From NCBI RefSeq assembly GCF_001444425.1, contig NZ_CP013189.1:2418001-2482000 (forward strand): a stretch of DNA of 64,000 nt. The letters are read 5' to 3'. This DNA comes from Pseudohongiella spirulinae (GTDB taxonomy: Bacteria; Pseudomonadota; Gammaproteobacteria; Pseudomonadales; Pseudohongiellaceae). How positions within the stretch are numbered: the stretch's first letter is position 1; every line of letters begins with the position of its first letter. Below are positions 1 through 64,000 of the stretch, in pieces. A program made the position numbers and the translations under genes. Under the pieces are notes generated by a model. It saw only the letters and a list, made by a program, of their open reading frames with translations. It was not told where the DNA came from and made no database searches.

Positions 1-299
1 GCATAAAATTCAGATACGCCGCGAAAATAACTTAACTGCATGCTCAGGCCGCTGAGTGACTGAGCGCTGGAAAACATATCGGCCTGCAATTGCATGGCCT
101 GATCCCACGTCGCCTCCCGCGACGCCGTGGCATCCAGTGCAAAAATCAACCGACCCGCGCGCCCCTGGGTATTGACTGCCGGCATACGCCGCACCTGCTC
201 CAGAAATTGGCTGACCGCTGGCCGCTCGGCCACATGCTTGCCGGTCTCAGCCTTTACATCACCCATCTTGCGGATCAGGGATTTTAAATCACTTTTCAT
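1..299 (-). CDS. VWA-domain protein, N-terminal part (cut by window edge)
   Basis: The reading frame starts at an ATG (complement of 297-299) that overlaps the end of the patatin-like gene by 11 bp and stays open to base 1, so only about the first 99 residues are visible. They begin MKSDLKSLIRKMGDV and contain RLIFALDATASREATW. The stretch FALDATAS looks like the metal-binding MIDAS start (DxTxS) of a von Willebrand factor A domain. Small VWA proteins of this kind are known in proteobacteria, but their role is not established. The overlap suggests co-transcription with the phospholipase gene. The function call rests on one motif, and the C-terminal part is not in view. Confidence 0.6.
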   Translation of the reverse strand, partial: MKSDLKSLIRKMGDVKAETGKHVAERPAVSQFLEQVRRMPAVNTQGRAGRLIFALDATASREATWDQAMQLQADMFSSAQSLSGLSMQLSYFRGVSEFY

Positions 300-1215
300 G
301 ATCTGCCTCCTGCTGTTGATCGTCATTTCGCGACAGCACATCCCTGGCGCTCTCGTAACCGAATTCAATCATCTCGTCGGCCCGATGAAAATCCAATACA
401 TCGCAGGCCGTGACCGGGATCTCTATCAAGATATCCGGGTAATAAGCCGCCATCTGATAGCGGGCAATTCTGTCCTGCATTGCCTCAAGCGATTTGCTCA
501 ATATATCGATAGCAGAGTCGCTGTCCTCACCCTGAGATTCCCAGCCCAGGCGCTGCCTGAAGCCATTCAGCAAGCCACGCAGGCCGCCCTCCGGTCCAGA
601 GACAGACGCCGAAATATGTTTGGATGGCGAACGCTCAGCATGCTCTGGCGGCGACGAATTACCGTTTAAAGACACCACCATAATCTTTGAAGCCCCGATA
701 CGCTTCACGGGCGCCACCGGCAGCGGACTCATCAGTCCCCCATCAACCAGAGTGCAGCCCTCGTGCTGAACAGGCGTGAAAAACCCGGGTATGGCAATCG
801 ACGCCCGGATGGCATCAAACAAGGGCCCACTGTCCAGCCAGACCTCACGCCGGTGACCAATGTCGGAAGCGACTGCGGTAAAGGCAATATTCAGATCAGC
901 AATATCCTTGTCGCCCACCAGCTCACTGAGCTTGTCCATCAGCCGGTCGCCTTTGAACAGCCCGGTGTTGGTGAAAGAAAAATCCAGCAACTTCCAGACG
1001 TCCGTTGCACTTAACTCTTTAACCCACTGCTCGTACTTGTCGAGTTTGCCTGCCGCATATAAACCACCAATCAGGGCGCCTATTGACGAGCCACTGACAG
1101 CGCAGATTTCATAACGGCTGCTTTCGTGAATGGCCCTGATAACACCGATATGGGCAAGGCCCCGGGCCCCGCCACTGCCCAGCACAAGGGATACCGGGAT
1201 CTTAGTCTCACTCAT
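289..1215 (-). CDS. Patatin-like phospholipase (RssA/NTE type)
   Basis: This 308-residue protein has the patatin fold signatures. An oxyanion-hole glycine motif GSGGARG lies at residues 13-19, the nucleophile elbow GSSIG at 42-46 (Ser44), and the catalytic Asp in DGG at 158-160. Ser and Asp form the catalytic dyad of this family, which hydrolyses acyl esters of phospholipids. There is no signal peptide or clear membrane segment, so it probably acts in the cytoplasm or at the inner face of the inner membrane. The length is typical for bacterial RssA-like proteins. It starts at an ATG. The downstream VWA gene overlaps its stop codon, so the two are probably one transcription unit. The substrate is unknown. 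Confidence 0.88.
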   Translation of the reverse strand: MSETKIPVSLVLGSGGARGLAHIGVIRAIHESSRYEICAVSGSSIGALIGGLYAAGKLDKYEQWVKELSATDVWKLLDFSFTNTGLFKGDRLMDKLSELVGDKDIADLNIAFTAVASDIGHRREVWLDSGPLFDAIRASIAIPGFFTPVQHEGCTLVDGGLMSPLPVAPVKRIGASKIMVVSLNGNSSPPEHAERSPSKHISASVSGPEGGLRGLLNGFRQRLGWESQGEDSDSAIDILSKSLEAMQDRIARYQMAAYYPDILIEIPVTACDVLDFHRADEMIEFGYESARDVLSRNDDQQQEADHEK

Positions 1216-1290
1216 GCACTGCTCCGACGCTCAGAATCCATGACACAAGATAGCACAATCAGATTGCCGACACGTGTTGTCAGCAGCACA

Positions 1291-2580
1291 TCAGGGTTTA
1301 TGGAAGATCACGCACACCCGGGTTCCCTCACCAACCACGCTCTGCAAGTCAATCTGCCAGCTCAACCGTTCACACAGTCGATGCACCAGGTTCAGCCCCA
1401 GTCCCGTGCCCTGCACCTTGGTGGTGAAACTGCGCTCGAAGACCCGTTGCAGATTCTCCGGCGCAATCCCATCGCCCGTGTCAGAAATACAGAGCGAATC
1501 CTTATCAATCTGCACATGGATTTGCCCATGGCTGGTGTGCTCCACCGCATTACGCAATAAATTGCTGATGACAATCTGCACCAGACTTTCCGGTTGATCC
1601 AAGTGTAATTCCCGTGTCGCAGTGAGCTCCACTTCAATATGTCGTTCCTGCAATTGCGGTTTTAATTCATCAATCAGATGATGAACAAGCGCTGCCACAT
1701 CTGCACTACCTGAAGCATGCAGGGGCTGGGCCTCTTCCCGGGACAGCAACAGGCTGACCTCAATAAACCCCAGCATGTCGTAACAGGCTCGCTTGATGCG
1801 GTTAATGGCTCGTGACGAAGCTGCATGCGGGGCACCGTCATCGAGTTGCGATTCCAGAACCTCCACCGCCCCCGTCACCACTGACAATGGTGTTCGTAAC
1901 TCGTGACTCGCCGCAGTGGTGAAATACTTTTCACGTGACACGAATCCGTCCAGCCGCTCCAGATAAGCATCGACTGCCTGCGCGATGCGCCCTACCTCAT
2001 TGCCCGTAAACTCGGCGCTGAGTCGCACTCCGCGCTGCTGGGGCTGAATGGCGGCGATCCGTTCGGTCAAACGGCGCAGCGGCGACAAGACAGCGGCAGA
2101 CGCCTTGAATGCCGACACCACAGCAATCACCAGAACCAGCACAATGCCGAGCACCAGCAACAGCAGAACCCAGTGCTCCTGATTCTCCCACTCGGTGATG
2201 TCGTAAGTCAGCACCGCCAGTGTGTCATCACTGACCTGCACCTGATAGTAACGATCTTCGACCCTGACGCTGTGATGCGAGCCCGGTGGCAATTCACTGA
2301 ACACGACAGGCATGGTGCCCAGCGCGTCACCAGCATAAAGCGACCAGTCACGCAGCAGGCGTATATCCAGACTGGAAGGATCTGCATCCTCACTCAGAAT
2401 CAGATTCAACTGCTCTTCGGCCATATGACCAAAAGCCACTGCTTCCAGCCGTGTTTTAATCTGCCACAAAGCCAGAGCGAACACACTGCTGATAAACGTG
2501 ACCAGCAGTACTATTGCCAGAATCAGCCGGGCACGAAGACTGAGTGCCAACAGCCAGCGTGGAGACCTGAAAGCAGTCAT
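1291..2580 (-). CDS. Sensor histidine kinase, metal-efflux associated
   Basis: This membrane histidine kinase has 429 residues. It has a first membrane helix at about 15-37, a periplasmic sensor region of about 95 residues, a second helix at about 136-158, and a HAMP linker to about 215. The phospho-accepting motif is ASHELRTPL with His226, followed by a HATPase domain with LLRNAVEHTS, DTGDGIAPENL and TGLGLNL. Its ATG overlaps the stop of the response regulator gene by 4 bp (ATGA), so the pair is translationally coupled. Divergent transcription from a TolC/adaptor/HME-RND operon suggests that it senses a periplasmic metal, as CusS or CzcS do. The metal cannot be read from sequence. Confidence 0.88.
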   Translation of the reverse strand: MTAFRSPRWLLALSLRARLILAIVLLVTFISSVFALALWQIKTRLEAVAFGHMAEEQLNLILSEDADPSSLDIRLLRDWSLYAGDALGTMPVVFSELPPGSHHSVRVEDRYYQVQVSDDTLAVLTYDITEWENQEHWVLLLLVLGIVLVLVIAVVSAFKASAAVLSPLRRLTERIAAIQPQQRGVRLSAEFTGNEVGRIAQAVDAYLERLDGFVSREKYFTTAASHELRTPLSVVTGAVEVLESQLDDGAPHAASSRAINRIKRACYDMLGFIEVSLLLSREEAQPLHASGSADVAALVHHLIDELKPQLQERHIEVELTATRELHLDQPESLVQIVISNLLRNAVEHTSHGQIHVQIDKDSLCISDTGDGIAPENLQRVFERSFTTKVQGTGLGLNLVHRLCERLSWQIDLQSVVGEGTRVCVIFHKP

Positions 2581-3272
2581 CTTGGCAGCTCTCCCTCTGC
2601 AGGCTGAGCCAGGCGATAACCAGTCCCGTGCACTGTCTGCAGCAATTTTTCAGAAAATGGTTTATCAATGACCGCACGCAGCGCGTAGATATGTGTCCTC
2701 AGTATATCCTTATCCGGAGGGTCATCGCCCCAGACCTGTTGTTCCAGTTCATCCCGCGTCACTACCCGGTGAGAATTTCGCATCAGGATCTGCAGTAATT
2801 TGCGTTGAATCGGATTCAGCTCCAGAGCGACGCCTTCGCGCTGCGCGTGCAGGGTTTCCAGATCAAAACTCAAGGGACCAACGGTCAACACGTCAGAGCC
2901 TTCGCGACGCTGGTGACGGTTCACCAGTGCGTTCAGGCGCGCCTCCAGCTCACGAATGGAAAACGGCTTGACCAGATAATCGTCAGCGCCAGCCGCAAAA
3001 CCCTGCAGCTTGTCGTCCAGTTGATCGCGTGCTGTCAGCATCAATATCGGTGGCCCGGCGCTGGACTGATCGCGCAGCGCCCGGCATACAGCAAAACCAT
3101 CCATACCCGGCAGCATGACATCCAGCACGATGACGTCATAGCGATTCCGTGTCGCCAGTTCCAGTCCGCCACGACCTGTCACCGCAAAATCCAGCGTATA
3201 ACCCAGCGGCTCAAGATAGTCGGCGATGTTTTCGGCAATATCCCGATTATCTTCCACGATCAATATATTCAT
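2577..3272 (-). CDS. OmpR-family response regulator
   Basis: This is a 231-residue response regulator with a receiver domain (phospho-acceptor Asp51 in VLDVMLPGMDG, conserved Lys in VKPFS) and a C-terminal winged helix (about 130-230, ending VHGTGYRL). I place the start at the ATG encoding MNILIVEDN. The frame stays open 30 bp further upstream, but that extension (MRHRHRRWTV) does not resemble a receiver domain. It is the cognate regulator of the histidine kinase that overlaps its 3' end. It is divergent from the efflux operon, and the 147-bp intergenic region holds an 11-bp direct repeat that could be its binding site. Confidence 0.9.
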   Translation of the reverse strand: MNILIVEDNRDIAENIADYLEPLGYTLDFAVTGRGGLELATRNRYDVIVLDVMLPGMDGFAVCRALRDQSSAGPPILMLTARDQLDDKLQGFAAGADDYLVKPFSIRELEARLNALVNRHQRREGSDVLTVGPLSFDLETLHAQREGVALELNPIQRKLLQILMRNSHRVVTRDELEQQVWGDDPPDKDILRTHIYALRAVIDKPFSEKLLQTVHGTGYRLAQPAEGELPR

Positions 3273-3345
3273 GACTGTCCACCTTCGGTGTCTGTGCCTC
3301 AATTGTCACACGCGAATTGCAAAAAATATGTCAAATCCTTGCCCG

Positions 3346-3378
3346 TCGACAAAATTTCGACATTTGCACTCGTATACT
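3346..3378 (+). promoter_or_regulatory. Candidate response-regulator operator and promoter of the efflux operon
   Basis: TCGACA occurs at 3346-3351 and again at 3357-3362, an exact 11-bp period. This is the spacing at which OmpR-family dimers bind direct repeats. A good -10 hexamer, TATACT, lies at 3373-3378, but the -35 position (about 3350-3355) has no match to TTGACA and falls within the repeat. That layout fits an activator-dependent promoter for the efflux operon. It is inferred from position and spacing only. Confidence 0.4.
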
Positions 3379-3419
3379 TTGAAGGAAAGGTCCTATTTAA
3401 ACTCGAAAGGAGTGACCGT

Positions 3420-4682
3420 GTGAAACACTCTGTTCTGTCAGCAAAGCCTCTAAAGCTGATTGCTTCAGCTCTGCTGACCCTCACCATCACCACCCAGGCG
3501 ACTGGTATCGATCACGAGCCGCTGGAGCGCAGCAACCAGCTGGATGTGCAGACAGTCATGCAGCATGCTCTGCAAGCATCTCCGGAGCGTCTGTTAACCG
3601 ATTCGGCCAGTGATCAGGCTTCAGCCTACCGTGCTATAGGACAACGCTGGATCGTCGGCAGTCCTTCGTTGGAAGCCAATATTATTAACGACTCGCTGAT
3701 GAGCAATGTCGGCCAGCGCGAAATGGAAGCCGGCGTGCAGGTACAATTGTGGCGCCCGGGTGAACGCAGCGACGCCCGCCAGCGCGGCTCAGCTTACAAC
3801 TCACGCAGCCAGGCCTGGCAGGCATGGTATCAACTGATGACTGCCGGTCGGGTGCGCGAATCGCTGGCCGAGCTGGAACGTGCAGATCTGGCCATGTCCA
3901 ACGCCATAGTGGCCCAACAACATGCCAGCCGACTGCTCGAGATTACCAGACAACTGCAACAAGCTGGCAGTGCCGCCGAGATGGATGTATTACAGGCTGA
4001 AAGCCTGCTGTTGGCGGCTGACAAACAGGTGCTGGCAGCCGACGCCATGGTGGTCGACGCCGAACGCGAATACCAGATCCTCACCGGCGGCCTGACAGCC
4101 AGACCGGCGCAGGCTCTGCATGAGCAGCAATCCACCGACGAAGAAATCAGCAGCAATCACCCGTTGGTGCAACTGCTACAGGCGAATCTGCAGATCAGTG
4201 ATGCCGCCATTCTGGACGCCGAGCGTCAGGCAAAAGGCAGCCCGTCTGTACAACTGGGTGTGCGCCGCGAGCGCGGCGACTTTGCCCAGCCCTATGTAGA
4301 AAGCGTGGGTATCAGCGTCTCCATCCCGCTGAGCAGCCGCCGTGTGGTTAACGCCAGCACCAGTGACGCGCGTGCCAGCCGCACGGAAGCTGAGGTGGCG
4401 CTGATTAATCAGATGCGCAGCCTGACCCAACAACTACATGAAGTGGAGCACGAGTTGCACACACTTGAGCAATCCCTGCCCCTGAGCGAACGCGAGCACG
4501 CACTGGCTCAGCGTCAATTGCAGATGGCAGAGACTGCCTACAGGAATGGCGAGGTCGACATGACTCATGTGGTTCGCATCATGCAGCAGGCCAGAGCAGC
4601 TGAAAACACCTTCCGCGAATTGCAATTACAGCAACAACACCTTATTTCCTCGTATAACCAGATTATCGGAGTCCTGCCATGA
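3420..4682 (+). CDS. TolC-family outer membrane efflux protein
   Basis: This is the outer-membrane channel of a tripartite efflux system, 420 residues from a GTG start. The frame is open far upstream to 2805, but that part is antisense to the response regulator. The GTG at 3420 has a strong AAAGGAG ribosome site at the right distance and begins a clear signal peptide (KHSVLSAKPLKLIASALLTL). The mature part is rich in Gln, Ala and Leu with long helical stretches and two OEP-type repeats, as in CusC/CzcC. It overlaps the adaptor gene by 4 bp (ATGA). It probably forms one operon with the next three genes. Confidence 0.87.
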   Translation: MKHSVLSAKPLKLIASALLTLTITTQATGIDHEPLERSNQLDVQTVMQHALQASPERLLTDSASDQASAYRAIGQRWIVGSPSLEANIINDSLMSNVGQREMEAGVQVQLWRPGERSDARQRGSAYNSRSQAWQAWYQLMTAGRVRESLAELERADLAMSNAIVAQQHASRLLEITRQLQQAGSAAEMDVLQAESLLLAADKQVLAADAMVVDAEREYQILTGGLTARPAQALHEQQSTDEEISSNHPLVQLLQANLQISDAAILDAERQAKGSPSVQLGVRRERGDFAQPYVESVGISVSIPLSSRRVVNASTSDARASRTEAEVALINQMRSLTQQLHEVEHELHTLEQSLPLSEREHALAQRQLQMAETAYRNGEVDMTHVVRIMQQARAAENTFRELQLQQQHLISSYNQIIGVLP

Positions 4683-5779
4683 ATCTCGCCCTGAAGCGCC
4701 TGCTGGCATACAGCCTGAGCAGTATTCTGCTGCCACTGAGCGGCACCCTGTCAGCCCAGGAATTCATCCCGGTATCAGATGATGAAATACGCGACCTGGC
4801 CATTTTATTTGCTCCGGCTACCCCGGTAGGCAATACCGACGGCGAGCAGGTGCCCGCCACCGTCATCGCCTCTCCGGATGCCAGTAACACGATACACAGC
4901 TGGTTTGAAGGTGTACTGAACCGCTGGCACGTTTCGCCGGGCGACTCAATCGAATCCGGCACGGCTATCGTCACACTGCGAAGTGAAGAGTTACTGTCAA
5001 CGCAACAGGCTTTTCTCGCCGCACTGATTGCACAGTCCAGCGCCGAAGCGGCGCTGCAACGCGACGAAAACCTGTTTGACGCTGGCGTGATCGCCGCCGC
5101 GCGACTGGACGAAACCCGTCGTCAGTCTCAGCAGGCGGCGCTGGCAACGGGAGCCATCCGACAGCGCCTGCTCAGCGCCGGCCTGTCGGCCGCTGATCTG
5201 GACAATCTGACCCGTTCACAGCAGGCCACCGGCACCTACACGCTCCGGGCATCACAAAGCGGCACGCTGGTGCGCCGCCTGTCACAAGTAGGCGATTACA
5301 TTGCCGATGGCAGCGCTGTTGCAGCAATCAACGGCGAGGAACTGCCCTGGTTGCAGGCACGGATACCCGCCTACCTGGCCGGGCAATTGAGCAATGGTCA
5401 AAGCATGCGTATTGCCGAGCAAAACGCCAGCCTGGCGCTGCGCCAGATTGACCAGCAGATTGATCCTCAAACACAGACCATCGGTGTGCTGGCGCAATTC
5501 ACCGATAGCACAAGCTGGATGCCCGGCCAGATTCTGACGCTGATTCTGCCACCGGCGGACACCGGCATCCGCATTCCAGCCGGGTCAGTCGTGTTCAACG
5601 GTGCAGACACCACCATTTATGTCCGCCGCCAGGGCGGCGTGGAAGCCCGCACAGTCGAGCTGCAACCTGCCGGGCGCAATTATCTGGCTGTCAGTGGCAT
5701 CAGCGCCGGCGAGGATATCGTCACCCAGGGTGCAGCCGTACTTAAGGGCATTCAGTTGGGACTGGGAGGAACGGAATAA
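4679..5779 (+). CDS. RND efflux periplasmic adaptor (CusB/CzcB type)
   Basis: This is a membrane-fusion protein of 366 residues that bridges the inner-membrane RND pump and the TolC-like channel. It has an N-terminal signal sequence (LLAYSLSSILLPLSGTLSAQ), split lipoyl/barrel-sandwich halves around a helical hairpin (about residues 100-180, Gln- and Ala-rich), and a beta-barrel region containing DPQTQTIGVLAQF. Its start overlaps the channel gene and its stop overlaps the pump gene by 1 bp. CusB-like adaptors often carry extra N-terminal metal-binding Met residues. I see no obvious Met cluster here, so copper or silver is not specially supported. Confidence 0.88.
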   Translation: MNLALKRLLAYSLSSILLPLSGTLSAQEFIPVSDDEIRDLAILFAPATPVGNTDGEQVPATVIASPDASNTIHSWFEGVLNRWHVSPGDSIESGTAIVTLRSEELLSTQQAFLAALIAQSSAEAALQRDENLFDAGVIAAARLDETRRQSQQAALATGAIRQRLLSAGLSAADLDNLTRSQQATGTYTLRASQSGTLVRRLSQVGDYIADGSAVAAINGEELPWLQARIPAYLAGQLSNGQSMRIAEQNASLALRQIDQQIDPQTQTIGVLAQFTDSTSWMPGQILTLILPPADTGIRIPAGSVVFNGADTTIYVRRQGGVEARTVELQPAGRNYLAVSGISAGEDIVTQGAAVLKGIQLGLGGTE

Positions 5780-8700
5780 TGTTGTCCCGTCTCGTACAAC
5801 TATCGCTGAGCCAGCGCCTGCTGACTGGCCTGCTGGCACTGTTGATCGCCGGATTCGGTATGCGGGCCTTGCTGCAATTGCCCATTGATGCCTTTCCGGA
5901 TATTTCCCCCACGCAGGTCAAAATTATTATCAAGGCACCGGGCATGACGCCGGAAGAAGTTGAAGCGCTGATTACCCAGCCGGTCGAAGTGGAGCTGCTG
6001 GGCATACCCCGCAAAACCATTCTGCGCTCAATTTCCAAATACGCACTGAGTTCCATCACCCTGGATTTTGAAGAAGGCACTGATATTTACTGGGCGCGCC
6101 AGCAGGTTGCCGAACGACTGAATAATGTCTGGAGTGACCTGCCGGGTGACATCAGCGGTGGTCTGGCACCCATGAGCACTCCCCTGGGTGACATGTTCAT
6201 GTTCACCGTTGAAAGTGACACCATGACCCTGGAAGAAAAGCGCTTCCTGATTGACTGGACCATTCGCCCGGCGTTGCGCACCGTGCCCGGTGTGGCCGAT
6301 GTCAACGCGCTGGGTGGCTATGTACGCACCTATGAAGTGATACCCGACCCCGCTGCCATGGCCGCACTGAGTGTGAGTCACGAAGATCTGATCACAGCAC
6401 TGGAAGTCAACAACAAAAACGACGGTGCCGGACGAGTTGATCAGGGTGAGGAAGCTCTGTTGGTGCGTGTATCCGGCGCGATTGGCAGCCTGCAGGATAT
6501 TCGTGACATCCGCGTCACCAATACCCACGGTGACGTCGTACCGCTCTCGCGTGTGGCTGACGTGGCAGCCGGGACCATGGAACGCTACGGTTCAGTCACT
6601 GCCGATGGCACCGGCGAAGCGGTGCAGGCGCTGGTGATCGGTATGACCGGCGCTAACGCTCGCGAGGTGGTCAACGGCGTCAAGGCCAAAATGGCAGAAA
6701 TCGAAACCACCCTGCCAGCGGGCACGCATTTCGATATCTTTTACGACCGCAGCATTCTGATTGGTGGCGCGGTCAATACCGTGACCAAGGCGCTGCTGGA
6801 AGCTGTCGCGCTGGTGGTGATTTTGCTGTTTCTCTTCCTTGGCAACATCCGCGCGGCAGTGACCGCTGCCATGATCCTGCCCTTCTCGGCACTGGTCACT
6901 TTTTTGCTGATGAACAGTGTTTCAATGACAGCCAACCTGATGAGTCTGGGCGGCCTGGTCATCGCCATCGGCATATTGGTCGACTCGGCAATTGTGGTGG
7001 TTGAAAACATTGTCGCCACCATGAGTCATCACAATAATCAGAACCGTCTGCCGCGCCTGCACGTGATCTTTCGAGCCGTCAAGTCGGTGGCTGTACCCGT
7101 CACCTCGGGCATTTTGATCATCATCATCGTCTTCCTGCCCCTGCTGTCGCTGGAAGGACTGGAAGGCAAGCTGTTCGGCCCGGTCACCATGACCATTGTA
7201 TTTGCACTGATCGCCTCACTGACGCTGTCGCTGACTGTCATCCCGGTGGTTGCATCCTATCTGATCACCAAAGCCGAGCACGAAGATCCCTGGCTGGCCA
7301 GAAATCTGCTGAAGCTGTACACACCACTGCTGAAAAAAGCACTGGCCAAACCTTTGTACATCATCAGCGTGGCGGCTGCCCTGCTGGTCGCCACCGTGGC
7401 CATTTTTCCGATGGTCGGCAAAACCTTTATGCCCTCTATGGATGAGGGTGACATGATTGTGCAACTGGAGATGATACCTTCCATCAACCTGGAAACCTCC
7501 ACCCGATTGGTCACTCAGATTGAACGCGCACTGCTGGCAGATATTCCGGAAATTCAGCGACTGGTCTCGCGTACCGGTTCTGACGAAATCGGCATGGACC
7601 CCATGGGTCTGAATGAGGTGGACATGTTCCTGCACCTGAAACCCATGCGTGAATGGCAGGTAGCGTCCAAGGAAGAGCTGGAAAACAACGTACGTGCCAT
7701 CATGGATCGCTACCGCGGCATCAACTACGGCTTCACTATGCCGATTGATATGCGCGTTTCAGAGATGTTGACCGGTTCACGGGGCGATGTGGCCATCAAA
7801 CTGTTCGGGACCGATCTGGACGACCTGAACCTGTATGCCCAGCGCATCTCGGACACCGTTGAATCCATCCCGGGCGCGGTCGATACAACCGCCACCCTGA
7901 ATGAGGGTGCACAATATCTGCAGATCACCGTGGATCGCATCCGCGCCGGAGAATTGGGTCTGGATGCCGATCAATTGCAGCGCCGCCTGCGTGCGCAGAT
8001 CGAAGGACTGAATGTTGGCACTGTGATTGAAGACGGCGCTCGGGTACCTTTGATGATCCGCTTTGACAAGGTGGGTGGCGACGGTGATGCCGCCATGCGC
8101 AACAATCTGATCAGTCTGCCGGATGGTGGCTATATTCCGTTGTCCAGCATCGCCACCATTGCGCGCGTTGAAGGTCCTGTCACCATTAACCGCGAAGATG
8201 GTCAACGTTTTGCCGTGGTGCGCACCAATGTGGAAGGCCGTGACCTGGTTGGTTTTGTGGATGAAGCCCGCCAGGCCATTGCCCAGCAGATTGATCTGCC
8301 GGAAGGTTACACGCTGGCCTGGGGCGGTGAGTTCGAAAACCAGCAGCGCGCTGCAGCACGCCTTGGCCTGGTAGTACCCGTTGCGCTGTTATTGATCGCA
8401 CTGGTACTGTTTATGACATTTCATTCCATTAAGCAGACAGTCATCATTCTATCCAATATCCCCTTTGCCATGACCGGGGGGCTGATTGCACTGTGGCTGA
8501 CAGGTGAGTTTCTGTCGGTACCGGCCTCGGTTGGCTTTATTGCCTTGCTGGGCATTGCGGTGCTGAACGGAGTGGTGATGATGTCTCACTTTAATCATCT
8601 GGCAGCCAAAGGCATGTCGGCTGCTGAAGTGGCCTTTGAAGGCGCGCTGCGAAGATTACGCCCCGTCATGATGACGGCATCCATCTGTGCCATAGGCCTG

Positions 8701-8871
8701 GTGCCCTTGTTATTGGCGACCGGCCCGGGTTCTGAAATCCAGAAACCACTGGCCATTGTGGTGATTGGCGGCCTGATCAGTTCAACCCTGCTGACGCTGT
8801 TCCTGCTGCCCATCATCTATCGACAGTTTCATAAAAAAGACAGCCTGGCAATGGCAGGAGAATCTGCATGA
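5779..8871 (+). CDS. Heavy-metal efflux RND pump (CusA/CzcA family)
   Basis: This is the inner-membrane, proton-driven pump subunit, 1030 residues, a normal length for the HME-RND family. It has the N-terminal helix followed by the LPIDAFPDISPTQVKI motif typical of HME pumps, a first large periplasmic loop, a TM block including NLMSLGGLVIAIGILVDSAIVVVEN, a second periplasmic loop, and a final TM block with RRLRPVMMTA and GSEIQKPLA. The TM4 segment carries the conserved Asp used in proton relay. The substrate subclass (Zn/Co/Cd, Cu/Ag or Ni) is not clear from the TM4 motif. It is translationally coupled to the adaptor upstream and the DUF3240 gene downstream. Confidence 0.92.
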   Translation: MLSRLVQLSLSQRLLTGLLALLIAGFGMRALLQLPIDAFPDISPTQVKIIIKAPGMTPEEVEALITQPVEVELLGIPRKTILRSISKYALSSITLDFEEGTDIYWARQQVAERLNNVWSDLPGDISGGLAPMSTPLGDMFMFTVESDTMTLEEKRFLIDWTIRPALRTVPGVADVNALGGYVRTYEVIPDPAAMAALSVSHEDLITALEVNNKNDGAGRVDQGEEALLVRVSGAIGSLQDIRDIRVTNTHGDVVPLSRVADVAAGTMERYGSVTADGTGEAVQALVIGMTGANAREVVNGVKAKMAEIETTLPAGTHFDIFYDRSILIGGAVNTVTKALLEAVALVVILLFLFLGNIRAAVTAAMILPFSALVTFLLMNSVSMTANLMSLGGLVIAIGILVDSAIVVVENIVATMSHHNNQNRLPRLHVIFRAVKSVAVPVTSGILIIIIVFLPLLSLEGLEGKLFGPVTMTIVFALIASLTLSLTVIPVVASYLITKAEHEDPWLARNLLKLYTPLLKKALAKPLYIISVAAALLVATVAIFPMVGKTFMPSMDEGDMIVQLEMIPSINLETSTRLVTQIERALLADIPEIQRLVSRTGSDEIGMDPMGLNEVDMFLHLKPMREWQVASKEELENNVRAIMDRYRGINYGFTMPIDMRVSEMLTGSRGDVAIKLFGTDLDDLNLYAQRISDTVESIPGAVDTTATLNEGAQYLQITVDRIRAGELGLDADQLQRRLRAQIEGLNVGTVIEDGARVPLMIRFDKVGGDGDAAMRNNLISLPDGGYIPLSSIATIARVEGPVTINREDGQRFAVVRTNVEGRDLVGFVDEARQAIAQQIDLPEGYTLAWGGEFENQQRAAARLGLVVPVALLLIALVLFMTFHSIKQTVIILSNIPFAMTGGLIALWLTGEFLSVPASVGFIALLGIAVLNGVVMMSHFNHLAAKGMSAAEVAFEGALRRLRPVMMTASICAIGLVPLLLATGPGSEIQKPLAIVVIGGLISSTLLTLFLLPIIYRQFHKKDSLAMAGESA

Positions 8872-9158
8872 AAATACTTCTGGTCTTAAATATTCCACCA
8901 GCACTGGAAGATGACATGGTCGATTACCTGCTGGAAATGGAGGAAGTCCGCGGTTTCACCTCATTTGCAGCCCAGGGCCATGGCGGCGGCGAGCAGCTGA
9001 CCGTCACTGAGCAGGTCAGCGGCCGCCGCAAACGGGTTCAATTTGAAATCATCATTGACGAAGACATTGCAGACAGGGTTATCGCGGGCCTTTCAACCCG
9101 CGTCGGCAAGGACATTGCCTACTGGCAACTGCCGGTAAGTGGCATTGGCCATACCTGA
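8868..9158 (+). CDS. DUF3240 family protein of metal-efflux operon
   Basis: This is a small soluble protein of 96 residues beginning MKILLVLNIPPALEDDMVDYL. It matches DUF3240, a ferredoxin-like or PII-like small domain usually found as the last gene of HME-RND efflux operons. It overlaps the pump gene by 4 bp. There are no Cys residues and few His residues, so it is unlikely to be a simple metal chaperone. A regulatory role is possible but not established. Its stop lies one base from the convergent cytochrome gene. Confidence 0.75.
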   Translation: MKILLVLNIPPALEDDMVDYLLEMEEVRGFTSFAAQGHGGGEQLTVTEQVSGRRKRVQFEIIIDEDIADRVIAGLSTRVGKDIAYWQLPVSGIGHT

Positions 9159-9159
9159 G

Positions 9160-9900
9160 TCAGTTCCGCGGTGGTTGACGGAAAACTTTCTTGCCAGAAA
9201 TCATCGCGGAAACCAGACCGTTTCCATGGCGGATTTCCTCAACCACCACCGCCAGTACATGCAGAAACACAGCCACCAGCATCACCCAGAAAAATAACTT
9301 GTGGATATAGATAAATGGTTCGCGGAACTGACGCATGGCTGCGTAGCCTTCCGGATCCAGCATTTCCTTGGCGCCGGGCACCAACCCCACCAATTGACTG
9401 TGATCTTCTCCAGCCCCTGTTGCCCACTCGGCAAACTCGTGCCCAAAAGGCGGAAAATACAGATCAGTGCCAGCCAACACCAGACCCGTCGTCATTTGCC
9501 CGACCAGCAGCACATACAAAGCCAGCAACATTAATTTGGCGGCCGGATTGTGCCCACGATATTCAGGCGCCTGCCCCGTGCGAATACCACGCAGCCATTC
9601 CTTTAACTCGCCAGGATAAGCCCGGCGGAACGGCATCACCGCTCCCCAGCGCGCCGTGCTGCTGCCCACAAACCCCCAAACCAGCCGCCACAGCAGATTG
9701 AATGCAAACACATAACCCACATAGGCATGCATGATCTTGAGCGTTATTTTACCCTCACTACTGATGCCTAACAGGTTCGCATACAGGATGGTCGACCCGA
9801 TGATCATCAAGGCCAGGACACACAGTACATTGACCCAATGGAATATTCTGATGGAACGATCCCACACTTTCTCTTCATAGAGCCGGTTTTCAGTCGTCAT
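9160..9900 (-). CDS. Cytochrome b561-type membrane protein
   Basis: This is a 246-residue membrane protein of the cytochrome b / Ni-Fe hydrogenase cytochrome subunit type. Four to five membrane helices carry candidate haem-binding histidines, e.g. in RIFHWVNVLC, KIMHAYVGYV, YIHKLFFWVM and FLHVLAVVVEEIRHGN. Such proteins pass electrons between the quinone pool and a periplasmic donor or acceptor. A GTG nine bases upstream is possible, but the ATG at 9900 has an AGGAG ribosome site at 8-base spacing. No partner cytochrome c or hydrogenase gene is nearby, so the electron partner is unknown. Confidence 0.82.
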   Translation of the reverse strand: MTTENRLYEEKVWDRSIRIFHWVNVLCVLALMIIGSTILYANLLGISSEGKITLKIMHAYVGYVFAFNLLWRLVWGFVGSSTARWGAVMPFRRAYPGELKEWLRGIRTGQAPEYRGHNPAAKLMLLALYVLLVGQMTTGLVLAGTDLYFPPFGHEFAEWATGAGEDHSQLVGLVPGAKEMLDPEGYAAMRQFREPFIYIHKLFFWVMLVAVFLHVLAVVVEEIRHGNGLVSAMISGKKVFRQPPRN

Positions 9901-10001
9901 GTGTTCCACTCCTGTTGTGGTCGTTTAAACCATTTTCGCGGGGATATATGTCGGGCGCATGAACGGAATCAAACAGCAAACAAACTGCGTTGCAGGCGCT
10001 G

Positions 10002-11057
10002 TTAACCTGCAGGAAACCAGTGACGGGTTCGATTAGCAAAGGCCACCAGTGACAACATGACGGGCACCTCAACCAACACACCAACCACTGTCACCAATGC
10101 TGCGCCGGAATTGAGACCAAACAAGCCGATAGCTACCGCAACCGCCAACTCGAAAAAATTGGATGTACCGATCAACGCGCATGGTGCCGCGACGTTAAAG
10201 GGTACCTTCCAGAGTTTCGCGGCGATGTAGGCAATCGCGAACATACCGTATGACTGTATCAACAAAGGTACGGCGATTAGTCCAATCAATAAGGGCTGAG
10301 CCAGAATCACCTGCCCCTGAAAGCCAAACAACAGCACAACGGTGGCAAGCAGCCCCAATACCGACAAGGGTTTTACCCTTGCGGTAAACCGTGACACTGC
10401 TGCTTCCGCTTCATCAGCATTCCGGGCCCGACGACTCAGTCGCTGACGCGTGATCACGCCCGCCAGCAGAGGAATCACAACATAAAGCCCAACTGACAGC
10501 AGTAATGTTGCCCATGGCACCTCTATGTCAGTTACTCCCAACAGCAATGCAACTATCGGCGCAAAAGCGAAGATCATGATGACATCGTTAAGCGCGACCT
10601 GCGCCAGTGTGTAGTTGGGGTCGCCCCGGGTCAATTGCGACCAGACAAATACCATGGCCGTGCAGGGTGCTGCACCCAACAGAATCAGTCCGGCGATATA
10701 CTGACTGGCGTTGGCAGGATCAATCAGATCAACAAACAAGGTATGGAAGAACAAAACACCAAGCGCCGCCATCGTGAAGGGTTTGATCAGCCAGTTGACT
10801 GTCAGGGTGATAATCAGTCCCTTGGGGCGCTCATGCACACGCCGCAGACTGCCGAAATCCACAGCCACCATCATTGGGTAGACCATGAACCAGATCAACG
10901 CAGCGACCAGAAAATTCACTGAGCCGTATTCCAAAGCGGCCAGAGCCTGAAACAGATCAGGCAGAAGGATGCCCAGGGCAATGCCTGCTGCAATACAAAG
11001 TGCTACCCAGACTGAGAGATAACGCTCAAAAAAACTGATGCCTTGATTTTCGCTCAT
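10002..11057 (-). CDS. acr3: Acr3-family arsenite efflux transporter
   Basis: This 351-residue carrier has about ten membrane helices and belongs to the bile/arsenite/riboflavin transporter superfamily. The segment [25 protein letters not shown] is split here as [15 protein letters not shown] plus GDPNYTL and is characteristic of Acr3, with the Cys required for arsenite transport. It exports As(III), and sometimes Sb(III), from the cytoplasm using the proton gradient. No ArsR or ArsC gene is adjacent, so it may be expressed alone. The start is ATG ([14 protein letters not shown]). Confidence 0.9.
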
Positions 11058-11140
11058 ACGTCAAAACTACAACTATTACTAAAATATCTCAATTGAATAC
11101 GAAATAACTACGTCGCAAAAAGCCCCGCTCCCCTTTATGT

Positions 11141-11165
11141 ACGATATTTTTACGATATTTTTACG
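11141..11165 (+). promoter_or_regulatory. Tandem 11-bp repeat upstream of trkH (candidate KdpE-like site)
   Basis: ACGATATTTTT is present twice head to tail (11141-11151 and 11152-11162) and is followed by a third partial ACG. The 11-bp period is one helical turn, typical of OmpR/KdpE-family operators. It lies about 57 bp upstream of the trkH start, in the gap between acr3 and trkH. A weak -10 (TATGAA at 11180-11185) follows. The KdpE-like regulator encoded downstream in the same operon is the obvious candidate ligand. This is inference from position. Confidence 0.45.
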
Positions 11166-11221
11166 CAACAGTACTGTCTTATGAATCGATTATTTACATC
11201 GTCTGGCGTTATGCTTTGACT

Positions 11222-12670
11222 ATGTGGAGATTATTCAGCCCAATTCTGTTCGTTTGCGGCTTGCTGCTACTGGCAATGGCGTTTTTGATGCTTGTTGTGG
11301 CTGGTTTTGCATGGATTCGCCTTGATCCCGAGGCAACCATCTTTCTTGCCTCAGCAGCACTGACGGGAGTCTCCGGGCTGGCTCTGATCATTCCAACTCA
11401 CGGCGCCAAATTCAATCTGGTCGCCCGCCAGCTGTATCTTCTGACATCTGCCTGCTGGTTTACGATATCGCTTGCCGGCGCACTGCCCCTGTTTTTCAGC
11501 CACTTTGAGCTGACTTTTACCGATGCCGTTTTTGAGGCCGTATCGGGCATCACCACCACAGGTTCAACCATCCTGTCTGGTCTGGAGCACCTGCCAGCCA
11601 GTCTGTTGTTGTGGCGCTCTCTGCTGCAGTGGATCGGAGGTCTGGGCGTCATTGGCATGGCCGTGTCCATCCTGCCCTTCCTGCAGGTTGGGGGCATGCG
11701 CCTGTTTCAGACAGAATCATCCGACTGGTCAGATAAATCAATGCCCCGCATCCAGAATCTCGCCCGTTTCCTGCTGGCCACCTATGCCGCTCTGACGATC
11801 GCCTGCGCACTGGCTTACTGGGCCAGTGGCATGAGTATTTTTGATGCCATCAACCACGCCATGACCACCGTTTCAACTGGAGGCTACGCAACCGATGACC
11901 GCTCCATGGGGCGCTTTGATTTAAATATTCTGTGGGTCGGCATTATATTCATGCTGCTTGGCGCCACGCCATTCACAATGATCATCGCCTTCCTGCGCAG
12001 GCCTGATTTATCGCTATTAAAGAATTCACAGTGGTTATCGTTGCTTGGCATTGTTGCAACGGTTTCAATTGTGCTTGGCACGTGGCTGTGGTCTCAATCG
12101 CGTTTCACCTCATTTGAAGCCTACACTCAGGCAACCTTCAACCTGGTGTCTGTGATCACCACAACCGGTTATGCGTCTGCTGATTACACGACCTGGGGCA
12201 ATTTCAGCATTGTGCTGTTTTTTCTGGTCATGTTTATTGGCGGCTGTTCCGGGTCGACCAGTGGTGGACTCAAAGTATTCAGGTTTCAGCTAGGTTATCT
12301 GTTTATGCGAAATCAGTTCCGCAAACTGGTGCATCCGCAGGGTATGTTTGTCACGCAATATAACAACAAGGTGGTGACCGATGATATTGTCTTGTCAGCA
12401 GTCGCATTCACGTTTTTATTCTTTATCTGTCTGGCCGTATTAACGTTGATACTCGGCTTACTGGGGCTGGACCTGGTCACAGCCCTGTCGGCTTCTGCCA
12501 CAGCATTAACCAATGTAGGACCCGGACTGGGACCTGTTATCGGTCCGGCCGGAAATTTTGCCCCGCTGCCCGATACGGCCAAGTGGCTGCTAAGCTTTGC
12601 CATGATTCTGGGCAGACTGGAATTGATGACCGTGATGGTGCTGTTCGCACCGGTATTCTGGCGAGACTGA
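11222..12670 (+). CDS. trkH: TrkH-family potassium uptake channel subunit
   Basis: This is the pore subunit of a Trk K+ uptake system, 482 residues. All four selectivity-filter loops are visible: SGITTTGST, STGGYATDD, TTTGYASAD and LTNVGPGLG. Each has the conserved glycine, with eight or more membrane helices between them. I use the ATG at 11222. A TTG two codons earlier gives no better ribosome site. It lies 4 bp upstream of a KdpD-like kinase gene, with KdpE-like and TrkA genes following closely, so the four form one operon. Confidence 0.92.
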   Translation: MWRLFSPILFVCGLLLLAMAFLMLVVAGFAWIRLDPEATIFLASAALTGVSGLALIIPTHGAKFNLVARQLYLLTSACWFTISLAGALPLFFSHFELTFTDAVFEAVSGITTTGSTILSGLEHLPASLLLWRSLLQWIGGLGVIGMAVSILPFLQVGGMRLFQTESSDWSDKSMPRIQNLARFLLATYAALTIACALAYWASGMSIFDAINHAMTTVSTGGYATDDRSMGRFDLNILWVGIIFMLLGATPFTMIIAFLRRPDLSLLKNSQWLSLLGIVATVSIVLGTWLWSQSRFTSFEAYTQATFNLVSVITTTGYASADYTTWGNFSIVLFFLVMFIGGCSGSTSGGLKVFRFQLGYLFMRNQFRKLVHPQGMFVTQYNNKVVTDDIVLSAVAFTFLFFICLAVLTLILGLLGLDLVTALSASATALTNVGPGLGPVIGPAGNFAPLPDTAKWLLSFAMILGRLELMTVMVLFAPVFWRD

Positions 12671-12674
12671 CAAT

Positions 12675-14129
12675 ATGCACTTTCGGTTAACTGACAAGTT
12701 GAACTGGCGTCTCTGGGTACTGCCGTGGCTGAGCCCGCTCATGGCGACAGCATTCGCTATGGCTCTGAGACCGGTGTTTGCAACACCTAATCTGGCCATG
12801 ATCTATCTGGTGGCTGTTCTGATAACGGCTGTCAGCACCAGCATCCGTCCCGCACTGATTTGTGCCGTCTTGAGTTTTATCAGTTACAATTTCTTTCTGA
12901 CCGAGCCCTATTATTCTCTGCTCATCTCGCACCGCGAGGATCTGCTGACCGGCCTCATGCTGATCGCCGTAGCGCTGATCACAGCCCCCCTGACAGCACG
13001 TTTGAGCGAGCAGCTGGAAGCCCTGCGAGCAAGCGAAAGCTGGAGTATGCAACAGATGCAGGCTGCCAGCCTGTTTTCAGGGCTTGCCAATGCTGAGGAA
13101 ATTATCCGCATACTCAAGAATGAATTGCATAACGCACTTCACTGGCATGTCACCAGCCATGACACCACCCGACAACACAAGGACACTGTCGAGCAGTCTT
13201 GCGACATACTGATCACCGAAGACCCCGCTGGATTCAGCATCGCTTTCTGGGATCACAACAGACAGTGCGCCGCCATACTGAGACTGGCAGCCACCAGCCC
13301 CGTGCAGGACTGGCATCGCGAACGCGTTGATGCGCTGGTAAAACTTGCCCGACTGGCATGGACCCGTGTGCAACTGACCGACTCCTTGCGACAGGAAACA
13401 CTTGAGAAGGAACGTGAACAGCTGCGCTCGGCTCTGCTGTCCTCCATATCCCATGATCTGAGGACACCTTTGTCAGCCATGATCGGCTCGGTTTCCAGTC
13501 TGATCGATCTGGCTGACTCACTGAATCAGTCTCAGCGCGACGAACTGCTAAACAATACCCTGAGCGAAGCCCGCCGCCTTGATCGCTATATCCAGAAGCT
13601 GCTGGATATGACCCGTCTTGGCCACGGCGAACTGTCACTGGATCGTGACTGGATTGGACTGGACGATATCATCAGCGTGGTTTTGCGGCGCGGCCAATCC
13701 CTTCTGGGTGGAATCCGCATCCGCGTTGAGATGCCGGAGGATATGCCTCTACTGCATGTCCACCCTGCTCTCATTGAACAGGCCATCTTCAATGTACTGG
13801 AAAATGCCATCCGTTTTTCGCCACCCAATGGGGAAATTTCTTTGACGGCATCCAGTAATGATGATTGCCTGGATCTTGACATACACGATGAAGGTCCGGG
13901 CATTGCAACTGAGGACAGCGAACGGGTATTCGACATGTTCCACTCCGTCAGTCACGGCGATCAGATGCAAGCCGGAACAGGCCTGGGGCTGACTATCTGT
14001 CGCAGCATTCTTGTGGCTCATGGCGGACAAGTCAGCGTACTGCCGAGCAATCCGCAGTCAACGGGAACAACTTTCCGCATCAGCCTGCCCATCCATGTTC
14101 CCACAGAGCTGCCGAAGGAGGATCAGTAA
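12675..14129 (+). CDS. Short KdpD-like sensor histidine kinase
   Basis: This 484-residue kinase lacks the N-terminal KdpD/Usp ATP-binding region of classical KdpD (about 890 residues). It starts directly at the four-helix DUF4118 membrane domain (about 15-115), with YNFFLTEPYY as in KdpD. A GAF-like region follows (about 120-235), then HisKA with SSISHDLRTPL (His260) and HATPase with LENAIRFSPPNG, DEGPGI and GTGLGLTICR. Its stop overlaps the KdpE-like start by 1 bp. Position inside the trkH-trkA operon implies that it reports K+ or turgor state to a Trk system and not to a KdpFABC pump, which is absent here. Confidence 0.88.
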   Translation: MHFRLTDKLNWRLWVLPWLSPLMATAFAMALRPVFATPNLAMIYLVAVLITAVSTSIRPALICAVLSFISYNFFLTEPYYSLLISHREDLLTGLMLIAVALITAPLTARLSEQLEALRASESWSMQQMQAASLFSGLANAEEIIRILKNELHNALHWHVTSHDTTRQHKDTVEQSCDILITEDPAGFSIAFWDHNRQCAAILRLAATSPVQDWHRERVDALVKLARLAWTRVQLTDSLRQETLEKEREQLRSALLSSISHDLRTPLSAMIGSVSSLIDLADSLNQSQRDELLNNTLSEARRLDRYIQKLLDMTRLGHGELSLDRDWIGLDDIISVVLRRGQSLLGGIRIRVEMPEDMPLLHVHPALIEQAIFNVLENAIRFSPPNGEISLTASSNDDCLDLDIHDEGPGIATEDSERVFDMFHSVSHGDQMQAGTGLGLTICRSILVAHGGQVSVLPSNPQSTGTTFRISLPIHVPTELPKEDQ

Positions 14130-14812
14130 TGTTCTCGATTCAGGTGATCGACGATGAGCCCCAGATCCGGCGCTTTCTGACTATCTGTCTGGAATCTCAG
14201 GGCTATCGAGTCCTGCTGACGGAAACTGCAAGGCAGGGGCTGGAATCGGTGGCATTAAAAAGCCCTGACCTGGTGATCATGGATCTGGGCCTGCCGGATA
14301 TGGATGGGCAGGAACTGCTGCTACAACTCAGAGAATTTTACAAGGGACCGGTTCTGGTGCTGTCTGTGAGAAATACGGAAAAAGAAAAAGTATCAGCACT
14401 GGACCGGGGCGCTAACGACTACATTGAAAAACCATTTGGTGCCAATGAACTACTGGCACGGATCAGATCATTGTTGCGAACATTTGCCAACATCGAGGTA
14501 CCTGCCACGCAATATGACGATGGCCACCTGCAGGTCGATATGGCGAGTCGGCGTGTTTGCTTATCCGGAAAAGAAATACACCTGTCACGAAAAGAATTTG
14601 AACTGCTGCAATTGTTGATCGCCCACCAGGGGCGGATTATCACCCAGCAACACCTGCTGAAAACGCTATGGGGACCCAGTCATGCAGAGGATACACACTA
14701 CCTGCGAATTTTCATTGGCCGACTGCGAGCCAAACTTGGTGACAACCCTACACAACCAAGATACATCGAAACCGAAGCAGGCGTCGGCTACCGTTTCATG
14801 GGCCAGGGGTAA
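14129..14812 (+). CDS. KdpE-like response regulator
   Basis: This is a 227-residue OmpR-family regulator, with a receiver domain (Asp52 in IMDLGLPDMDG, Lys in IEKPFG) and a winged-helix DNA-binding domain (about 125-225, ending VGYRFMGQG). It closely resembles KdpE in length and in the LSVRNTEKEKVSALDRGANDY region. It partners the DUF4118 kinase upstream and is 6 bp from trkA. The tandem 11-bp repeat upstream of trkH is a likely target, which would make the operon autoregulated. Confidence 0.9.
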   Translation: MFSIQVIDDEPQIRRFLTICLESQGYRVLLTETARQGLESVALKSPDLVIMDLGLPDMDGQELLLQLREFYKGPVLVLSVRNTEKEKVSALDRGANDYIEKPFGANELLARIRSLLRTFANIEVPATQYDDGHLQVDMASRRVCLSGKEIHLSRKEFELLQLLIAHQGRIITQQHLLKTLWGPSHAEDTHYLRIFIGRLRAKLGDNPTQPRYIETEAGVGYRFMGQG

Positions 14813-14818
14813 TTCAGT

Positions 14819-16195
14819 ATGCGAATAATCATTCTGGGCGCTGGCCGGGTTGGCGGCACACTGGCAGAACACCTTGCCGGTGAAGCGAATGACATCACCG
14901 TGGTAGACAACGATGAGCGTGTTCTGCAGGCCTTGCAGGACAAGCTGAATGTGCGGGTGGTGGTGGGTTCAGCCTCGCTGCCGGGCGTTCTAAGGCAAGC
15001 CGGCGCGGATGACGCGGATATGCTGATCGCCGTCACCAGCAGCGACGAAATCAACATGATTGCCTGCCAGGTGGCAATGACATTTTTTCAGGTCCCCAGA
15101 AAAATCGCGCGAGTACGTGAGGCCGATTATCTGTCAGCAGAGCAGTCCCTTTTTACCGAAAAAGGTGTTCCGGTTGACGTGCTGATCAGTCCGGAGAACC
15201 TGGTAACTGAGCGTCTGGAACATTTGCTGGAGTATCCGGGCGCACTTCAGGTACTGGACTTTGCTGACGGCCGCTTGCAACTGGTGGCCGTCAGAGCCAG
15301 TTTTGGTGGAGCCCTGACCGGGCGCCAGATAGCAGAACTACGTCAACATATTGCCGACTACGACATGCGAATTGCTGCGGTTTTTCGCCAGGAGCAGGCC
15401 ATTGCTCCCAGTGGCACAACTGTGCTGGAAGCGGGCGACGAGGTATTCTTCGTCGCCGCCAAGAAGCACATCAGGCAAATCCTTAACAAGCTGACACCGG
15501 AAACCGAACACTACCACCGCATCATGATCGCCGGTGGCGGACATATCGGCGAACGACTGGCCGAGCATATACAGGGCAACTATCGCGTTAAATTGATCGA
15601 GTTCTCTGAACAACGCTGCAAGGCGCTGTCTGTGCGTCTGAAACGCACGACCGTCCTGCATGGCAGCGCCACCGACAAAGAGTTGTTGGTGTCCGAAGGC
15701 ATCGAAAAGACAGACGTCTTTCTGGCACTGACCAATGATGATGAAACCAACATCATGGCATCCATGCTGGCGAAAAAGTCAGGTGCCAGAATGGCCATTA
15801 CCCTGATCAATAACCCGGTTTACGTTGACCTGATTCAAGGCGGTACCATCGACATCGCGCTGTCACCACAGCAGTCCACCATCGGCGCGTTGCTGACCCA
15901 CGTCAGGCGCGGCGATGTGGCGGCGGTGCATTCATTGCGGCGCGGCGCGGCAGAAGCACTTGAGGCAGTAGCACATGGCAGCCGTGAAACCTCACACGTG
16001 GTCGGCCGTGCTATCGGTGAATTGAACTTGCCTGCGGGAGCCGTCGTTGGTGCCCTGGTCAGAGGAGCTGATGTGCTGATTGCTCACGATGACCTCGTCA
16101 TTGAAGATGGCGACCACGTAATCGTATTTGTCGCCGACAGAAGGGCACTGAAGCAGGTTGAACAACTGTTTCAGGTTGCGCTTAATTTCTTCTAG
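14819..16195 (+). CDS. trkA: TrkA, NAD-binding gating subunit of Trk
   Basis: This peripheral protein of 458 residues has two tandem RCK modules. The nucleotide-binding motifs are GAGRVGGTLAEHL (near the start) and AGGGHIGERLAEHI (about residues 238-251), each followed by an RCK_C domain. TrkA binds NAD(H)/ATP and gates the TrkH pore at the inner membrane. The length matches E. coli TrkA. It is the last gene of the operon. Confidence 0.95.
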   Translation: MRIIILGAGRVGGTLAEHLAGEANDITVVDNDERVLQALQDKLNVRVVVGSASLPGVLRQAGADDADMLIAVTSSDEINMIACQVAMTFFQVPRKIARVREADYLSAEQSLFTEKGVPVDVLISPENLVTERLEHLLEYPGALQVLDFADGRLQLVAVRASFGGALTGRQIAELRQHIADYDMRIAAVFRQEQAIAPSGTTVLEAGDEVFFVAAKKHIRQILNKLTPETEHYHRIMIAGGGHIGERLAEHIQGNYRVKLIEFSEQRCKALSVRLKRTTVLHGSATDKELLVSEGIEKTDVFLALTNDDETNIMASMLAKKSGARMAITLINNPVYVDLIQGGTIDIALSPQQSTIGALLTHVRRGDVAAVHSLRRGAAEALEAVAHGSRETSHVVGRAIGELNLPAGAVVGALVRGADVLIAHDDLVIEDGDHVIVFVADRRALKQVEQLFQVALNFF

Positions 16196-16221
16196 GGCTC
16201 CGGCAGCCGGTTATCAGCCGT

Positions 16222-16276
16222 CTGTCACCAAACTGTTAAACAAACTACATCAAACCGTCACAACAGCGTCATAACA
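16222..16276 (+). promoter_or_regulatory. Five in-phase 11-bp PhoB-box-like repeats
   Basis: Read in consecutive 11-mers from 16222, the sequence gives CTGTCACCAAA, CTGTTAAACAA, ACTACATCAAA, CCGTCACAACA and GCGTCATAACA. The consensus half-site of PhoB is CTGTCAT followed by a 4-bp A-rich spacer, also 11-bp periodic. Units 1, 2, 4 and 5 fit well. The array sits 54 bp upstream of the start codon of the TonB-dependent receptor. The likely meaning is PhoB-dependent induction at low phosphate. Confidence 0.6.
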
Positions 16277-16330
16277 TATGTCTCCGATAACAAGAACGAT
16301 ACATTCATTCTTAGATTTCGGAGTTAACAC

Positions 16331-18889
16331 ATGCAGAATTCCCACAGATTCACGCCGCACAAGTTACTGGTCGCGATGCTGATGGCCAGCGCCGGCACTG
16401 GCGCTGTTGCGCAGACCACAGAGTTGGAAGAAATTCTGGTATTCGGCCAACGTGCCGCTCAGAACAAGGCGCTGGACGAATACCGTCGCGCCAACTCCAT
16501 TACCAACTACATTGCTGCCGACGACATGGGTCAGTTCGTTGACCAGAACGTGGCAGAGTCCCTGCAGCGCCTGCCTGGCATTTCCATCTCCCGCGACCAG
16601 GGCGAAGGCCGTTTTGTCAGCGTCCGTGGTATTGATGCAGGTCTGAGCACCGTCACCATCAATGGCATGCGCATTGGCACACCGGAAGACGGTTCACGCG
16701 CAGTGCCCCTGGATGTGATTCCCACCGGCTCGGTAGAATTGCTGGAAGTGACCAAGGTACCGACGCCAGACATGCCGGGCGATGCTATTGGCGGATCGGT
16801 CAATGTGCGCTCAGCCTCTGCCTTTGATCGTGAAGGCCAACAACTGGCATATCGCGCTGAGGCTTCTTACAACGAACTGAGTGGCGAAACCAGCCCCAAG
16901 GGTCAGATTGACTTCAGCGACGTCTACAGCGCCTTCGGTGGCACCGAGAATCTGGGCGTAACCTTTGGCCTGAACTACACCGAGCGCCAGATGGAGTCTG
17001 ACAACGTTGAAGCGGAATACGATTTTCTGGACTTCAATGGCAGTGACGTCTTCTCCGTTATCGAACTGCAGGAGCGCAAGTATGACCTGGCCCGTGAACG
17101 CACTGGGGCCAACCTGAATCTGGAATACCGCCCTGATGACCGGACGCGCCTGCACGCATCAACGGTTTACAGTAACTTCAAAGATGCAGAAACGCGCCAG
17201 CGTACCATTTACGTGTTTGAAGATGGCGATCTGACCAGCTTTAACGGCTCTGCTGCTGTTTACGAAGACATTGATGAAGACGGCTTCCGTCGTCGTATCC
17301 GCTTCCGTACCAAGGACCAGGATACACTGGCCTTTAATGCCGGGGGTGAGCACGACTTTTCGCAGTGGCGCCTGGACTACAACGTCGGCATCTCTGATAC
17401 CAAAGAGCGTGTGCTGGATGAAAAGGAAGGCCGTTTTGAAAAAACCGGTGACGCCCTGAACGCTGATGTGCTGATCGGTGGTGGACTGCCCTCATTTACC
17501 ATTCGCAACGGCAATGCGGTCACCCGCGAGCACCTGATCAACAGCAACTATGAGCTGGACCGGGTTGTGGTTGAACCCATCCTGGTTGACGACCGGGATG
17601 TGAACTTCAACATCAATATGGAAGTACCGGAAGCGTTTGGCATCAATACACTGACCGTGAAAGCCGGCCTGGACGGTCGCTTTAAAGAAAAAGACATCAA
17701 CGTCGATGAGATCGAACTGCGCCGCACGCCTGATGTCAATCTGGCCCAATTCACCACCAACCCTTACTCGCATGGTCTGGCAGATATGGGTGAAGGCATC
17801 AGCTCCGCAGGCTTCATGAGTTTCTATGATCAAAACCAGAGCCTGTTCACGGCGCGCCCGCAGGATGTGGACGAAAATACCGAGCTGTCACTGTCGCAGG
17901 ATTTCGTCGCTGATGAAGACGTCACAGCCGCCTATATGATGGGCACCTGGGAACTGGATCGTCTGCGCATCATCGCTGGTGGCCGGGTCGAGCGCACTGA
18001 ATACAGTGCCCGCGGTAACGAGCTGGTCTACGGTGTGGATGGCTCGCTGAGCGTGAACGCCCGCAATGTCAATTCCAAATACACTGACTTCCTGCCGGGA
18101 CTGCATGTGCGTTACGAGCCGACTGACGATCTGGTGATCCGCGCAGCCTGGAGCAACACCATTGCCAGACCATCCTTCGGTGATATTTCGCCCCGCTCGG
18201 TGGTCGACCGCGACCGGCTGAGAATCGATGCCGGCAACCCGGATCTGGATCCTTACAAAGCCACCAACTTTGACCTGCTTGCCGATTGGTACTTCGGCGA
18301 TTCAGGTGTGGTCTCAGCCGGGGTGTTCTACAAGGACATCGAAGACTACATCGTGGAGTTCACTTCACGTAACAACCCGGCGTTTGGCGGCTATGATGTC
18401 ACCCAGCCAATCAACGGCACCGAAGCCTCAGTAAAGGGCATCGAGTTCAATGCTCAGCAGGGACTGGAAATCTTCAGTGAATCGCTGACCGGCCTGCTGG
18501 CTGGCGTGAATGTCACCCTGCTGGATACTGAGCTGAAACTGTCTCAGCGGACAGGTGAAAACTTCATGCTGCCCGCGGCGGCTGAAGAGTCCGGCAATAT
18601 CTACATCGGCTACGAAAACGAGCGCTTCAGCACCCGCCTGAGCGCCACCTATCGTGGCAAGATGCTGGATGAAGTGGGTGATGACACCAACTTTGACATC
18701 TACGTTGCTTCTCACACGCAGGTGGATCTAACGGCGTCCTATCGTTTCAGTGATCGACTTGAGCTGGTAGCAGAGTTGATCAATCTGACCGACGAACCAC
18801 TGGAGCTGTATCAGGGTTCCAAAGGTTACACGCTGCAATTGGAAGAGTACGGTCCGACGTTTGCCTTTGGTATCAAAGGTCGTTTCTGA
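16331..18889 (+). CDS. TonB-dependent outer membrane receptor (TIGR01782 type)
   Basis: This 852-residue outer-membrane receptor has a signal peptide (LLVAMLMASAGTGAVAQ), a TonB-box-like segment EEILVFGQR, and a plug domain with VAESLQRLPGISISRDQGEGRFVSVRGI. A 22-strand barrel follows, ending in the aromatic FAFGIKGRF. The plug sequence is that of the Xanthomonas/Caulobacter-type receptor family TIGR01782, whose members import carbohydrates, phosphate esters and other solutes. A GGAG ribosome site precedes the ATG. PhoB-like repeats upstream suggest a phosphorus-containing substrate. No adjacent phytase or phosphatase gene is seen, and the substrate remains open. Confidence 0.9.
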   Translation: MQNSHRFTPHKLLVAMLMASAGTGAVAQTTELEEILVFGQRAAQNKALDEYRRANSITNYIAADDMGQFVDQNVAESLQRLPGISISRDQGEGRFVSVRGIDAGLSTVTINGMRIGTPEDGSRAVPLDVIPTGSVELLEVTKVPTPDMPGDAIGGSVNVRSASAFDREGQQLAYRAEASYNELSGETSPKGQIDFSDVYSAFGGTENLGVTFGLNYTERQMESDNVEAEYDFLDFNGSDVFSVIELQERKYDLARERTGANLNLEYRPDDRTRLHASTVYSNFKDAETRQRTIYVFEDGDLTSFNGSAAVYEDIDEDGFRRRIRFRTKDQDTLAFNAGGEHDFSQWRLDYNVGISDTKERVLDEKEGRFEKTGDALNADVLIGGGLPSFTIRNGNAVTREHLINSNYELDRVVVEPILVDDRDVNFNINMEVPEAFGINTLTVKAGLDGRFKEKDINVDEIELRRTPDVNLAQFTTNPYSHGLADMGEGISSAGFMSFYDQNQSLFTARPQDVDENTELSLSQDFVADEDVTAAYMMGTWELDRLRIIAGGRVERTEYSARGNELVYGVDGSLSVNARNVNSKYTDFLPGLHVRYEPTDDLVIRAAWSNTIARPSFGDISPRSVVDRDRLRIDAGNPDLDPYKATNFDLLADWYFGDSGVVSAGVFYKDIEDYIVEFTSRNNPAFGGYDVTQPINGTEASVKGIEFNAQQGLEIFSESLTGLLAGVNVTLLDTELKLSQRTGENFMLPAAAEESGNIYIGYENERFSTRLSATYRGKMLDEVGDDTNFDIYVASHTQVDLTASYRFSDRLELVAELINLTDEPLELYQGSKGYTLQLEEYGPTFAFGIKGRF

Positions 18890-18913
18890 TCTGCCACTGG
18901 AGTTAACGATGAC

Positions 18914-18942
18914 AATGCCCGGTCTATTGACCGGGCATTTTT
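18914..18942 (+). terminator. Rho-independent terminator after the TonB receptor
   Basis: A perfect 11-bp stem (AATGCCCGGTC at 18914-18924 with GACCGGGCATT at 18929-18939) with a 4-base loop is followed by a short run of T. It ends the receptor transcript and abuts the stop codon of the convergent Crp/Fnr-type gene. Confidence 0.85.
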
Positions 18943-19538
18943 CAGCACAGTTGCACTCTGCCGGTCTGTCTTGAAATCTGCCCACTACGCTCAAGGCGCG
19001 CCAGACTCCGATAGACTGCCTCTTTGGTCAGCCCCAGCTCTTCGGAGATGGTCGTCCAGGGCCGATCAATTTCAATCGTCAAATCATCTGTCCTGGCCCG
19101 CAAACGGAGCCAGGCTAACAGGCGATCGTCCGCCGAGCGGATATCTCTCAGGCTTAACATGGCCCGCATCTCCCGGACCTGGGCAGCCAGTAAACGGCTG
19201 AATGCAAGATGCAAATCACTGCGTTCGCTCATCACCTGCAACAACTCTTCGGCATCCAGACTGATTACGGTACTGTCGAGCTCAGCCAATGCATGACAAT
19301 GATAATGACTGGCAAACAGCGAGGCTTCAGCAAAGGCTTCGTTCTCGCCAGCCACATGCAGTGTCACGCTAGAGCCATCCGGCAGGTCTCTGAAAAGGCG
19401 CACTCGCCCTGTCTCTACCGCAAAAATGGCTTTTGCCGGTTGCTGCTGGCGAAACAAGAATGTACCACGAGTTACGGACTTGTGACTCACAGCACGACGC
19501 GGCAGTTCCGCAATTATCTGATGAAGTTTGTTTTGCAT
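18942..19538 (-). CDS. Crp/Fnr-family transcriptional regulator
   Basis: This is a 198-residue regulator with an N-terminal cyclic-nucleotide-binding-type beta barrel (RGTFLFRQQQPAKAIFAVETGRVRLFRDLPDG) and a C-terminal helix-turn-helix (WTTISEELGLTKEAVYRSLARLE). I use the ATG giving MQNKLHQIIAEL. The frame extends 27 codons further to a GTG, but the extension has no family resemblance. It lacks the N-terminal Cys cluster of FNR, so an iron-sulfur oxygen sensor is unlikely. The effector pocket cannot be read with confidence. It is divergent from a His-rich exported protein and may control it. Confidence 0.85.
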   Translation of the reverse strand: MQNKLHQIIAELPRRAVSHKSVTRGTFLFRQQQPAKAIFAVETGRVRLFRDLPDGSSVTLHVAGENEAFAEASLFASHYHCHALAELDSTVISLDAEELLQVMSERSDLHLAFSRLLAAQVREMRAMLSLRDIRSADDRLLAWLRLRARTDDLTIEIDRPWTTISEELGLTKEAVYRSLARLERSGQISRQTGRVQLC

Positions 19539-19622
19539 ATGATCGAAATCATAAAAATTCAGGGTTGACGCAGCGTAAACTAGCGATGTTTTCAATACAA
19601 GCCAGGCAACAGGAGGCACCCA

Positions 19623-19940
19623 ATGAATAGCCGGAAAATAGTCTTTATATCAGCCGTGATCGGCATACTGAGCACTCCCTTGCTGGCAGTTGCACAACAT
19701 GACCAGCATACCAGTCACAACCATATGGCACAGCATGCGCAGCAAATCAGCACGGTTACCGCATGGCTGGCAAGCACATCAGAGATACCCGACGGGTTGA
19801 TTCTGACAGTAACTGCCATCGAACCGGCAGATACTGTAAAAATCCGCGGCCTGGGTTTTGCCGGGTTTATGGTGCAGGGCAATCACCATCAGCCCCATCA
19901 CTTGATGATGGCAACCAGTGCGTTTGGACATCACCACTGA
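19623..19940 (+). CDS. Histidine-rich exported small protein, unknown function
   Basis: This is a 105-residue protein with a Sec signal peptide (IVFISAVIGILSTPLLAVAQ). The short mature part contains HDQHTSHNHMAQHAQQ near its start and NHHQPHHLMM and GHHH at its end. The His and Met content suggests periplasmic metal binding, but I recognise no named family. A GGAGG ribosome site lies 8 bases upstream of the ATG. It is divergent from a Crp/Fnr regulator and 23 bp upstream of the lipoprotein gene that follows, so those two are probably co-transcribed. Confidence 0.65.
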   Translation: MNSRKIVFISAVIGILSTPLLAVAQHDQHTSHNHMAQHAQQISTVTAWLASTSEIPDGLILTVTAIEPADTVKIRGLGFAGFMVQGNHHQPHHLMMATSAFGHHH

Positions 19941-19963
19941 TCCATCGGGCCTGGAGATAAGAT

Positions 19964-20728
19964 TTGCAAAAGTTTATTTCAGTGATCGCATTCATGACTT
20001 TAAGCGCCTGCTCTGGCTCATTGCTGGTCAACAACAATGGCTGGGTGGAATACGCGGGGCGGCAAGGTGATATTGTGGTCCGGAACAACATCGAGGGATT
20101 GATCCCGATAACAGCCATGTCCGGACGCAACGGTGCATTTGGCGTGGGGGCGTACCAAGGGCTGGACGGTGAAATCACCATCTTCGAAGGCAAGCCTTAT
20201 GTCACGCATGTCCGCGGAGAGTCCTTTACCATGACCCATTCCACGGAAGGCGCTGCGATCTTTGGAGCCTGGACCCAAAACAGCGCCTGGCGTGATGAGC
20301 CCGTGCCCGCCGACGTCAACACCTATGCCGAATTGCAGCGTTTCATTCGTACCCAGGCAGCAGCAGTCGGCATTGATACCCGCACCACCGCCTTCCCGTT
20401 TCTGCTTTCAGGACGCGCCCGCGAATTACAGTGGCATATCAATATTAACCGGACCGCAGGGCAAGAAATTACCCGCGAGTCATTTCAGGCATCCAAAGAC
20501 AACTACATAATGCAGAATGAAGAGGTAGACATTGTCGGCTTTTATTCAGAGTTACATAACGGTGTATTTATCGGCACTTATGCGCCGGCGATGGCAGGCG
20601 AGCCCGAGCAGAATGCGCTGCATCTGCATTTAGTCAGCAGGGACCGACAGTCAGCAGGCCACATAGATGATTTGCGCTTTGAGGGGCAGATGACGCTACG
20701 CCTGCCAGAGGCACCTGAGCCGAACTAA
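19964..20728 (+). CDS. Acetolactate-decarboxylase-like lipoprotein
   Basis: The 254-residue protein resembles alpha-acetolactate decarboxylase (BudA/AlsD). It has the LDGE motif (67-70) within FGVGAYQGLDGE, and HLHLVSRDRQSAGH, with His220, His222 and His233 in the spacing of the three zinc ligands of that family. Unlike cytosolic BudA it begins with a lipoprotein signal, LSAC with Cys16 as the lipidation site. It therefore likely sits on the periplasmic face of a membrane. The start is a TTG with GGAG 7 bases upstream. The substrate outside the cytoplasm is unclear, and the assignment to the fold is stronger than to the reaction. Confidence 0.7.
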   Translation: MQKFISVIAFMTLSACSGSLLVNNNGWVEYAGRQGDIVVRNNIEGLIPITAMSGRNGAFGVGAYQGLDGEITIFEGKPYVTHVRGESFTMTHSTEGAAIFGAWTQNSAWRDEPVPADVNTYAELQRFIRTQAAAVGIDTRTTAFPFLLSGRARELQWHININRTAGQEITRESFQASKDNYIMQNEEVDIVGFYSELHNGVFIGTYAPAMAGEPEQNALHLHLVSRDRQSAGHIDDLRFEGQMTLRLPEAPEPN

Positions 20729-20765
20729 CGGTTCAGGTGGCTCCGCCTGGGGCAAAGGACAATGA

Positions 20766-22097
20766 CTACTGCTCAGCATCCGGGTTGCTCAACGCATAAC
20801 GAAACACATACTGCACATTAGGCACGTCAACCGCCTGGCCTGCCACAATACGCGGGCTGAAAAGAAAACGCCTGGCAGCGGCCAGCGCGGTATGATCAAA
20901 GACATACGGCGGTTCAGCCTCCAAGACTCGCAATGACTCCGCATCCACCGCCCCGTCAGCCTTTACGGTAAAGCGCACATGTACCCAGCCTTCAATGCGC
21001 TTTTCAGCCGCCTGAGAGGGATACATGGGTTCAACGGTATTCAGCGGTATCATCTCCCTGTCTATTTCACGACCATCCGCGTCAGGTCGCTCCTGTGCTG
21101 TCAGTACCTGACTGCTACCCAGCAGGCCCAGCATAACGGTCGACAATACCACGGCTATCGCCACGGTTTTTTGTACTTGTTGTTTCATTTCTGCTGCATT
21201 CATCACTTGCTCCTCAAGCACACGGCTTATTCTCTTTTTGAGTGTGTTTCGATCGTGCATGGTTTGCATCAGCAAACGACTGGTGCGTCTGGATCGGCGA
21301 GCATGGATACAACTGCTGGCTACCCCCAGTAAGCTTTCAGCATAGTCGCTGTTATTGCGCCCGGCATTGACCACCGCCGCATCACAGCTGTTTTCAGACT
21401 CCTCGTGCAATCGCTGTGCGGCATACCAGACCAGCGGATTCGGCCAGAAAACAGTGCGCACCAGGTAACAGAGCAAAGCACTTAGCCAGTCGAGACGCCT
21501 GATGTGACAGAGCTCGTGCAACAGGACATCAGTCAATACTGCCTCCGACCATTGCTGCGACTGCACCGGGAGCAGAATGACAGGGCGGAACAATCCGAAT
21601 GACACAGGCGAGTCCAGATCGGGACTCATCTTTATGTCGACCCGTCGGGCGATCCGGAGGCTGGCACATAGCCGGCCGTGCATGGCAGCCAGTCGACTGT
21701 CCGCAGCCCTGCTGGCACGCCGGACGATCGATGCCAGGCGGAGTGCGGCGATGGCCAGTCTGGCTAGCATGAGGGTTACCACCGCGCAGTAGACTCCTAT
21801 TGCAATAGATCCGGGTGACCAATAAGCCCAATACCCAGGCGCCGACAGCTGCATTGAATCAATCCTCAGTTCAAATAGTGCACCCGTCGCAGGACCGCTG
21901 TCAGCAACCGCGGAAAGCCAGATGGTGATTGGCCCGGCCAGTGGCAGTATCGTCAGACACAGCACACAGACCAACCACAGCAAGTGGCGACCGGCTGGAT
22001 GGATGCGCCGACCCAGAATGAAGTCAGCCAAAGAAAACACCCCCACCAGGGCCACAGACTTGAACAGAAGATCCATAATCCAGATAGCTTGTTCCAT
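20766..22097 (-). CDS. BlaR1-type M56 metallopeptidase with TonB C-terminal domain
   Basis: This 443-residue membrane protein has about four helices with the M56 zinc motif HELCHIRRLDW (HExxH) and a downstream ESENSCDAAVV ligand region. A further helix follows (VAIAVVLSTVMLGLLGSSQVL), then a periplasmic TonB-like C-terminal domain (about 350-440) with YPSQAAEKRIEGWVHVRFTV and FSPRIVAGQAVDV. BlaR1 proteins transmit a cell-surface signal by cleaving or inactivating the partner BlaI repressor. Here the penicillin-binding sensor domain is replaced by a TonB-type domain, so the signal need not be a beta-lactam. It lies 12 bp downstream of blaI. Confidence 0.88.
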   Translation of the reverse strand: MEQAIWIMDLLFKSVALVGVFSLADFILGRRIHPAGRHLLWLVCVLCLTILPLAGPITIWLSAVADSGPATGALFELRIDSMQLSAPGYWAYWSPGSIAIGVYCAVVTLMLARLAIAALRLASIVRRASRAADSRLAAMHGRLCASLRIARRVDIKMSPDLDSPVSFGLFRPVILLPVQSQQWSEAVLTDVLLHELCHIRRLDWLSALLCYLVRTVFWPNPLVWYAAQRLHEESENSCDAAVVNAGRNNSDYAESLLGVASSCIHARRSRRTSRLLMQTMHDRNTLKKRISRVLEEQVMNAAEMKQQVQKTVAIAVVLSTVMLGLLGSSQVLTAQERPDADGREIDREMIPLNTVEPMYPSQAAEKRIEGWVHVRFTVKADGAVDAESLRVLEAEPPYVFDHTALAAARRFLFSPRIVAGQAVDVPNVQYVFRYALSNPDAEQ

Positions 22098-22109
22098 TTC
22101 CCTATCTCC

Positions 22110-22499
22110 TCAGTCCGCTGACTTTTGGCGCTTGTGCATCAGGATCATGTTTTTCAGCTCGTCCAGCTCCTGGTCTGACAACTCGTCTATCGACATGTCC
22201 AGCAGGGAGTTCACCGCCAGGTAAGGTGAGTCGTCAAAAAACGTCCTGACCACATTGCCAAGCGCAGACCGCGACGCTTTTTCCCTGGCCACCAAAGGGA
22301 AATAGACATACTTCAAACCATTTTCGCGATGACCAACATGTCCTTTTTCCACCAGCTTGCCCAACAAGGTGCGCACTGACGAGTAGCTGGGCGGGTCTTC
22401 CATTTCTGCCATGACCTCTTTCACGCTGGCGCTCTCAGTACGGTACAGGATGTCCATAATCTGACGCTCACGTCGGCTGAGCTGATCCGCATTTGTCAT
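22110..22499 (-). CDS. BlaI/MecI-family repressor
   Basis: This 129-residue winged-helix repressor begins MTNADQLSRRERQIMDILYR, with YSSVRTLLGKLVEKGHVGH as the recognition and wing region. The C-terminal part mediates dimerisation and is the usual target of BlaR1 proteolysis. It is the first gene of a two-gene unit with the M56/TonB gene. An AT-rich palindrome about 70 bp upstream is a candidate autoregulatory operator. No beta-lactamase gene is nearby, so its regulon is unknown. Confidence 0.9.
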   Translation of the reverse strand: MTNADQLSRRERQIMDILYRTESASVKEVMAEMEDPPSYSSVRTLLGKLVEKGHVGHRENGLKYVYFPLVAREKASRSALGNVVRTFFDDSPYLAVNSLLDMSIDELSDQELDELKNMILMHKRQKSAD

Positions 22500-22565
22500 G
22501 TCTGTCTCCCGGCCTGGTGGCCTGCACCATGCTTACGCTGGCTTTGACCGTTGTTATTACAAATA

Positions 22566-22583
22566 ATGTTAATTTTTTAACAT
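22566..22583 (-). promoter_or_regulatory. AT-rich palindrome upstream of blaI (candidate operator)
   Basis: ATGTTAA and TTAACAT form a perfect 7-bp inverted repeat around TTTT. A further related half-site (TTACAAATAATGTT) overlaps its left side. BlaI/MecI operators are short AT-rich dyads with an ACA/TGT core, which this resembles. It lies 67-84 bp upstream of the blaI start codon. Confidence 0.4.
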
Positions 22584-22663
22584 CATGCTAATAAAATAAC
22601 ACCTGAAAGCTTAAGTCAAGCGATATCTGCTAAAAAATTAACAGTATCCGGAAAGGATCGGGT

Positions 22664-22987
22664 TTATGCGGGGTAGAATACAGCCAGCCAGACTGTCAGC
22701 TGGTCCGGGTCGGTCCAGGAGACCTTGTGACGGCAGTGGGCGGGTATGTTGATGTAATCACCGGCCTCCAGCCTGACATCGCCACCCTGCTCAAAACCAA
22801 GCACAGCAGCACCTTGAACGAGCATCACCCATTCATGCTCATCCTGGTCGTACCAGCCCTTTGCAGGAGATGTGTGGCCCCTGGAGACAATTCGTTCGAT
22901 GCGTATGCCGGGCCTGTTCAGAATGTCAGTAAACTGTTCCGCGTCCGGCACCTGCGGAAGCGACTCAAAAAACTTACCTGCTTTCAT
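22664..22987 (-). CDS. Small cupin-domain protein
   Basis: This is a 107-residue single-domain cupin beginning MKAGKFFESLPQVPDAEQF. The first cupin motif is HTSPAKGWYDQDEHEWVML, with candidate metal ligands His/Glu, and the second is GDYINIPAHCRHKVSW. The frame is open upstream to 23248, but that part is antisense to or overlaps the sulfatase gene, and the ATG at 22987 begins the recognisable domain. Many such cupins are sugar-binding or small isomerases. The substrate is unknown. It lies 64 bp downstream of the sulfatase gene in the same direction. Confidence 0.75.
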   Translation of the reverse strand: MKAGKFFESLPQVPDAEQFTDILNRPGIRIERIVSRGHTSPAKGWYDQDEHEWVMLVQGAAVLGFEQGGDVRLEAGDYINIPAHCRHKVSWTDPDQLTVWLAVFYPA

Positions 22988-23051
22988 AACTGTGACTTCA
23001 CCAAAAACTGAACATCGGGACGCCTGTGACAGCGATGGCCGTTCGACCCGA

Positions 23052-24443
23052 TCAGGGCCGGTTCCACATGGATTCCAATATCGTCGAGTCAAAATTACGC
23101 TGCGCCTGTTCCAGGTATCCACGCAGGCGCGCCACCACGTCCGGATACTCCCTGGCATAGCTGTATGTTTCCGAGGGATCCCGTTGCAGATCAAACAACA
23201 ATCCTGTCGGGCCATAGTAAGAATCCGGGTGATCAAAGCGGGTAACAACGCTCAGATAATTGGACTCAACCACCAGTTTCCATTGACCGCTGCGCACACC
23301 GGCAATGCGGTCATTCTGAAACATGAACAATGCCTCATGAGGTGATCTTGCTCCGTCACGCAAGACAGGCATGATGTTCTTCCCGTCTATAACCCGGTCA
23401 TCTGGTAGCTCACCACCTGCCAGTGCCAGCAGGGTTGGGAACAGATCGATATTCATGGTCGGTTCGTCACTGACCTGGCCCGGCGGGATGACCGAGGGCC
23501 ATCTGGCGATAAACGGCACACGCAAGCCTCCGTCCCATGCCACGCCTTTTCGGTCACGGAGCGAGCCGGCGCTGCCTTCAAACCAGGGTCCATTGTCTGA
23601 GGTGAATATCACCATGGTGTTGTCGTCAAGCCCGAGTCGTTCCAGGGTATTCAGTATCTCACCCGTACTCCAGTCCAGTGTTTCCACCACGTCACCATAA
23701 AGCCCGGCCTGCGACTGACCTTCAAACCGTTCAGAGACAAACAAAGGCGTGTGCGGCATTGTGTGTGGCAGATACAGAAAAAACGGATGCTGCTGGTTTT
23801 CTTCAATAAAACGAATGGCTTCGGTTGTATACCGTTCAGTTAACGTTGACTGGTTAACCGGATCTTCAATCACCTGAGTGTTATCGTAAAGTTCCAATGG
23901 GTGCATATCATTGCTGTGCAACAAACCATAAAAACGGTCGAAACCATTGTGCAACGGTGAGCGTTCCGGTTGATGCCCCAAATGCCACTTGCCAATTAAT
24001 GCGGTACGGTAGCCAAGAGCCTGCAGAGCGCCGCCGATGGTGATTTCACTGGGAGACAAACCTATATCGTTGGTAGGCCTGGCAACATCGCTCACCAGAT
24101 CCAGGCGGATTGGATAACGCCCGGTCAGCAAACCGCCCCTGGAGGGCGTGCATGTATTGGCACTGGCATAAAAACTCTCAAGCCGGATACCTTCATTACT
24201 CATTCGATCCAGGTTGGGTGTATCGATAAGCGAGGCGCCGAACACACCGATGTCACCATAACCAAGATCATCAGCCATAATGACAATGAAGTTGGGCGGC
24301 CCCTTATCTGCCGCAGAGGAGGCGTCATGCGCCGTCGTGCAAGCAATGTTGAGCAGCATCAGTATCAGGAGCAATGCTCTGCACAGCAGATTCTTCGATG
24401 GCGCATTTACCATTCGGGTAACCACCATCCGGTTCTTGGACAT
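23052..24443 (-). CDS. Lipoprotein sulfatase (formylglycine type)
   Basis: This 463-residue sulfatase hydrolyses sulfate esters. It has MADDLGYGDIGVFG (metal-binding Asp pair) and CTPSRGGLLTGRYP, where the Cys of CxPSR is converted to formylglycine. Further motifs are GKWHLGHQ and FTSDNGPWFEGSAG. The N-terminus is a lipoprotein signal ending LLNIAC, so the enzyme is membrane-anchored and extracytoplasmic. I choose the ATG at 24443 (MSKNRMVV) with GGAG about 10 bases upstream. An ATG 45 bp further up is possible. No sulfatase-maturing enzyme is in the window. It lies next to sugar-oxidation genes, which suggests a sulfated glycan or glycoside substrate. Confidence 0.9.
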   Translation of the reverse strand: MSKNRMVVTRMVNAPSKNLLCRALLLILMLLNIACTTAHDASSAADKGPPNFIVIMADDLGYGDIGVFGASLIDTPNLDRMSNEGIRLESFYASANTCTPSRGGLLTGRYPIRLDLVSDVARPTNDIGLSPSEITIGGALQALGYRTALIGKWHLGHQPERSPLHNGFDRFYGLLHSNDMHPLELYDNTQVIEDPVNQSTLTERYTTEAIRFIEENQQHPFFLYLPHTMPHTPLFVSERFEGQSQAGLYGDVVETLDWSTGEILNTLERLGLDDNTMVIFTSDNGPWFEGSAGSLRDRKGVAWDGGLRVPFIARWPSVIPPGQVSDEPTMNIDLFPTLLALAGGELPDDRVIDGKNIMPVLRDGARSPHEALFMFQNDRIAGVRSGQWKLVVESNYLSVVTRFDHPDSYYGPTGLLFDLQRDPSETYSYAREYPDVVARLRGYLEQAQRNFDSTILESMWNRP

Positions 24444-24569
24444 CAGGTTTATTCTCCGCCAGCAGTCGTGGTTTTTCGATACTAGCATATAACGTTAAAG
24501 CTAGACGTACACGGGGTGTCGGTTTATGCTCAGTCAGGCGGTCGACCAGAATAACAACAGGCCAAGACT

Positions 24570-26123
24570 ATGAATCAGACTGATACCCCTGATAAATCAG
24601 ATCTATCGTCCATTTCTCAGGCTGCGGGCAAAGATAATGCCTGCGGTACCAATTCTGGCACCCATCTATCGCGGCGTGGTTTTCTTAAACGATCCGCTAC
24701 CGCCAGCGCGGGTATACTGATTGTTCCCAGTTTTGTGGTCAGTGGCCTTGGCCACACCGCGCCCAGCGATCGGCTGAATATCGCCGGTGTTGGCGTGGGC
24801 GGGCGCGGCTTTTCCGTGCTGCAGGCCATGGAGAATGACGCAAATATTGTCGCGCTTTGCGATGTTGACTGGCGCTATGCGCAGCGCTGTTTTGATCACT
24901 TTCCCAATGCCCGGAAATACTGGGACTGGCGTGTGATGTATGAGGAAATGCTGAACGACATCGATGCTGTTGTTGTGGCAACCTCTGACCACACGCATGC
25001 TGCCGTCGCAGCCTACGCAATGAGTCTTGGCAAACATGTCTACGTGGAAAAACCGCTGACTCATACCGTGTATGAATCACGCCTGCTCACGCGTCTGGCG
25101 GCTGAATACAGAGTGGCCACGCAAATGGGCAACCAGGGAGCCTCGGATGAAGGCGTTAACCTGATGGTTGAGTGGATACGCAACGGTGAGATCGGTGAGG
25201 TCACCCATGTTGAAGCCTTCACAGACCGCCCCATCTGGCCGCAAGGTATTAATACACCCAAAGACGCCATGCCGGTCCCGGATACCCTGAACTGGGACCT
25301 GTTTATCGGCCCCGCGCGCATGCGCCCGTATCACGAAATCTACACACCGTGGAACTTCCGCGGTTTCTGGGACTTTGGCACAGGCGCTTTGGGTGATATG
25401 GCCTGTCATATCGTGCATCCGGCCTTCAAGGCGCTGGAGCTGGGTTATCCGGATCGGGTGCAGGGCAGTTCAACCTTGCTGCTGCAGGACAGTGCACCGA
25501 TGGCTCAGAAAGTTGCGCTCTTTTATCCGCAGCGCGACAGCAGTTTCGGTCGCCTGCCGGCTGTGAGACTGGACTGGTACGACGGTGGTCTTCAGCCTTT
25601 GCGTCCTGAAGGCTGGCCCGATGGCCGCAACATGAATCATCGTGGCGGCGGTGTGCTGTTCCACGGCACAAAGGACACGCTGGTTTGCGGCTGTTATGGT
25701 GCAGACCCCTGGCTGCTTTCCGGCAGGGTACCGTCAGTACCTCAGCATGAGCGTCGCGTTGCAACTAACCATCAACTGGACTGGATCCGCGCCTGCAAGG
25801 AAAGCCCGGACAGTCGCACGGAAACCAAGTCCGCATTCCACGAGGCCGGCCCATTCAACGAAACAGTGGTCATGGGCGTGCTGGCGGTGCGACTGCAGGC
25901 ACTCAACAAGGAGTTGCACTGGGATGGTGAGAACATGCGCTTCACCAATATATCGGCCGATGAAGAACTGACCATCATCATGGAAGAAGGCTTCAGTATT
26001 ACCGATGGGCGTCCCTCGTTCTCAAGACCCAGAACTGAACCCATCAACGCCCAGGCATTTGCCGAGGGCCTGATTCGTACACAGTATCGCAGCGGCTGGT
26101 CGTTGCCACCGATGCCGGCGTGA
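24570..26123 (+). CDS. Tat-exported Gfo/Idh/MocA-family oxidoreductase
   Basis: This 517-residue NAD(P)-dependent oxidoreductase of the Gfo/Idh/MocA family carries a Tat signal (SRRGFLKRSATASAGILIVPS, about 36-56). The Rossmann motif is NIAGVGVGGRG, and the conserved catalytic Lys is in EKPLTHTVYES. The family oxidises or isomerises sugars. Exported members include NAD-dependent glycosidases (GH109 type), in which cofactor is bound in the cytoplasm before Tat export. It is the first gene of a plus-strand run with the GMC dehydrogenase, its small subunit and a TIM-barrel protein. The substrate is not identifiable. Confidence 0.88.
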   Translation: MNQTDTPDKSDLSSISQAAGKDNACGTNSGTHLSRRGFLKRSATASAGILIVPSFVVSGLGHTAPSDRLNIAGVGVGGRGFSVLQAMENDANIVALCDVDWRYAQRCFDHFPNARKYWDWRVMYEEMLNDIDAVVVATSDHTHAAVAAYAMSLGKHVYVEKPLTHTVYESRLLTRLAAEYRVATQMGNQGASDEGVNLMVEWIRNGEIGEVTHVEAFTDRPIWPQGINTPKDAMPVPDTLNWDLFIGPARMRPYHEIYTPWNFRGFWDFGTGALGDMACHIVHPAFKALELGYPDRVQGSSTLLLQDSAPMAQKVALFYPQRDSSFGRLPAVRLDWYDGGLQPLRPEGWPDGRNMNHRGGGVLFHGTKDTLVCGCYGADPWLLSGRVPSVPQHERRVATNHQLDWIRACKESPDSRTETKSAFHEAGPFNETVVMGVLAVRLQALNKELHWDGENMRFTNISADEELTIIMEEGFSITDGRPSFSRPRTEPINAQAFAEGLIRTQYRSGWSLPPMPA

Positions 26124-26188
26124 AGCGCCGGCTGTGTATTTCATTTCACTGCCTGACGATTGAAAACCAAGAACAGGAATGATCGTTT

Positions 26189-27874
26189 ATGAATGACAAT
26201 GAATATGATGCCATCGTAGTGGGTTCCGGAATCAGTGGCGGGTGGGCCGCCAAGGAGCTGGCCGAGAAAGGGCTGAAGGTGATCATGCTGGAGCGTGGTC
26301 GCAGCCTGGAACACGCCAAAGATTATGTGAATGAGCACAAGGAAATCTGGGAATTTCCACATCGCGATCAGCGTACCCGGGAAATGGTGGAGAATTACCC
26401 GGTACTGCGCCGTGACTATCCACTGAATGAGCAGACGCTGGGAAGCTGGACCAATGAGCAGGATTCGCCTTACGAGGAAATCCAGCGCTTTGACTGGTAT
26501 CGCTCCTATCAGGTAGGCGGCCGCTCACTGTTGTGGGGTCGGCAGAGCTACCGCTGGAACAAGATGGATTTTGAAGCCAATGCCAAAGAAGGTATCGCGG
26601 TCGACTGGCCCATTCGTTACGAAGATCTGGCACCCTGGTACGACTACGTTGAAGGTTTCGCCGGTATCAGCGGATCGAAGGAAGGGCTGGAGGTTCTGCC
26701 AGATGGTAACTTCCTGCCCCCCATGGAACTGAACTGCGTTGAAAAGGATGTGGCGGCACGAATCAAAGCACACTACAACGGGGATCGTCACTTGTTTATT
26801 GGCCGGGTAGCCAATATCACCGAGTCACGTCCGGAACAGAACCGGGTTCAGTGCCAGTACCGCAATCGCTGCTGGCGTGGCTGTTCCTTTGGCGCCTACT
26901 TCAGTACCCAGTCAACCACCCTGCCGGCAGCCATGGCGACCGGCAATCTGACCCTTCGTCCGTTTTCCATCGTCACCCGTGTGCTGTACGACAAGGACAC
27001 ACAACGTGCGACCGGGGTCGAGGTAATTGATGCCGAGACGCACGAGGTGATTGAATATAAGGCGAAGATCATTTTCCTGAATGCTTCAACCTTCAACACC
27101 ACCTGGATCCTGATGAATTCTGCGACTGATGTCTGGCCCGATGGCCTTGGCAGCAGCAGCGGCGAGCTGGGTCACAATGTCATGGATCATCACTTCCGAC
27201 TGGGTGCATCAGGACGGGTTGAGGGCTATGACGACAAGTACGTCTATGGCCGTCGTCCCAACGGCTTTTACGTACCGCGTTTTCGGAACATCGGCGCCGA
27301 CCGTCGTGACTACCTGCGTGGTTTTGGCTATCAGGGTTCAGCCAGCCGCAGTGGCTGGAGCCGCAATATTAGCGAGTTAAACATTGGTGCAGACCTGAAA
27401 CACGCACTGTCTGTACCCGGCGACTGGACGATTGGCATGACCGCATTCGGGGAAATGCTGCCCTATCATGAAAATCGCATATTCCTCAATCGGGGGCGCA
27501 CAGACAAATGGGGATTGCCGATCCTTGCTTTTGATGTTGCGATCAAAGACAACGAACTCAGAATGCGCAAGGACATGATGGCAGATGCCGCCGAGATGCT
27601 CGAGGCAGCCGGCGTAAAAGATGTAGCACCGCGTGACGCAGGTTATGCTCCCGGCATGGGCATTCATGAAATGGGCACCGCACGCATGGGGCGTGATCCA
27701 CGCACCTCGGTTCTCAATGCCTACAATCAGGTGTGGGATGCCATGAATGTATTTGTGACCGATGGCGCTTGTATGACATCAGCGTCCTGCGTCAATCCAT
27801 CACTGACTTACATGGCGCTCACTGCGCGTGCAGCGGAATATGCTGTGCAGGAACTCAAACGGGGGAATCTCTGA
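26189..27874 (+). CDS. GMC-family FAD dehydrogenase, catalytic subunit
   Basis: This is a 561-residue flavoprotein of the glucose-methanol-choline family. It has the FAD-binding motif VVGSGISGGWAAKELAEKG near the N-terminus, GGRSLLWGRQSYRW in the flavin region, and the C-terminal HEMGTARMGRDP and CVNPSLTYMAL, which carry the catalytic His and Asn. It has no signal peptide of its own. The next gene encodes a Tat-signal small subunit of the gluconate 2-dehydrogenase subunit 3 type, so the pair is probably exported together (hitchhiker mode). Such pairs act as glucoside 3-dehydrogenase or related sugar dehydrogenases. Confidence 0.9.
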   Translation: MNDNEYDAIVVGSGISGGWAAKELAEKGLKVIMLERGRSLEHAKDYVNEHKEIWEFPHRDQRTREMVENYPVLRRDYPLNEQTLGSWTNEQDSPYEEIQRFDWYRSYQVGGRSLLWGRQSYRWNKMDFEANAKEGIAVDWPIRYEDLAPWYDYVEGFAGISGSKEGLEVLPDGNFLPPMELNCVEKDVAARIKAHYNGDRHLFIGRVANITESRPEQNRVQCQYRNRCWRGCSFGAYFSTQSTTLPAAMATGNLTLRPFSIVTRVLYDKDTQRATGVEVIDAETHEVIEYKAKIIFLNASTFNTTWILMNSATDVWPDGLGSSSGELGHNVMDHHFRLGASGRVEGYDDKYVYGRRPNGFYVPRFRNIGADRRDYLRGFGYQGSASRSGWSRNISELNIGADLKHALSVPGDWTIGMTAFGEMLPYHENRIFLNRGRTDKWGLPILAFDVAIKDNELRMRKDMMADAAEMLEAAGVKDVAPRDAGYAPGMGIHEMGTARMGRDPRTSVLNAYNQVWDAMNVFVTDGACMTSASCVNPSLTYMALTARAAEYAVQELKRGNL

Positions 27875-27875
27875 C

Positions 27876-28442
27876 ATGAACCGACGTGAACTTCTAAAAA
27901 TGATCAGCGCCGTGACTGGCTACGCGATGATTGGCACTCCGCTGCTGCTCAGTGGTTGTGCCAGCAATCCGGAGGGAGCCTATCGCAGCGAGTCTTTCAG
28001 CGCGGATGACATTGATTTGCTGGCTGAGCTTGCCGAAACCATTGTGCCTCGTACTCATACCCCGGGTGCAAAAGATGCCGGGGTGGCGCCGTTTATGACA
28101 AAAATTGTGGATAACTGCTATTCGGATGCCGATCAGATGGCCTTCCTTGCCGGCTTGCGCGCCATTCGGGCAGAGAGCCAGTCCCGATTTGGCGCCACGT
28201 TTGAATCCGCGCCCGCCGATCAGCGCACGGCTTTTCTGGCAGAGCTGGATGTGGCAGCACGCAACTATCAGCGTCCGGAAGGAGGCAGTGCGCATTATTT
28301 TACGATGATCAAACAGTTGACTCTGTTCGCCTATTTCACCTCCGAGCTGGTGCAGACTCAGGTTCTGCGGCATGTGCCGATTCCAGGTCGTTTTGACGGG
28401 TGTTACCCCTATGAACAGGGCGAGACTGCCTGGGCCATATAA
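27876..28442 (+). CDS. Gluconate 2-dehydrogenase subunit 3-type small subunit
   Basis: The 188-residue protein begins NRRELLKMISAVTGYAM, a Tat signal with a Cys (LLSGCASN) that also fits a lipobox, so it may be a Tat lipoprotein. The mature part contains LLAELAETIVPRTHTPGAKDAGV, the hallmark of the gluconate_2-dh3 family. It starts two bases after the stop of the GMC gene and is its partner and export escort. The open frame starts earlier, at 27828, but that overlaps the GMC gene and lacks a signal sequence. Confidence 0.88.
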   Translation: MNRRELLKMISAVTGYAMIGTPLLLSGCASNPEGAYRSESFSADDIDLLAELAETIVPRTHTPGAKDAGVAPFMTKIVDNCYSDADQMAFLAGLRAIRAESQSRFGATFESAPADQRTAFLAELDVAARNYQRPEGGSAHYFTMIKQLTLFAYFTSELVQTQVLRHVPIPGRFDGCYPYEQGETAWAI

Positions 28443-28525
28443 AGCACTTGCGACAGAGATGCACGAGCATTTTTCGGTAAAATGACTGTAGCAATGTAAG
28501 CGTAAACAAAGGGGTATTGGTCAGT

Positions 28526-29407
28526 ATGGATAGAAGAGCGTTTCTGAAAAACAGCAGTATTGTGGCAGGTGGCAGCGCGCTGGGACTGCTGGCGCCATCA
28601 CGGTTGGTGGCGCAAACCCACTACCCCTATGGTATCCAGCTATATACATTACGCGAAGACATGCCCGACGATCCCCAGGCGGTCCTGAGACAACTCGCGC
28701 AGTTCGGGTATTCCCAGATAGAGAGTTATGAAGGCCCGCAGGGCATGTTTTGGGGACAGTCGCCGGCACGGTTTGCGGCTTATGTACGCGATCTGGGCAT
28801 GGATCTGGTGGCCAGTCATTGCAGTATCAACGAGGGCTTCGAACAGAAAGCCAGTGATGCGGCCGAAGCAGGCATGCAATACCTGATCTGCCCGCTCATC
28901 GGGCCACAGGCAAGCATGGATGATTATCGACGTTATGCTGACACGTTTAACCGATGCGGAGAAATCTGTCGCTCCAACGGCTTAGGTTTTGCCTACCATA
29001 ACCACCATTACTCGTTTTTCAATATGACCAATGACAGCACGGGTGGAGAGAGTCTCAAGCCGCAAGATATTCTGATGCAGAATACTGATCCCGACCTGGT
29101 GGATTTCGAACTGGACATTTTCTGGCTGGTCGCAGCCGGCGAGGATCCTATCCACTGGTTACGCAAATACCCCGGCCGATTTCCTTTCTCCCACGTCAAG
29201 GACAGACTGGCAAATATGCCCGCTGATTCATTTTCTGCCACCACGACATTAGGCCAGGGCATCATCGATTACCCATCAATCCTGCCTGTCGCCTATGAAC
29301 TGGGCATGCGCTGGTTCATGGTCGAGCAGGAGTCCTATGCCGGCACCACACCACTGGACAGCAGCCGCGACAATGCGGTGTATATGCAACAGTTCCGGTT
29401 TGGGTGA
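28526..29407 (+). CDS. Tat-exported sugar isomerase/epimerase-like TIM barrel
   Basis: This is a 293-residue protein with a Tat signal (DRRAFLKNSSIVAGGSALGLL) and an AP-endonuclease-2 / xylose-isomerase-like TIM barrel. Metal-ligand candidates are in QIESYEGPQG, FAYHNHHYSF, DFELDIFWL and HVKDRL. These barrels bind a divalent metal and isomerise or epimerise sugars or keto-sugars. Some relatives cleave 3-keto-glycosides. The start is the ATG at 28526. A TTG nine bases earlier sits too close to the GGGG ribosome site. It is the last gene of the run, and its stop codon lies inside the stem of a large hairpin. Confidence 0.85.
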   Translation: MDRRAFLKNSSIVAGGSALGLLAPSRLVAQTHYPYGIQLYTLREDMPDDPQAVLRQLAQFGYSQIESYEGPQGMFWGQSPARFAAYVRDLGMDLVASHCSINEGFEQKASDAAEAGMQYLICPLIGPQASMDDYRRYADTFNRCGEICRSNGLGFAYHNHHYSFFNMTNDSTGGESLKPQDILMQNTDPDLVDFELDIFWLVAAGEDPIHWLRKYPGRFPFSHVKDRLANMPADSFSATTTLGQGIIDYPSILPVAYELGMRWFMVEQESYAGTTPLDSSRDNAVYMQQFRFG

Positions 29408-29444
29408 CGCTGGGGACGTAGACCGCCTCCGTCCCCAGCGTCAC
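29404..29444. repeat. 15-bp hairpin overlapping two convergent stop codons; recurrent loop
   Basis: A perfect 15-bp stem (29404-29418 with 29430-29444) encloses the 11-base loop TAGACCGCCTC. The TGA of the plus-strand TIM-barrel gene (29405-29407) and the TGA of the minus-strand DUF1080 gene (29441-29443) both lie in the stem at symmetric positions. The same loop and the inner stem GGGGACG/CGTCCCC recur at 62250-62278 and 62499-62529. It can act as a bidirectional hairpin between convergent genes, but no strong T-run follows. Confidence 0.85.
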
Positions 29445-30148
29445 AACTCGCGAATACGGATGTTGCGAAAGCGAACCACGTCTCCATGGTCCTGCAGACC
29501 TATGTGCCCCTGCTGCATGACGCCGAACTCGTTGTGCTCGCGGAACTTGCTGTTGCGCAGCAGGGCGAACCACTCCACGGTCCAGCGCTCGTAGCGTAGC
29601 ACCATCTCACCGTTCATCCAGTGTTCCACAAAGGGGCCCTGCGAGATAATGCGTATGTCGTTCCACTGTCCATAGGGTTTGGCGGTTTTGGGTTCGATCG
29701 GCAGCAGATCATACAGGGAACCTGCCTGACGGTTGCCATCCACGCCGCGGAAGCTGTCCGGATGGTTTTCGTCATCCAGTATCTGCATCTCCAGGCCCGA
29801 CCAGTAGATGGCTTTGTCGGGTTGTTCAAGCACGTGGTAGAAGATGCCGCTGTTGCCTCGCTCTTCAACCATCCACTGCATGTGCAGCTCGAAGTCTCCA
29901 AAGATGCGCTTGCTCATGATGTCGCCACCTTCACCACTTCCGGGGCGCAGCACCAACTCGTCCCCCTCCACCTGCCAGGCGGACGGGAAACTGTCGGTGT
30001 TGTAGCCGCGCCACTCGTCGGTGGAAGAACCGTCAAACAGGACCAGCCACTGGCCCTCGTCTGCACCGCTAGTGCTGGCGAACAAAGACATCATCAGCGC
30101 AGTTGCAAACATGATCAAACGCATCTGTAACGGTCGGACATTTTTCAT
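29441..30148 (-). CDS. Exported DUF1080 / 3-keto-disaccharide hydrolase-family protein
   Basis: This 235-residue protein has a Sec signal peptide (MRLIMFATALMMSLFASTSG) and one concanavalin-like DUF1080 domain (WLVLFDGSSTDEWRGYN; GDIMSKRIFGDFELHMQW; NSGIFYHVLE; GQWNDIRIISQGPFVEHWMNG; IGLQDHGDVVRFRNIRIREL). The Pfam family is named 3-keto-disaccharide hydrolase after members that cleave glycosides oxidised at C3. Together with the GMC dehydrogenase nearby, this supports a periplasmic oxidise-then-cleave pathway. It is followed on the same strand, upstream, by cytosolic TIM-barrel and oxidoreductase genes. Confidence 0.85.
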   Translation of the reverse strand: MKNVRPLQMRLIMFATALMMSLFASTSGADEGQWLVLFDGSSTDEWRGYNTDSFPSAWQVEGDELVLRPGSGEGGDIMSKRIFGDFELHMQWMVEERGNSGIFYHVLEQPDKAIYWSGLEMQILDDENHPDSFRGVDGNRQAGSLYDLLPIEPKTAKPYGQWNDIRIISQGPFVEHWMNGEMVLRYERWTVEWFALLRNSKFREHNEFGVMQQGHIGLQDHGDVVRFRNIRIREL

Positions 30149-30201
30149 GATATCGATCCTCTTGGTGATCTTCTATGCACTGGCGGGGCGGCAACATGCG
30201 C

Positions 30202-31269
30202 TCAGGGTTCCAGGCCCAGTATGCGGCGGTTCAATGCGGCATCGGCTTGCTGTCCGGCAAAATCGTCAAACGCCTTGTCAGTGACTTCAATGATATGACT
30301 CTGAATAAACGGTGCGCCTTCGGCGGCACCCTGCTCCGGATGTTTGATGCAACACTCCCATTCCAGAACGGCCCAGCCATCATAACCATACTGACTGAGT
30401 TTACTGAAAATACCTACAAAATCGACCTGGCCATCGCCCAGCGAGCGAAAGCGTCCCGGACGGTCTATCCATTCCTGGTAACCGCCATAGATGCCGCTGC
30501 GGCCGGATGGGTTAAACTCGGCATCCTTGACATGGAACATGCCGATCTTTTCGTGATAGATGTCGATGAACTGCAAGTAGTCCATCTGCTGAAGCACAAA
30601 GTGACTGGGGTCGAACAGCAAGCGTGCGCGCGGGTGGTTGCCACTGGCAGCCAGAAAGCGTTCATAGCTGACCCCATCGTGCAGATCCTCACCGGCATGG
30701 ATCTCGTAACAGACATCCACTCCCTGCTCATCAAAGGCATCCAGAATCGGCACCCAGCGCCGCGCCAGCTCCGCAAAACCCTGTTCCACCAGTCCTGCTG
30801 GTCGCTGGGGCCATGGATAGACCGTATGCCAAAGCAGGGCTCCCGGAAAGGTGGCATGCACCTTGATGCCCAGATGACGGCTGGCTTTGGCAGCCATCTT
30901 TAACTGCTTCACCGCCCAGTCGGTCCGTTGGGCCGATTTGCCACGCAGGGCTTCCGGTGCAAAGCCGTCAAAGAGTTCGTCATAGGCCGGATGCACGGCC
31001 ACCAGCTGACCCTGCAAATGTGTACTGAGCTCGGCAATCTCCAATCCGTGTTCGGCAATGCGGCCCTGGTACTCGTGTGCATAGGTTTCACTTTCTGCCA
31101 ACAATTCCAGATTGATCAGTCGTGAATCCCAGGTCGGTATCTGAATTCCCTTGTAACCCAGTGAGGCGACCCACCGGCAGATGTTGTCGATATTGTCGAA
31201 CGGTGCCCTGTCATCAACAAACTGCGCCAGAAAAATGCCGGGGCCCTTGATGGTTTTCATAGTGCTCAT
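30202..31269 (-). CDS. Cytosolic sugar isomerase/epimerase-like TIM barrel
   Basis: This is a 355-residue xylose-isomerase-like TIM barrel with no signal peptide. Motifs include YKGIQIPTWD, ELSTHLQGQ, YEIHAGEDLHDG, LFDPSHF, FHVKDAEF and WECCIKHPEQG, which provide the usual His/Glu/Asp metal ligands. I choose the ATG at 31269, which overlaps the stop of the upstream oxidoreductase gene by 4 bp (ATGA). It is the cytosolic counterpart of the Tat-exported barrels at 28526 and 33783. Confidence 0.85.
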   Translation of the reverse strand: MSTMKTIKGPGIFLAQFVDDRAPFDNIDNICRWVASLGYKGIQIPTWDSRLINLELLAESETYAHEYQGRIAEHGLEIAELSTHLQGQLVAVHPAYDELFDGFAPEALRGKSAQRTDWAVKQLKMAAKASRHLGIKVHATFPGALLWHTVYPWPQRPAGLVEQGFAELARRWVPILDAFDEQGVDVCYEIHAGEDLHDGVSYERFLAASGNHPRARLLFDPSHFVLQQMDYLQFIDIYHEKIGMFHVKDAEFNPSGRSGIYGGYQEWIDRPGRFRSLGDGQVDFVGIFSKLSQYGYDGWAVLEWECCIKHPEQGAAEGAPFIQSHIIEVTDKAFDDFAGQQADAALNRRILGLEP

Positions 31270-32423
31270 AGCTTGACCGGTGTCCATTTTTGGGTGGATT
31301 GGGCGGAGGCCTGCATGGCTTCGATAAATGCCATGCCGCGCAGACCTTCGGCAATGGAGGGATAGTCATGACCGTTGCTGGCCAGGGTATCAGATCGCGT
31401 TTCAGCATTGTCCTGCAATACCAGCGCAAAGGCACGATAGATATTGGCAAACGCTTCGATAAAACCTTCCGGGTGCCCCGATGGCAGCCGTGTGTTGTTG
31501 GTCGCGGCGGCAGACAGGTAGCCTTCTCCAGCGCGGTGGATCTGCACCGGCTGATCAGGGCGTACCCATCGTAGCGAGCTGGCATCGGCGTGCGACCAGT
31601 CCAGTCCGCCCAGCTCGCCATAAACACGTATCCGGACATTGTTCTCTTCGCCTGCTGCAACCTGTGTAGCCACCAGCACACCGCTGGCGCCATTATCAAA
31701 ACGCAGCAGGGCGGCGGCATCATCATCAATCTGCCGGCCAGTAACCACGGAATTCAATTCCGCGCAAAGCTCGCAGATTCTAAGGCCGCTGACATACTCA
31801 GCCAGGTGGGCGGCATGGGTACCAATATCGCCAATCGCACCCGCCCCGGCACGTGCCGGATCAGTGCGCCAGGTGGCCTGTTTCTGTCCAAGTTGTTCCA
31901 TTGCAGTGGCAAGCCAGCCCTGTGGATACTCCACCAGCACCTTGCGAATAGTGCCCAGCCTGCCCTGTTGTACCCATTGGCGGGCCTCCTTGACCATCGG
32001 ATAACCTGCATAGGTGTGTGTCAGCGCCAAATTGCAGCCCGACGCCTGCGCCGCTGCCTGGATAGCGCGTGCCTCGACCAGGGACATGGCAATGGGCTTA
32101 TCGAGGATGACATGGAAACCGCGTTTCAGAGCCGCAATAGCCTGTGGGGCATGCAGATGATTGGGTGTCACAATGCTCACGGCCTGCATACGCTCATTTG
32201 CCGGTCGTGCAGCTTCCTGTACAAGCATGTCTGCCCAGTCTGCGTAGCATCGCGAGGCGTCCAGCCCAAGGGACAGGCCGGTTTGCTGACAATTGTCGGC
32301 CTGGCTGCTGAAGGCACCGCATACCAACTCATAACAGGCATCCAGCGCTGCCGCCTTGCGATGCACCGCGCCTATAAACGACCCGCTGCCGCCACCTATC
32401 ATGCCCAGCCTGACTTTATCCAT
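31266..32423 (-). CDS. Cytosolic Gfo/Idh/MocA-family oxidoreductase
   Basis: This 385-residue NAD(P)-dependent sugar oxidoreductase has no export signal. The Rossmann motif is LGMIGGGSGSFIGAVHR, and the catalytic Lys motif is ILDKPIAMSLVEA (DKP variant of EKP). It also contains IGDIGTHAAHLAEYVSG, typical of the C-terminal alpha/beta domain. It is coupled to the TIM-barrel gene downstream by a 4-bp overlap and is divergent from the MFS carrier. It is likely to act on the sugar after uptake. Confidence 0.88.
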   Translation of the reverse strand: MDKVRLGMIGGGSGSFIGAVHRKAAALDACYELVCGAFSSQADNCQQTGLSLGLDASRCYADWADMLVQEAARPANERMQAVSIVTPNHLHAPQAIAALKRGFHVILDKPIAMSLVEARAIQAAAQASGCNLALTHTYAGYPMVKEARQWVQQGRLGTIRKVLVEYPQGWLATAMEQLGQKQATWRTDPARAGAGAIGDIGTHAAHLAEYVSGLRICELCAELNSVVTGRQIDDDAAALLRFDNGASGVLVATQVAAGEENNVRIRVYGELGGLDWSHADASSLRWVRPDQPVQIHRAGEGYLSAAATNNTRLPSGHPEGFIEAFANIYRAFALVLQDNAETRSDTLASNGHDYPSIAEGLRGMAFIEAMQASAQSTQKWTPVKL

Positions 32424-32518
32424 GCGCTGCGAAATATTGATTCCAAATTGTGTTTTTATTTATTAGAGTCTAAATCTATCACTGCGTTAAAAACAACAAT
32501 AACTGACAAGGACCGATT

Positions 32519-33808
32519 ATGACTGCGCAGCCGTATCTTGTTACCCGTCTGAGTATCATGATGTTTCTCCAGTTTTTTGTCTGGGGCGCTTTTTTTGTCA
32601 CCATGGGCAGCTATCTGCTTGAGGTGTTTCAGGACGAGCAGGGCATTAACAGCATTATTGGCCAGGCTTATGCCACTCATAACTGGGCTGCATTGCTTGC
32701 ACCGGTTTTTGTTGGTCTGCTGGCCGACCGGGTGATCAATGCAGAGCGACTCAATGCCCTGTGTCAGATCCTTGGTGGGGTGTTGCTGTGGTATGCATCA
32801 TCGGTAACGGAACCGGGTATCTTTATTGCCGTGATGTTTGTCTACTTCATGTTGTACATGCCCACGCTTGCCTTGGTCAACACCATCGCTTTTTCCAATA
32901 TTGAAGATAGGGACAAACAATTCCCGGCCATTCGTGTGTGGGGCACTGTCGGCTGGATTGTGGCCGGTTTCGTCGTGGCGCAGACCATTCTGGGCTGGGT
33001 GAATATTCCCTTGCTGAACATGCTCACGGGTGTCACCAACGCGCAGGCCACCAGTGTGCCACTGCAGATGGCCGCCGTGCTGTCTGTGCTCTACGGGCTG
33101 TACAGTCTGACCCTGCCTGCCACGCCGCCGCAGGCCAGGGGACAACAGTTCAATCTGGGCAAGGCTTTTGGACTGGATGCGCTTAATCTGCTCAAGGAAC
33201 GCAACTTTCTGGTGTTTGCCCTGTGCAGTTTCCTGATCAGCATTCCGCTGGCCTTTTATTATGCGCGCACCAACGATTTTGTTGCCGCCATGGCTTTCGG
33301 CGAGCAGTCTGCTTCCTTCATGGCCATCGGACAGATCAGCGAAGTACTGTTCATGTTGCTGGTGCCGTTTTTCCTGATTCGTTTTGGCGTCAAGTGGATG
33401 CTGATTGTGGCCATGGGTGCATGGGCACTTCGTTACTTTGTGTTCGCCAGTTTCCCAGAGTCGGTGGCCATGCTGATTTTTGGTATCGCCCTGCACGGCA
33501 TCTGTTATGACTTCTTTTTTGTCACCGGGCAGTTGTACGTGGATCGCAAGGCGCCGGTGTCCATTCGGGCCAGTGCGCAGGGTCTGTTTGCGCTGCTGAC
33601 CTATGGCGCCGGCATGCTGGTGGGTAATTACATGCTGGGCTGGTGGGGCGACAGTATTGCGCTGGACGGTTCGTCCATGGCCGGCTGGCAGGATGGCGCC
33701 TTCGGGTTCTGGATCATGCCGGCGGTGCTGGCGGTGATCATCCTCATATTCTTTGCGATGACCTTCAAACGGGAGCAGGCACATGCCACTGTCGATCAGC
33801 CGGCGTGA
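32519..33808 (+). CDS. MFS permease of the nucleoside:H+ symporter type
   Basis: The 429-residue carrier has about twelve membrane helices and resembles NupG/XapB: FLQFFVWGAFFVTMGSYL in helix 1, LADRVINAERLNALCQILGG, and IRVWGTVGWIVAGF. Relatives that are encoded beside Gfo/Idh and TIM-barrel genes probably carry sugars or sugar derivatives, not nucleosides. The context here suggests import of the product made outside the cytoplasm. The following gene starts 26 bp before this one ends. Confidence 0.8.
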   Translation: MTAQPYLVTRLSIMMFLQFFVWGAFFVTMGSYLLEVFQDEQGINSIIGQAYATHNWAALLAPVFVGLLADRVINAERLNALCQILGGVLLWYASSVTEPGIFIAVMFVYFMLYMPTLALVNTIAFSNIEDRDKQFPAIRVWGTVGWIVAGFVVAQTILGWVNIPLLNMLTGVTNAQATSVPLQMAAVLSVLYGLYSLTLPATPPQARGQQFNLGKAFGLDALNLLKERNFLVFALCSFLISIPLAFYYARTNDFVAAMAFGEQSASFMAIGQISEVLFMLLVPFFLIRFGVKWMLIVAMGAWALRYFVFASFPESVAMLIFGIALHGICYDFFFVTGQLYVDRKAPVSIRASAQGLFALLTYGAGMLVGNYMLGWWGDSIALDGSSMAGWQDGAFGFWIMPAVLAVIILIFFAMTFKREQAHATVDQPA

Positions 33809-34712
33809 ACTGGTAAAACGCGCCATTGCCGCTGGCCTGGCGCTGGCTGCGGCAGGCGGCGGGGCAGGCGTTCTTGCACAAACGGGCCAATCGTCCCCCA
33901 ACGCCGGCCGCAATTTTCAGGCGCGCGGCAACATACGTCATTCGGTTGCACAATGGACCTACGCTTTTTTGACGCTGGAGGAGTTGTGTGAAGTGGTCAA
34001 CGGCATCGGTTTTGCTGCCATTGATCTGATCGGCCCGGAGCAGTGGCAAATCCTCAAAGATCACAACATTGATTGCTCAATGTGCAATGGCGCGGAAATC
34101 AGTCTGGTAGAGGGCTGGAATCGCCCGGACCTGCACAGCACCCTGATCGGCAGCTACCGTTCCCATATTGAACTGATGGCGCAGGCCGGCTATTCCAATC
34201 TGATCTGCTTTAGTGGCAATCGTGATGGCATGGATGATGAAACCGGGCTGCAGAACTGCGCCAATGGCCTGAAACAGATCATGAGTCTGGCCGAGCGTCA
34301 CAACATCACGGTGCAGATGGAGCTGTTCAACAGTAAAATCGATCATCCGGATTACATGTGTGACAGCTCTGCCTGGGGTATCGAGCTCTGTGAACGTATC
34401 GGGTCACCCAATTTCAGGTTGCTGTACGATATTTACCACATGCAGGTGCAGGAAGGGGATATCATTCACACTATCCGCAATCATCATCAGTGGTTCGGAC
34501 ACTATCACACAGCCGGTGTGCCTGGCCGCAATGAAATTGATGACAGCCAGGAGTTAAACTATCCTGCCATCATGCGTGCCATCGTGGAAACCGGCTTCAG
34601 CGGATATGTCGCCCAGGAGTTCATTCCTCGCCGACAGACGCCTGATGGTGCACGCAGCGATGAAGAGCGCATCGCATCACTGGCTCAGGCAGTAAGCATC
34701 TGTGATGTGTAA
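33783..34712 (+). CDS. Tat-exported hydroxypyruvate isomerase-like TIM barrel
   Basis: This is a 309-residue protein with a Tat signal (SRRELVKRAIAAGLALAAAG) and a TIM barrel of the hydroxypyruvate-isomerase type: CSMCNGAEISLV, ICFSGNRDGM, VQMELFNSKIDHPDYMCD, LLYDIYHMQVQEGD, GHYHTAGVPGRNE and YVAQEFIPRR. The Glu/Asp/Gln/Glu metal ligands of the family are recognisable. It overlaps the permease gene by 26 bp, so it belongs to that transcript. It converges on glucokinase with no gap. Export distinguishes it from cytosolic Hyi. Confidence 0.85.
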   Translation: MPLSISRRELVKRAIAAGLALAAAGGGAGVLAQTGQSSPNAGRNFQARGNIRHSVAQWTYAFLTLEELCEVVNGIGFAAIDLIGPEQWQILKDHNIDCSMCNGAEISLVEGWNRPDLHSTLIGSYRSHIELMAQAGYSNLICFSGNRDGMDDETGLQNCANGLKQIMSLAERHNITVQMELFNSKIDHPDYMCDSSAWGIELCERIGSPNFRLLYDIYHMQVQEGDIIHTIRNHHQWFGHYHTAGVPGRNEIDDSQELNYPAIMRAIVETGFSGYVAQEFIPRRQTPDGARSDEERIASLAQAVSICDV

Positions 34713-35732
34713 TCAGTGTTTCGGGTGGTTTGCCGGATCGGCATGCAAGTGTCGACTCGCATAGATTGCACAACCGCGCAAGCCGAGATCCGGCAAGGTG
34801 ACCAACGCCACTGGAACACGACTGCACCAGTCACTGTATTTGCCCTTGTCGCTAAAAGCTGTCATGACAGTTGCATGATCAAACAAGTCCCCCATCTTTT
34901 GTAACATGGCACCTGAAAAGAAAAATCCGGCGCTGGATCCCATAATTAACGCAAGGTCCCCACACACTGCGCCCAGCATCCTGTTGAACTCGGCAATAGC
35001 CTGCCCGGCAATGAGATCGCCGTTGCGCGCCGCCAGCACAATTTCTGCTGCCGACTGAGGGACTTCCATATAATTTCTATCCGCAATCTCACAAAGCGCC
35101 AAATGAATATTGGCCAACCCCGGTCCGGACAGCAGATGGTCAGCGCTGACTCGCGAGTACCGAGACCACAATCTGGTCAGGATATCCCGCTGGCGAATAT
35201 CCAGTGGTGCAAACGCTGCCTGTCCAGGTTCAGATTCCAGCACTTCGCCGCGACGGGTCATGGTCGCTGCGCCGAAGCCCGTGCCAGGACCTGCTATACT
35301 GCGATTGCCGGAGTGCCAGCTACCCGACCAGTCAGCTTGCGGCTTCTGCAACCATTGCAAGTCAGCATCGCCGAGTGTTGGCAGACACCACGCCTGCGCT
35401 GTGAAATCGTTGATCACCTGCACCGGAATGCCTAGCGTGGCGGACAAAGCCAGTTGACTAAAACGCCAATGGTTGTTGGTCAGGGCAATGATATCCTGAT
35501 CGGTCGCCGCCGCTACAGCCAGGCAGGCGCGCCCCGGCAGCGCCAGGCCCACGGCACGACAGTCGTCCAGATATGCCTTGATTGCCAGCTCGAGAGACGC
35601 GAAATCATGACATAGCAGCGTGTGAACATGGCTGATGACGCCCTGCCTTCCCTGCGAAAGTGCAAAACGTGCATGAGTGCCCCCGATATCGGCAACCAGG
35701 GTAATCGGAGTGAAGCTAGATTTATCCGGCAA
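34713..35732 (-). CDS. glk: Glucokinase
   Basis: This 339-residue ATP-dependent glucokinase has VADIGGTHARFALSQG (phosphate-binding loop), QVINDFTAQAWCLP (catalytic Asp), GPGTGFGAA and the second phosphate motif. It phosphorylates glucose to glucose 6-phosphate in the cytoplasm. The only start that keeps the N-terminal strand is a TTG at 35732 with a weak GAGA ribosome site. The frame has no ATG or GTG before the phosphate-binding loop. Its place at the end of the sugar-oxidation island suggests that free glucose is a product of that pathway. Confidence 0.88.
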   Translation of the reverse strand: MPDKSSFTPITLVADIGGTHARFALSQGRQGVISHVHTLLCHDFASLELAIKAYLDDCRAVGLALPGRACLAVAAATDQDIIALTNNHWRFSQLALSATLGIPVQVINDFTAQAWCLPTLGDADLQWLQKPQADWSGSWHSGNRSIAGPGTGFGAATMTRRGEVLESEPGQAAFAPLDIRQRDILTRLWSRYSRVSADHLLSGPGLANIHLALCEIADRNYMEVPQSAAEIVLAARNGDLIAGQAIAEFNRMLGAVCGDLALIMGSSAGFFFSGAMLQKMGDLFDHATVMTAFSDKGKYSDWCSRVPVALVTLPDLGLRGCAIYASRHLHADPANHPKH

Positions 35733-35868
35733 TTTGCAGTCTCTGTGTTATCAGAGATTGCTACTTTTAAACACATGGTCAGCCGGAGTCAAGTCAGCCG
35801 ACATGGGGAGCACTGCGACGAATCATGTATCCACGTCACCACGCCAGAGAGAAATGACCCGTTATTAA

Positions 35869-35953
35869 TGGTGCGGACGGAGAGACTCGAACTCTCACAC
35901 CTTGCGGCACTGGAACCTAAATCCAGCGTGTCTACCAATTCCACCACGTCCGC
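35869..35953 (-). tRNA. tRNA-Leu(UAG)
   Basis: On the minus strand the sequence folds as a type II tRNA: acceptor stem GCGGACG with CGTCCGC, a D-arm with GGTAGAC, and anticodon loop TTTAGGT (anticodon TAG). It also has a long variable arm and a T-arm with GTTCGAG, and the CCA end is encoded. The anticodon reads CUA-type leucine codons. It is 85 nt including CCA. Confidence 0.97.
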
Positions 35954-35962
35954 CTTAAGGAA

Positions 35963-35999
35963 GGCCGCGCATTATATAGCGGCGCGGCCCGGCTGTCAC
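35963..35999 (-). promoter_or_regulatory. Sigma-70 promoter of tRNA-Leu inside a GC-rich palindrome
   Basis: On the minus strand, GTGACA (35994-35999) and TATAAT (35971-35976) are separated by exactly 17 bp. The discriminator that follows is GCGCGGCC, as expected for stringently controlled stable-RNA promoters. The -35 overlaps the stop codon of the upstream coiled-coil gene. GGCCGCGC (35963-35970) and GCGCGGCC (35982-35989) are an 8-bp inverted repeat flanking the -10. Confidence 0.8.
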
Positions 36000-36784
36000 T
36001 GCACGCTTTCAGCAACTGACTCAATCTGTTGTTGCAGGCGCTGCAGTGCCTGATTGGACTGCAATCGATAGGCATCAATGGCTTCAATCGCCTCTTCAAC
36101 CCGCTGTAGGCGCTCGTTCATGCCGCCGGAGACATTCTCTGCCGTGCTGATGGTCGCCTGCAGGTTAACCAGCTCCTGGGCCACGCCACGCAGGTTCTGG
36201 ACCTGCGAGTCGAGCGTAGTCAGGCGCTCAGCTACCTGCTCTGATTCATTGCGAAGAGCCACCACATCGCGCTGTGTGCCTTCGGCCATGTTGCTGGCCT
36301 GGACCAGGCGCACGTTGGTTTCTTCGATGGTCGTCTGGTTTTCCTGAGAGCGGGTTTCAACATTGGCAACCCGACCGGTCAAATCCGTGACATCACGATT
36401 GGTGGCGTTGCGCGCGGCCCAGAGTTTGTCGATTTCGGAAAAATTGAAGTCCAGGCGCTCGATGATATTACCGGTGGTTTCCTCGGCGCTGTCGCCGACC
36501 AGTGCCAGTCGATCCTCCAGATCCAGCAGACGCAGATTGGCCTGTTGCAGTTGCCGCAGGTTCTCCTCATAGACGGTGTACCCGACATAGGCACCGGCGG
36601 CGATAGCCAGTGTCAACACACCCAGCATGATGCGCACCGGCCAGGTACTGACCTTTACCTGTTCAGCGTAGCTGACCGGCTTTACCAGATCAGGTTGACG
36701 ACGGGCCTGCTGACGCGACGCTACCTCATCCTTCGGCACCGACATCGAAGGAATATCATCACCAAGATCGTCATTATCACGCAT
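35996..36784 (-). CDS. Membrane-anchored coiled-coil protein, unknown function
   Basis: The 262-residue protein has a charged N-terminal cytoplasmic tail of about 50 residues and one membrane helix (VRIMLGVLTLAIAAGAYVGYTVYEE). Long coiled-coil segments rich in Leu, Glu, Gln and Val follow to the C-terminus (e.g. NIIERLDFNFSEIDKLWAARN, RLQRVEEAIEAI). The layout is that of a single-pass inner-membrane protein with a periplasmic coiled coil. I do not recognise a named family. It starts with ATG, and its stop lies within the tRNA-Leu promoter. Confidence 0.7.
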   Translation of the reverse strand: MRDNDDLGDDIPSMSVPKDEVASRQQARRQPDLVKPVSYAEQVKVSTWPVRIMLGVLTLAIAAGAYVGYTVYEENLRQLQQANLRLLDLEDRLALVGDSAEETTGNIIERLDFNFSEIDKLWAARNATNRDVTDLTGRVANVETRSQENQTTIEETNVRLVQASNMAEGTQRDVVALRNESEQVAERLTTLDSQVQNLRGVAQELVNLQATISTAENVSGGMNERLQRVEEAIEAIDAYRLQSNQALQRLQQQIESVAESVQ

Positions 36785-36870
36785 TACTCAGGTCCTCAAA
36801 TCAGTCTGAACGGCTATTGTAGTCGTAATTACTGGCTGTCGGCAAAGGGCCTTGCATGGCAGGTGCCGCC

Positions 36871-36899
36871 TTGAATCAATACCCGTTGTGATTTATGCT
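36871..36899 (+). promoter_or_regulatory. Candidate sigma-70 promoter of sodB
   Basis: TTGAAT (36871-36876) and TATGCT (36894-36899) are separated by 17 bp and lie about 62 bp upstream of the sodB start codon. Each hexamer matches the consensus at four of six positions. Confidence 0.5.
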
Positions 36900-36961
36900 G
36901 AACGCCCTTTGATTCTGATCAATAAAAGAATTTTTCCACTCAGACAAATACCGAGGATGTT

Positions 36962-37549
36962 ATGAAATTAGAACTGCCAGAATTGCCTTATGCAGCCAAT
37001 GCGCTGGAGCCACACATGTCGGCAGAGACCTTCAGCTTCCACCACGGCAAGCACCACAACGCCTATGTCGTGAAAGGCAACGAACTGCTGGCGGATGCCG
37101 GCATTGACGCTGACAACCTGGAAGATCTGGTGCGCGAATCAGCCAAGGTGGGCGGCCCGCTGTTTAACAACGTGGCACAGGTCTTCAACCACAACTTCTT
37201 CTGGAAGAGCATGAAGCCAAACGGTGGCGGTGCGCCAACCGGTGCGATCGCCGACAAGATCAATGCCGACTTCGGCAGCTATGACAACTTCAAGAAAGAG
37301 TTTGTTAATGGCGGTGTTGGCCAGTTCGGCAGCGGTTGGGTGTGGCTGGTCCTGGACGGTGGCAAGCTGAAGATTGCCAAAACACCGAATGCCGAGTGCC
37401 CGCTGACCACCAGCGCCAAGCCGATTCTGGTCTGCGACGTCTGGGAACATGCCTACTACCTGGACTACCAGAACCGTCGTCCGGACTTCCTGACCAGCTT
37501 CCTGGATAACTTGGTCAACTGGGATTTTGCCAACGAAAATCTGGCGTAA
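36962..37549 (+). CDS. sodB: Superoxide dismutase [Fe]
   Basis: This is a 195-residue iron superoxide dismutase. The metal ligands are in ETFSFHHGKHHNAYV, AQVFNHNFFWKSM and CDVWEHAYYLDYQNRR. The Ala/Gln pattern and NHNFFWKSMKPNGGG are those of SodB, not SodA. It converts superoxide to peroxide and oxygen in the cytoplasm. It has no signal peptide and stands as a single gene between a coiled-coil gene (divergent) and a DUF3667 gene (convergent). Confidence 0.95.
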   Translation: MKLELPELPYAANALEPHMSAETFSFHHGKHHNAYVVKGNELLADAGIDADNLEDLVRESAKVGGPLFNNVAQVFNHNFFWKSMKPNGGGAPTGAIADKINADFGSYDNFKKEFVNGGVGQFGSGWVWLVLDGGKLKIAKTPNAECPLTTSAKPILVCDVWEHAYYLDYQNRRPDFLTSFLDNLVNWDFANENLA

Positions 37550-37587
37550 ATCCGTGCCCGGCAGCGTTGTGCTGATTTTGTCTCTGG

Positions 37588-38823
37588 TTACAGACTGACA
37601 AGACTGATCAGCGCCGCTGCCAGCAGGGCAAAAACCACCAGAAAAATGTACACAATTCCCACCGCACAGTACTTCAACAGCGTCATTATCCAGCCCTGTT
37701 CATACATTCTGCGTTGCATCAGCAAAAGATAGAGCGGAATCCACCAGATCGCCAGCCAGTAAAGGGTATTAAAACCGCTGTTAAGAATACTACCATCCGC
37801 TGTCCAACCCTGTAGTGTAAACAGCAGCAAGGCTATCAGCATGGCCAGAAACAGAAAGCTGTGGCTGTGCAAAGCCACCACAAAATGTTCCATGTAGATC
37901 CGTCCAGAGAACAGATAAAAACCCTTCAGCAGCAGGGCAAATACCGGCATCATGAAAAATAACACAATGGGCAGCAGACTCAGCATGGACTCCACCAACT
38001 GACGGGGGTCGTCGCTGACCTGCTCAAGATTCTGCACACCCTGTTCCATCCAGGAATTGATCAGCTCATTACCTCTGTCTGGCAGCCAGGACACTTGCAC
38101 CGGATTGTCAGTCGGACTCCAGGAAACACCGTCAATAACAATACCGCCATCAGCATCTGTGTCCTCGACAGCCTCTGACTGTTCAGGCATACCCGGAGTT
38201 GATTCAGCCAGCCCGCTTAGCTCTGACACTCCGGACGACTGCTCCAGCTCCGCGAGCCTTCTATCAGCAGCCTGATTGATGGCAGACCTTGCCGCTTCCA
38301 GGGTGCGGACTGTTAAATCATTGGCAGTCGATTGCTCATCGTTCAAAAGATCAGTGATAGTCTGCTCTACTTCAAGTAGCCGTCGATCCCGTTCCGCGAT
38401 CACCCGTTCTGGCGTATCGAGCTGGACGAACTGCTCAATCCCGGCACTGGTATCCAGTGTCATGATACGGTCCGGGACTGCGAACAACTGGAGAATCAGA
38501 AAACTGACAACACTTAACACGAAGAACAGGCGAAATGGCAGTACATACCGGGCACGTTTGCCGACTATGTAATCGCGAGTAATCTTTCCGGGACGAAAAT
38601 AGAGTGGTACCAGGGTACGCCAGATCCGGTTGTCATACTCAAACACGGTATCCATGATATCCATAAATACCGACCCAAAATGACGAACCTGACTTTTTGC
38701 CTTCTGCCCACAGTGGTGGCACCACTGTCCCTGCAACGGAGTACGACAGTTAAGGCAGTGCTCTGGCAGATCGCTGGTGTTGGTACCCATGTGAGTGTAT
38801 CCGGCTTTATTTTTATTAGTCAT
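37588..38823 (-). CDS. DUF3667-type zinc-ribbon membrane protein with coiled-coil insert
   Basis: This protein of about 411 residues has an N-terminal zinc ribbon (HCLNCRTPLQGQWCHHCGQK, two CxxC pairs). The DUF3667 core follows (FMDIMDTVFEYDNRIWRTL, LYFRPGKITRDYIVGKRARYVLPFRLFF), then a membrane helix, a predicted coiled-coil or acidic region of about 140 residues, and four further helices at the C-terminus. The function of the family is unknown. The start could be the ATG at 38823 or the one at 38790. Neither has a strong ribosome site. Confidence 0.75.
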   Translation of the reverse strand: MTNKNKAGYTHMGTNTSDLPEHCLNCRTPLQGQWCHHCGQKAKSQVRHFGSVFMDIMDTVFEYDNRIWRTLVPLYFRPGKITRDYIVGKRARYVLPFRLFFVLSVVSFLILQLFAVPDRIMTLDTSAGIEQFVQLDTPERVIAERDRRLLEVEQTITDLLNDEQSTANDLTVRTLEAARSAINQAADRRLAELEQSSGVSELSGLAESTPGMPEQSEAVEDTDADGGIVIDGVSWSPTDNPVQVSWLPDRGNELINSWMEQGVQNLEQVSDDPRQLVESMLSLLPIVLFFMMPVFALLLKGFYLFSGRIYMEHFVVALHSHSFLFLAMLIALLLFTLQGWTADGSILNSGFNTLYWLAIWWIPLYLLLMQRRMYEQGWIMTLLKYCAVGIVYIFLVVFALLAAALISLVSL

Positions 38824-38982
38824 CAATCTGACGCTGATACGAAGCCTAATGCAACAATCCGGTGCAAGCAACTGTCAGCCGACCTGCGAGCCTCCGATGT
38901 GGCAATCATTAAAGCTATCCGGCAAACGGCCGCTACAGACAGCAGAGATGTGCCATTTACGTTCACCCAACACAGGTCTGCT

Positions 38983-39792
38983 ATGAATCCGTCCACCATC
39001 ATTGGCATGCTGTCCAGTATCGCGCTGCTGGGCAGTGTGCTGTTCTTTTCAGCCGAGTCCGATGCCAGTTTTCTGAATCTGCCCGGACTTGCCATCGTCA
39101 TCACCGGCACCATGGCGGCCACGTTCATCAGCTATCCCATGAAGGAAGTGGTGCGAGTATTCAAGCTGGTAGCATTGGTCTTTCAGCGTGAAAACACCTA
39201 CACCCGTGATGACATCAAGGAAATGGTGCAGGTCTCAAGACTGTGGTTTCAGGGCAATATCAAGGATGTAGACGATGCCCTGGTAAAAATCAAAAACCCG
39301 TTTTTGCGTAATGGCATCCAACTGGTCATTGCCAATACAGACGAACAGGAGATCATTGACACCCTGCGCTGGCGTATCGCGCGCGTGAAAGCCCGCGAAC
39401 GCGCCGAGGCGCATATATTCCGCACCATGTCGACCTATGCAGCCGCCTTTGGCATGATCGGCACCCTGGTCGGCCTGGTAAACATGCTGGCGGTCATGGA
39501 CTCTGGCAGCCTGGATCTGATTGGTCCACAGATGGCCGTGGCGCTGTTGACGACGTTCTACGGCATTCTGCTGGGCAATGTATTTTTTCAGCCCATAGCA
39601 GTAAAGCTGGAAAGACGCACGGAAGAGCGCCTCATCGCGATGAACATGGTGCTAGAGGGTGTTGCCATGATGAGCAAGCGTCGCCCGCCATCATTTATCG
39701 AAGATACACTCAAGTCCTTTGCCGCAACTTATGAAGACGAAATCCGCGACAAGGGTATGCCACCGCTGAGGCCTGCTCCCCGTGGAAAATAG
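38983..39792 (+). CDS. motA: MotA/PomA-type stator subunit
   Basis: This 269-residue inner-membrane protein has four helices and the MotA signature in the cytoplasmic loop and helix 3 (ARERAEAHIFRTMSTYAAAFGMIGTLVGLVNML). It forms an ion channel with MotB that drives flagellar rotation. The frame is open upstream to 38680, but the ATG at 38983 begins the first membrane helix (TIIGMLSSIALLGSVLFF). The motB gene overlaps its 3' end by 11 bp. No other flagellar gene is in the window. The PomA-like N-terminus suggests Na+ coupling, but this is not proved. Confidence 0.88.
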   Translation: MNPSTIIGMLSSIALLGSVLFFSAESDASFLNLPGLAIVITGTMAATFISYPMKEVVRVFKLVALVFQRENTYTRDDIKEMVQVSRLWFQGNIKDVDDALVKIKNPFLRNGIQLVIANTDEQEIIDTLRWRIARVKARERAEAHIFRTMSTYAAAFGMIGTLVGLVNMLAVMDSGSLDLIGPQMAVALLTTFYGILLGNVFFQPIAVKLERRTEERLIAMNMVLEGVAMMSKRRPPSFIEDTLKSFAATYEDEIRDKGMPPLRPAPRGK

Positions 39793-40588
39793 CCGCTACT
39801 CAGTTACTCAGGTCGGCGACGATGACAGCCCCCCCGAGGCCGATAACTCCTGGATGCTCAGCTATCTGGATGTTCTGACACTCCTGATCGCTTTTTTTGT
39901 GCTGCTGCTGGCCATGTCCGAACCTAAAATCGCAGAAGAGGAAATTCTACAGTCCATGGTTTCTGCCACTGGCGGCGCAGACTCAGACGATCCGACTTCA
40001 AGTCTGACTCCAAGCGCCGGACCAGATGGAGTGCTTGGCGGGGGCATTGGTGTTCTGCCGGAATACAATGCAGTGATTGCAGGAGATGACGGGGACAGCA
40101 GTCCGGACGCCGAGGCCGGCGGCTCTGTAGACGAAGACAACAACGAGAATGAGGAACGCTTTGGCGAGCTGGAAGATAGTCTTAACTCTCTTGCCTTGCA
40201 GGGCGTAGATGCCGAAATCGGACGAGAAGGACTGACCCTGCGAATTGCCGACAACCTGTTGTTTGCCAGCGGAGAATCTGAACTGCGCTATGACGGCATG
40301 ATACTAATCAGCCAACTACGTGAAGTGCTGGAAAGTTTTGAAGGAGAAATTTCGGTTGAGGGGCACACTGACAGCATACCCATCAACACCATTCAATTTC
40401 CGTCAAACTGGGAGCTGTCCAGCGCGCGTGCCATTTCAGTGCTACGCTTTCTGGAAGCCGACGGCATAGAAGCAGCACGCATGCGCGCGATCGGATATGC
40501 TGACACAAAACCCCTGCAAAGCAATAACAGTGCAGAAGGTCGTGCCGCGAACCGGCGTGTAGAGATTGTGCTGCGGGAGCCGGGTTAG
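39782..40588 (+). CDS. motB: MotB/PomB-type stator subunit with long acidic linker
   Basis: This is a 268-residue protein with one membrane helix carrying the ion-binding Asp (WMLSYLDVLTLLIAFFVLLLAMS). An unusually long linker rich in Asp, Glu, Gly and Ser follows (about 65-135), then a C-terminal OmpA peptidoglycan-binding domain (VEGHTDSIPI, SNWELSSARAISVLRFL, NRRVEIVL). The start is a GTG that overlaps motA by 11 bp. It anchors the stator to peptidoglycan. Confidence 0.87.
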   Translation: MENSRYSVTQVGDDDSPPEADNSWMLSYLDVLTLLIAFFVLLLAMSEPKIAEEEILQSMVSATGGADSDDPTSSLTPSAGPDGVLGGGIGVLPEYNAVIAGDDGDSSPDAEAGGSVDEDNNENEERFGELEDSLNSLALQGVDAEIGREGLTLRIADNLLFASGESELRYDGMILISQLREVLESFEGEISVEGHTDSIPINTIQFPSNWELSSARAISVLRFLEADGIEAARMRAIGYADTKPLQSNNSAEGRAANRRVEIVLREPG

Positions 40589-40600
40589 GTCACTCCAAAG

Positions 40601-40996
40601 TTAAACCGAACAAACCTTTGGTTCAAAAAATAACTCGCGCAACCGATCCGGCAATGTCATTGGATCAAAAGGTTTGGCTATTACGCCCAGCACACCGGCA
40701 CAGCGGTAAGAATCCATTTCATGCGACTGCACTTTCGCCGTCATAAAAACCACCGGGATATTTGCGACTGAGGGTATCGACTTCAGCAACTGCAGCGTGT
40801 CAGGCCCATCCATGCCGGGCATCATGACATCCAGTATAATCAGGTCTGGTTTAACTTCAGGGGCCAATTCAAGACATTGCTCACCTGATGCACAAATTGA
40901 GACCTCAAATCCACCGATCATCTCCAGTGAAATTCGTGCCACTTCACGAATGTCCGCTTCGTCCTCGACATACAGAATTTTCCTGAGCTCCGTCAC
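40601..40996 (-). CDS. Single-domain CheY-like response regulator
   Basis: This 131-residue receiver domain has an acidic triad in YVEDEADI, phospho-Asp in LILDVMMPGMDGPDTL and the conserved Lys in IAKPFDPMTLP. It has no output domain. It is the last gene of the signalling operon, 14 bp after the PAS kinase gene. It probably accepts phosphate from one of the kinases upstream and works by protein contact. Confidence 0.9.
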   Translation of the reverse strand: MTELRKILYVEDEADIREVARISLEMIGGFEVSICASGEQCLELAPEVKPDLIILDVMMPGMDGPDTLQLLKSIPSVANIPVVFMTAKVQSHEMDSYRCAGVLGVIAKPFDPMTLPDRLRELFFEPKVCSV

Positions 40997-41010
40997 CCGT
41001 CACCTCCATT

Positions 41011-42903
41011 TCATGATGATGTGATGTCTTCCATTAACTGCACCGGAAGCTCCACATAAAAAGTGGCACCCTTGCCTTCAATCGAATCAAAGCCCATAGA
41101 ACCCGACATCTGTTCAGCAAGCTCTCGGGAGATAGCCAGACCAAGCCCGGCTCCGCCATGGCTTTTCAGGTCACTGCTATCAGCCTGCGCAAACCGACTG
41201 AAAATACGCGAGTGAAACGCAGCGGGCACACCCGGGCCATAGTCCTGCACACTGACTCTGATCTTGCCGTCGCGGACAATCTGCTCGACCAGAACCGATG
41301 ATTGGCGGGGAGAAAATTTGATGGCATTCGATAGCAGATTACTCATTATCTGGGTAAAGCGCCGCTCGTCAACATCGACCAGTGCCTGGTCCCGACGACC
41401 AAGGACTATTTCCACATCTGCCTTCAATGCCAATGCGGCGCTGTCACTGACAGCACGTCCAACCAGTTCAGTGATTGACTCTCTACTTATCTGCATAGTC
41501 ATCCGGCCACTTGCCAGACTCTCAATATCTAACAGATCCTCTATCAAGTGTCCCAGGCGTTTACAATTATTTTGAGCTATATCAAGCAAATTTAATGCAT
41601 TAGCCTCAAGTCCGCCGGGCTGAGCAGCACTGATCAAACCCAATGATCCACAAATGGCCGTCAAGGGAGTACGCAGTTCATGACTCACGGTTGACACAAA
41701 CTCATTTTTTAATCGATCAACTTTTTTGCGCTCGCTGATATCCCGGACAGTGCCGATAAATACCGGCTGGTCATTTCGGCTGATTTCAGTGACCATCAAA
41801 TCAAGTGGGAACACTGTTCCGTTCTGATGGCGTCCCTGAACCTCTCGGCCTTTGCCAATGATCTTTTTATTGCCAGTCACCCGATAATTTTCCAGATAAC
41901 TATCATGCTCACCGTGATACGGCTCGGGCATTAACATACTTACATTGCGACCCAGAACTGCTTGCTCCGGGTAACCAAATATTCGCTCAGCAGAACGGTT
42001 GTATGAGAGCACCGAACCTTTTGCATCGATGGTTATAATGCCGTCAATAATATTATCCAGAATTGTCTGGGTATGAGTCTGTTGGTCTTGTGCGCGCCGC
42101 TCAAGCGCGTCCGAGACTGTACCCAGCGCTTTTCCGAGCATTGTAAATTCTTCCAGGTCATGCTTGATCAGCCTCTGCTCGGCGCTGCCGACCAGAGCAA
42201 GACGAGCCAGATGTCCTGAAAACCAGGAACTGATTGCTTTGGCCAGGATCATATTCACTATTATCATCACGATCAGCCAGGTCAGCCAGATAGCGAGATC
42301 AGATGTCGACGCTACGAAGGGAAAGTTGAGCAGTATGGCTGTGACTGGTATCGTCATGCTGAGCAATAACGAGAAGAAAATTACATCCGGAATACGCAGT
42401 CGATTCAGACGCAGACGCAACCGGCTGGGCCGGTGAAAACGCAGCAAGGTGTAAACAATCTCAGCCAGGAACGCATTCAGAACTCCGTTTACCGCATGTT
42501 TTAAGGCAACAATGGTTAGCAGTTCAGACGCGAGCAACCCGGTTACGCTCAACAGACCCCAGATAAGTGGCGCACCGAGCATCAGCCAATAAAACATGGC
42601 CGCCAACAACAAGGACGAACCGTAGCGACCAATAAAAAAATGGACTATGACTATCTCAAGCGGGTAGATCACAAATCCGAGTGGATGCTGCCAGACTATT
42701 ACTGTCATGGCCGACGCACAAAGAGCGACCAGAAGCCCTGCGGTGAAACCAAACAGCCGCAAGGCCAGCAGTGAGAAAGTCGATCCCAGCAGATATCTGA
42801 GTTCGCCGTCAAACAGCGTCAGGTGGTAATAGTTGCCCGATACCGCTAACAGGATAAGCAGGGCCACCAAAACAATCGACAGTTGACGCCCCGAAATGGT
42901 CAT
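41011..42903 (-). CDS. Membrane PAS histidine kinase
   Basis: This 630-residue kinase has an N-terminal block of about seven to eight membrane helices (about 1-230, MASE-like), a HAMP-like linker, a PAS/PAC domain (TILDNIIDGIITIDAKGSVLSYNRSAERIFGY to FIGTVRDISERKK), HisKA (STVSHELRTPLTAICG) and HATPase (SNLLSNAIKFSPRQ, DYGPGVP, GGAGLGLAISRELAEQM). It has no receiver domain, so it must signal to a separate regulator, probably the CheY-like gene next to it. I use the ATG at 42903. An ATG 45 bp earlier overlaps the upstream gene. Confidence 0.88.
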   Translation of the reverse strand: MTISGRQLSIVLVALLILLAVSGNYYHLTLFDGELRYLLGSTFSLLALRLFGFTAGLLVALCASAMTVIVWQHPLGFVIYPLEIVIVHFFIGRYGSSLLLAAMFYWLMLGAPLIWGLLSVTGLLASELLTIVALKHAVNGVLNAFLAEIVYTLLRFHRPSRLRLRLNRLRIPDVIFFSLLLSMTIPVTAILLNFPFVASTSDLAIWLTWLIVMIIVNMILAKAISSWFSGHLARLALVGSAEQRLIKHDLEEFTMLGKALGTVSDALERRAQDQQTHTQTILDNIIDGIITIDAKGSVLSYNRSAERIFGYPEQAVLGRNVSMLMPEPYHGEHDSYLENYRVTGNKKIIGKGREVQGRHQNGTVFPLDLMVTEISRNDQPVFIGTVRDISERKKVDRLKNEFVSTVSHELRTPLTAICGSLGLISAAQPGGLEANALNLLDIAQNNCKRLGHLIEDLLDIESLASGRMTMQISRESITELVGRAVSDSAALALKADVEIVLGRRDQALVDVDERRFTQIMSNLLSNAIKFSPRQSSVLVEQIVRDGKIRVSVQDYGPGVPAAFHSRIFSRFAQADSSDLKSHGGAGLGLAISRELAEQMSGSMGFDSIEGKGATFYVELPVQLMEDITSS

Positions 42904-42908
42904 TGTTT

Positions 42909-45014
42909 TTATTTTTCGCTCAATGGAACAGTAAAATAAAAATGACATTTACCGGGTACACTGTCAAAGCCTATTTCACCCTGCATCTGTTCCACCAGCT
43001 CCTTACTGATAGCCAGCCCCAATCCGGCACCCCCATGTTCCCGGCGACTGCCTATTTCCGCCTGTGAAAAGCGCTTGAAGATATGGGGCCTGAAGTTGTC
43101 AGGAACTCCGGGGCCATGGTCAGTCACACTGATTTTGCAATGACTGTCATGGACTGATGCTGTAACCGTAACCGGTTCATTGTGCGGAGAAAATTTAATT
43201 GCATTTGAGATCAGATTATTAATGACCTGATGGAAGCGCAGCTGATCAACACGCACAGCTTGACGCCCCAGTTCATTCCCGGCCAGGTTCAATACCAATT
43301 GCACCGCCCGATCCGCCATCGCCGGTTTGTTGTCTGCTACTGCCTGTTCCAGCAATGGGACTATCTGATAATCGGCGAGTTCCAGATTCACCTTTCCTTG
43401 CATCAGTCGTTCCGTATCCAACAGATCATCGATCAATAGCGCCAGTCGGCGACCGTTACGTGCTGCCATATCCAGCAACTTATCGACCGGTACACCAGCT
43501 GATTGTGACTGCATCAATGACAAAGCACCGTTTAGTGCCGTCAACGGAGTCTTAAGTTCATGGCTGACGTTAGCAATGAATTGATCCTTTACATTCTCCA
43601 GGCGCTTTCGGTCGGTAATATCGGACTCGATGGCAATAAATCCTTCCAGCTCCGAGGACTCATTCAGCAAAGGGTTGCAACTGATATGAACCCAATAGGG
43701 CCGACCGCTTTTATGATAATTGATCAATTCAACATCGAAGGGCTCGCGATCCTTTACGGCGCGCGCCATCTGATCAGCCACACGCCGGTCACTTTCTTCG
43801 CCCTGCAGAATTCGCCCCGGTGACAGGCCCTTTATTTCTTCCAGGGTATAGCCGGCAAGGCGACTGAAGCCCTCATTGATCCATCGTACACGACCGTCAA
43901 TGTCAGTAATGACTACTCCGTTGGTAGTCTGGCTGGCCACCTGTGACAGACGTAATATTTCCGACTGAATCTCGCGCTTCTGCTCACGGACCGCCGACGC
44001 CTGAACCAACTGAGCCAATGTAAACAACAGGGGCTGCAGAAACTGCACAGTATCTCGATCAAATGATCCTCGCCGGTTTCCCAGAACCAGCATAGTTACC
44101 GGTTTACCACCCAACATGACGGGGATGCCCAGATAGTTCCGGAGCTGCGGAAAGCCCCGCTCTCTCCAGAACGGACAGGGATCCTCTGCCACCTGATTAA
44201 CAATCATCGCCTGTCTGGAGACCAATGTTTGATAGAACAGCCTGTTCAGGTTCGGGATGGCCTGCCCATCAGGAAAAAAAACCTGACCCTCTGAGCTGAC
44301 GACGCGAACCGACAAAGCCATTGATTCGCGCCCATCACTGGCAGTGACATCACAAATCATGCCAAAATCGGCATCGATCAGCTGCAGAATGTCCTTAATC
44401 AAAGTGCCGAATGTCTTATTAAAATCGGCATAACGAATCTGTTGGGCCTGAATTCTGTTGATCACGGCACTAAGCCGATCCTGATCAAAGAGTCGATGGC
44501 GTAGTTCCCGCTCGCGAAGCAGCGCTATCTCATCAACAACACAGGCTGCCAGATCCTTGAGCGCGGTTATATCCTCAGCGGTGAATCGCCTTGGGGAGGT
44601 GCTGACAATGCTAAGCGTGCCAATGCTGTATTGGCCTTCCAGTACCAAGGGTGCGCCAGCATAAAACCTCAACCCGGGCGCACCCTTGACAGCCGCCATG
44701 TCAGCAAACCTGGTGTCTTTGCACAAATCTTCACAAATCAGCATCTGTTTATCGAGTATGGCATGAGCACAAATCGACTCAGAGCGTGGCAACTCCACAA
44801 CCCCATCAATATCACCCGATTTAAACCACTGGCGATCTTGATCAACAAGCGACACAAATGCATACGGGACGCAAAAAAGTTGACGTGCCAGCCGGGTCAA
44901 TCGATCAAAGCGTTCCTCAGGCTCGCTATCCAGCAAACACGTAGCATGCAGGGCGCGAAGCCGTTCTGTCTCATTACCCGGAAGAGGCGCCTGCATGGAT
45001 TCAGGGCTCCGCAA
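42909..45014 (-). CDS. GAF-GAF-PAS histidine kinase, soluble
   Basis: The 701-residue soluble kinase has a first GAF domain (about 25-170; FDRLTRLARQLFCVPYAFVSLVDQDRQWFKS), a second GAF domain (about 200-345), and PAS/PAC (about 355-470; NGVVITDIDGRVRWINEGFSRLAGY). HisKA (ANVSHELKTPLTALNG) and HATPase (NNLISNAIKFSPHN, DHGPGVPDNF, GGAGLGLAISKELVEQM) follow. There are no membrane helices. Its start overlaps the end of the HD-GYP gene by 14 bp. GAF ligands are unknown. Confidence 0.9.
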   Translation of the reverse strand: MRSPESMQAPLPGNETERLRALHATCLLDSEPEERFDRLTRLARQLFCVPYAFVSLVDQDRQWFKSGDIDGVVELPRSESICAHAILDKQMLICEDLCKDTRFADMAAVKGAPGLRFYAGAPLVLEGQYSIGTLSIVSTSPRRFTAEDITALKDLAACVVDEIALLRERELRHRLFDQDRLSAVINRIQAQQIRYADFNKTFGTLIKDILQLIDADFGMICDVTASDGRESMALSVRVVSSEGQVFFPDGQAIPNLNRLFYQTLVSRQAMIVNQVAEDPCPFWRERGFPQLRNYLGIPVMLGGKPVTMLVLGNRRGSFDRDTVQFLQPLLFTLAQLVQASAVREQKREIQSEILRLSQVASQTTNGVVITDIDGRVRWINEGFSRLAGYTLEEIKGLSPGRILQGEESDRRVADQMARAVKDREPFDVELINYHKSGRPYWVHISCNPLLNESSELEGFIAIESDITDRKRLENVKDQFIANVSHELKTPLTALNGALSLMQSQSAGVPVDKLLDMAARNGRRLALLIDDLLDTERLMQGKVNLELADYQIVPLLEQAVADNKPAMADRAVQLVLNLAGNELGRQAVRVDQLRFHQVINNLISNAIKFSPHNEPVTVTASVHDSHCKISVTDHGPGVPDNFRPHIFKRFSQAEIGSRREHGGAGLGLAISKELVEQMQGEIGFDSVPGKCHFYFTVPLSEK

Positions 45015-46056
45015 AGCGCTGACGTATGGCCAGAATCTGACCTATATTGGCAAGGAAAAGCTCCACGAGATCTGGATCAAAGTGCAGCCCTTTGCTTTCC
45101 TGAATGTAGTCCAGAGCCCGCTCAATGTCCCAGGCTTTTTTATACGGTCGCTCCGAGGTCAAGGCATCGAACACGTCTGAAATCGCCACAATGCGACCTG
45201 CCACCGGAATCTGATCAGCCTTTAAAGCACGCGGATACCCTGATCCGTCCCATTTTTCATGGTGGGTCCAGGCAATTTCTCGTGCCATGACCATCAGATC
45301 CGAATCATCCCCATCCAGCAGCTTCGCGCCAATTTCAGCGTGGGTTTTCATTATTTCCCACTCGTCCGGTATCAGGCGGCCAGGCTTGAGCAAGATATAA
45401 TCGGGAATACCAATTTTGCCAATATCGTGCATGGGGCTGGCGTGCAGCAATAGCTCACACTGGTCCGCTGACCAGCCGAGTTTTTCAGCCAGAAAGGCCG
45501 AGGTATGGGACATGCGAAGGATATGGTTGCCCGTTTCTTCATCTCTGTATTCGGCGGCCCGACCCAGTCGCTGTACCACCTGAAGCCGGGTTTCCCGCAG
45601 CTCCCGGGTCCGGTTGGCAACCATTTCCTCCAGCGTTTTTTTCTGATTCACCAACAGCTTGTGTGCCAGATGTACTTCCAACAGGTTCTGCACGCGCATG
45701 ATGAGTTCTGAGGGATCAAATGGTTTGCTGATATAGTCCCGGGCACCGCGGGACAGCGACTCCAGGATAAAATCCCGCCCGTGCTGCGCCGTCAACATGA
45801 CCACTGGGGGTAACACAGACTCGTTTAATGCCTTGAGCTGATCCAGCACCTGAAAGCCATTGAGGTGCGGCATATTCAGGTCAAGCAAAATCAAGTCTGG
45901 CCGCTCCTGCTGAAAAATCTGTGACACCTGGCGAGAATCATCCAGTGGGATGACATTGTTGTAACCGTGATGTGCCAACAACCGCACAATCAGCTTGAGG
46001 TTACTCTGCTCATCATCTACTACCAGTATTTTCTGTGATCGCGTCATTCTTTGCAT
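45001..46056 (-). CDS. Response regulator with HD-GYP c-di-GMP phosphodiesterase domain
   Basis: This is a 351-residue RpfG-like protein. An N-terminal receiver (VVDDEQSNLKLI, LILLDLNMPHLNGFQVLD with phospho-Asp, SKPFDPSELI) is joined by a short coiled coil to an HD-GYP domain with HDIGKIGIPDYILLKPG, HAEIGAKLL and HHEKWDGSGYPRAL. All catalytic residues of the HD and GYP motifs are present, so it should hydrolyse cyclic di-GMP. It is the only enzymatic output in this operon. Confidence 0.93.
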   Translation of the reverse strand: MQRMTRSQKILVVDDEQSNLKLIVRLLAHHGYNNVIPLDDSRQVSQIFQQERPDLILLDLNMPHLNGFQVLDQLKALNESVLPPVVMLTAQHGRDFILESLSRGARDYISKPFDPSELIMRVQNLLEVHLAHKLLVNQKKTLEEMVANRTRELRETRLQVVQRLGRAAEYRDEETGNHILRMSHTSAFLAEKLGWSADQCELLLHASPMHDIGKIGIPDYILLKPGRLIPDEWEIMKTHAEIGAKLLDGDDSDLMVMAREIAWTHHEKWDGSGYPRALKADQIPVAGRIVAISDVFDALTSERPYKKAWDIERALDYIQESKGLHFDPDLVELFLANIGQILAIRQRFAEP

Positions 46057-46081
46057 AACAACATTTTTCCGTACATAAAGC

Positions 46082-49000
46082 TCACCATGAATGGCGCTGC
46101 AATATCGCCAGTACTTCGCTGACCTGAATGGGTTTTGTCAGGTAGTCTGCAAAGCCGGCCGCCATTCCGCGCTCCATATCTTTTTTCATGGCATTAGCGG
46201 TGATAGCAATCACCGGTGTCGCCTTCAGCGCATCAATGTTGCGCAATTTTCTAAGCACAGCGTACCCGTCCATATCAGGCAGGTTTATATCAAGAAATAT
46301 CAAATCCGGCTTTCTGGATTGTGCAAGATCAATCCCCAACTGAGGCGACATCGCGCTCACAAACTCGAAATCAGGTCTCTTGGAGACGATGTTTGCCATC
46401 AGGCGGATATTGGATGGATTATCCTCAATATACAGCACAGGTCTACGCTCAGTGCTGATCGTCAGATCAGGCGCATCCAGACACGGTTCGATCTGATCGC
46501 TGAGATCAGTCGAAGAAATACTATCCGCCGCATCCAGCACGATCCAGAAGCAGGAACCTTCGCCTTTAGTGCTGGACACATGAATCTCTCCGCCCATCAT
46601 CTCAATCAGTTGTTTGCTGATAGCAAGGCCGATTCCGGTTCCCTCGACCGCACTGCTCTCCTTTCCCAACCGATTGAATGGCTCAAAGATATGCGAAATC
46701 TGATCATCCTCGATACCCGTTCCCGTATCCGTTATAGAGAGTTTGATCCTTCCTTTTTCCAGTCGGCAGATATCGACAGAAATACGTCCGCTTTCGCGAT
46801 TATATTTAACGGCATTCGACAAGAGGTTCAGCAGAATCTGTCGCAAACGGGTATGGTCAGCGACAACAGCCAGTGATGACTCCGTAACCACTCTTATTCC
46901 GATATTGCGTTCATCGGCAAGCGGCGAAATCTGACGTACGCAGTCATTAAGCAACTGATTAATTTCGATGGGCTCCTGTGAAATTGTCAGTCGTCCGGAT
47001 TCGATTTTTGCCAGGTCCAATACCTCGTTTATCAGCTCCAGCAAGTGGTTACCGGACTTGAGTATTTCACTGACGCTATCCTTGGCTTCTTCAGACAGAT
47101 CTTCATCGTAGCGAAGCAATTGAGCGAAGCCCAGAATGACATTCATGGGTGTTCTGAGTTCGTGACTCATACTGGACAAGAATTCCGATTTAGCAAGATT
47201 GGCCCGATCAGCTTCCAGCCGTGCTGCCTGCAAATCCATTTCCGCCCGTTTTCGATCATCGATATCCTGCACAACACCAATCATCTGGTCGGGCACACCA
47301 TCCGCGTCATAGACTACCGAACCGCGCTCCAGCAACCACCTGACCGTGCCATCTGGCCACACCACGCGGTGCTCAATTTCATAGGGCTGTTTATCATTCA
47401 GACTGGCATTGATTGCGTCACCCACAGCCTGACGATCTTCGGGATGCACGGCAGCCATAAAATTATCGTAGGAGGTTTCCACCTCGCCTTCTTCGTAGCC
47501 AAACAAGGGGGCGATGCGCTCTGTCCAGTACAGCTGGTTGGTTTTTATATTCCAGTCCCAGGTTCCAATGTTTGCAAACACTTGACCAATTCTGAGCATT
47601 TCTTTGTGAGACTCTGCACGGAGCTCGGCTTCGCAGCGCTTTAAGGCGCTGCTGATTAATTCTGCAACTACCTGTAGCAGTTTCAGATCCTGCTCACGCC
47701 AGGCGTGAGGCTCGTTCAATGTTGCGAAACCCAGCAAGCCACTGACTTTTGCGTCTCTTACAATCGGTAACGCAATCACCGAACTTATCCCCAGGGACCT
47801 GAAAAAAGCCTTCTCTGCTGTGGCATCAGATGGCAGCGCGTTAATGTCTGGCAGATAAATTAAGGAGTCAGTCTGCACAGCATCCCACCACCAGGGCAGA
47901 TCGGCAACCGGCACATTTTTAACCCGTGCTTTCTGAGAGCATAAACCGTGTCTGAACCACTCGTGTGTGTGCGTGACAGTGCCATTATCTGCAGCGTACT
48001 GAAACAGATTAGCCCGCTCGGCACCCAACAGTTGTCCTGCCAACGCCAGTGATTGCTCAACTGCATCATCCATCGCACTGGCCGGCGCATCCATCAATGT
48101 CGCGCCGACTTCAGCAATCAACTGCCTGAGGTCTGACTGGCGCTTCTGTTCCAGCTCTCTGGATTTGATCTCTGTTATGTCTGTTCGAATCGATACGTAT
48201 TGGTAGGGTTTACCATCAGAATCCAGAAACGGCGTAATGGTTGATGAGACCCAATACAGTGAGCCGTCTTTTTTCCGGTTACAGATTTCTCCCTGCCAGA
48301 CTTCTCCCTGCTTTATGGTCGACCACATGTCGCCGTAAAATTCCGCATCATGCAGGCCCGATTTAACCACTCGATGATTTAATCCCAACAGCTCATGACG
48401 CTGATAACCGGCAATCTCACAAAACTTGTCATTGACGTAAATAATGTCACCGCGGCCATCGGCAATGCTGACAATAGCATGCTGATTCAATGCAACATGC
48501 TCTCTTTCACGCTCATACAATGTGGTTTCAAGTTTGGTCCGAATCGCTGACGCCTGTCGCGCCCGCCGGGCCCGGGCACTGACAGCAGCAATCAGATGCT
48601 CCGGTAATACCGGTTTGACCATAAAGTCATCACCACCCAGATTCAGCGCCATCAATTGCTGACTCAGATCCGATTCAGCCGACAGGAAGATAATCGGCAT
48701 ATGCAGATAGGCAAAACGCTCTCTGAGCACCGCAGCCAGCTCAGGACCCGATACATCAGGCATGTAAACATCAATAATAGCCACGTCGGGATCAAAGCCG
48801 TTCAGCGCTTCAAGTATGTTCAGTGGATCACCAACACACAGGACGTTCATACCGGCGGCTGTGAGTGCGCTGGCATGAGCCTTCATCAACAAGGCATCAT
48901 CATCCACCAGCAGAACCCGATAAGGCTCCACGGGCCTCCGACCAGTCAGTGTATCAAGAAGATCAACCAGCATGCCTGTATCTGCCGGTTTGGAGAGGTA

Positions 49001-49720
49001 GCGACTGGCGCCGGCCCGGAAGGCACGCAAGCGAGCCATCATGTCATCGCGTACTGACAGCACAACTACGGGTATGTTGAACTCAGAAAAAGATTCGCTG
49101 TACTTGCCAAGCAGCTCCAGTCCGCCGCTGTCATCGTCCGGAAACATAATATCCATTACAACTGCCAACGGCATGCTGTCAGATGTCTGTTCCATGCGCT
49201 GACTGAATGATTCCTGTGTCAGGAAAAGCTCAGTCTGATAACCGGCGTCACTCAAGGCCAGTTGTATCTTTTCTGCCTGCTGCAGGTCATCTTCAACGAT
49301 AAAAACGGGCTGGTTTTTACGTCTGGAGAAGGCAGCATCTGATACCGGGCGCTCAGCCGCAGCCAATGGCAGTACCTGGCGAATAATCTTTTCGAGCTCC
49401 GCAATGGCCCCGACAAGTTGCGCGGAAAATCCGGACGAAGCAATCTGCTTGTCTTTCCTGGCCCGTGACATAAAACGGTCAACTTCGACGGCCGACTCTG
49501 AGAGTTCAAACAATCCAAAGGTGCCAGCAGCACCGGCCAGCCGATGGATCTCAAGATACAAGGTGTCGAAATGTTGTTGGCGCGCTGATTGCGGATCAGC
49601 CTCGTGCAAGCGGATAGCCAACTGAGAAAAGATATCAATGCGGTCTTCCAGATCTTTAATAAAGGTCTGTCGCAACGATGACAGTGCTCGCTGCACTTCG
49701 TGATAAGTATCAGAATTCAC
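46082..49720 (-). CDS. Giant hybrid kinase: Hpt-REC-REC-PAS-GAF-PAS-HK-REC
   Basis: This protein of about 1212 residues has, in order, an N-terminal Hpt domain (HRLAGAAGTFGLFELSESA, phospho-His) and two receivers (VVMDIMFPDDDSGG and AIIDVYMPDVSG). A PAS/PAC domain (SIADGRGDIIYVNDKFCEIAGY), a GAF domain (about 555-700) and a PAS domain of the PAS_3 type (IGTWDWNIKTNQLYWTERI) follow. It ends with HisKA (SSMSHELRTPMNVILG), HATPase (GTGIGLAISKQLIEMMGGE) and a third receiver (FLDINLPDMDGYAVL). The start is uncertain: GTG at 49720 has an AGG site, and a TTG at 49768 extends it by 16 residues. It is the first gene of the signalling operon. Confidence 0.9.
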   Translation of the reverse strand: MNSDTYHEVQRALSSLRQTFIKDLEDRIDIFSQLAIRLHEADPQSARQQHFDTLYLEIHRLAGAAGTFGLFELSESAVEVDRFMSRARKDKQIASSGFSAQLVGAIAELEKIIRQVLPLAAAERPVSDAAFSRRKNQPVFIVEDDLQQAEKIQLALSDAGYQTELFLTQESFSQRMEQTSDSMPLAVVMDIMFPDDDSGGLELLGKYSESFSEFNIPVVVLSVRDDMMARLRAFRAGASRYLSKPADTGMLVDLLDTLTGRRPVEPYRVLLVDDDALLMKAHASALTAAGMNVLCVGDPLNILEALNGFDPDVAIIDVYMPDVSGPELAAVLRERFAYLHMPIIFLSAESDLSQQLMALNLGGDDFMVKPVLPEHLIAAVSARARRARQASAIRTKLETTLYEREREHVALNQHAIVSIADGRGDIIYVNDKFCEIAGYQRHELLGLNHRVVKSGLHDAEFYGDMWSTIKQGEVWQGEICNRKKDGSLYWVSSTITPFLDSDGKPYQYVSIRTDITEIKSRELEQKRQSDLRQLIAEVGATLMDAPASAMDDAVEQSLALAGQLLGAERANLFQYAADNGTVTHTHEWFRHGLCSQKARVKNVPVADLPWWWDAVQTDSLIYLPDINALPSDATAEKAFFRSLGISSVIALPIVRDAKVSGLLGFATLNEPHAWREQDLKLLQVVAELISSALKRCEAELRAESHKEMLRIGQVFANIGTWDWNIKTNQLYWTERIAPLFGYEEGEVETSYDNFMAAVHPEDRQAVGDAINASLNDKQPYEIEHRVVWPDGTVRWLLERGSVVYDADGVPDQMIGVVQDIDDRKRAEMDLQAARLEADRANLAKSEFLSSMSHELRTPMNVILGFAQLLRYDEDLSEEAKDSVSEILKSGNHLLELINEVLDLAKIESGRLTISQEPIEINQLLNDCVRQISPLADERNIGIRVVTESSLAVVADHTRLRQILLNLLSNAVKYNRESGRISVDICRLEKGRIKLSITDTGTGIEDDQISHIFEPFNRLGKESSAVEGTGIGLAISKQLIEMMGGEIHVSSTKGEGSCFWIVLDAADSISSTDLSDQIEPCLDAPDLTISTERRPVLYIEDNPSNIRLMANIVSKRPDFEFVSAMSPQLGIDLAQSRKPDLIFLDINLPDMDGYAVLRKLRNIDALKATPVIAITANAMKKDMERGMAAGFADYLTKPIQVSEVLAILQRHSW

Positions 49721-49811
49721 AATTAACGGCCTGTTAGAAATTGTCAGCGCATGTACAGCATCACCCAATTATCCTTACTGTATCGGCCAAGTTCTATCAG
49801 GATTTATTCAA

Positions 49812-50726
49812 TTATTTGCGACAATATTCCGACATATCCTCCAGCGCCTGATTGGCTTCTGGCAACACCGGGACAAACAGCGGCCAGACATGTGGCTGTC
49901 CACGCCAGATCTGCAGCTCAGTCTCTACCCCTGCTGTTGCGGCCGCTTCCGCAACGCGGATACCGTCGTCACGTAACACCTCATTGTCGCTGACATAAAT
50001 ACGTAACGGCGGAAACCCGCTCATATCAGCATAAAGCGGCGATGCCAGCGGATCAGCCCCATCAGCACCATTCAGGTAGGTCGCTGCCGCCCGGCGAATG
50101 GCGTCACCGGTGAACATGGCACAACTGGCTGAATTGGCATCCAGTGAGGCACCTGTACCCAGAAGATCAGCATAAGGGGACAACAGTGCTGCCCTGGCAG
50201 GCATGGGCATATCGGCCTGTTTGATCTGATGCAGCAATGACATTACCAGACCGGCACCGGCCGAATCACCTGCCAATATAATCTGATCGGGTTGATAAGA
50301 TTCGAGCAGGTAGTGCCAGGCTGCCATGGCATCCTGAGGCGCGGCAGGAAAGGGATGTTCGGGCGCCAGACGGTAATCCAGAGAGAACAGCGCCAGCCCG
50401 CTGGCTTGCGCCAGACGTGTAGTAAATGCGCGGTAAGCGGTGGGGGAACCAAACAGATAACCACCGCCATGGCAGTAAAGAATGCATCGACCTGCCGCCG
50501 CACCCTCTGGAATCTGCCATTCCCCTTTCAGGCCACTCTGGTCGACCACCTGTATACTGACGCTGTCAGCAGGTGCCACTTTGCCCATATCACGCTCGAC
50601 AACTTTTCGAAATCGAATCGGGTCAAAGTCATCAGCCAGCAGTTTGGGTTTGAATTTGCGCTTCAGTACCCAGCTGGTAAAACGGCTGCGAAGTGTCAGG
50701 CGATTAACTTTTGAGCGCTTTAGCAT
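49812..50726 (-). CDS. Alpha/beta hydrolase, hormone-sensitive-lipase (esterase) family
   Basis: This is a 304-residue carboxylesterase-like enzyme. The oxyanion motif is CHGGGYLFGSPTAYR, the nucleophile is in LAGDSAGAGL (GDSAG), and the acid and base are near YVSDNEVLRDDGIRVAE and GQPHVWPLF. I choose the ATG at 50726 (MLKRSKVNRL) with AAGGGG 8 bases upstream. There is no signal peptide. Substrates are short acyl esters in this family, and the native one is unknown. Confidence 0.88.
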   Translation of the reverse strand: MLKRSKVNRLTLRSRFTSWVLKRKFKPKLLADDFDPIRFRKVVERDMGKVAPADSVSIQVVDQSGLKGEWQIPEGAAAGRCILYCHGGGYLFGSPTAYRAFTTRLAQASGLALFSLDYRLAPEHPFPAAPQDAMAAWHYLLESYQPDQIILAGDSAGAGLVMSLLHQIKQADMPMPARAALLSPYADLLGTGASLDANSASCAMFTGDAIRRAAATYLNGADGADPLASPLYADMSGFPPLRIYVSDNEVLRDDGIRVAEAAATAGVETELQIWRGQPHVWPLFVPVLPEANQALEDMSEYCRK

Positions 50727-50804
50727 GGCATTTCCCCTTATTATTTTCCTGGCATGACGAATCATGTGCGGCGGGGTTAATGCTTGCTCAGCGGTTGGCG
50801 CCTG

Positions 50805-51881
50805 TCAAATCATTTGCTGAATCTGAGCAACAGTCTCGCTCAGAGTATCACCACTGTCGCAACGCACCGTCAGATGCCCCACCTTGCGACCTTCTTTAAA
50901 AGCTTTATTGTAATGATGCAAATGACAGCCCTCTACAGAGAGCAGGGGTTTTGCATCCGGCACCTCGCCTATGAAGTTAATCATGGCACTTTCACCCACT
51001 TTCGCGGTGGAGCCCAGGGGCAAACCGGCGATCGCACGCAGATGGTTTTCGAACTGGCTGCACTCGGCACCCTCTATCGTCCAGTGGCCGCTGTTGTGCA
51101 CACGAGGTGCTATTTCGTTGGCCTTTAATTGCCCGTCTACTTCAAAAAATTCGAATGCCAATACACCAACATAGTCCAGGTGCTCAAGGATGCGATTTAC
51201 ATAATCCTCTGCCAGCGTCTGCAGTGCATGCCTGTCACTGGCACGCGACACACGCAGGATACCGTCCGCATGCGTATTGTGTACCAACGGATAGGCGCGG
51301 GTTTCCCCATCCCTGCCGCGTACTGCAATCAAAGATACTTCACCACTGAAATGGACAAAAGACTCCAGAATACAGGGTACGGCGCCAAGAGACGCGAATG
51401 CCCCGTGCAAATCTGATGCTTCGCGCAGAACTTTCTGACCTTTGCCATCGTATCCCAGCGTACGGGTTTTAAGCACTGCCGGCAAACCGATGTGGGCGAC
51501 AGCCTGCTCCAGATCTGACTGACTGTTCACCTCGGCAAATGGTGCTACTGGAATACCCAGATTTTTGAATAAGGTTTTTTCCATCAGCCGGTCGCGGGCG
51601 ACACGCAATGCCTCAGCACCCGGATAGACCGGCACCAGTTGCGATAAAAAAGCAACCGTTTCGGCGGGCACGTTTTCGAACTCAAACGTCACCAGGTCGA
51701 CCTGCTGAGCCAGCAGTTGCAGGTGATCGTAGTCGCTGTAATCCGCACAGATATGAGAGCCAAGAGCAGCCGCACAGGCGTCAGAGGCTGGATCCAGGAA
51801 GACAAACTGCATGCCCAGCGGCGTGCCGGCCAACGCCAGCATGCGCCCGAGTTGACCACCACCAATCACGCCAATTTTCAT
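50805..51881 (-). CDS. purK: N5-carboxyaminoimidazole ribonucleotide synthase
   Basis: This 358-residue ATP-grasp enzyme of de novo purine synthesis catalyses AIR + ATP + bicarbonate to N5-CAIR. It has IGVIGGGQLGRMLALAG at the N-terminus and TRTLGYDGKGQKVL and EIAPRVHNSGHWTIE typical of PurK. It lies 7 bp downstream of purE and probably shares its transcript. The operon is preceded by a bicarbonate transporter and PII-like gene pair. Confidence 0.95.
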   Translation of the reverse strand: MKIGVIGGGQLGRMLALAGTPLGMQFVFLDPASDACAAALGSHICADYSDYDHLQLLAQQVDLVTFEFENVPAETVAFLSQLVPVYPGAEALRVARDRLMEKTLFKNLGIPVAPFAEVNSQSDLEQAVAHIGLPAVLKTRTLGYDGKGQKVLREASDLHGAFASLGAVPCILESFVHFSGEVSLIAVRGRDGETRAYPLVHNTHADGILRVSRASDRHALQTLAEDYVNRILEHLDYVGVLAFEFFEVDGQLKANEIAPRVHNSGHWTIEGAECSQFENHLRAIAGLPLGSTAKVGESAMINFIGEVPDAKPLLSVEGCHLHHYNKAFKEGRKVGHLTVRCDSGDTLSETVAQIQQMI

Positions 51882-51888
51882 AATCTGC

Positions 51889-52392
51889 TCAGTCCTGACG
51901 CGGGTCAGGGTTATCCAGTACCTTGCTGGTCTGGGTTTCGCGGAAGTTTTTCACGGCGCATTGAATATCGGGGTATTTATTACCCAGAATGCTACCGGCC
52001 AGCAAAGCGGCATTCACTGCGCCAGCTCGCCCTATAGCCAGCGTAGCAACGGCAATTCCTGCTGGCATCTGCACTATGGATAACAATGAATCAACACCTG
52101 AGAGCATGGCTGACTGTACGGGAACACCCAGCACAGGTAAATGCGTCTTGGCAGCGCACATACCTGGCAGATGAGCGGCACCACCGGCACCGGCAATAAT
52201 GACTTCGATACCACGTTCCGCAGCCTGTTCCGAATAACTGAACAGTAGATCCGGCGTCCGGTGCGCAGAGACCACCTTTACTTCATGAGGAATACCCAGC
52301 TGCTCCAGCATCTCGGCCGTATGGCTCATTGTGGACCAGTCTGACTTTGATCCCATAATGACGCCCACCAGAGGGTGTGTCGGTGTGGTCAT
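51889..52392 (-). CDS. purE: N5-carboxyaminoimidazole ribonucleotide mutase
   Basis: The 167-residue class I PurE converts N5-CAIR to CAIR in purine synthesis. Motifs are [23 protein letters not shown] (active-site His), [14 protein letters not shown] and [29 protein letters not shown]-like sequence (here [10 protein letters not shown]). It starts 39 bp downstream of the sbtB-like gene on the same strand and is followed by purK. Confidence 0.95.
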
Positions 52393-52431
52393 TGGCGTTT
52401 CCTCGCAGAAAGAAAAAGCGCGTAGTATATA

Positions 52432-52749
52432 TCAGAACTTGTCTGACCGCAGCACTTCCACATCGGACAGGAAGCAGATCATGGCAAAGTCAGCATAATA
52501 ATGCGCCTGCACATGACCCATGATTTTTTCTGCCACACGGCGGCTGCAGACAACTTCAATCCTGATGTTACCGTTGTTATCCCAGTCCGAGCTTCGCACA
52601 CCCCGGCTGCCACGCCCCCGTGCCTCAGAAATGGTCCACCCCGGGGCACCAAGCAGCTCAAGATCTTTTAACAGTTTCGATTCCAGAATCGCCTCACAGA
52701 CTATCGTGATCAGCGTTCGCCGGGTCGCAGTAGTTTGAGTCTCGTTCAT
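52432..52749 (-). CDS. sbtB: SbtB-type PII-like protein without the C-terminal R-loop
   Basis: This is a 105-residue PII-like protein, starting at ATG (MNETQTTATRRT). The T-loop region ISEARGRGSRGVRSSDWDNNG and the C-terminal DVEVLRSDKF match SbtB of cyanobacteria, which binds cAMP, AMP and ATP and controls the bicarbonate transporter SbtA. The protein ends at the point where cyanobacterial SbtB continues with the redox-active CGPxGC loop, so that control is absent. The gene starts 2 bp after sbtA, as expected for a partner. Confidence 0.85.
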   Translation of the reverse strand: MNETQTTATRRTLITIVCEAILESKLLKDLELLGAPGWTISEARGRGSRGVRSSDWDNNGNIRIEVVCSRRVAEKIMGHVQAHYYADFAMICFLSDVEVLRSDKF

Positions 52750-52751
52750 GA

Positions 52752-53690
52752 TCATGCTCCGGGCAGCAGCCATTGAGCTGCCTGCAGATAAATGGGTATG
52801 CCAATCAGGATATTAAACGGAAACGTTATTCCAAGTGACGCAGCCAGCGACAGTGAAGGATTCGCCTCAGGCAGAGCAAGTCGCATTGCAGCAGGTACGG
52901 CAATATAGGAGGCACTGGCACCAAGCGTTGCCAACATGGCTGCACCACCGACCGACAAGCCAATAAGAGCGCCGATTGTCAGGCCAACAGCGGCACCCAA
53001 CCACGGCATCAAAAGCGCAAAGCTCACCAGTTTCAGACCAACTTTTCGCAGCGCACCCGATTGTCGCGACGCGATTAACCCCATTTCAAGCAGAAACAGG
53101 GCAAGCACAAGTGGAAACATGCTTGTATACAGCGGCTCCAGCGGACCTACGGCCTCCTTGCCCGCCAATACACCAATCAGAAGACCACCCAATAGCAGCA
53201 TTATGCTTTTCCCAAGCAGGATCTCCCGACTCAGTTCGCGCCACTGGGTGTTTTTAGATAAGCCTCGTGCCAGCACAATACCAACCACGATCGCCGGAAT
53301 TTCCAGAATTGCGACAAAAAGCGGCATGTAGCTTTCGAAGAAAATATCTTCACTAAGCATATAGGCAACTACAACCGCAAAGGTACCGGCGCTGACCGAG
53401 CCATAGTGCGCAGCAATGCTGGCCGAGTCGACCCGCCCAAAGCGCAGCAGCCGCAACAGAGGAAAAGCAATCAACGGCAACATGACGCCCATTAACAACA
53501 CAGCGGCCATCTGCCATAACAGCGCCATGCTAGCCTGCTCTGCCAATTCCACTCCACCATGCAGGCCGATCGCAAGCAGCAGCAGAATCGATAGCGTTTC
53601 GTATAGCGCCGGTGGCAACTTAAGCTCGCTACGCAGCAAGCCGGCGATCAGACCAAAAACAAAAAACAGAACGACCGGATCCCAACCCAT
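52752..53690 (-). CDS. sbtA: SbtA-family sodium-dependent bicarbonate transporter
   Basis: This 312-residue membrane protein has about ten helices. It begins GWDPVVLFFVFGLIAGLLRSELKLP and contains YETLSILLLLAIGLHGGVEL, both typical of the SbtA (DUF897) family, and the internally repeated inverted fold is evident from the helix pattern. SbtA imports bicarbonate with sodium. This one is shorter than cyanobacterial SbtA. It heads the sbtA-sbtB-purE-purK array. A candidate extended -10 promoter lies just upstream. Confidence 0.87.
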   Translation of the reverse strand: MGWDPVVLFFVFGLIAGLLRSELKLPPALYETLSILLLLAIGLHGGVELAEQASMALLWQMAAVLLMGVMLPLIAFPLLRLLRFGRVDSASIAAHYGSVSAGTFAVVVAYMLSEDIFFESYMPLFVAILEIPAIVVGIVLARGLSKNTQWRELSREILLGKSIMLLLGGLLIGVLAGKEAVGPLEPLYTSMFPLVLALFLLEMGLIASRQSGALRKVGLKLVSFALLMPWLGAAVGLTIGALIGLSVGGAAMLATLGASASYIAVPAAMRLALPEANPSLSLAASLGITFPFNILIGIPIYLQAAQWLLPGA

Positions 53691-53717
53691 AAAATCGCAC
53701 CCTCAATTTATTGTGCG

Positions 53718-53726
53718 AGTATATCA
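53718..53726 (-). promoter_or_regulatory. Candidate extended -10 promoter of sbtA
   Basis: On the minus strand the sequence reads TGATATACT, an extended -10 element (TGn plus TATACT), 28 bp upstream of the sbtA start codon and just after the groEL terminator. There is no good -35. This supports independent transcription of sbtA and the genes below it. Confidence 0.45.
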
Positions 53727-53739
53727 GACACCTGAAAGC

Positions 53740-53772
53740 AAAAAGACCGACACATCGAAGACGTATCGGCCT
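53740..53772 (-). terminator. Rho-independent terminator of groESL
   Basis: On the minus strand a 12-bp stem with three G-T pairs (53761-53772 with 53744-53755) encloses the loop CTTCG and is followed by TTTTT. It lies 29 bp after the groEL stop codon. T residues on the other side make it potentially bidirectional. Confidence 0.85.
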
Positions 53773-53800
53773 TTTTTATATGGCACCGTGAACTGGCGAC

Positions 53801-55459
<1,659 letters not shown>

Positions 55460-55501
55460 TCAAGCTGAATTTGAGAAAGTGGTGTTCGAAAAGCGGTTAC
55501 A

Positions 55502-55792
55502 TCAGCCTTCGATCACACCGTAAATTTCGTTTTCGCTCAGGATCAGCAGCTCTTCGTCGCCAATCTTCACGGTGTTGCTGGCATATTTGCCGAACACCAC
55601 AGTGTCACCCACTTTGACATCGACCGGACGCTTGTCACCGTTATCCAGAATGCGACCCGGGCCCACAGCAATGACTTCACCCTGTGCCGGTTTTTCAGCG
55701 GCTGAACCCGGCAGCACGATGCCACCTGCTGTTTTGGTCTCTTCTTCCTTGCGGCGCACGACAACTCGGTCTTGCAAAGGTCGAATTTTCAT
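55502..55792 (-). CDS. groES: Co-chaperonin GroES
   Basis: The 96-residue co-chaperonin begins [18 protein letters not shown] and has the mobile loop [15 protein letters not shown] and roof loop region. It caps the GroEL ring. An AGGAG ribosome site precedes the ATG, and a sigma-32 type promoter is found upstream. Confidence 0.98.
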
Positions 55793-55861
55793 TATTCGTA
55801 CTCTCCTGACTGAAACATTGATTATCGATGATTAATAAAAGCAAATTGCTTGTGACAGCCA

Positions 55862-55889
55862 AGATGGGGCTGGCTGGAAAAATTTCAAT
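55862..55889 (-). promoter_or_regulatory. Sigma-32 (heat-shock) promoter of groESL
   Basis: On the minus strand the -35 ATTGAAA (55883-55889) and the -10 CCCCATCT (55862-55869) are separated by 13 bp. The consensus for RpoH is CTTGAAA and CCCCATNT with a 13-17 bp spacer. The -10 is a perfect match, and the site lies 70 bp upstream of the groES start. Confidence 0.85.
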
Positions 55890-55931
55890 GGCTGGACTGA
55901 AAAAAATTTAAAAATTCTGCAGAACTTTTGT

Positions 55932-56447
55932 CTACCGGCCGTCCCTGTGCCGATCACTGTCATGATGCAGGGCATCGTCCTGGTTGGCAGACTCTTTGCC
56001 AACCACTTCGCCGTCAATGATGTCACCCTCGGAGTATCGACCGCCTGGCCGCTGTTGCCAGGTATATTGTGTGCTGAAGCCCCCCATAAACACTGTACTG
56101 CCTTTGCGCATGGCACGGGCGGCCAGATATCGACGCACCGCCGGAGTCAACAGCAGAAAACCAACGGTATCGGTAATCAGCCCCGGCGTGAGCAACAGTG
56201 CCCCCGCGACGGCCAGCATCATGCCTTCGATGATCTCCTGTCCGGGTAGCTGGCCGCTCTGCATGCGGGCGTTAGCACGATTCAGGGTATTAAACCCCTG
56301 CCGTTTCAGTACGCTCAGACCTATGCCGGCGGTCAGAATCACCAGCCCCAGGGTTGCCAGCCCCCCGATCATATCGGCCACGGCAAACAACAGGTACAGC
56401 TCAGCAATGGGAACGGCAATCAGCGCAAGGAACGGTATTCTCATCAT
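55932..56447 (-). CDS. fxsA: FxsA family membrane protein
   Basis: The 171-residue protein matches FxsA. It has N-terminal helices (PFLALIAVPIAELYLLFAVADMIG), a second pair (GLVILTAGIGLSVLKRQGFNTL; EGMMLAVAGALLLTPGLITDTVGFLLLTP) and a variable hydrophilic tail. In E. coli FxsA counters phage T7 exclusion by F plasmids, and its normal role is unknown. It overlaps ampG by 4 bp and lies upstream of the groESL promoter region, as is common in gammaproteobacteria. Confidence 0.92.
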   Translation of the reverse strand: MMRIPFLALIAVPIAELYLLFAVADMIGGLATLGLVILTAGIGLSVLKRQGFNTLNRANARMQSGQLPGQEIIEGMMLAVAGALLLTPGLITDTVGFLLLTPAVRRYLAARAMRKGSTVFMGGFSTQYTWQQRPGGRYSEGDIIDGEVVGKESANQDDALHHDSDRHRDGR

Positions 56448-57844
56448 GCTTTCTCTTCGGCCAGGGCATCCTGCCTGACTCGGTACTCATCAATTTGTTT
56501 GCCTATCCAGCCTAACATGATCAGACCAGGGATCACCATCAGGGCTGTCAGGACAAAGAACAGCGACCAGTTCCCGCCCATGGTATCAACGATCAAACCG
56601 CTGCCCGCTGCCAGCGTGGTACGCCCGAAATTGGAGACTGATGACATCAGGGCGTATTGAGTGCCTGTATAAGTGCGGCTGGTAAAGTAGGAAATAAAGG
56701 ATATGAAAGCCACGGTGGCAAAGGCGCCGGTAAAGTTATCCAGCACCAGCGCCGCCAGTAATACCGGCACACTGGGCCCGACCACCGCCAGCCAGGCGAA
56801 CATCAGATTGGTGGCGCCCATGGCGGCACCGCCGACCATCAAGCCTTTGATAACGCCAAAGCGGGTATTGATAAGCGCTCCACCCAGACAAAAGAAGGCT
56901 GTCATCAGACCACCAAAGAACTTGGAATAGAAGGCAATCTGGTCACGGGAGAAACCAATCTCCACATAAAAAACCAGCGACATACGACCCAGCATGGCAT
57001 CGCCCAGGCGAAAGATCAGCAACAGGATCAGGATCGACAGAGCCAGCTTCAGGCCGCAGCGTACAAAAAACTCCCGGAAGGGCCCAACGATCAATGTCGA
57101 AAATCCATTGATCGTGCTGCGCCACAGCGATGGTGCAGCAGCGGAAATCTTCGGCACAACGGCGGATGCTTCCAGCTCTTCGGCCGGCTCGGCAACCATC
57201 GCAATGCACAGCATCAATGCCAGATAGAGCAGCGCCAGAATCCGGTAGACCATCGGCCAGTCCAGCCCGATTGTTTCGCCGCCCAGCGCCAGCGCAAACG
57301 CGCCGCCGATAAAGCCGTATCCGGCCCACCAGCCGGTGGTGGTGACAGCCGCGGCAAAAGGCATTTTTTGATCCATTTCATCGCGCCGAAAAATACCGAT
57401 GCGATAGGCATCCACCGCAATATCCTGCGTGGCAGAAAAGAACGCCACAGCCAATGCACAAAGGCTGATGAGGGTCAGGCTCTCGGCCGGATCACCCAGG
57501 CTCAACAGCAAAATGGCGCACGCAATAGCACCCTGAGTCAGCAAAATCCAGCTGCGCCGCTGACCGAACAGTGAATACAACAGCGGCAGACGAATTTTGT
57601 CGATAATCGGCGCCCACATCCAGTTGATAGCGTAAACAGTGGCCACCGCCCCGATATAGCCTATTGCCGAGCGCGACAACCCTGACGACTGCATCCACAG
57701 CGTCAGGACTGATCCATGCAACACCCAGGGAAAACCACTGGAGAATCCCAGCAGGAAAATGGCGATGAAGCGCTTGTCACGCAGCTGCTGCAGGGACTCC
57801 CGGAGAGTCGCTACCTGGCCGCCTGCCGAACCAAAGGGCGCCAC
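56444..57844 (-). CDS. ampG: AmpG-type muropeptide permease (MFS)
   Basis: This 466-residue carrier has about twelve to fourteen helices. LLGFSSGFPWVLHGSVLTLWMQSSGLSRSAIGYIG and DIAVDAYRIGIFRRDEM are typical of AmpG, with the latter quoted in part. AmpG imports anhydro-muropeptides for cell-wall recycling. The start is a GTG adjacent to the yajQ stop codon. It is the middle gene of a yajQ-ampG-fxsA unit. Confidence 0.9.
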   Translation of the reverse strand: MAPFGSAGGQVATLRESLQQLRDKRFIAIFLLGFSSGFPWVLHGSVLTLWMQSSGLSRSAIGYIGAVATVYAINWMWAPIIDKIRLPLLYSLFGQRRSWILLTQGAIACAILLLSLGDPAESLTLISLCALAVAFFSATQDIAVDAYRIGIFRRDEMDQKMPFAAAVTTTGWWAGYGFIGGAFALALGGETIGLDWPMVYRILALLYLALMLCIAMVAEPAEELEASAVVPKISAAAPSLWRSTINGFSTLIVGPFREFFVRCGLKLALSILILLLIFRLGDAMLGRMSLVFYVEIGFSRDQIAFYSKFFGGLMTAFFCLGGALINTRFGVIKGLMVGGAAMGATNLMFAWLAVVGPSVPVLLAALVLDNFTGAFATVAFISFISYFTSRTYTGTQYALMSSVSNFGRTTLAAGSGLIVDTMGGNWSLFFVLTALMVIPGLIMLGWIGKQIDEYRVRQDALAEEKA

Positions 57845-58327
57845 TTAATCGCGGAAGTTGTTGTATTGAAGCGGAATCTCCAGATTCGCCTCGCGCAACA
57901 TGGCAATCACGGTTTGCAGATCATCACGTTTTTTACCTGTGACCCGCAGCTTGTCGCCCTGTATGGCGGTCTGCACTTTCAGTTTGGCATCCTTGATCAT
58001 CTTGACCAGCTTGCGCGCCATATCAGCATCAATGCCCTGCTGAATGGTGACTTTCATACTGGCTTTTCTGCCGGTCTCAACAATGTCGCCTTCCTGCATG
58101 CTTTTGATATCGACGTTGCGTTTGATGAGCTTGTTTTTCAGAATATCCAGCATCTGCTGAATCTGAAAATCCGACTCGGCCGTCAGGGTGATCTCCGCTT
58201 CATTCAGCTCGAAACTGGCATCCACGCCTTTAAAATCAAATCGAGTACCGATCTCCCGGCTGGCCTGATCAACGGCATTGCGCACTTCTGGCAGATCCAC
58301 TTCTGAAACCACATCAAACGATGGCAT
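57845..58327 (-). CDS. yajQ: YajQ family cyclic-di-GMP-binding protein
   Basis: The 160-residue protein begins [20 protein letters not shown] and ends [16 protein letters not shown], both hallmarks of YajQ. The family binds nucleotides or RNA, and in Xanthomonas and Pseudomonas acts as a c-di-GMP effector. I choose the ATG at 58327. An ORF extension of nine codons is not conserved in the family. Confidence 0.95.
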
Positions 58328-58378
58328 AACAACCTCTGTATTCACGACAAACAAGATATTGCCGCCTATACTATCACT

Positions 58379-59353
58379 ATGTCACCACCAGTCCATATAC
58401 CGCCCCAGCCTGCCGCAAATCCCGGACAGCCCCATTGGCATATTCTGGGTGCGGGAGCCATGGGCTGCTTGTGGGCCAGCATTATGCAGCAGCATGCACC
58501 CTCACAGCGAACGACACTGATTCTGCGGGACAGGCAGGCAGTGACAGACTATCCCGGCGCTATTGAGCTGCAGCAGGCAGACGGCTCCATGCTGCGAACA
58601 CGTTTTCCGGCTACCTGTCCGGATGAGTTGATTGTCACTGGCACCGGTATAGACAATCTGCTGGTAACCTGCAAGGCAGCTGATGTGGTTTCGGGACTCA
58701 GCTTGCTGAAGAGCAACCTGGCGCCATCAACCCGAATCGTGCTGCTGCAGAACGGGCTGCGCACGCATCTTCAAGCCCGGGAGCTGCTACCCGATTTCTC
58801 TCTGTATGCCATCAGTCTGAAGCACGGCGCATGGCTGCGCCGAGCCTATCGGGCCGTGCATGCCGGCATCGGTGAGTGCTGGCTGGGAGCATTAACCAGT
58901 CGTGCGCGCAAGGATCCCGGGATCGTTGACCACTTGCCCTCCCGGACCATGAATATTCACTGGCAGGCACAGATATTGCCGCGACTATGGCGAAAATTCG
59001 CGATCAACTGCGCGATCAATGGCCTGACCGTCATCTACGACTGCCGGAACGGGCAACTACTGGACCGGCGTGACGCGCAACAGCACCTGCGCAGTGTGTG
59101 CGCCGAAATTGAAAATCTGCTGACAAACCTGCCACAGGCATATCCGGCCCCGGATCTGTTGGCCGAAGTAACACAAGTCCTACAGCTAACAGCAGCGAAT
59201 ATCTCCTCAACACTGCAGGATGTTAGACGTGGCCGACAGACGGAGATTGCCGAGTTTAACGGCTATCTTTGCGAGCTGGCGGAATCCGTCGGGCTGCCAT
59301 GCCCTCTCAACCGGTCTATTTTCGAGCAGGTCACGGCACAACTTAGCTGCTAG
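58379..59353 (+). CDS. 2-dehydropantoate 2-reductase (ketopantoate reductase family)
   Basis: This 324-residue protein begins with a Pro-rich leader and then [16 protein letters not shown], the NADP-binding motif of ApbA/PanE. It also has the central [20 protein letters not shown] segment (conserved KxxxNxxxN helix) and the C-terminal [23 protein letters not shown]. PanE makes pantoate for coenzyme A. Distant paralogues have other roles, so the gene symbol is left open. It is divergent from yajQ. Confidence 0.85.
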
Positions 59354-59363
59354 AATCTGCCCC

Positions 59364-60374
59364 ATGTCGACGTATTCATCACAACATAAACGTTTTTACC
59401 TGCTTATGGCAGGGTTGCTGCTGCTTTGCATAGCCTGCTTTGTGCTGGCTATCGGCTACGGCAGCGTCTCTATTTCACCAACAGAAATATGGCAGCAATT
59501 AGTATCAGATCAGCCGGACGCCAGGGGCCGCATAATTAACGAAATCCGCATCCCCAGGGCGTTGGCGGCATTCCTGTGCGGTGCCCTGTTGGCATTATCG
59601 GGTGTCATCATGCAAGTGTTATTGCGCAACCCATTGGCAGATCCCTATATCCTTGGAGTTTCCGGCGGCGCCGCTGTCGGCGCCCTGCTGGTCATCCTGG
59701 CTGGCGTAAGCGCACTGTGGATTACTCAAGCTGCGTTTGCTGGTGCGCTGCTATCCGTACTGCTGGTATTTGGGCTGGTAGCCAGAGGTCGGCAATGGTC
59801 ACCCACCCGGCTACTTCTGACCGGTGTTGTCATCTCGGCAGGCTGGGGCGCTGTCATCAACGTCATGCTGACCAGCAGCTCTGCCAATAATGTACAGAGC
59901 ATGCTGTTCTGGCTGATGGGCGACCTGAGCCAGAGCCAGACCAGAAGCTGGCATTTTCTGATTCTGCTGGCCGGCCTGTTGATTTTGCTCAGCCAGGCAC
60001 GCGCCCTGAATGCGCTGGCCAGAGGAGAACTGAGTGCTGCGGCGCTGGGCATTAATGTGCAGCGACTGAAAATTCTGCTGTATTTTTCGGCCTCCATTTT
60101 AACAGCCGTGGCTGTCACCATAGCGGGTTCTGTAGGCTTTGTGGGACTGGTGGTGCCTCATATGCTGCGCCTGTCCGGCGCAAGGGATCATCGCTGGCTG
60201 ATTCCCGGCTCTCTGTTGTTGGGTGGTGCATTCCTGATGCTGGCGGATACCCTGGCGAGGACCATTATTGCGCCACGGCAATTGCCTGTCGGCGTGCTAA
60301 CCGCACTGATTGGTGTGCCTGCTTTTCTTGTCATCCTGCACCGCGGATTTCGTCGATCGGGGCCACAATCGTGA
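59364..60374 (+). CDS. FecCD/BtuC-family ABC transporter permease
   Basis: This is a 336-residue inner-membrane permease with about ten helices. It has RIPRALAAFLCGALLALSGVIMQVLLRNPLADPYILGVSGGA and GFVGLVVPHMLRL, both diagnostic of the iron-siderophore / vitamin B12 permease family (the first quoted in two parts: RIPRALAAFLCGALL and RNPLADPYILGVSGGA). The ATG at 59364 is 11 bp after the preceding gene. The ATPase gene overlaps its end. No binding protein or TonB receptor gene is adjacent, so iron chelate and cobalamin are both possible. Confidence 0.87.
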   Translation: MSTYSSQHKRFYLLMAGLLLLCIACFVLAIGYGSVSISPTEIWQQLVSDQPDARGRIINEIRIPRALAAFLCGALLALSGVIMQVLLRNPLADPYILGVSGGAAVGALLVILAGVSALWITQAAFAGALLSVLLVFGLVARGRQWSPTRLLLTGVVISAGWGAVINVMLTSSSANNVQSMLFWLMGDLSQSQTRSWHFLILLAGLLILLSQARALNALARGELSAAALGINVQRLKILLYFSASILTAVAVTIAGSVGFVGLVVPHMLRLSGARDHRWLIPGSLLLGGAFLMLADTLARTIIAPRQLPVGVLTALIGVPAFLVILHRGFRRSGPQS

Positions 60375-61162
60375 TGCCGATCGGTTTGTCAGTGCATGAT
60401 TTGTTGCTTGCGACACCCTCGCAGGCATTGTGCGGACCGATGAGTTTTTCCCTGCAGCCGGGAGACCGTCTGGCGGTGCTGGGACAAAACGGCACCGGCA
60501 AGACGACATTGCTGCATACCCTGGCCGGGCTTGGTATCGCCGGATGCGGCCAATTGCTGCTGCAGCCAGAAAATTCTGCCGAATTGGATGTAACTTCGCT
60601 CAGCCCACAGCAAAGAGCCAGCCGCATCGGCATTGTTTTTCAACATGAGGCCGAGCAGATGCCGGCATCCGTCTACGAAAGCGTCATGCTCGGGCGCTTG
60701 CCACATGCTCGCCGCTGGCAGTGGGAGAGTGAGACCGATCATCAGGTCGTCAGGAACACGCTAGAGCAACTCGAGCTGCAAGCGCTGGCCGACCGTGACC
60801 TGGCAAGCCTGTCCGGCGGCGAAAAGCAACGTGTAGCAATTGCAGCACTGCTCGCCCAGCAGCCCGACATTTACCTGCTGGACGAACCCAGCAATCATCT
60901 TGATATCGCCTTCCAGCTAAAAATTCTTGGCACCTTGGCTGAAAGGGTGCGCAACCAACAACAACTGCTGGTCATGGCAACACATGACATCAATCTGGCC
61001 AACCGCTTTTGCAACCGGGTATTGTTGTTGACGCCCGATGGCCAGCATCATTTTGGCCATGCCAAGGATATCCTGCAGTCTGAACTGCTCAGCCGGGCCT
61101 TTAATTGCGCGATTGAATCTGTCGATACCAGCATCGGCCGTTTTTTTATACCGCAGGTATAA
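60371..61162 (+). CDS. FecE/BtuD-type ABC transporter ATPase
   Basis: The 263-residue ATPase has Walker A GQNGTGKTTLL, signature LSGGEKQRVAIA, Walker B IYLLDEPSNHLD and the switch His in MATHDINLA. It powers the permease encoded just upstream, whose stop codon overlaps its start (GTG at 60371, or ATG at 60374). The length fits the family. Confidence 0.9.
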   Translation: MMPIGLSVHDLLLATPSQALCGPMSFSLQPGDRLAVLGQNGTGKTTLLHTLAGLGIAGCGQLLLQPENSAELDVTSLSPQQRASRIGIVFQHEAEQMPASVYESVMLGRLPHARRWQWESETDHQVVRNTLEQLELQALADRDLASLSGGEKQRVAIAALLAQQPDIYLLDEPSNHLDIAFQLKILGTLAERVRNQQQLLVMATHDINLANRFCNRVLLLTPDGQHHFGHAKDILQSELLSRAFNCAIESVDTSIGRFFIPQV

Positions 61163-61287
61163 TTCCGCCACCCGCCATTTGATAAAAACACCCGAGTGGT
61201 TTAATCTGGCTCGCCCAAGAAGAGCAATAATTGTTTAAAATTCAAATTATTACAAATCTTTACAGCCGTAACATTAAGGAACATTAT

Positions 61288-62232
61288 ATGAAAAAGAAAT
61301 GTCTCACCGCGCTTTTTTCCGTGCTGACCGTAGCCGGTCTGGCCGCCACCCCGGTCATGGCGCAGGATGATGTCCGTCTGAATCGCAGCATTCAGACTCT
61401 GGAAAACGGGGATCCGGTATTCGGCCTGTTCACCGGCAACTTTTCGCTGGCCAACGCACGCGCCCTGGCACGCTCCAACCTCGACTACATTCTGATCGAC
61501 ATGGAGCACACCGCCTGGAGTATGGAAACCCTGCAGGAGTTCTTGCTGGGCATGACCGACAAGATGGCAGTCGCCCGTCAGGGTCACAGTCAAATGCGCA
61601 CAACACCAATCGTGCGCCTGCCTGCCAACGGCCGTAACGATCCGGAATGGATGGTCAAACAGATTCTGGATATCGGCGCCTTCGGCATCATGTTCCCTTA
61701 CGTGGAAAGCGGCGAAGAAGCACTGCGCGCTGTGAAAGCCATGCGTTATCCGCAGCCACGCGGCTCCGATATTGCTGAGCCTGCCGGTGTACGCGGTTCC
61801 TCACCGGGTGTAGCAAGCTGGTACTGGGGCGCCATGGACTACGTACAACGCGCTGACACCTGGCCGCTGAACCCACGCGGTGAGCTGCTGGCAGTCATGC
61901 AGATTGAATCTGTGAAGGGCGTCGAGAACGCTGAGGACATTATCACCACACCTGGCGTTAGTGCAGTGTTCGTGGGCCCTGCTGACCTGTCCATGTCCAT
62001 GGGCCTGCCGAGCAGTCACCAGGAAGTACAGGACGCCATTGCTGGTGTTGTTGAGCTCTGCAAAAAGCACAATGTGCCATGTGGCATTACAACTAACCCA
62101 CGTGACATCCGCGATCGTCTGGACCAGGGCTTCCTGTTCCCGACTGTGGGCTATTGGGGAGATGCCGGCATTTCAGGCAGCACGGCTGAAAACCTGAGCA
62201 TCGCTCGCGAGCACGCCGGTCGCGACGACTGA
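61288..62232 (+). CDS. HpcH/HpaI-family aldolase with signal peptide
   Basis: The 314-residue protein begins KKKCLTALFSVLTVAGLAATPVMAQ, a clear Sec signal with an AxA cleavage site. The rest is a class II pyruvate aldolase of the HpcH/HpaI family: YILIDMEHTAWSMETL, VRLPANGRND (substrate Arg), MQIESVKGVENAE (metal Glu) and VFVGPADLSMSMGLP (metal Asp). All key residues are kept, so it should be catalytically competent, but outside the cytoplasm. The ATG at 61288 has AAGGA at a good distance. The first 19 codons of the longer frame are not signal-like. Confidence 0.85.
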   Translation: MKKKCLTALFSVLTVAGLAATPVMAQDDVRLNRSIQTLENGDPVFGLFTGNFSLANARALARSNLDYILIDMEHTAWSMETLQEFLLGMTDKMAVARQGHSQMRTTPIVRLPANGRNDPEWMVKQILDIGAFGIMFPYVESGEEALRAVKAMRYPQPRGSDIAEPAGVRGSSPGVASWYWGAMDYVQRADTWPLNPRGELLAVMQIESVKGVENAEDIITTPGVSAVFVGPADLSMSMGLPSSHQEVQDAIAGVVELCKKHNVPCGITTNPRDIRDRLDQGFLFPTVGYWGDAGISGSTAENLSIAREHAGRDD

Positions 62233-62248
62233 TAAAGTAGTGAAAAGC

Positions 62249-62529
62249 CCGGGGGACGGAGGCGGTCTACGTCCCCCGCGCACTGTCAGTGATAAAGCGT
62301 CTTGGTGGGGACTGGCATTACGGTCAATCAGGCCACGCTTATCCCTGGCGGGAATTTCCGATAAAGCGCGAAGCCTGTCTGAGCTCCGAGCCCGCGAAGC
62401 GCGCGAGGGCGAGTTCTGCAGCGCCGGAAATTCCCGCCAGGGATGTGGCCGACCGTAATGCCAGTCCCCACCAAGACGCGATTAACCGAAAGCTTAAACC
62501 GGGGGACGTAGACCGCCTCCGTCCCCCGG
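62249..62529. repeat. Nested inverted-repeat element (MITE-like)
   Basis: This 281-bp non-coding element fills the gap between the aldolase gene and aceF. Its ends (62249-62278 and 62500-62529) are inverted copies of each other. Each is itself a hairpin with a 9- to 10-bp stem and the 11-base loop TAGACCGCCTC or its complement. Inside lies a second inverted repeat of 29 bp (62297-62325 with 62451-62479) and 20 bp (62341-62360 with 62425-62444), interrupted by short unmatched insertions. The central loop is about 64 bases. There is no transposase frame. It could move in trans or fold as a long RNA hairpin. Confidence 0.8.
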
Positions 62530-62536
62530 TCTTTTT
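62499..62536 (+). terminator. Hairpin with T-run at the right end of the repeat element
   Basis: A 10-bp stem (62499-62508 with 62520-62529) and loop TAGACCGCCTC are followed by TCTTTTT. It can terminate plus-strand transcripts. It lies directly after the aceF stop codon in the opposite orientation, where an A-run precedes it, so it may act in both directions. Confidence 0.6.
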
Positions 62537-64000
62537 ACATCATCAACAATCGAATATCTGACAACAACTCCGCCAGACGCGTCACAAACATGCCCGCATC
62601 CACGCCGTTCACTGCCCGATGGTCGTAGCACAGTGAAAAAGGCATCATCTGACGCGGCACAAACTCGTTATTGATATAAACCGGTTTCACCTGCGTTTTG
62701 GAAACGCCCAGAATCGCAACTTCAGGCGCATTCACAATAGGCGTGAACCCGGTTCCGCCCAATGCACCCAGGCTGGAGATCGTGAAGCAGGCACCCTGCA
62801 TATCTTCCTTGCTTAGTCGGCGCTGCTTGGCCTTATCAGCCAGCTCAGCAAACTCAGCCGCCAATTGCCACACTGATTTCTGATCGACATTGCGTACCAC
62901 AGGCACAACCAGTCCGGCGTCTGTTGCAACAGCAACACCGATATGAATGTACTTTTTCTGAATCAGTTTTTCGCCTGAAGAGTGCAGCGACACATTAAAC
63001 TGCTTGTACTCATCCAGAACCTTGGCACAGGCCTTCAGCAGGAAGGGTAACGGAGTCAGTTTGACACCACGCTTGTCAGCTTCTTTGCGCTGAGCCGCAC
63101 GGAACTCTTCCAGCTCGGTGACATCGGCCTCATTGAACTGAGCGACGGCCGGTACGTTGAGCCAATTGCGGTGCATATTGGCGGCTGTCACTTTATGCAA
63201 CTTGCTCATCGGGACTTCTTCAACTTCACCGAACTGGCTGAAGTCGACATCAGGTACTGCGGGAATGCCCGCGCCACCACCGGACAGCGACGCCGTCACC
63301 GGCGCACTCAATCTGGATTTTACGAACTGGTGGATGTCGTCCTTCTGAATGCGGCCCTTGGCACCGGTACCTTCTACCTGAGTCAGGTCAACGCCCAGTT
63401 CACGAGCCATCTTGCGCACCGCCGGACCCGCATAGACTTTGCTGTCATTGCGAGCGGCTGCTTCTTCAGCAAATTCAGCCTGCTTGCGTGACAGACTCTT
63501 GCCCGGTTCGGCTGTATTGTTGTCCGCTTTAGCCGGAGCCGCCTCTGACTTTTTATCAGCCACACCGCTGCCCGCTGACGCTTTGGCTGCCGCTGGTTTA
63601 CCACCCGAAACCTCCAGCTCCAGCACGGCGGACCCTTTGGACACCTTATCGCCCACTTTCAGCTTCACTGACTTCACGACTCCCGACAACGGAGACGGAA
63701 CATCCATGGCTGCCTTGTCAGATTCCAGTGTGATCAGTGCATCCTCTTCCTTGATCTCGTCGCCTTCCTTAACGTGAATCTCGATGACTTCTACATCGCT
63801 GTCGCCGCCAATATCCGGCACGCTGACCAGCTCAATACGTGACTCTGAAGTACTGTCGTCGTCCGCCGACGGCTCTTCGTTCTGCCCAGCAGGCTCGGCT
63901 GCAGCCGGTGCTTTGGCCTCACTGGCGTCAGACTCGGCCGCTTCATTACCGGCACCTTCAACTTCGATGGTGGCGATATCATCGCCCTGATTAACCTGAT
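62535..64000 (-). CDS. aceF: Pyruvate dehydrogenase E2, dihydrolipoyl acetyltransferase (5' end beyond window)
   Basis: The C-terminal 488 residues or so are visible, and the frame is open to the window edge. From the edge: the end of one lipoyl domain (VNQGDDIATIEVEG), an Ala/Glu-rich linker, and a second complete lipoyl domain (lipoyl Lys in TLESDKAAMDVPS). Another linker, the E1/E3-binding domain (VYAGPAVRKMARELGVDL) and the catalytic domain ending CYDHRAVNGVDAGMFVTRL follow, where His and the HR motif are catalytic. It transfers acetyl groups to CoA. At least two lipoyl domains are present. aceE would be expected just outside the window. Confidence 0.95.
   Translation of the reverse strand, partial: QVNQGDDIATIEVEGAGNEAAESDASEAKAPAAAEPAGQNEEPSADDDSTSESRIELVSVPDIGGDSDVEVIEIHVKEGDEIKEEDALITLESDKAAMDVPSPLSGVVKSVKLKVGDKVSKGSAVLELEVSGGKPAAAKASAGSGVADKKSEAAPAKADNNTAEPGKSLSRKQAEFAEEAAARNDSKVYAGPAVRKMARELGVDLTQVEGTGAKGRIQKDDIHQFVKSRLSAPVTASLSGGGAGIPAVPDVDFSQFGEVEEVPMSKLHKVTAANMHRNWLNVPAVAQFNEADVTELEEFRAAQRKEADKRGVKLTPLPFLLKACAKVLDEYKQFNVSLHSSGEKLIQKKYIHIGVAVATDAGLVVPVVRNVDQKSVWQLAAEFAELADKAKQRRLSKEDMQGACFTISSLGALGGTGFTPIVNAPEVAILGVSKTQVKPVYINNEFVPRQMMPFSLCYDHRAVNGVDAGMFVTRLAELLSDIRLLMM

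Follow-up and report, generated by a model that had tools for sequence, protein, structure and literature searches.

Trk and Ktr are usually taken as constitutive K+ transporters, and KdpDE is the textbook sensor of K+ limitation, discussed together with its pump. What, then, is the role of a KdpDE-type two-component system encoded inside a trk operon? The question is raised by a locus in the window analysed here, a stretch of 64,000 nucleotides from Pseudohongiella spirulinae (contig NZ_CP013189.1, positions 2,418,001 to 2,482,000), whose features are collected in Table 1. The genes for TrkH, the kinase, the regulator and TrkA are closely packed in one operon, and the intergenic gaps of 4, −1 and 6 bp given in a first-pass annotation are those obtained from the ORF ends. 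The product of the first gene carries a TrkH domain (231 bits) and that of the last one both TrkA_N and TrkA_C, so that TrkH plus a two-domain TrkA are encoded in the operon. The start of trkH was placed at the ATG at 11222 because the N-termini of relatives align there, and this codon is probably the true start rather than the TTG at 11216 of the ORF list. Base composition gave no signal of foreign DNA (GC 0.538 in the operon vs 0.543 in the window). No Rfam match was found in 8-20 kb of the window, and a scan of 16150-16400 for consensus promoters and terminators found nothing.

Table 1. Genes of the trk operon and predicted regulatory elements upstream of trkH (coordinates of the window).
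Feature	Coordinates	Strand	Basis
trkH, K+ channel subunit	11222..12670	+	ORF list (there begun at TTG 11216), domain and NCBIfam profile matches
Short KdpD-like histidine kinase: DUF4118, GAF-like middle, HisKA and HATPase	12675..14129	+	ORF, Pfam-type domains, fold comparison
KdpE-like response regulator	14129..14812	+	ORF, domains, NCBIfam, solved relatives
trkA, Trk regulatory subunit	14819..16195	+	ORF, domains, NCBIfam
Predicted KdpE box TTTACG-atatt-TTTACG, two half-sites, 11-bp period	11149..11165	+	Repeat search, pattern counts, footprinting
Third half-site TTTACA (+33 from the second)	11193..11198	+	Conserved layout in relatives
-10-like hexamer TATGCT, 11 bp downstream of half-site three	11210..11215	+	Inferred; position conserved by eye in aligned relatives

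The kinase contains DUF4118 (87 bits), HisKA and HATPase_c, and a domain search found neither the KdpD (PF02702) nor the Usp domain in it, in agreement with its first description as a short kinase lacking the KdpD/Usp N-terminus. Its best NCBIfam match is KdpD (222 bits, the next one 133), under the equivalog cut-off of 1123, and its DUF4118 membrane part matches the solved four-helix membrane part of KdpD (2ksf, E 2e-6). A fold search with the whole kinase was dominated by the catalytic core, and a separate structure was therefore predicted for the middle part. A Pfam search detected no GAF domain in the kinase; the predicted structure of residues 118-243 is similar to GAF folds, that of E. 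coli KdpD included (Z 9.4; Foldseek E 0.017). The loss of the N-terminus follows the transporter, PF02702 being present in none of 35 Trk/Ktr-linked kinases vs all 17 Kdp-linked ones. The regulator consists of Response_reg and Trans_reg_C domains, and its KdpE-like identity is upheld by NCBIfam (KdpE 236 bits, the next match 174, cut-off 325 not reached) and by E. coli KdpE being its best solved relative. The three tested DNA-contact residues of KdpE, R193, R200 and T215, are identical at the same positions.

Upstream of trkH, the tandem repeat reported in the first-pass annotation spans 11140-11165 with a period of 11 and 2.4 copies at 100% match, and a weaker half-site, TGTACG (11138-11143), lies one period upstream of the box. 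With up to one mismatch, TTTACG-N5-TTTACG has three matches in the window against 0.06 expected; two of them overlap at the trkH repeat and one is at 37534. In the whole genome TTTAYG-N5-TTTACG occurs a single time, upstream of trkH. The relaxed form TTTAYR-N5-TTTAYR gave three genome matches vs four in the reversed control, and being at chance genome-wide it is unusable for finding a regulon. A scan of 11058-11300 for consensus sigma-70 promoters and for terminators found none. Short tandem repeats occur elsewhere in the window too (22 rows in all). The third half-site, the GAF-like remnant of the kinase and a second Trk system, described below, were absent from the first-pass annotation.

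The box is shared by relatives. Among 34 heads of related Trk/Ktr operons, picked by hand with start codons judged by eye and including many close relatives, 32 carry at least 11 of its 12 positions within 250+60 bases around the start, the exceptions being L064 (10/12) and L025 (8/12); the kinase head of L076 (too short), L070 (contig end) and L067 (the locus already included as L005) were left out of this set. The third half-site at +33 is perfect (6/6) in 21 of the 34 heads and is not so in 13. In windows of 250+40 bases, the 11-bp period is perfect in 17 of 25 de-duplicated heads, with 0 or 1 at each of 15 other periods, and the other ORFs of loci L005-L079 (n=335; 200 aa or more, overlapping and probably false ORFs included) gave none with 12/12 and six with 11. 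Half-sites and spacing are kept in relatives, and the spacer letters are not. Moreover, the box precedes the first gene of the operon whatever its identity, be it trkH, trkA (L015), kdpD (L062) or ktrA (L060, 11/12; L074, 12/12, with an unsure start codon set by hand, the box falling 16 bases after it), and in L009 the trkA separated from kdpE carries its own three-part site. Heads without a neighbouring TrkH, outside the 34, reach 12/12 in L063, 10 in L061, L024 and the kdpD head of L060, and 7 in L026. The layout of box, third half-site and -10-like hexamer is also found at eight of nine boxed kdpA promoters of relatives. In Kdp-type loci, 12 of 266 ORFs of the "control" class have 12/12, nine of these 12 being 540-640-aa ORFs taken as kdpA (one checked); for some Kdp-type loci, e.g. 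L084, L091, L095 and L096, the stretch searched contains no perfect site. A promoter linked to acr3 was discarded: acr3 is divergent here and is near related loci in one of 22 cases (L007), in the opposite orientation.

A kdpFABC locus elsewhere in the genome, bound by the regulator, had been named beforehand as the finding that would speak against control of Trk; as far as KdpC shows, the only Kdp subunit sought, there is none in the one-contig genome of 3.35 Mb, in which Kup was not found either. The genome does encode a second, housekeeping-type trkA-trkH, beside rsmB. The two Trk systems both comprise TrkH plus TrkA (38% and 56% identical, respectively), whereas the housekeeping one has no adjoining two-component genes and no match to the box patterns. 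The gene order, for which a survey had been suggested, recurs: of 22 related loci, 20 have trkH directly upstream of the genes for the kinase and the regulator. Within the order, 14 of 38 DUF4118 matches lie at most 3 kb from KdpC and 16 at most 3 kb from a TrkH-family gene; KdpC occurs in one of the 16 TrkH-type genomes of this sample (G235), and Halopseudomonas pelagia likewise has it. In the phylum sample DUF4118 is present in 187 of 398 genomes, and TrkH was seen by eye within about 3 kb of it in eight (G354, G303, G292, G326, G378, G586, G394, G401) of 26 genomes chosen for short kinases among the matches listed. One of six genomes of the genus has the operon. In a KdpE tree of 54 rows the Trk label needs seven changes, three of them forced by starred branches, and therefore a single origin of the Trk linkage is unsupported; the number of switches is unsure, and L062, with an unrelated 1009-aa kinase on the locus, is wrongly labelled kdp in this tree, being Ktr-linked.

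We consider it probable that a KdpDE system has been retargeted here from Kdp to Trk, giving an inducible Trk operon. Judged from sequence, the operator evidence for KdpE-type control of the trkH promoter is strong, and the early suggestion of a KdpE-like dimer that would act on the 11-bp repeat is supported by: (i) the footprinting; (ii) the identity with kdpA promoters; (iii) the E. coli half-sites, and (iv) the conserved contact residues. Counting against the retargeting are the patchy distribution in the genus, the presence of KdpC in G235 and in Halopseudomonas pelagia, the NCBIfam scores below cut-off, the two heads with a poor box, the 13 heads with an imperfect third half-site at +33 and its lack of a good counterpart in E. 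coli, the close kinship of many of the loci, and the loss of repression at high external K+ in E. coli KdpD devoid of its N-terminus.

Other explanations have to be weighed. That the repeat arose by chance and has no role, as the further tandem repeats of the window and a tandem form peculiar to this window would allow, is extremely improbable, given the rarity of the box in window and genome, its conservation at the heads of relatives, where half-sites and spacing rather than spacer letters are kept, and the specificity of the period. It is very unlikely that the two-component genes are only passengers of an operon that is constitutive or autoregulated, without meaningful control of Trk by them; the patchiness in the genus and the second Trk are in line with such a situation, but the box stands before whichever gene comes first and the detached trkA of L009 has a site of its own. 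The regulator might instead bind the box and control Trk in response to salt, osmolarity, Na+ or pH and not to K+ scarcity. The names of several carriers point to marine or halophilic organisms, and E. coli KdpDE is reported to be acted on by salt stress as well (PMC2714519). This seems unlikely, however, since the TM and GAF parts, in which PMC11018627 places K+ sensing in E. coli KdpD, are those kept, the kinase is devoid of the Usp domain, to which the salt response is linked, and the cargo of the operon is K+ uptake.

For the retargeted system we propose the following model. Upon K+ shortage, which would be the signal, the short kinase, with its DUF4118 membrane and GAF-like parts as sensors, would autophosphorylate at H260 and pass the phosphate to the KdpE-like regulator. 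This would bind the box (about -73 to -57) and the third half-site and, as an activator rather than a repressor, recruit RNA polymerase to a promoter without consensus -35, with a putative transcription start near 11222, which would make the message leaderless. The operon would then be made, its regulators included, providing a Trk transporter beside the rsmB-linked one. In E. coli the N-terminal serine-kinase module of KdpD is described as shutting the pump by phosphorylation of KdpB, a role seen since 2024 (PMC11018627). The short kinase may lack this module for want of a KdpB substrate, and transport shut-off would pass to TrkA gating. According to PMC2714519, the KdpD N-terminal domain is regarded as part of signalling, and E. 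coli KdpD without it responds to K+ limitation, with no repression at high external K+.

With E. coli KdpDE the system shares the contact residues of KdpE, the half-sites (TTTATA-N5-TTTACA in E. coli, footprint -72 to -50, PMC3264566), the 11-bp period and, approximately, the placement of the site in the promoter, as well as DUF4118 and the catalytic parts of KdpD, whereas the target is Trk instead of KdpFABC and the serine-kinase and Usp domains are missing. The third half-site at +33, clear here, has no good counterpart there at +33, the E. coli promoter having TTTGCA at +32. The split KdpD of some phyla also has a KdpD-type histidine-kinase chain without serine-kinase domain, but it is reported to be accompanied by KdpABC and a separate serine-kinase chain, whereas here KdpC is absent and the neighbour is Trk; that survey was of species in which Kdp(F)ABC is annotated (PMC11018627). 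In Mycobacterium tuberculosis both the expression and the activity of Trk are reported to be modulated by KdpDE, although the effect was seen in a deletion strain that possesses KdpFABC as well, and the accessible text mentions neither a shared operon nor a KdpE site at trk (PMC8358298). The gene list of Kushneria konosiri X49 has KdpD, KdpE, two TrkA, two TrkH and no KdpFABC, as a gene count with arrangement and regulation undescribed in the part available (PMC6167781). A search of titles and abstracts in one open-access collection found neither a KdpDE in a trk operon nor a KdpE site at trk.

More generally, the KdpE operator-promoter could be a movable "induce K+ uptake" cassette, joined to Kdp, Trk or Ktr by lineage, with a kinase devoid of the serine-kinase module where the transporter is not Kdp; we regard the chances of this wider proposal as evenly balanced. 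If it is true, a K+ sensor can consist of the histidine-kinase part of KdpD alone, and Trk and Ktr would be K+-inducible in many Pseudomonadota. The Trk-linked systems would constitute a natural experiment, with the histidine-kinase half alone, another transporter and the same operator, that makes it possible to address which regions of KdpD are responsible for K+ sensing. The prediction is that genomes annotated with "KdpDE" but without a Kdp pump would harbour a K+-inducible Trk.

The first-pass annotation described a tight trkH-kinase-regulator-trkA operon, and this is borne out: the gaps are 4, −1 and 6 bp and the expected domains are present. ATG 11222, which matches the N-termini of related proteins, is apparently the better trkH start. 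The genome, one contig of 3.35 Mb, lacks kdpFABC as far as KdpC shows, and a search of it for Kup found none. It encodes a single DUF4118 protein and one further TrkH (C1:11805-13136, on that contig) adjoining trkA; therefore it has a housekeeping-type Trk and, in the window, a Trk with its own regulators. The other neighbours of this housekeeping-type trkH, judged by their translations, are presumably rsmB and fmt. Directly upstream of the operon, 4679-11057 codes for an HlyD-type adaptor, an AcrB-type RND pump, a DUF3240 protein and ACR3 arsenite efflux, and looks like a metal-resistance neighbourhood. A TonB-dependent receptor (TonB-Xanth-Caul, 16331-18889) lies 135 bp past trkA on the same strand, and a scan between the two found no terminator. 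Further on, 20766-22097 (−) encodes a single protein joining a BlaR1-type M56 peptidase domain and a TonB C-terminal domain.

The gene-order survey proposed in that annotation, a genome-collection scan with the kinase as query, supports the arrangement: trkH lies directly 5′ of kinase and regulator at 20 of 22 loci, with trkA downstream in seven of these and upstream in one (L015). DUF4118 is present in 36 of the 244 genomes of an order-wide sample; of its 38 hits, 14 have KdpC and 16 have a TrkH-family gene within 3 kb, and eight have neither nearby, some of the eight being weak matches. KdpC occurs in one of the 16 TrkH-type genomes of this sample (G235) and in two of 21 searched genomes of the first loci (a count leaving out the genome of locus L010), namely Halopseudomonas pelagia and one from the Nevskiaceae in which trkH is missing from the locus. 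Among 26 genomes of a phylum sample, picked for short kinases, TrkH was seen by eye within about 3 kb of DUF4118 in eight. Ktr-type relatives, their genes named from TrkA_N/TrkH domains and protein length, have the orders kdpD-kdpE-ktrA-ktrB (L062) and ktrA-ktrB-kdpD-kdpE (L074). In the window's genus, a short kdpDE pair convergent with ktrA-ktrB (L060, genome G182, 3865-7689) is, judged by sequence, a Ktr counterpart of the window operon. Six genomes sampled from the genus include one with this operon, one with the Ktr version and four with no DUF4118 match, so the trait is patchy. The KdpE tree places a Haliea sequence as sister to the window regulator (100/94), in a group (97/93) that also holds Trk-linked KdpE from Pseudomonas and Halopseudomonas. 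KdpEs cluster by their Trk or Kdp linkage, yet do not fall into two clean clades, and hence the target may have switched more than once; the operon's GC content gives no sign of recent import.

The kinase aligns to E. coli KdpD across the membrane and catalytic parts, and its phospho-acceptor H260 is invariant among 35 kinases. Residues 118-243 have no Pfam match; their model (pLDDT 89.6) resembles GAF domains, including that of E. coli KdpD (4y2f, Z 9.4, rmsd 4.0 over 112), which other GAF domains tie or exceed, and Foldseek gave E 0.017, no match reaching 0.001. Kinase length follows the neighbour, 326-670 aa next to trk or ktr and 883-948 aa next to kdpC. All 17 Kdp-type kinases, that of E. 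coli among them, have the KdpD N-terminal domain; the 35 Trk/Ktr-linked ones all lack it (a weak Usp match occurs in one and a GAF match in one). The N-terminal domain is described as a serine kinase that phosphorylates KdpB and so shuts the pump, with K+ sensing assigned to the TM and GAF parts and split KdpD chains occurring in some phyla, in a work whose survey sampled species with annotated Kdp(F)ABC (PMC11018627). The domain missing from the window kinase is the one that would be without substrate.

By kinship, the operon would be induced by low K+. Fragments of E. coli KdpD that lack the N-terminus are described as responding to K+ limitation with no repression at high external K+ (PMC2714519); therefore the response here may differ. 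KdpDE deletion in M. tuberculosis is reported to alter Trk expression and activity (PMC8358298), so that KdpDE touching Trk is not a new idea; the open-access literature searched yielded no description of a dedicated KdpDE-trk operon, of its operator or of the accompanying loss of the domain.

Predicted promoter elements of the window operon
Feature	Sequence	Position	Location
KdpE box	TTTACG-atatt-TTTACG	11149-11165	upstream of trkH
Third half-site	TTTACA	11193-11198	upstream of trkH
Candidate −10	TATGCT	11210-11215	upstream of trkH

KdpE is the best family for the regulator, and R193, R200 and T215, described as required for DNA binding by E. coli KdpE (PMC3264566), are identical at the same positions. 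The repeat upstream of trkH, suggested earlier as a place where a KdpE-like dimer could act, contains a predicted operator with E. coli-like half-sites, conserved in relatives. TTTAYG-N5-TTTACG has its single genome-wide match there, against none in the reversed control; across the genome, hits to a looser pattern are no more frequent than chance. In E. coli, the half-sites bound by KdpE are TTTATA and TTTACA, 5 bp apart, with a footprint from −72 to −50 (PMC3264566), and we re-found this site in the K-12 sequence. Taking TATGCT as the −10 would put the box at about −73 to −57, close to the E. coli position, and transcription would start near the trkH ATG, giving a leaderless message; relatives have space for a leader between the −10-like element and the gene start.

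The motif was first seen in the 22 scan loci, and the later locus sample was scored without refitting the consensus. Against TTTAYR-N5-TTTAYR, the best match in the upstream stretches (heads) of 34 Trk/Ktr operons is 12/12 in 23 and at least 11 in 32, the weakest being L064 (10/12) and L025 (8/12); among 335 other ORFs of loci L005-L079, none reaches 12 and six reach 11. After de-duplication to 25 heads, the 11-bp period gives 17 perfect matches and 23 of at least 11, and 15 other periods give 0 or 1 and 0 to 10, respectively. The box stands before whichever gene is first: trkH, trkA (L015), kdpD (L062) or ktrA (L060, 11/12; L074, 12/12, its start unsure). At L009, a trkA (8190-9566) apart from kdpE has a putative complete three-part KdpE promoter of its own. 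A short kdpD-kdpE pair at L063 (G057, 4590-7221) has a 12/12 box 5′ of kdpD and no TrkH nearby. Of the 34 heads, 21 have a full third half-site at +33, as do eight of nine boxed kdpA promoters of relatives, the gene behind one of them (L085) being confirmed as KdpA; E. coli kdp, unlike these relatives, has no good one there (TTTGCA at +32). The Trk operons of the window's clade thus carry, within this order, the kdpFABC promoter layout.
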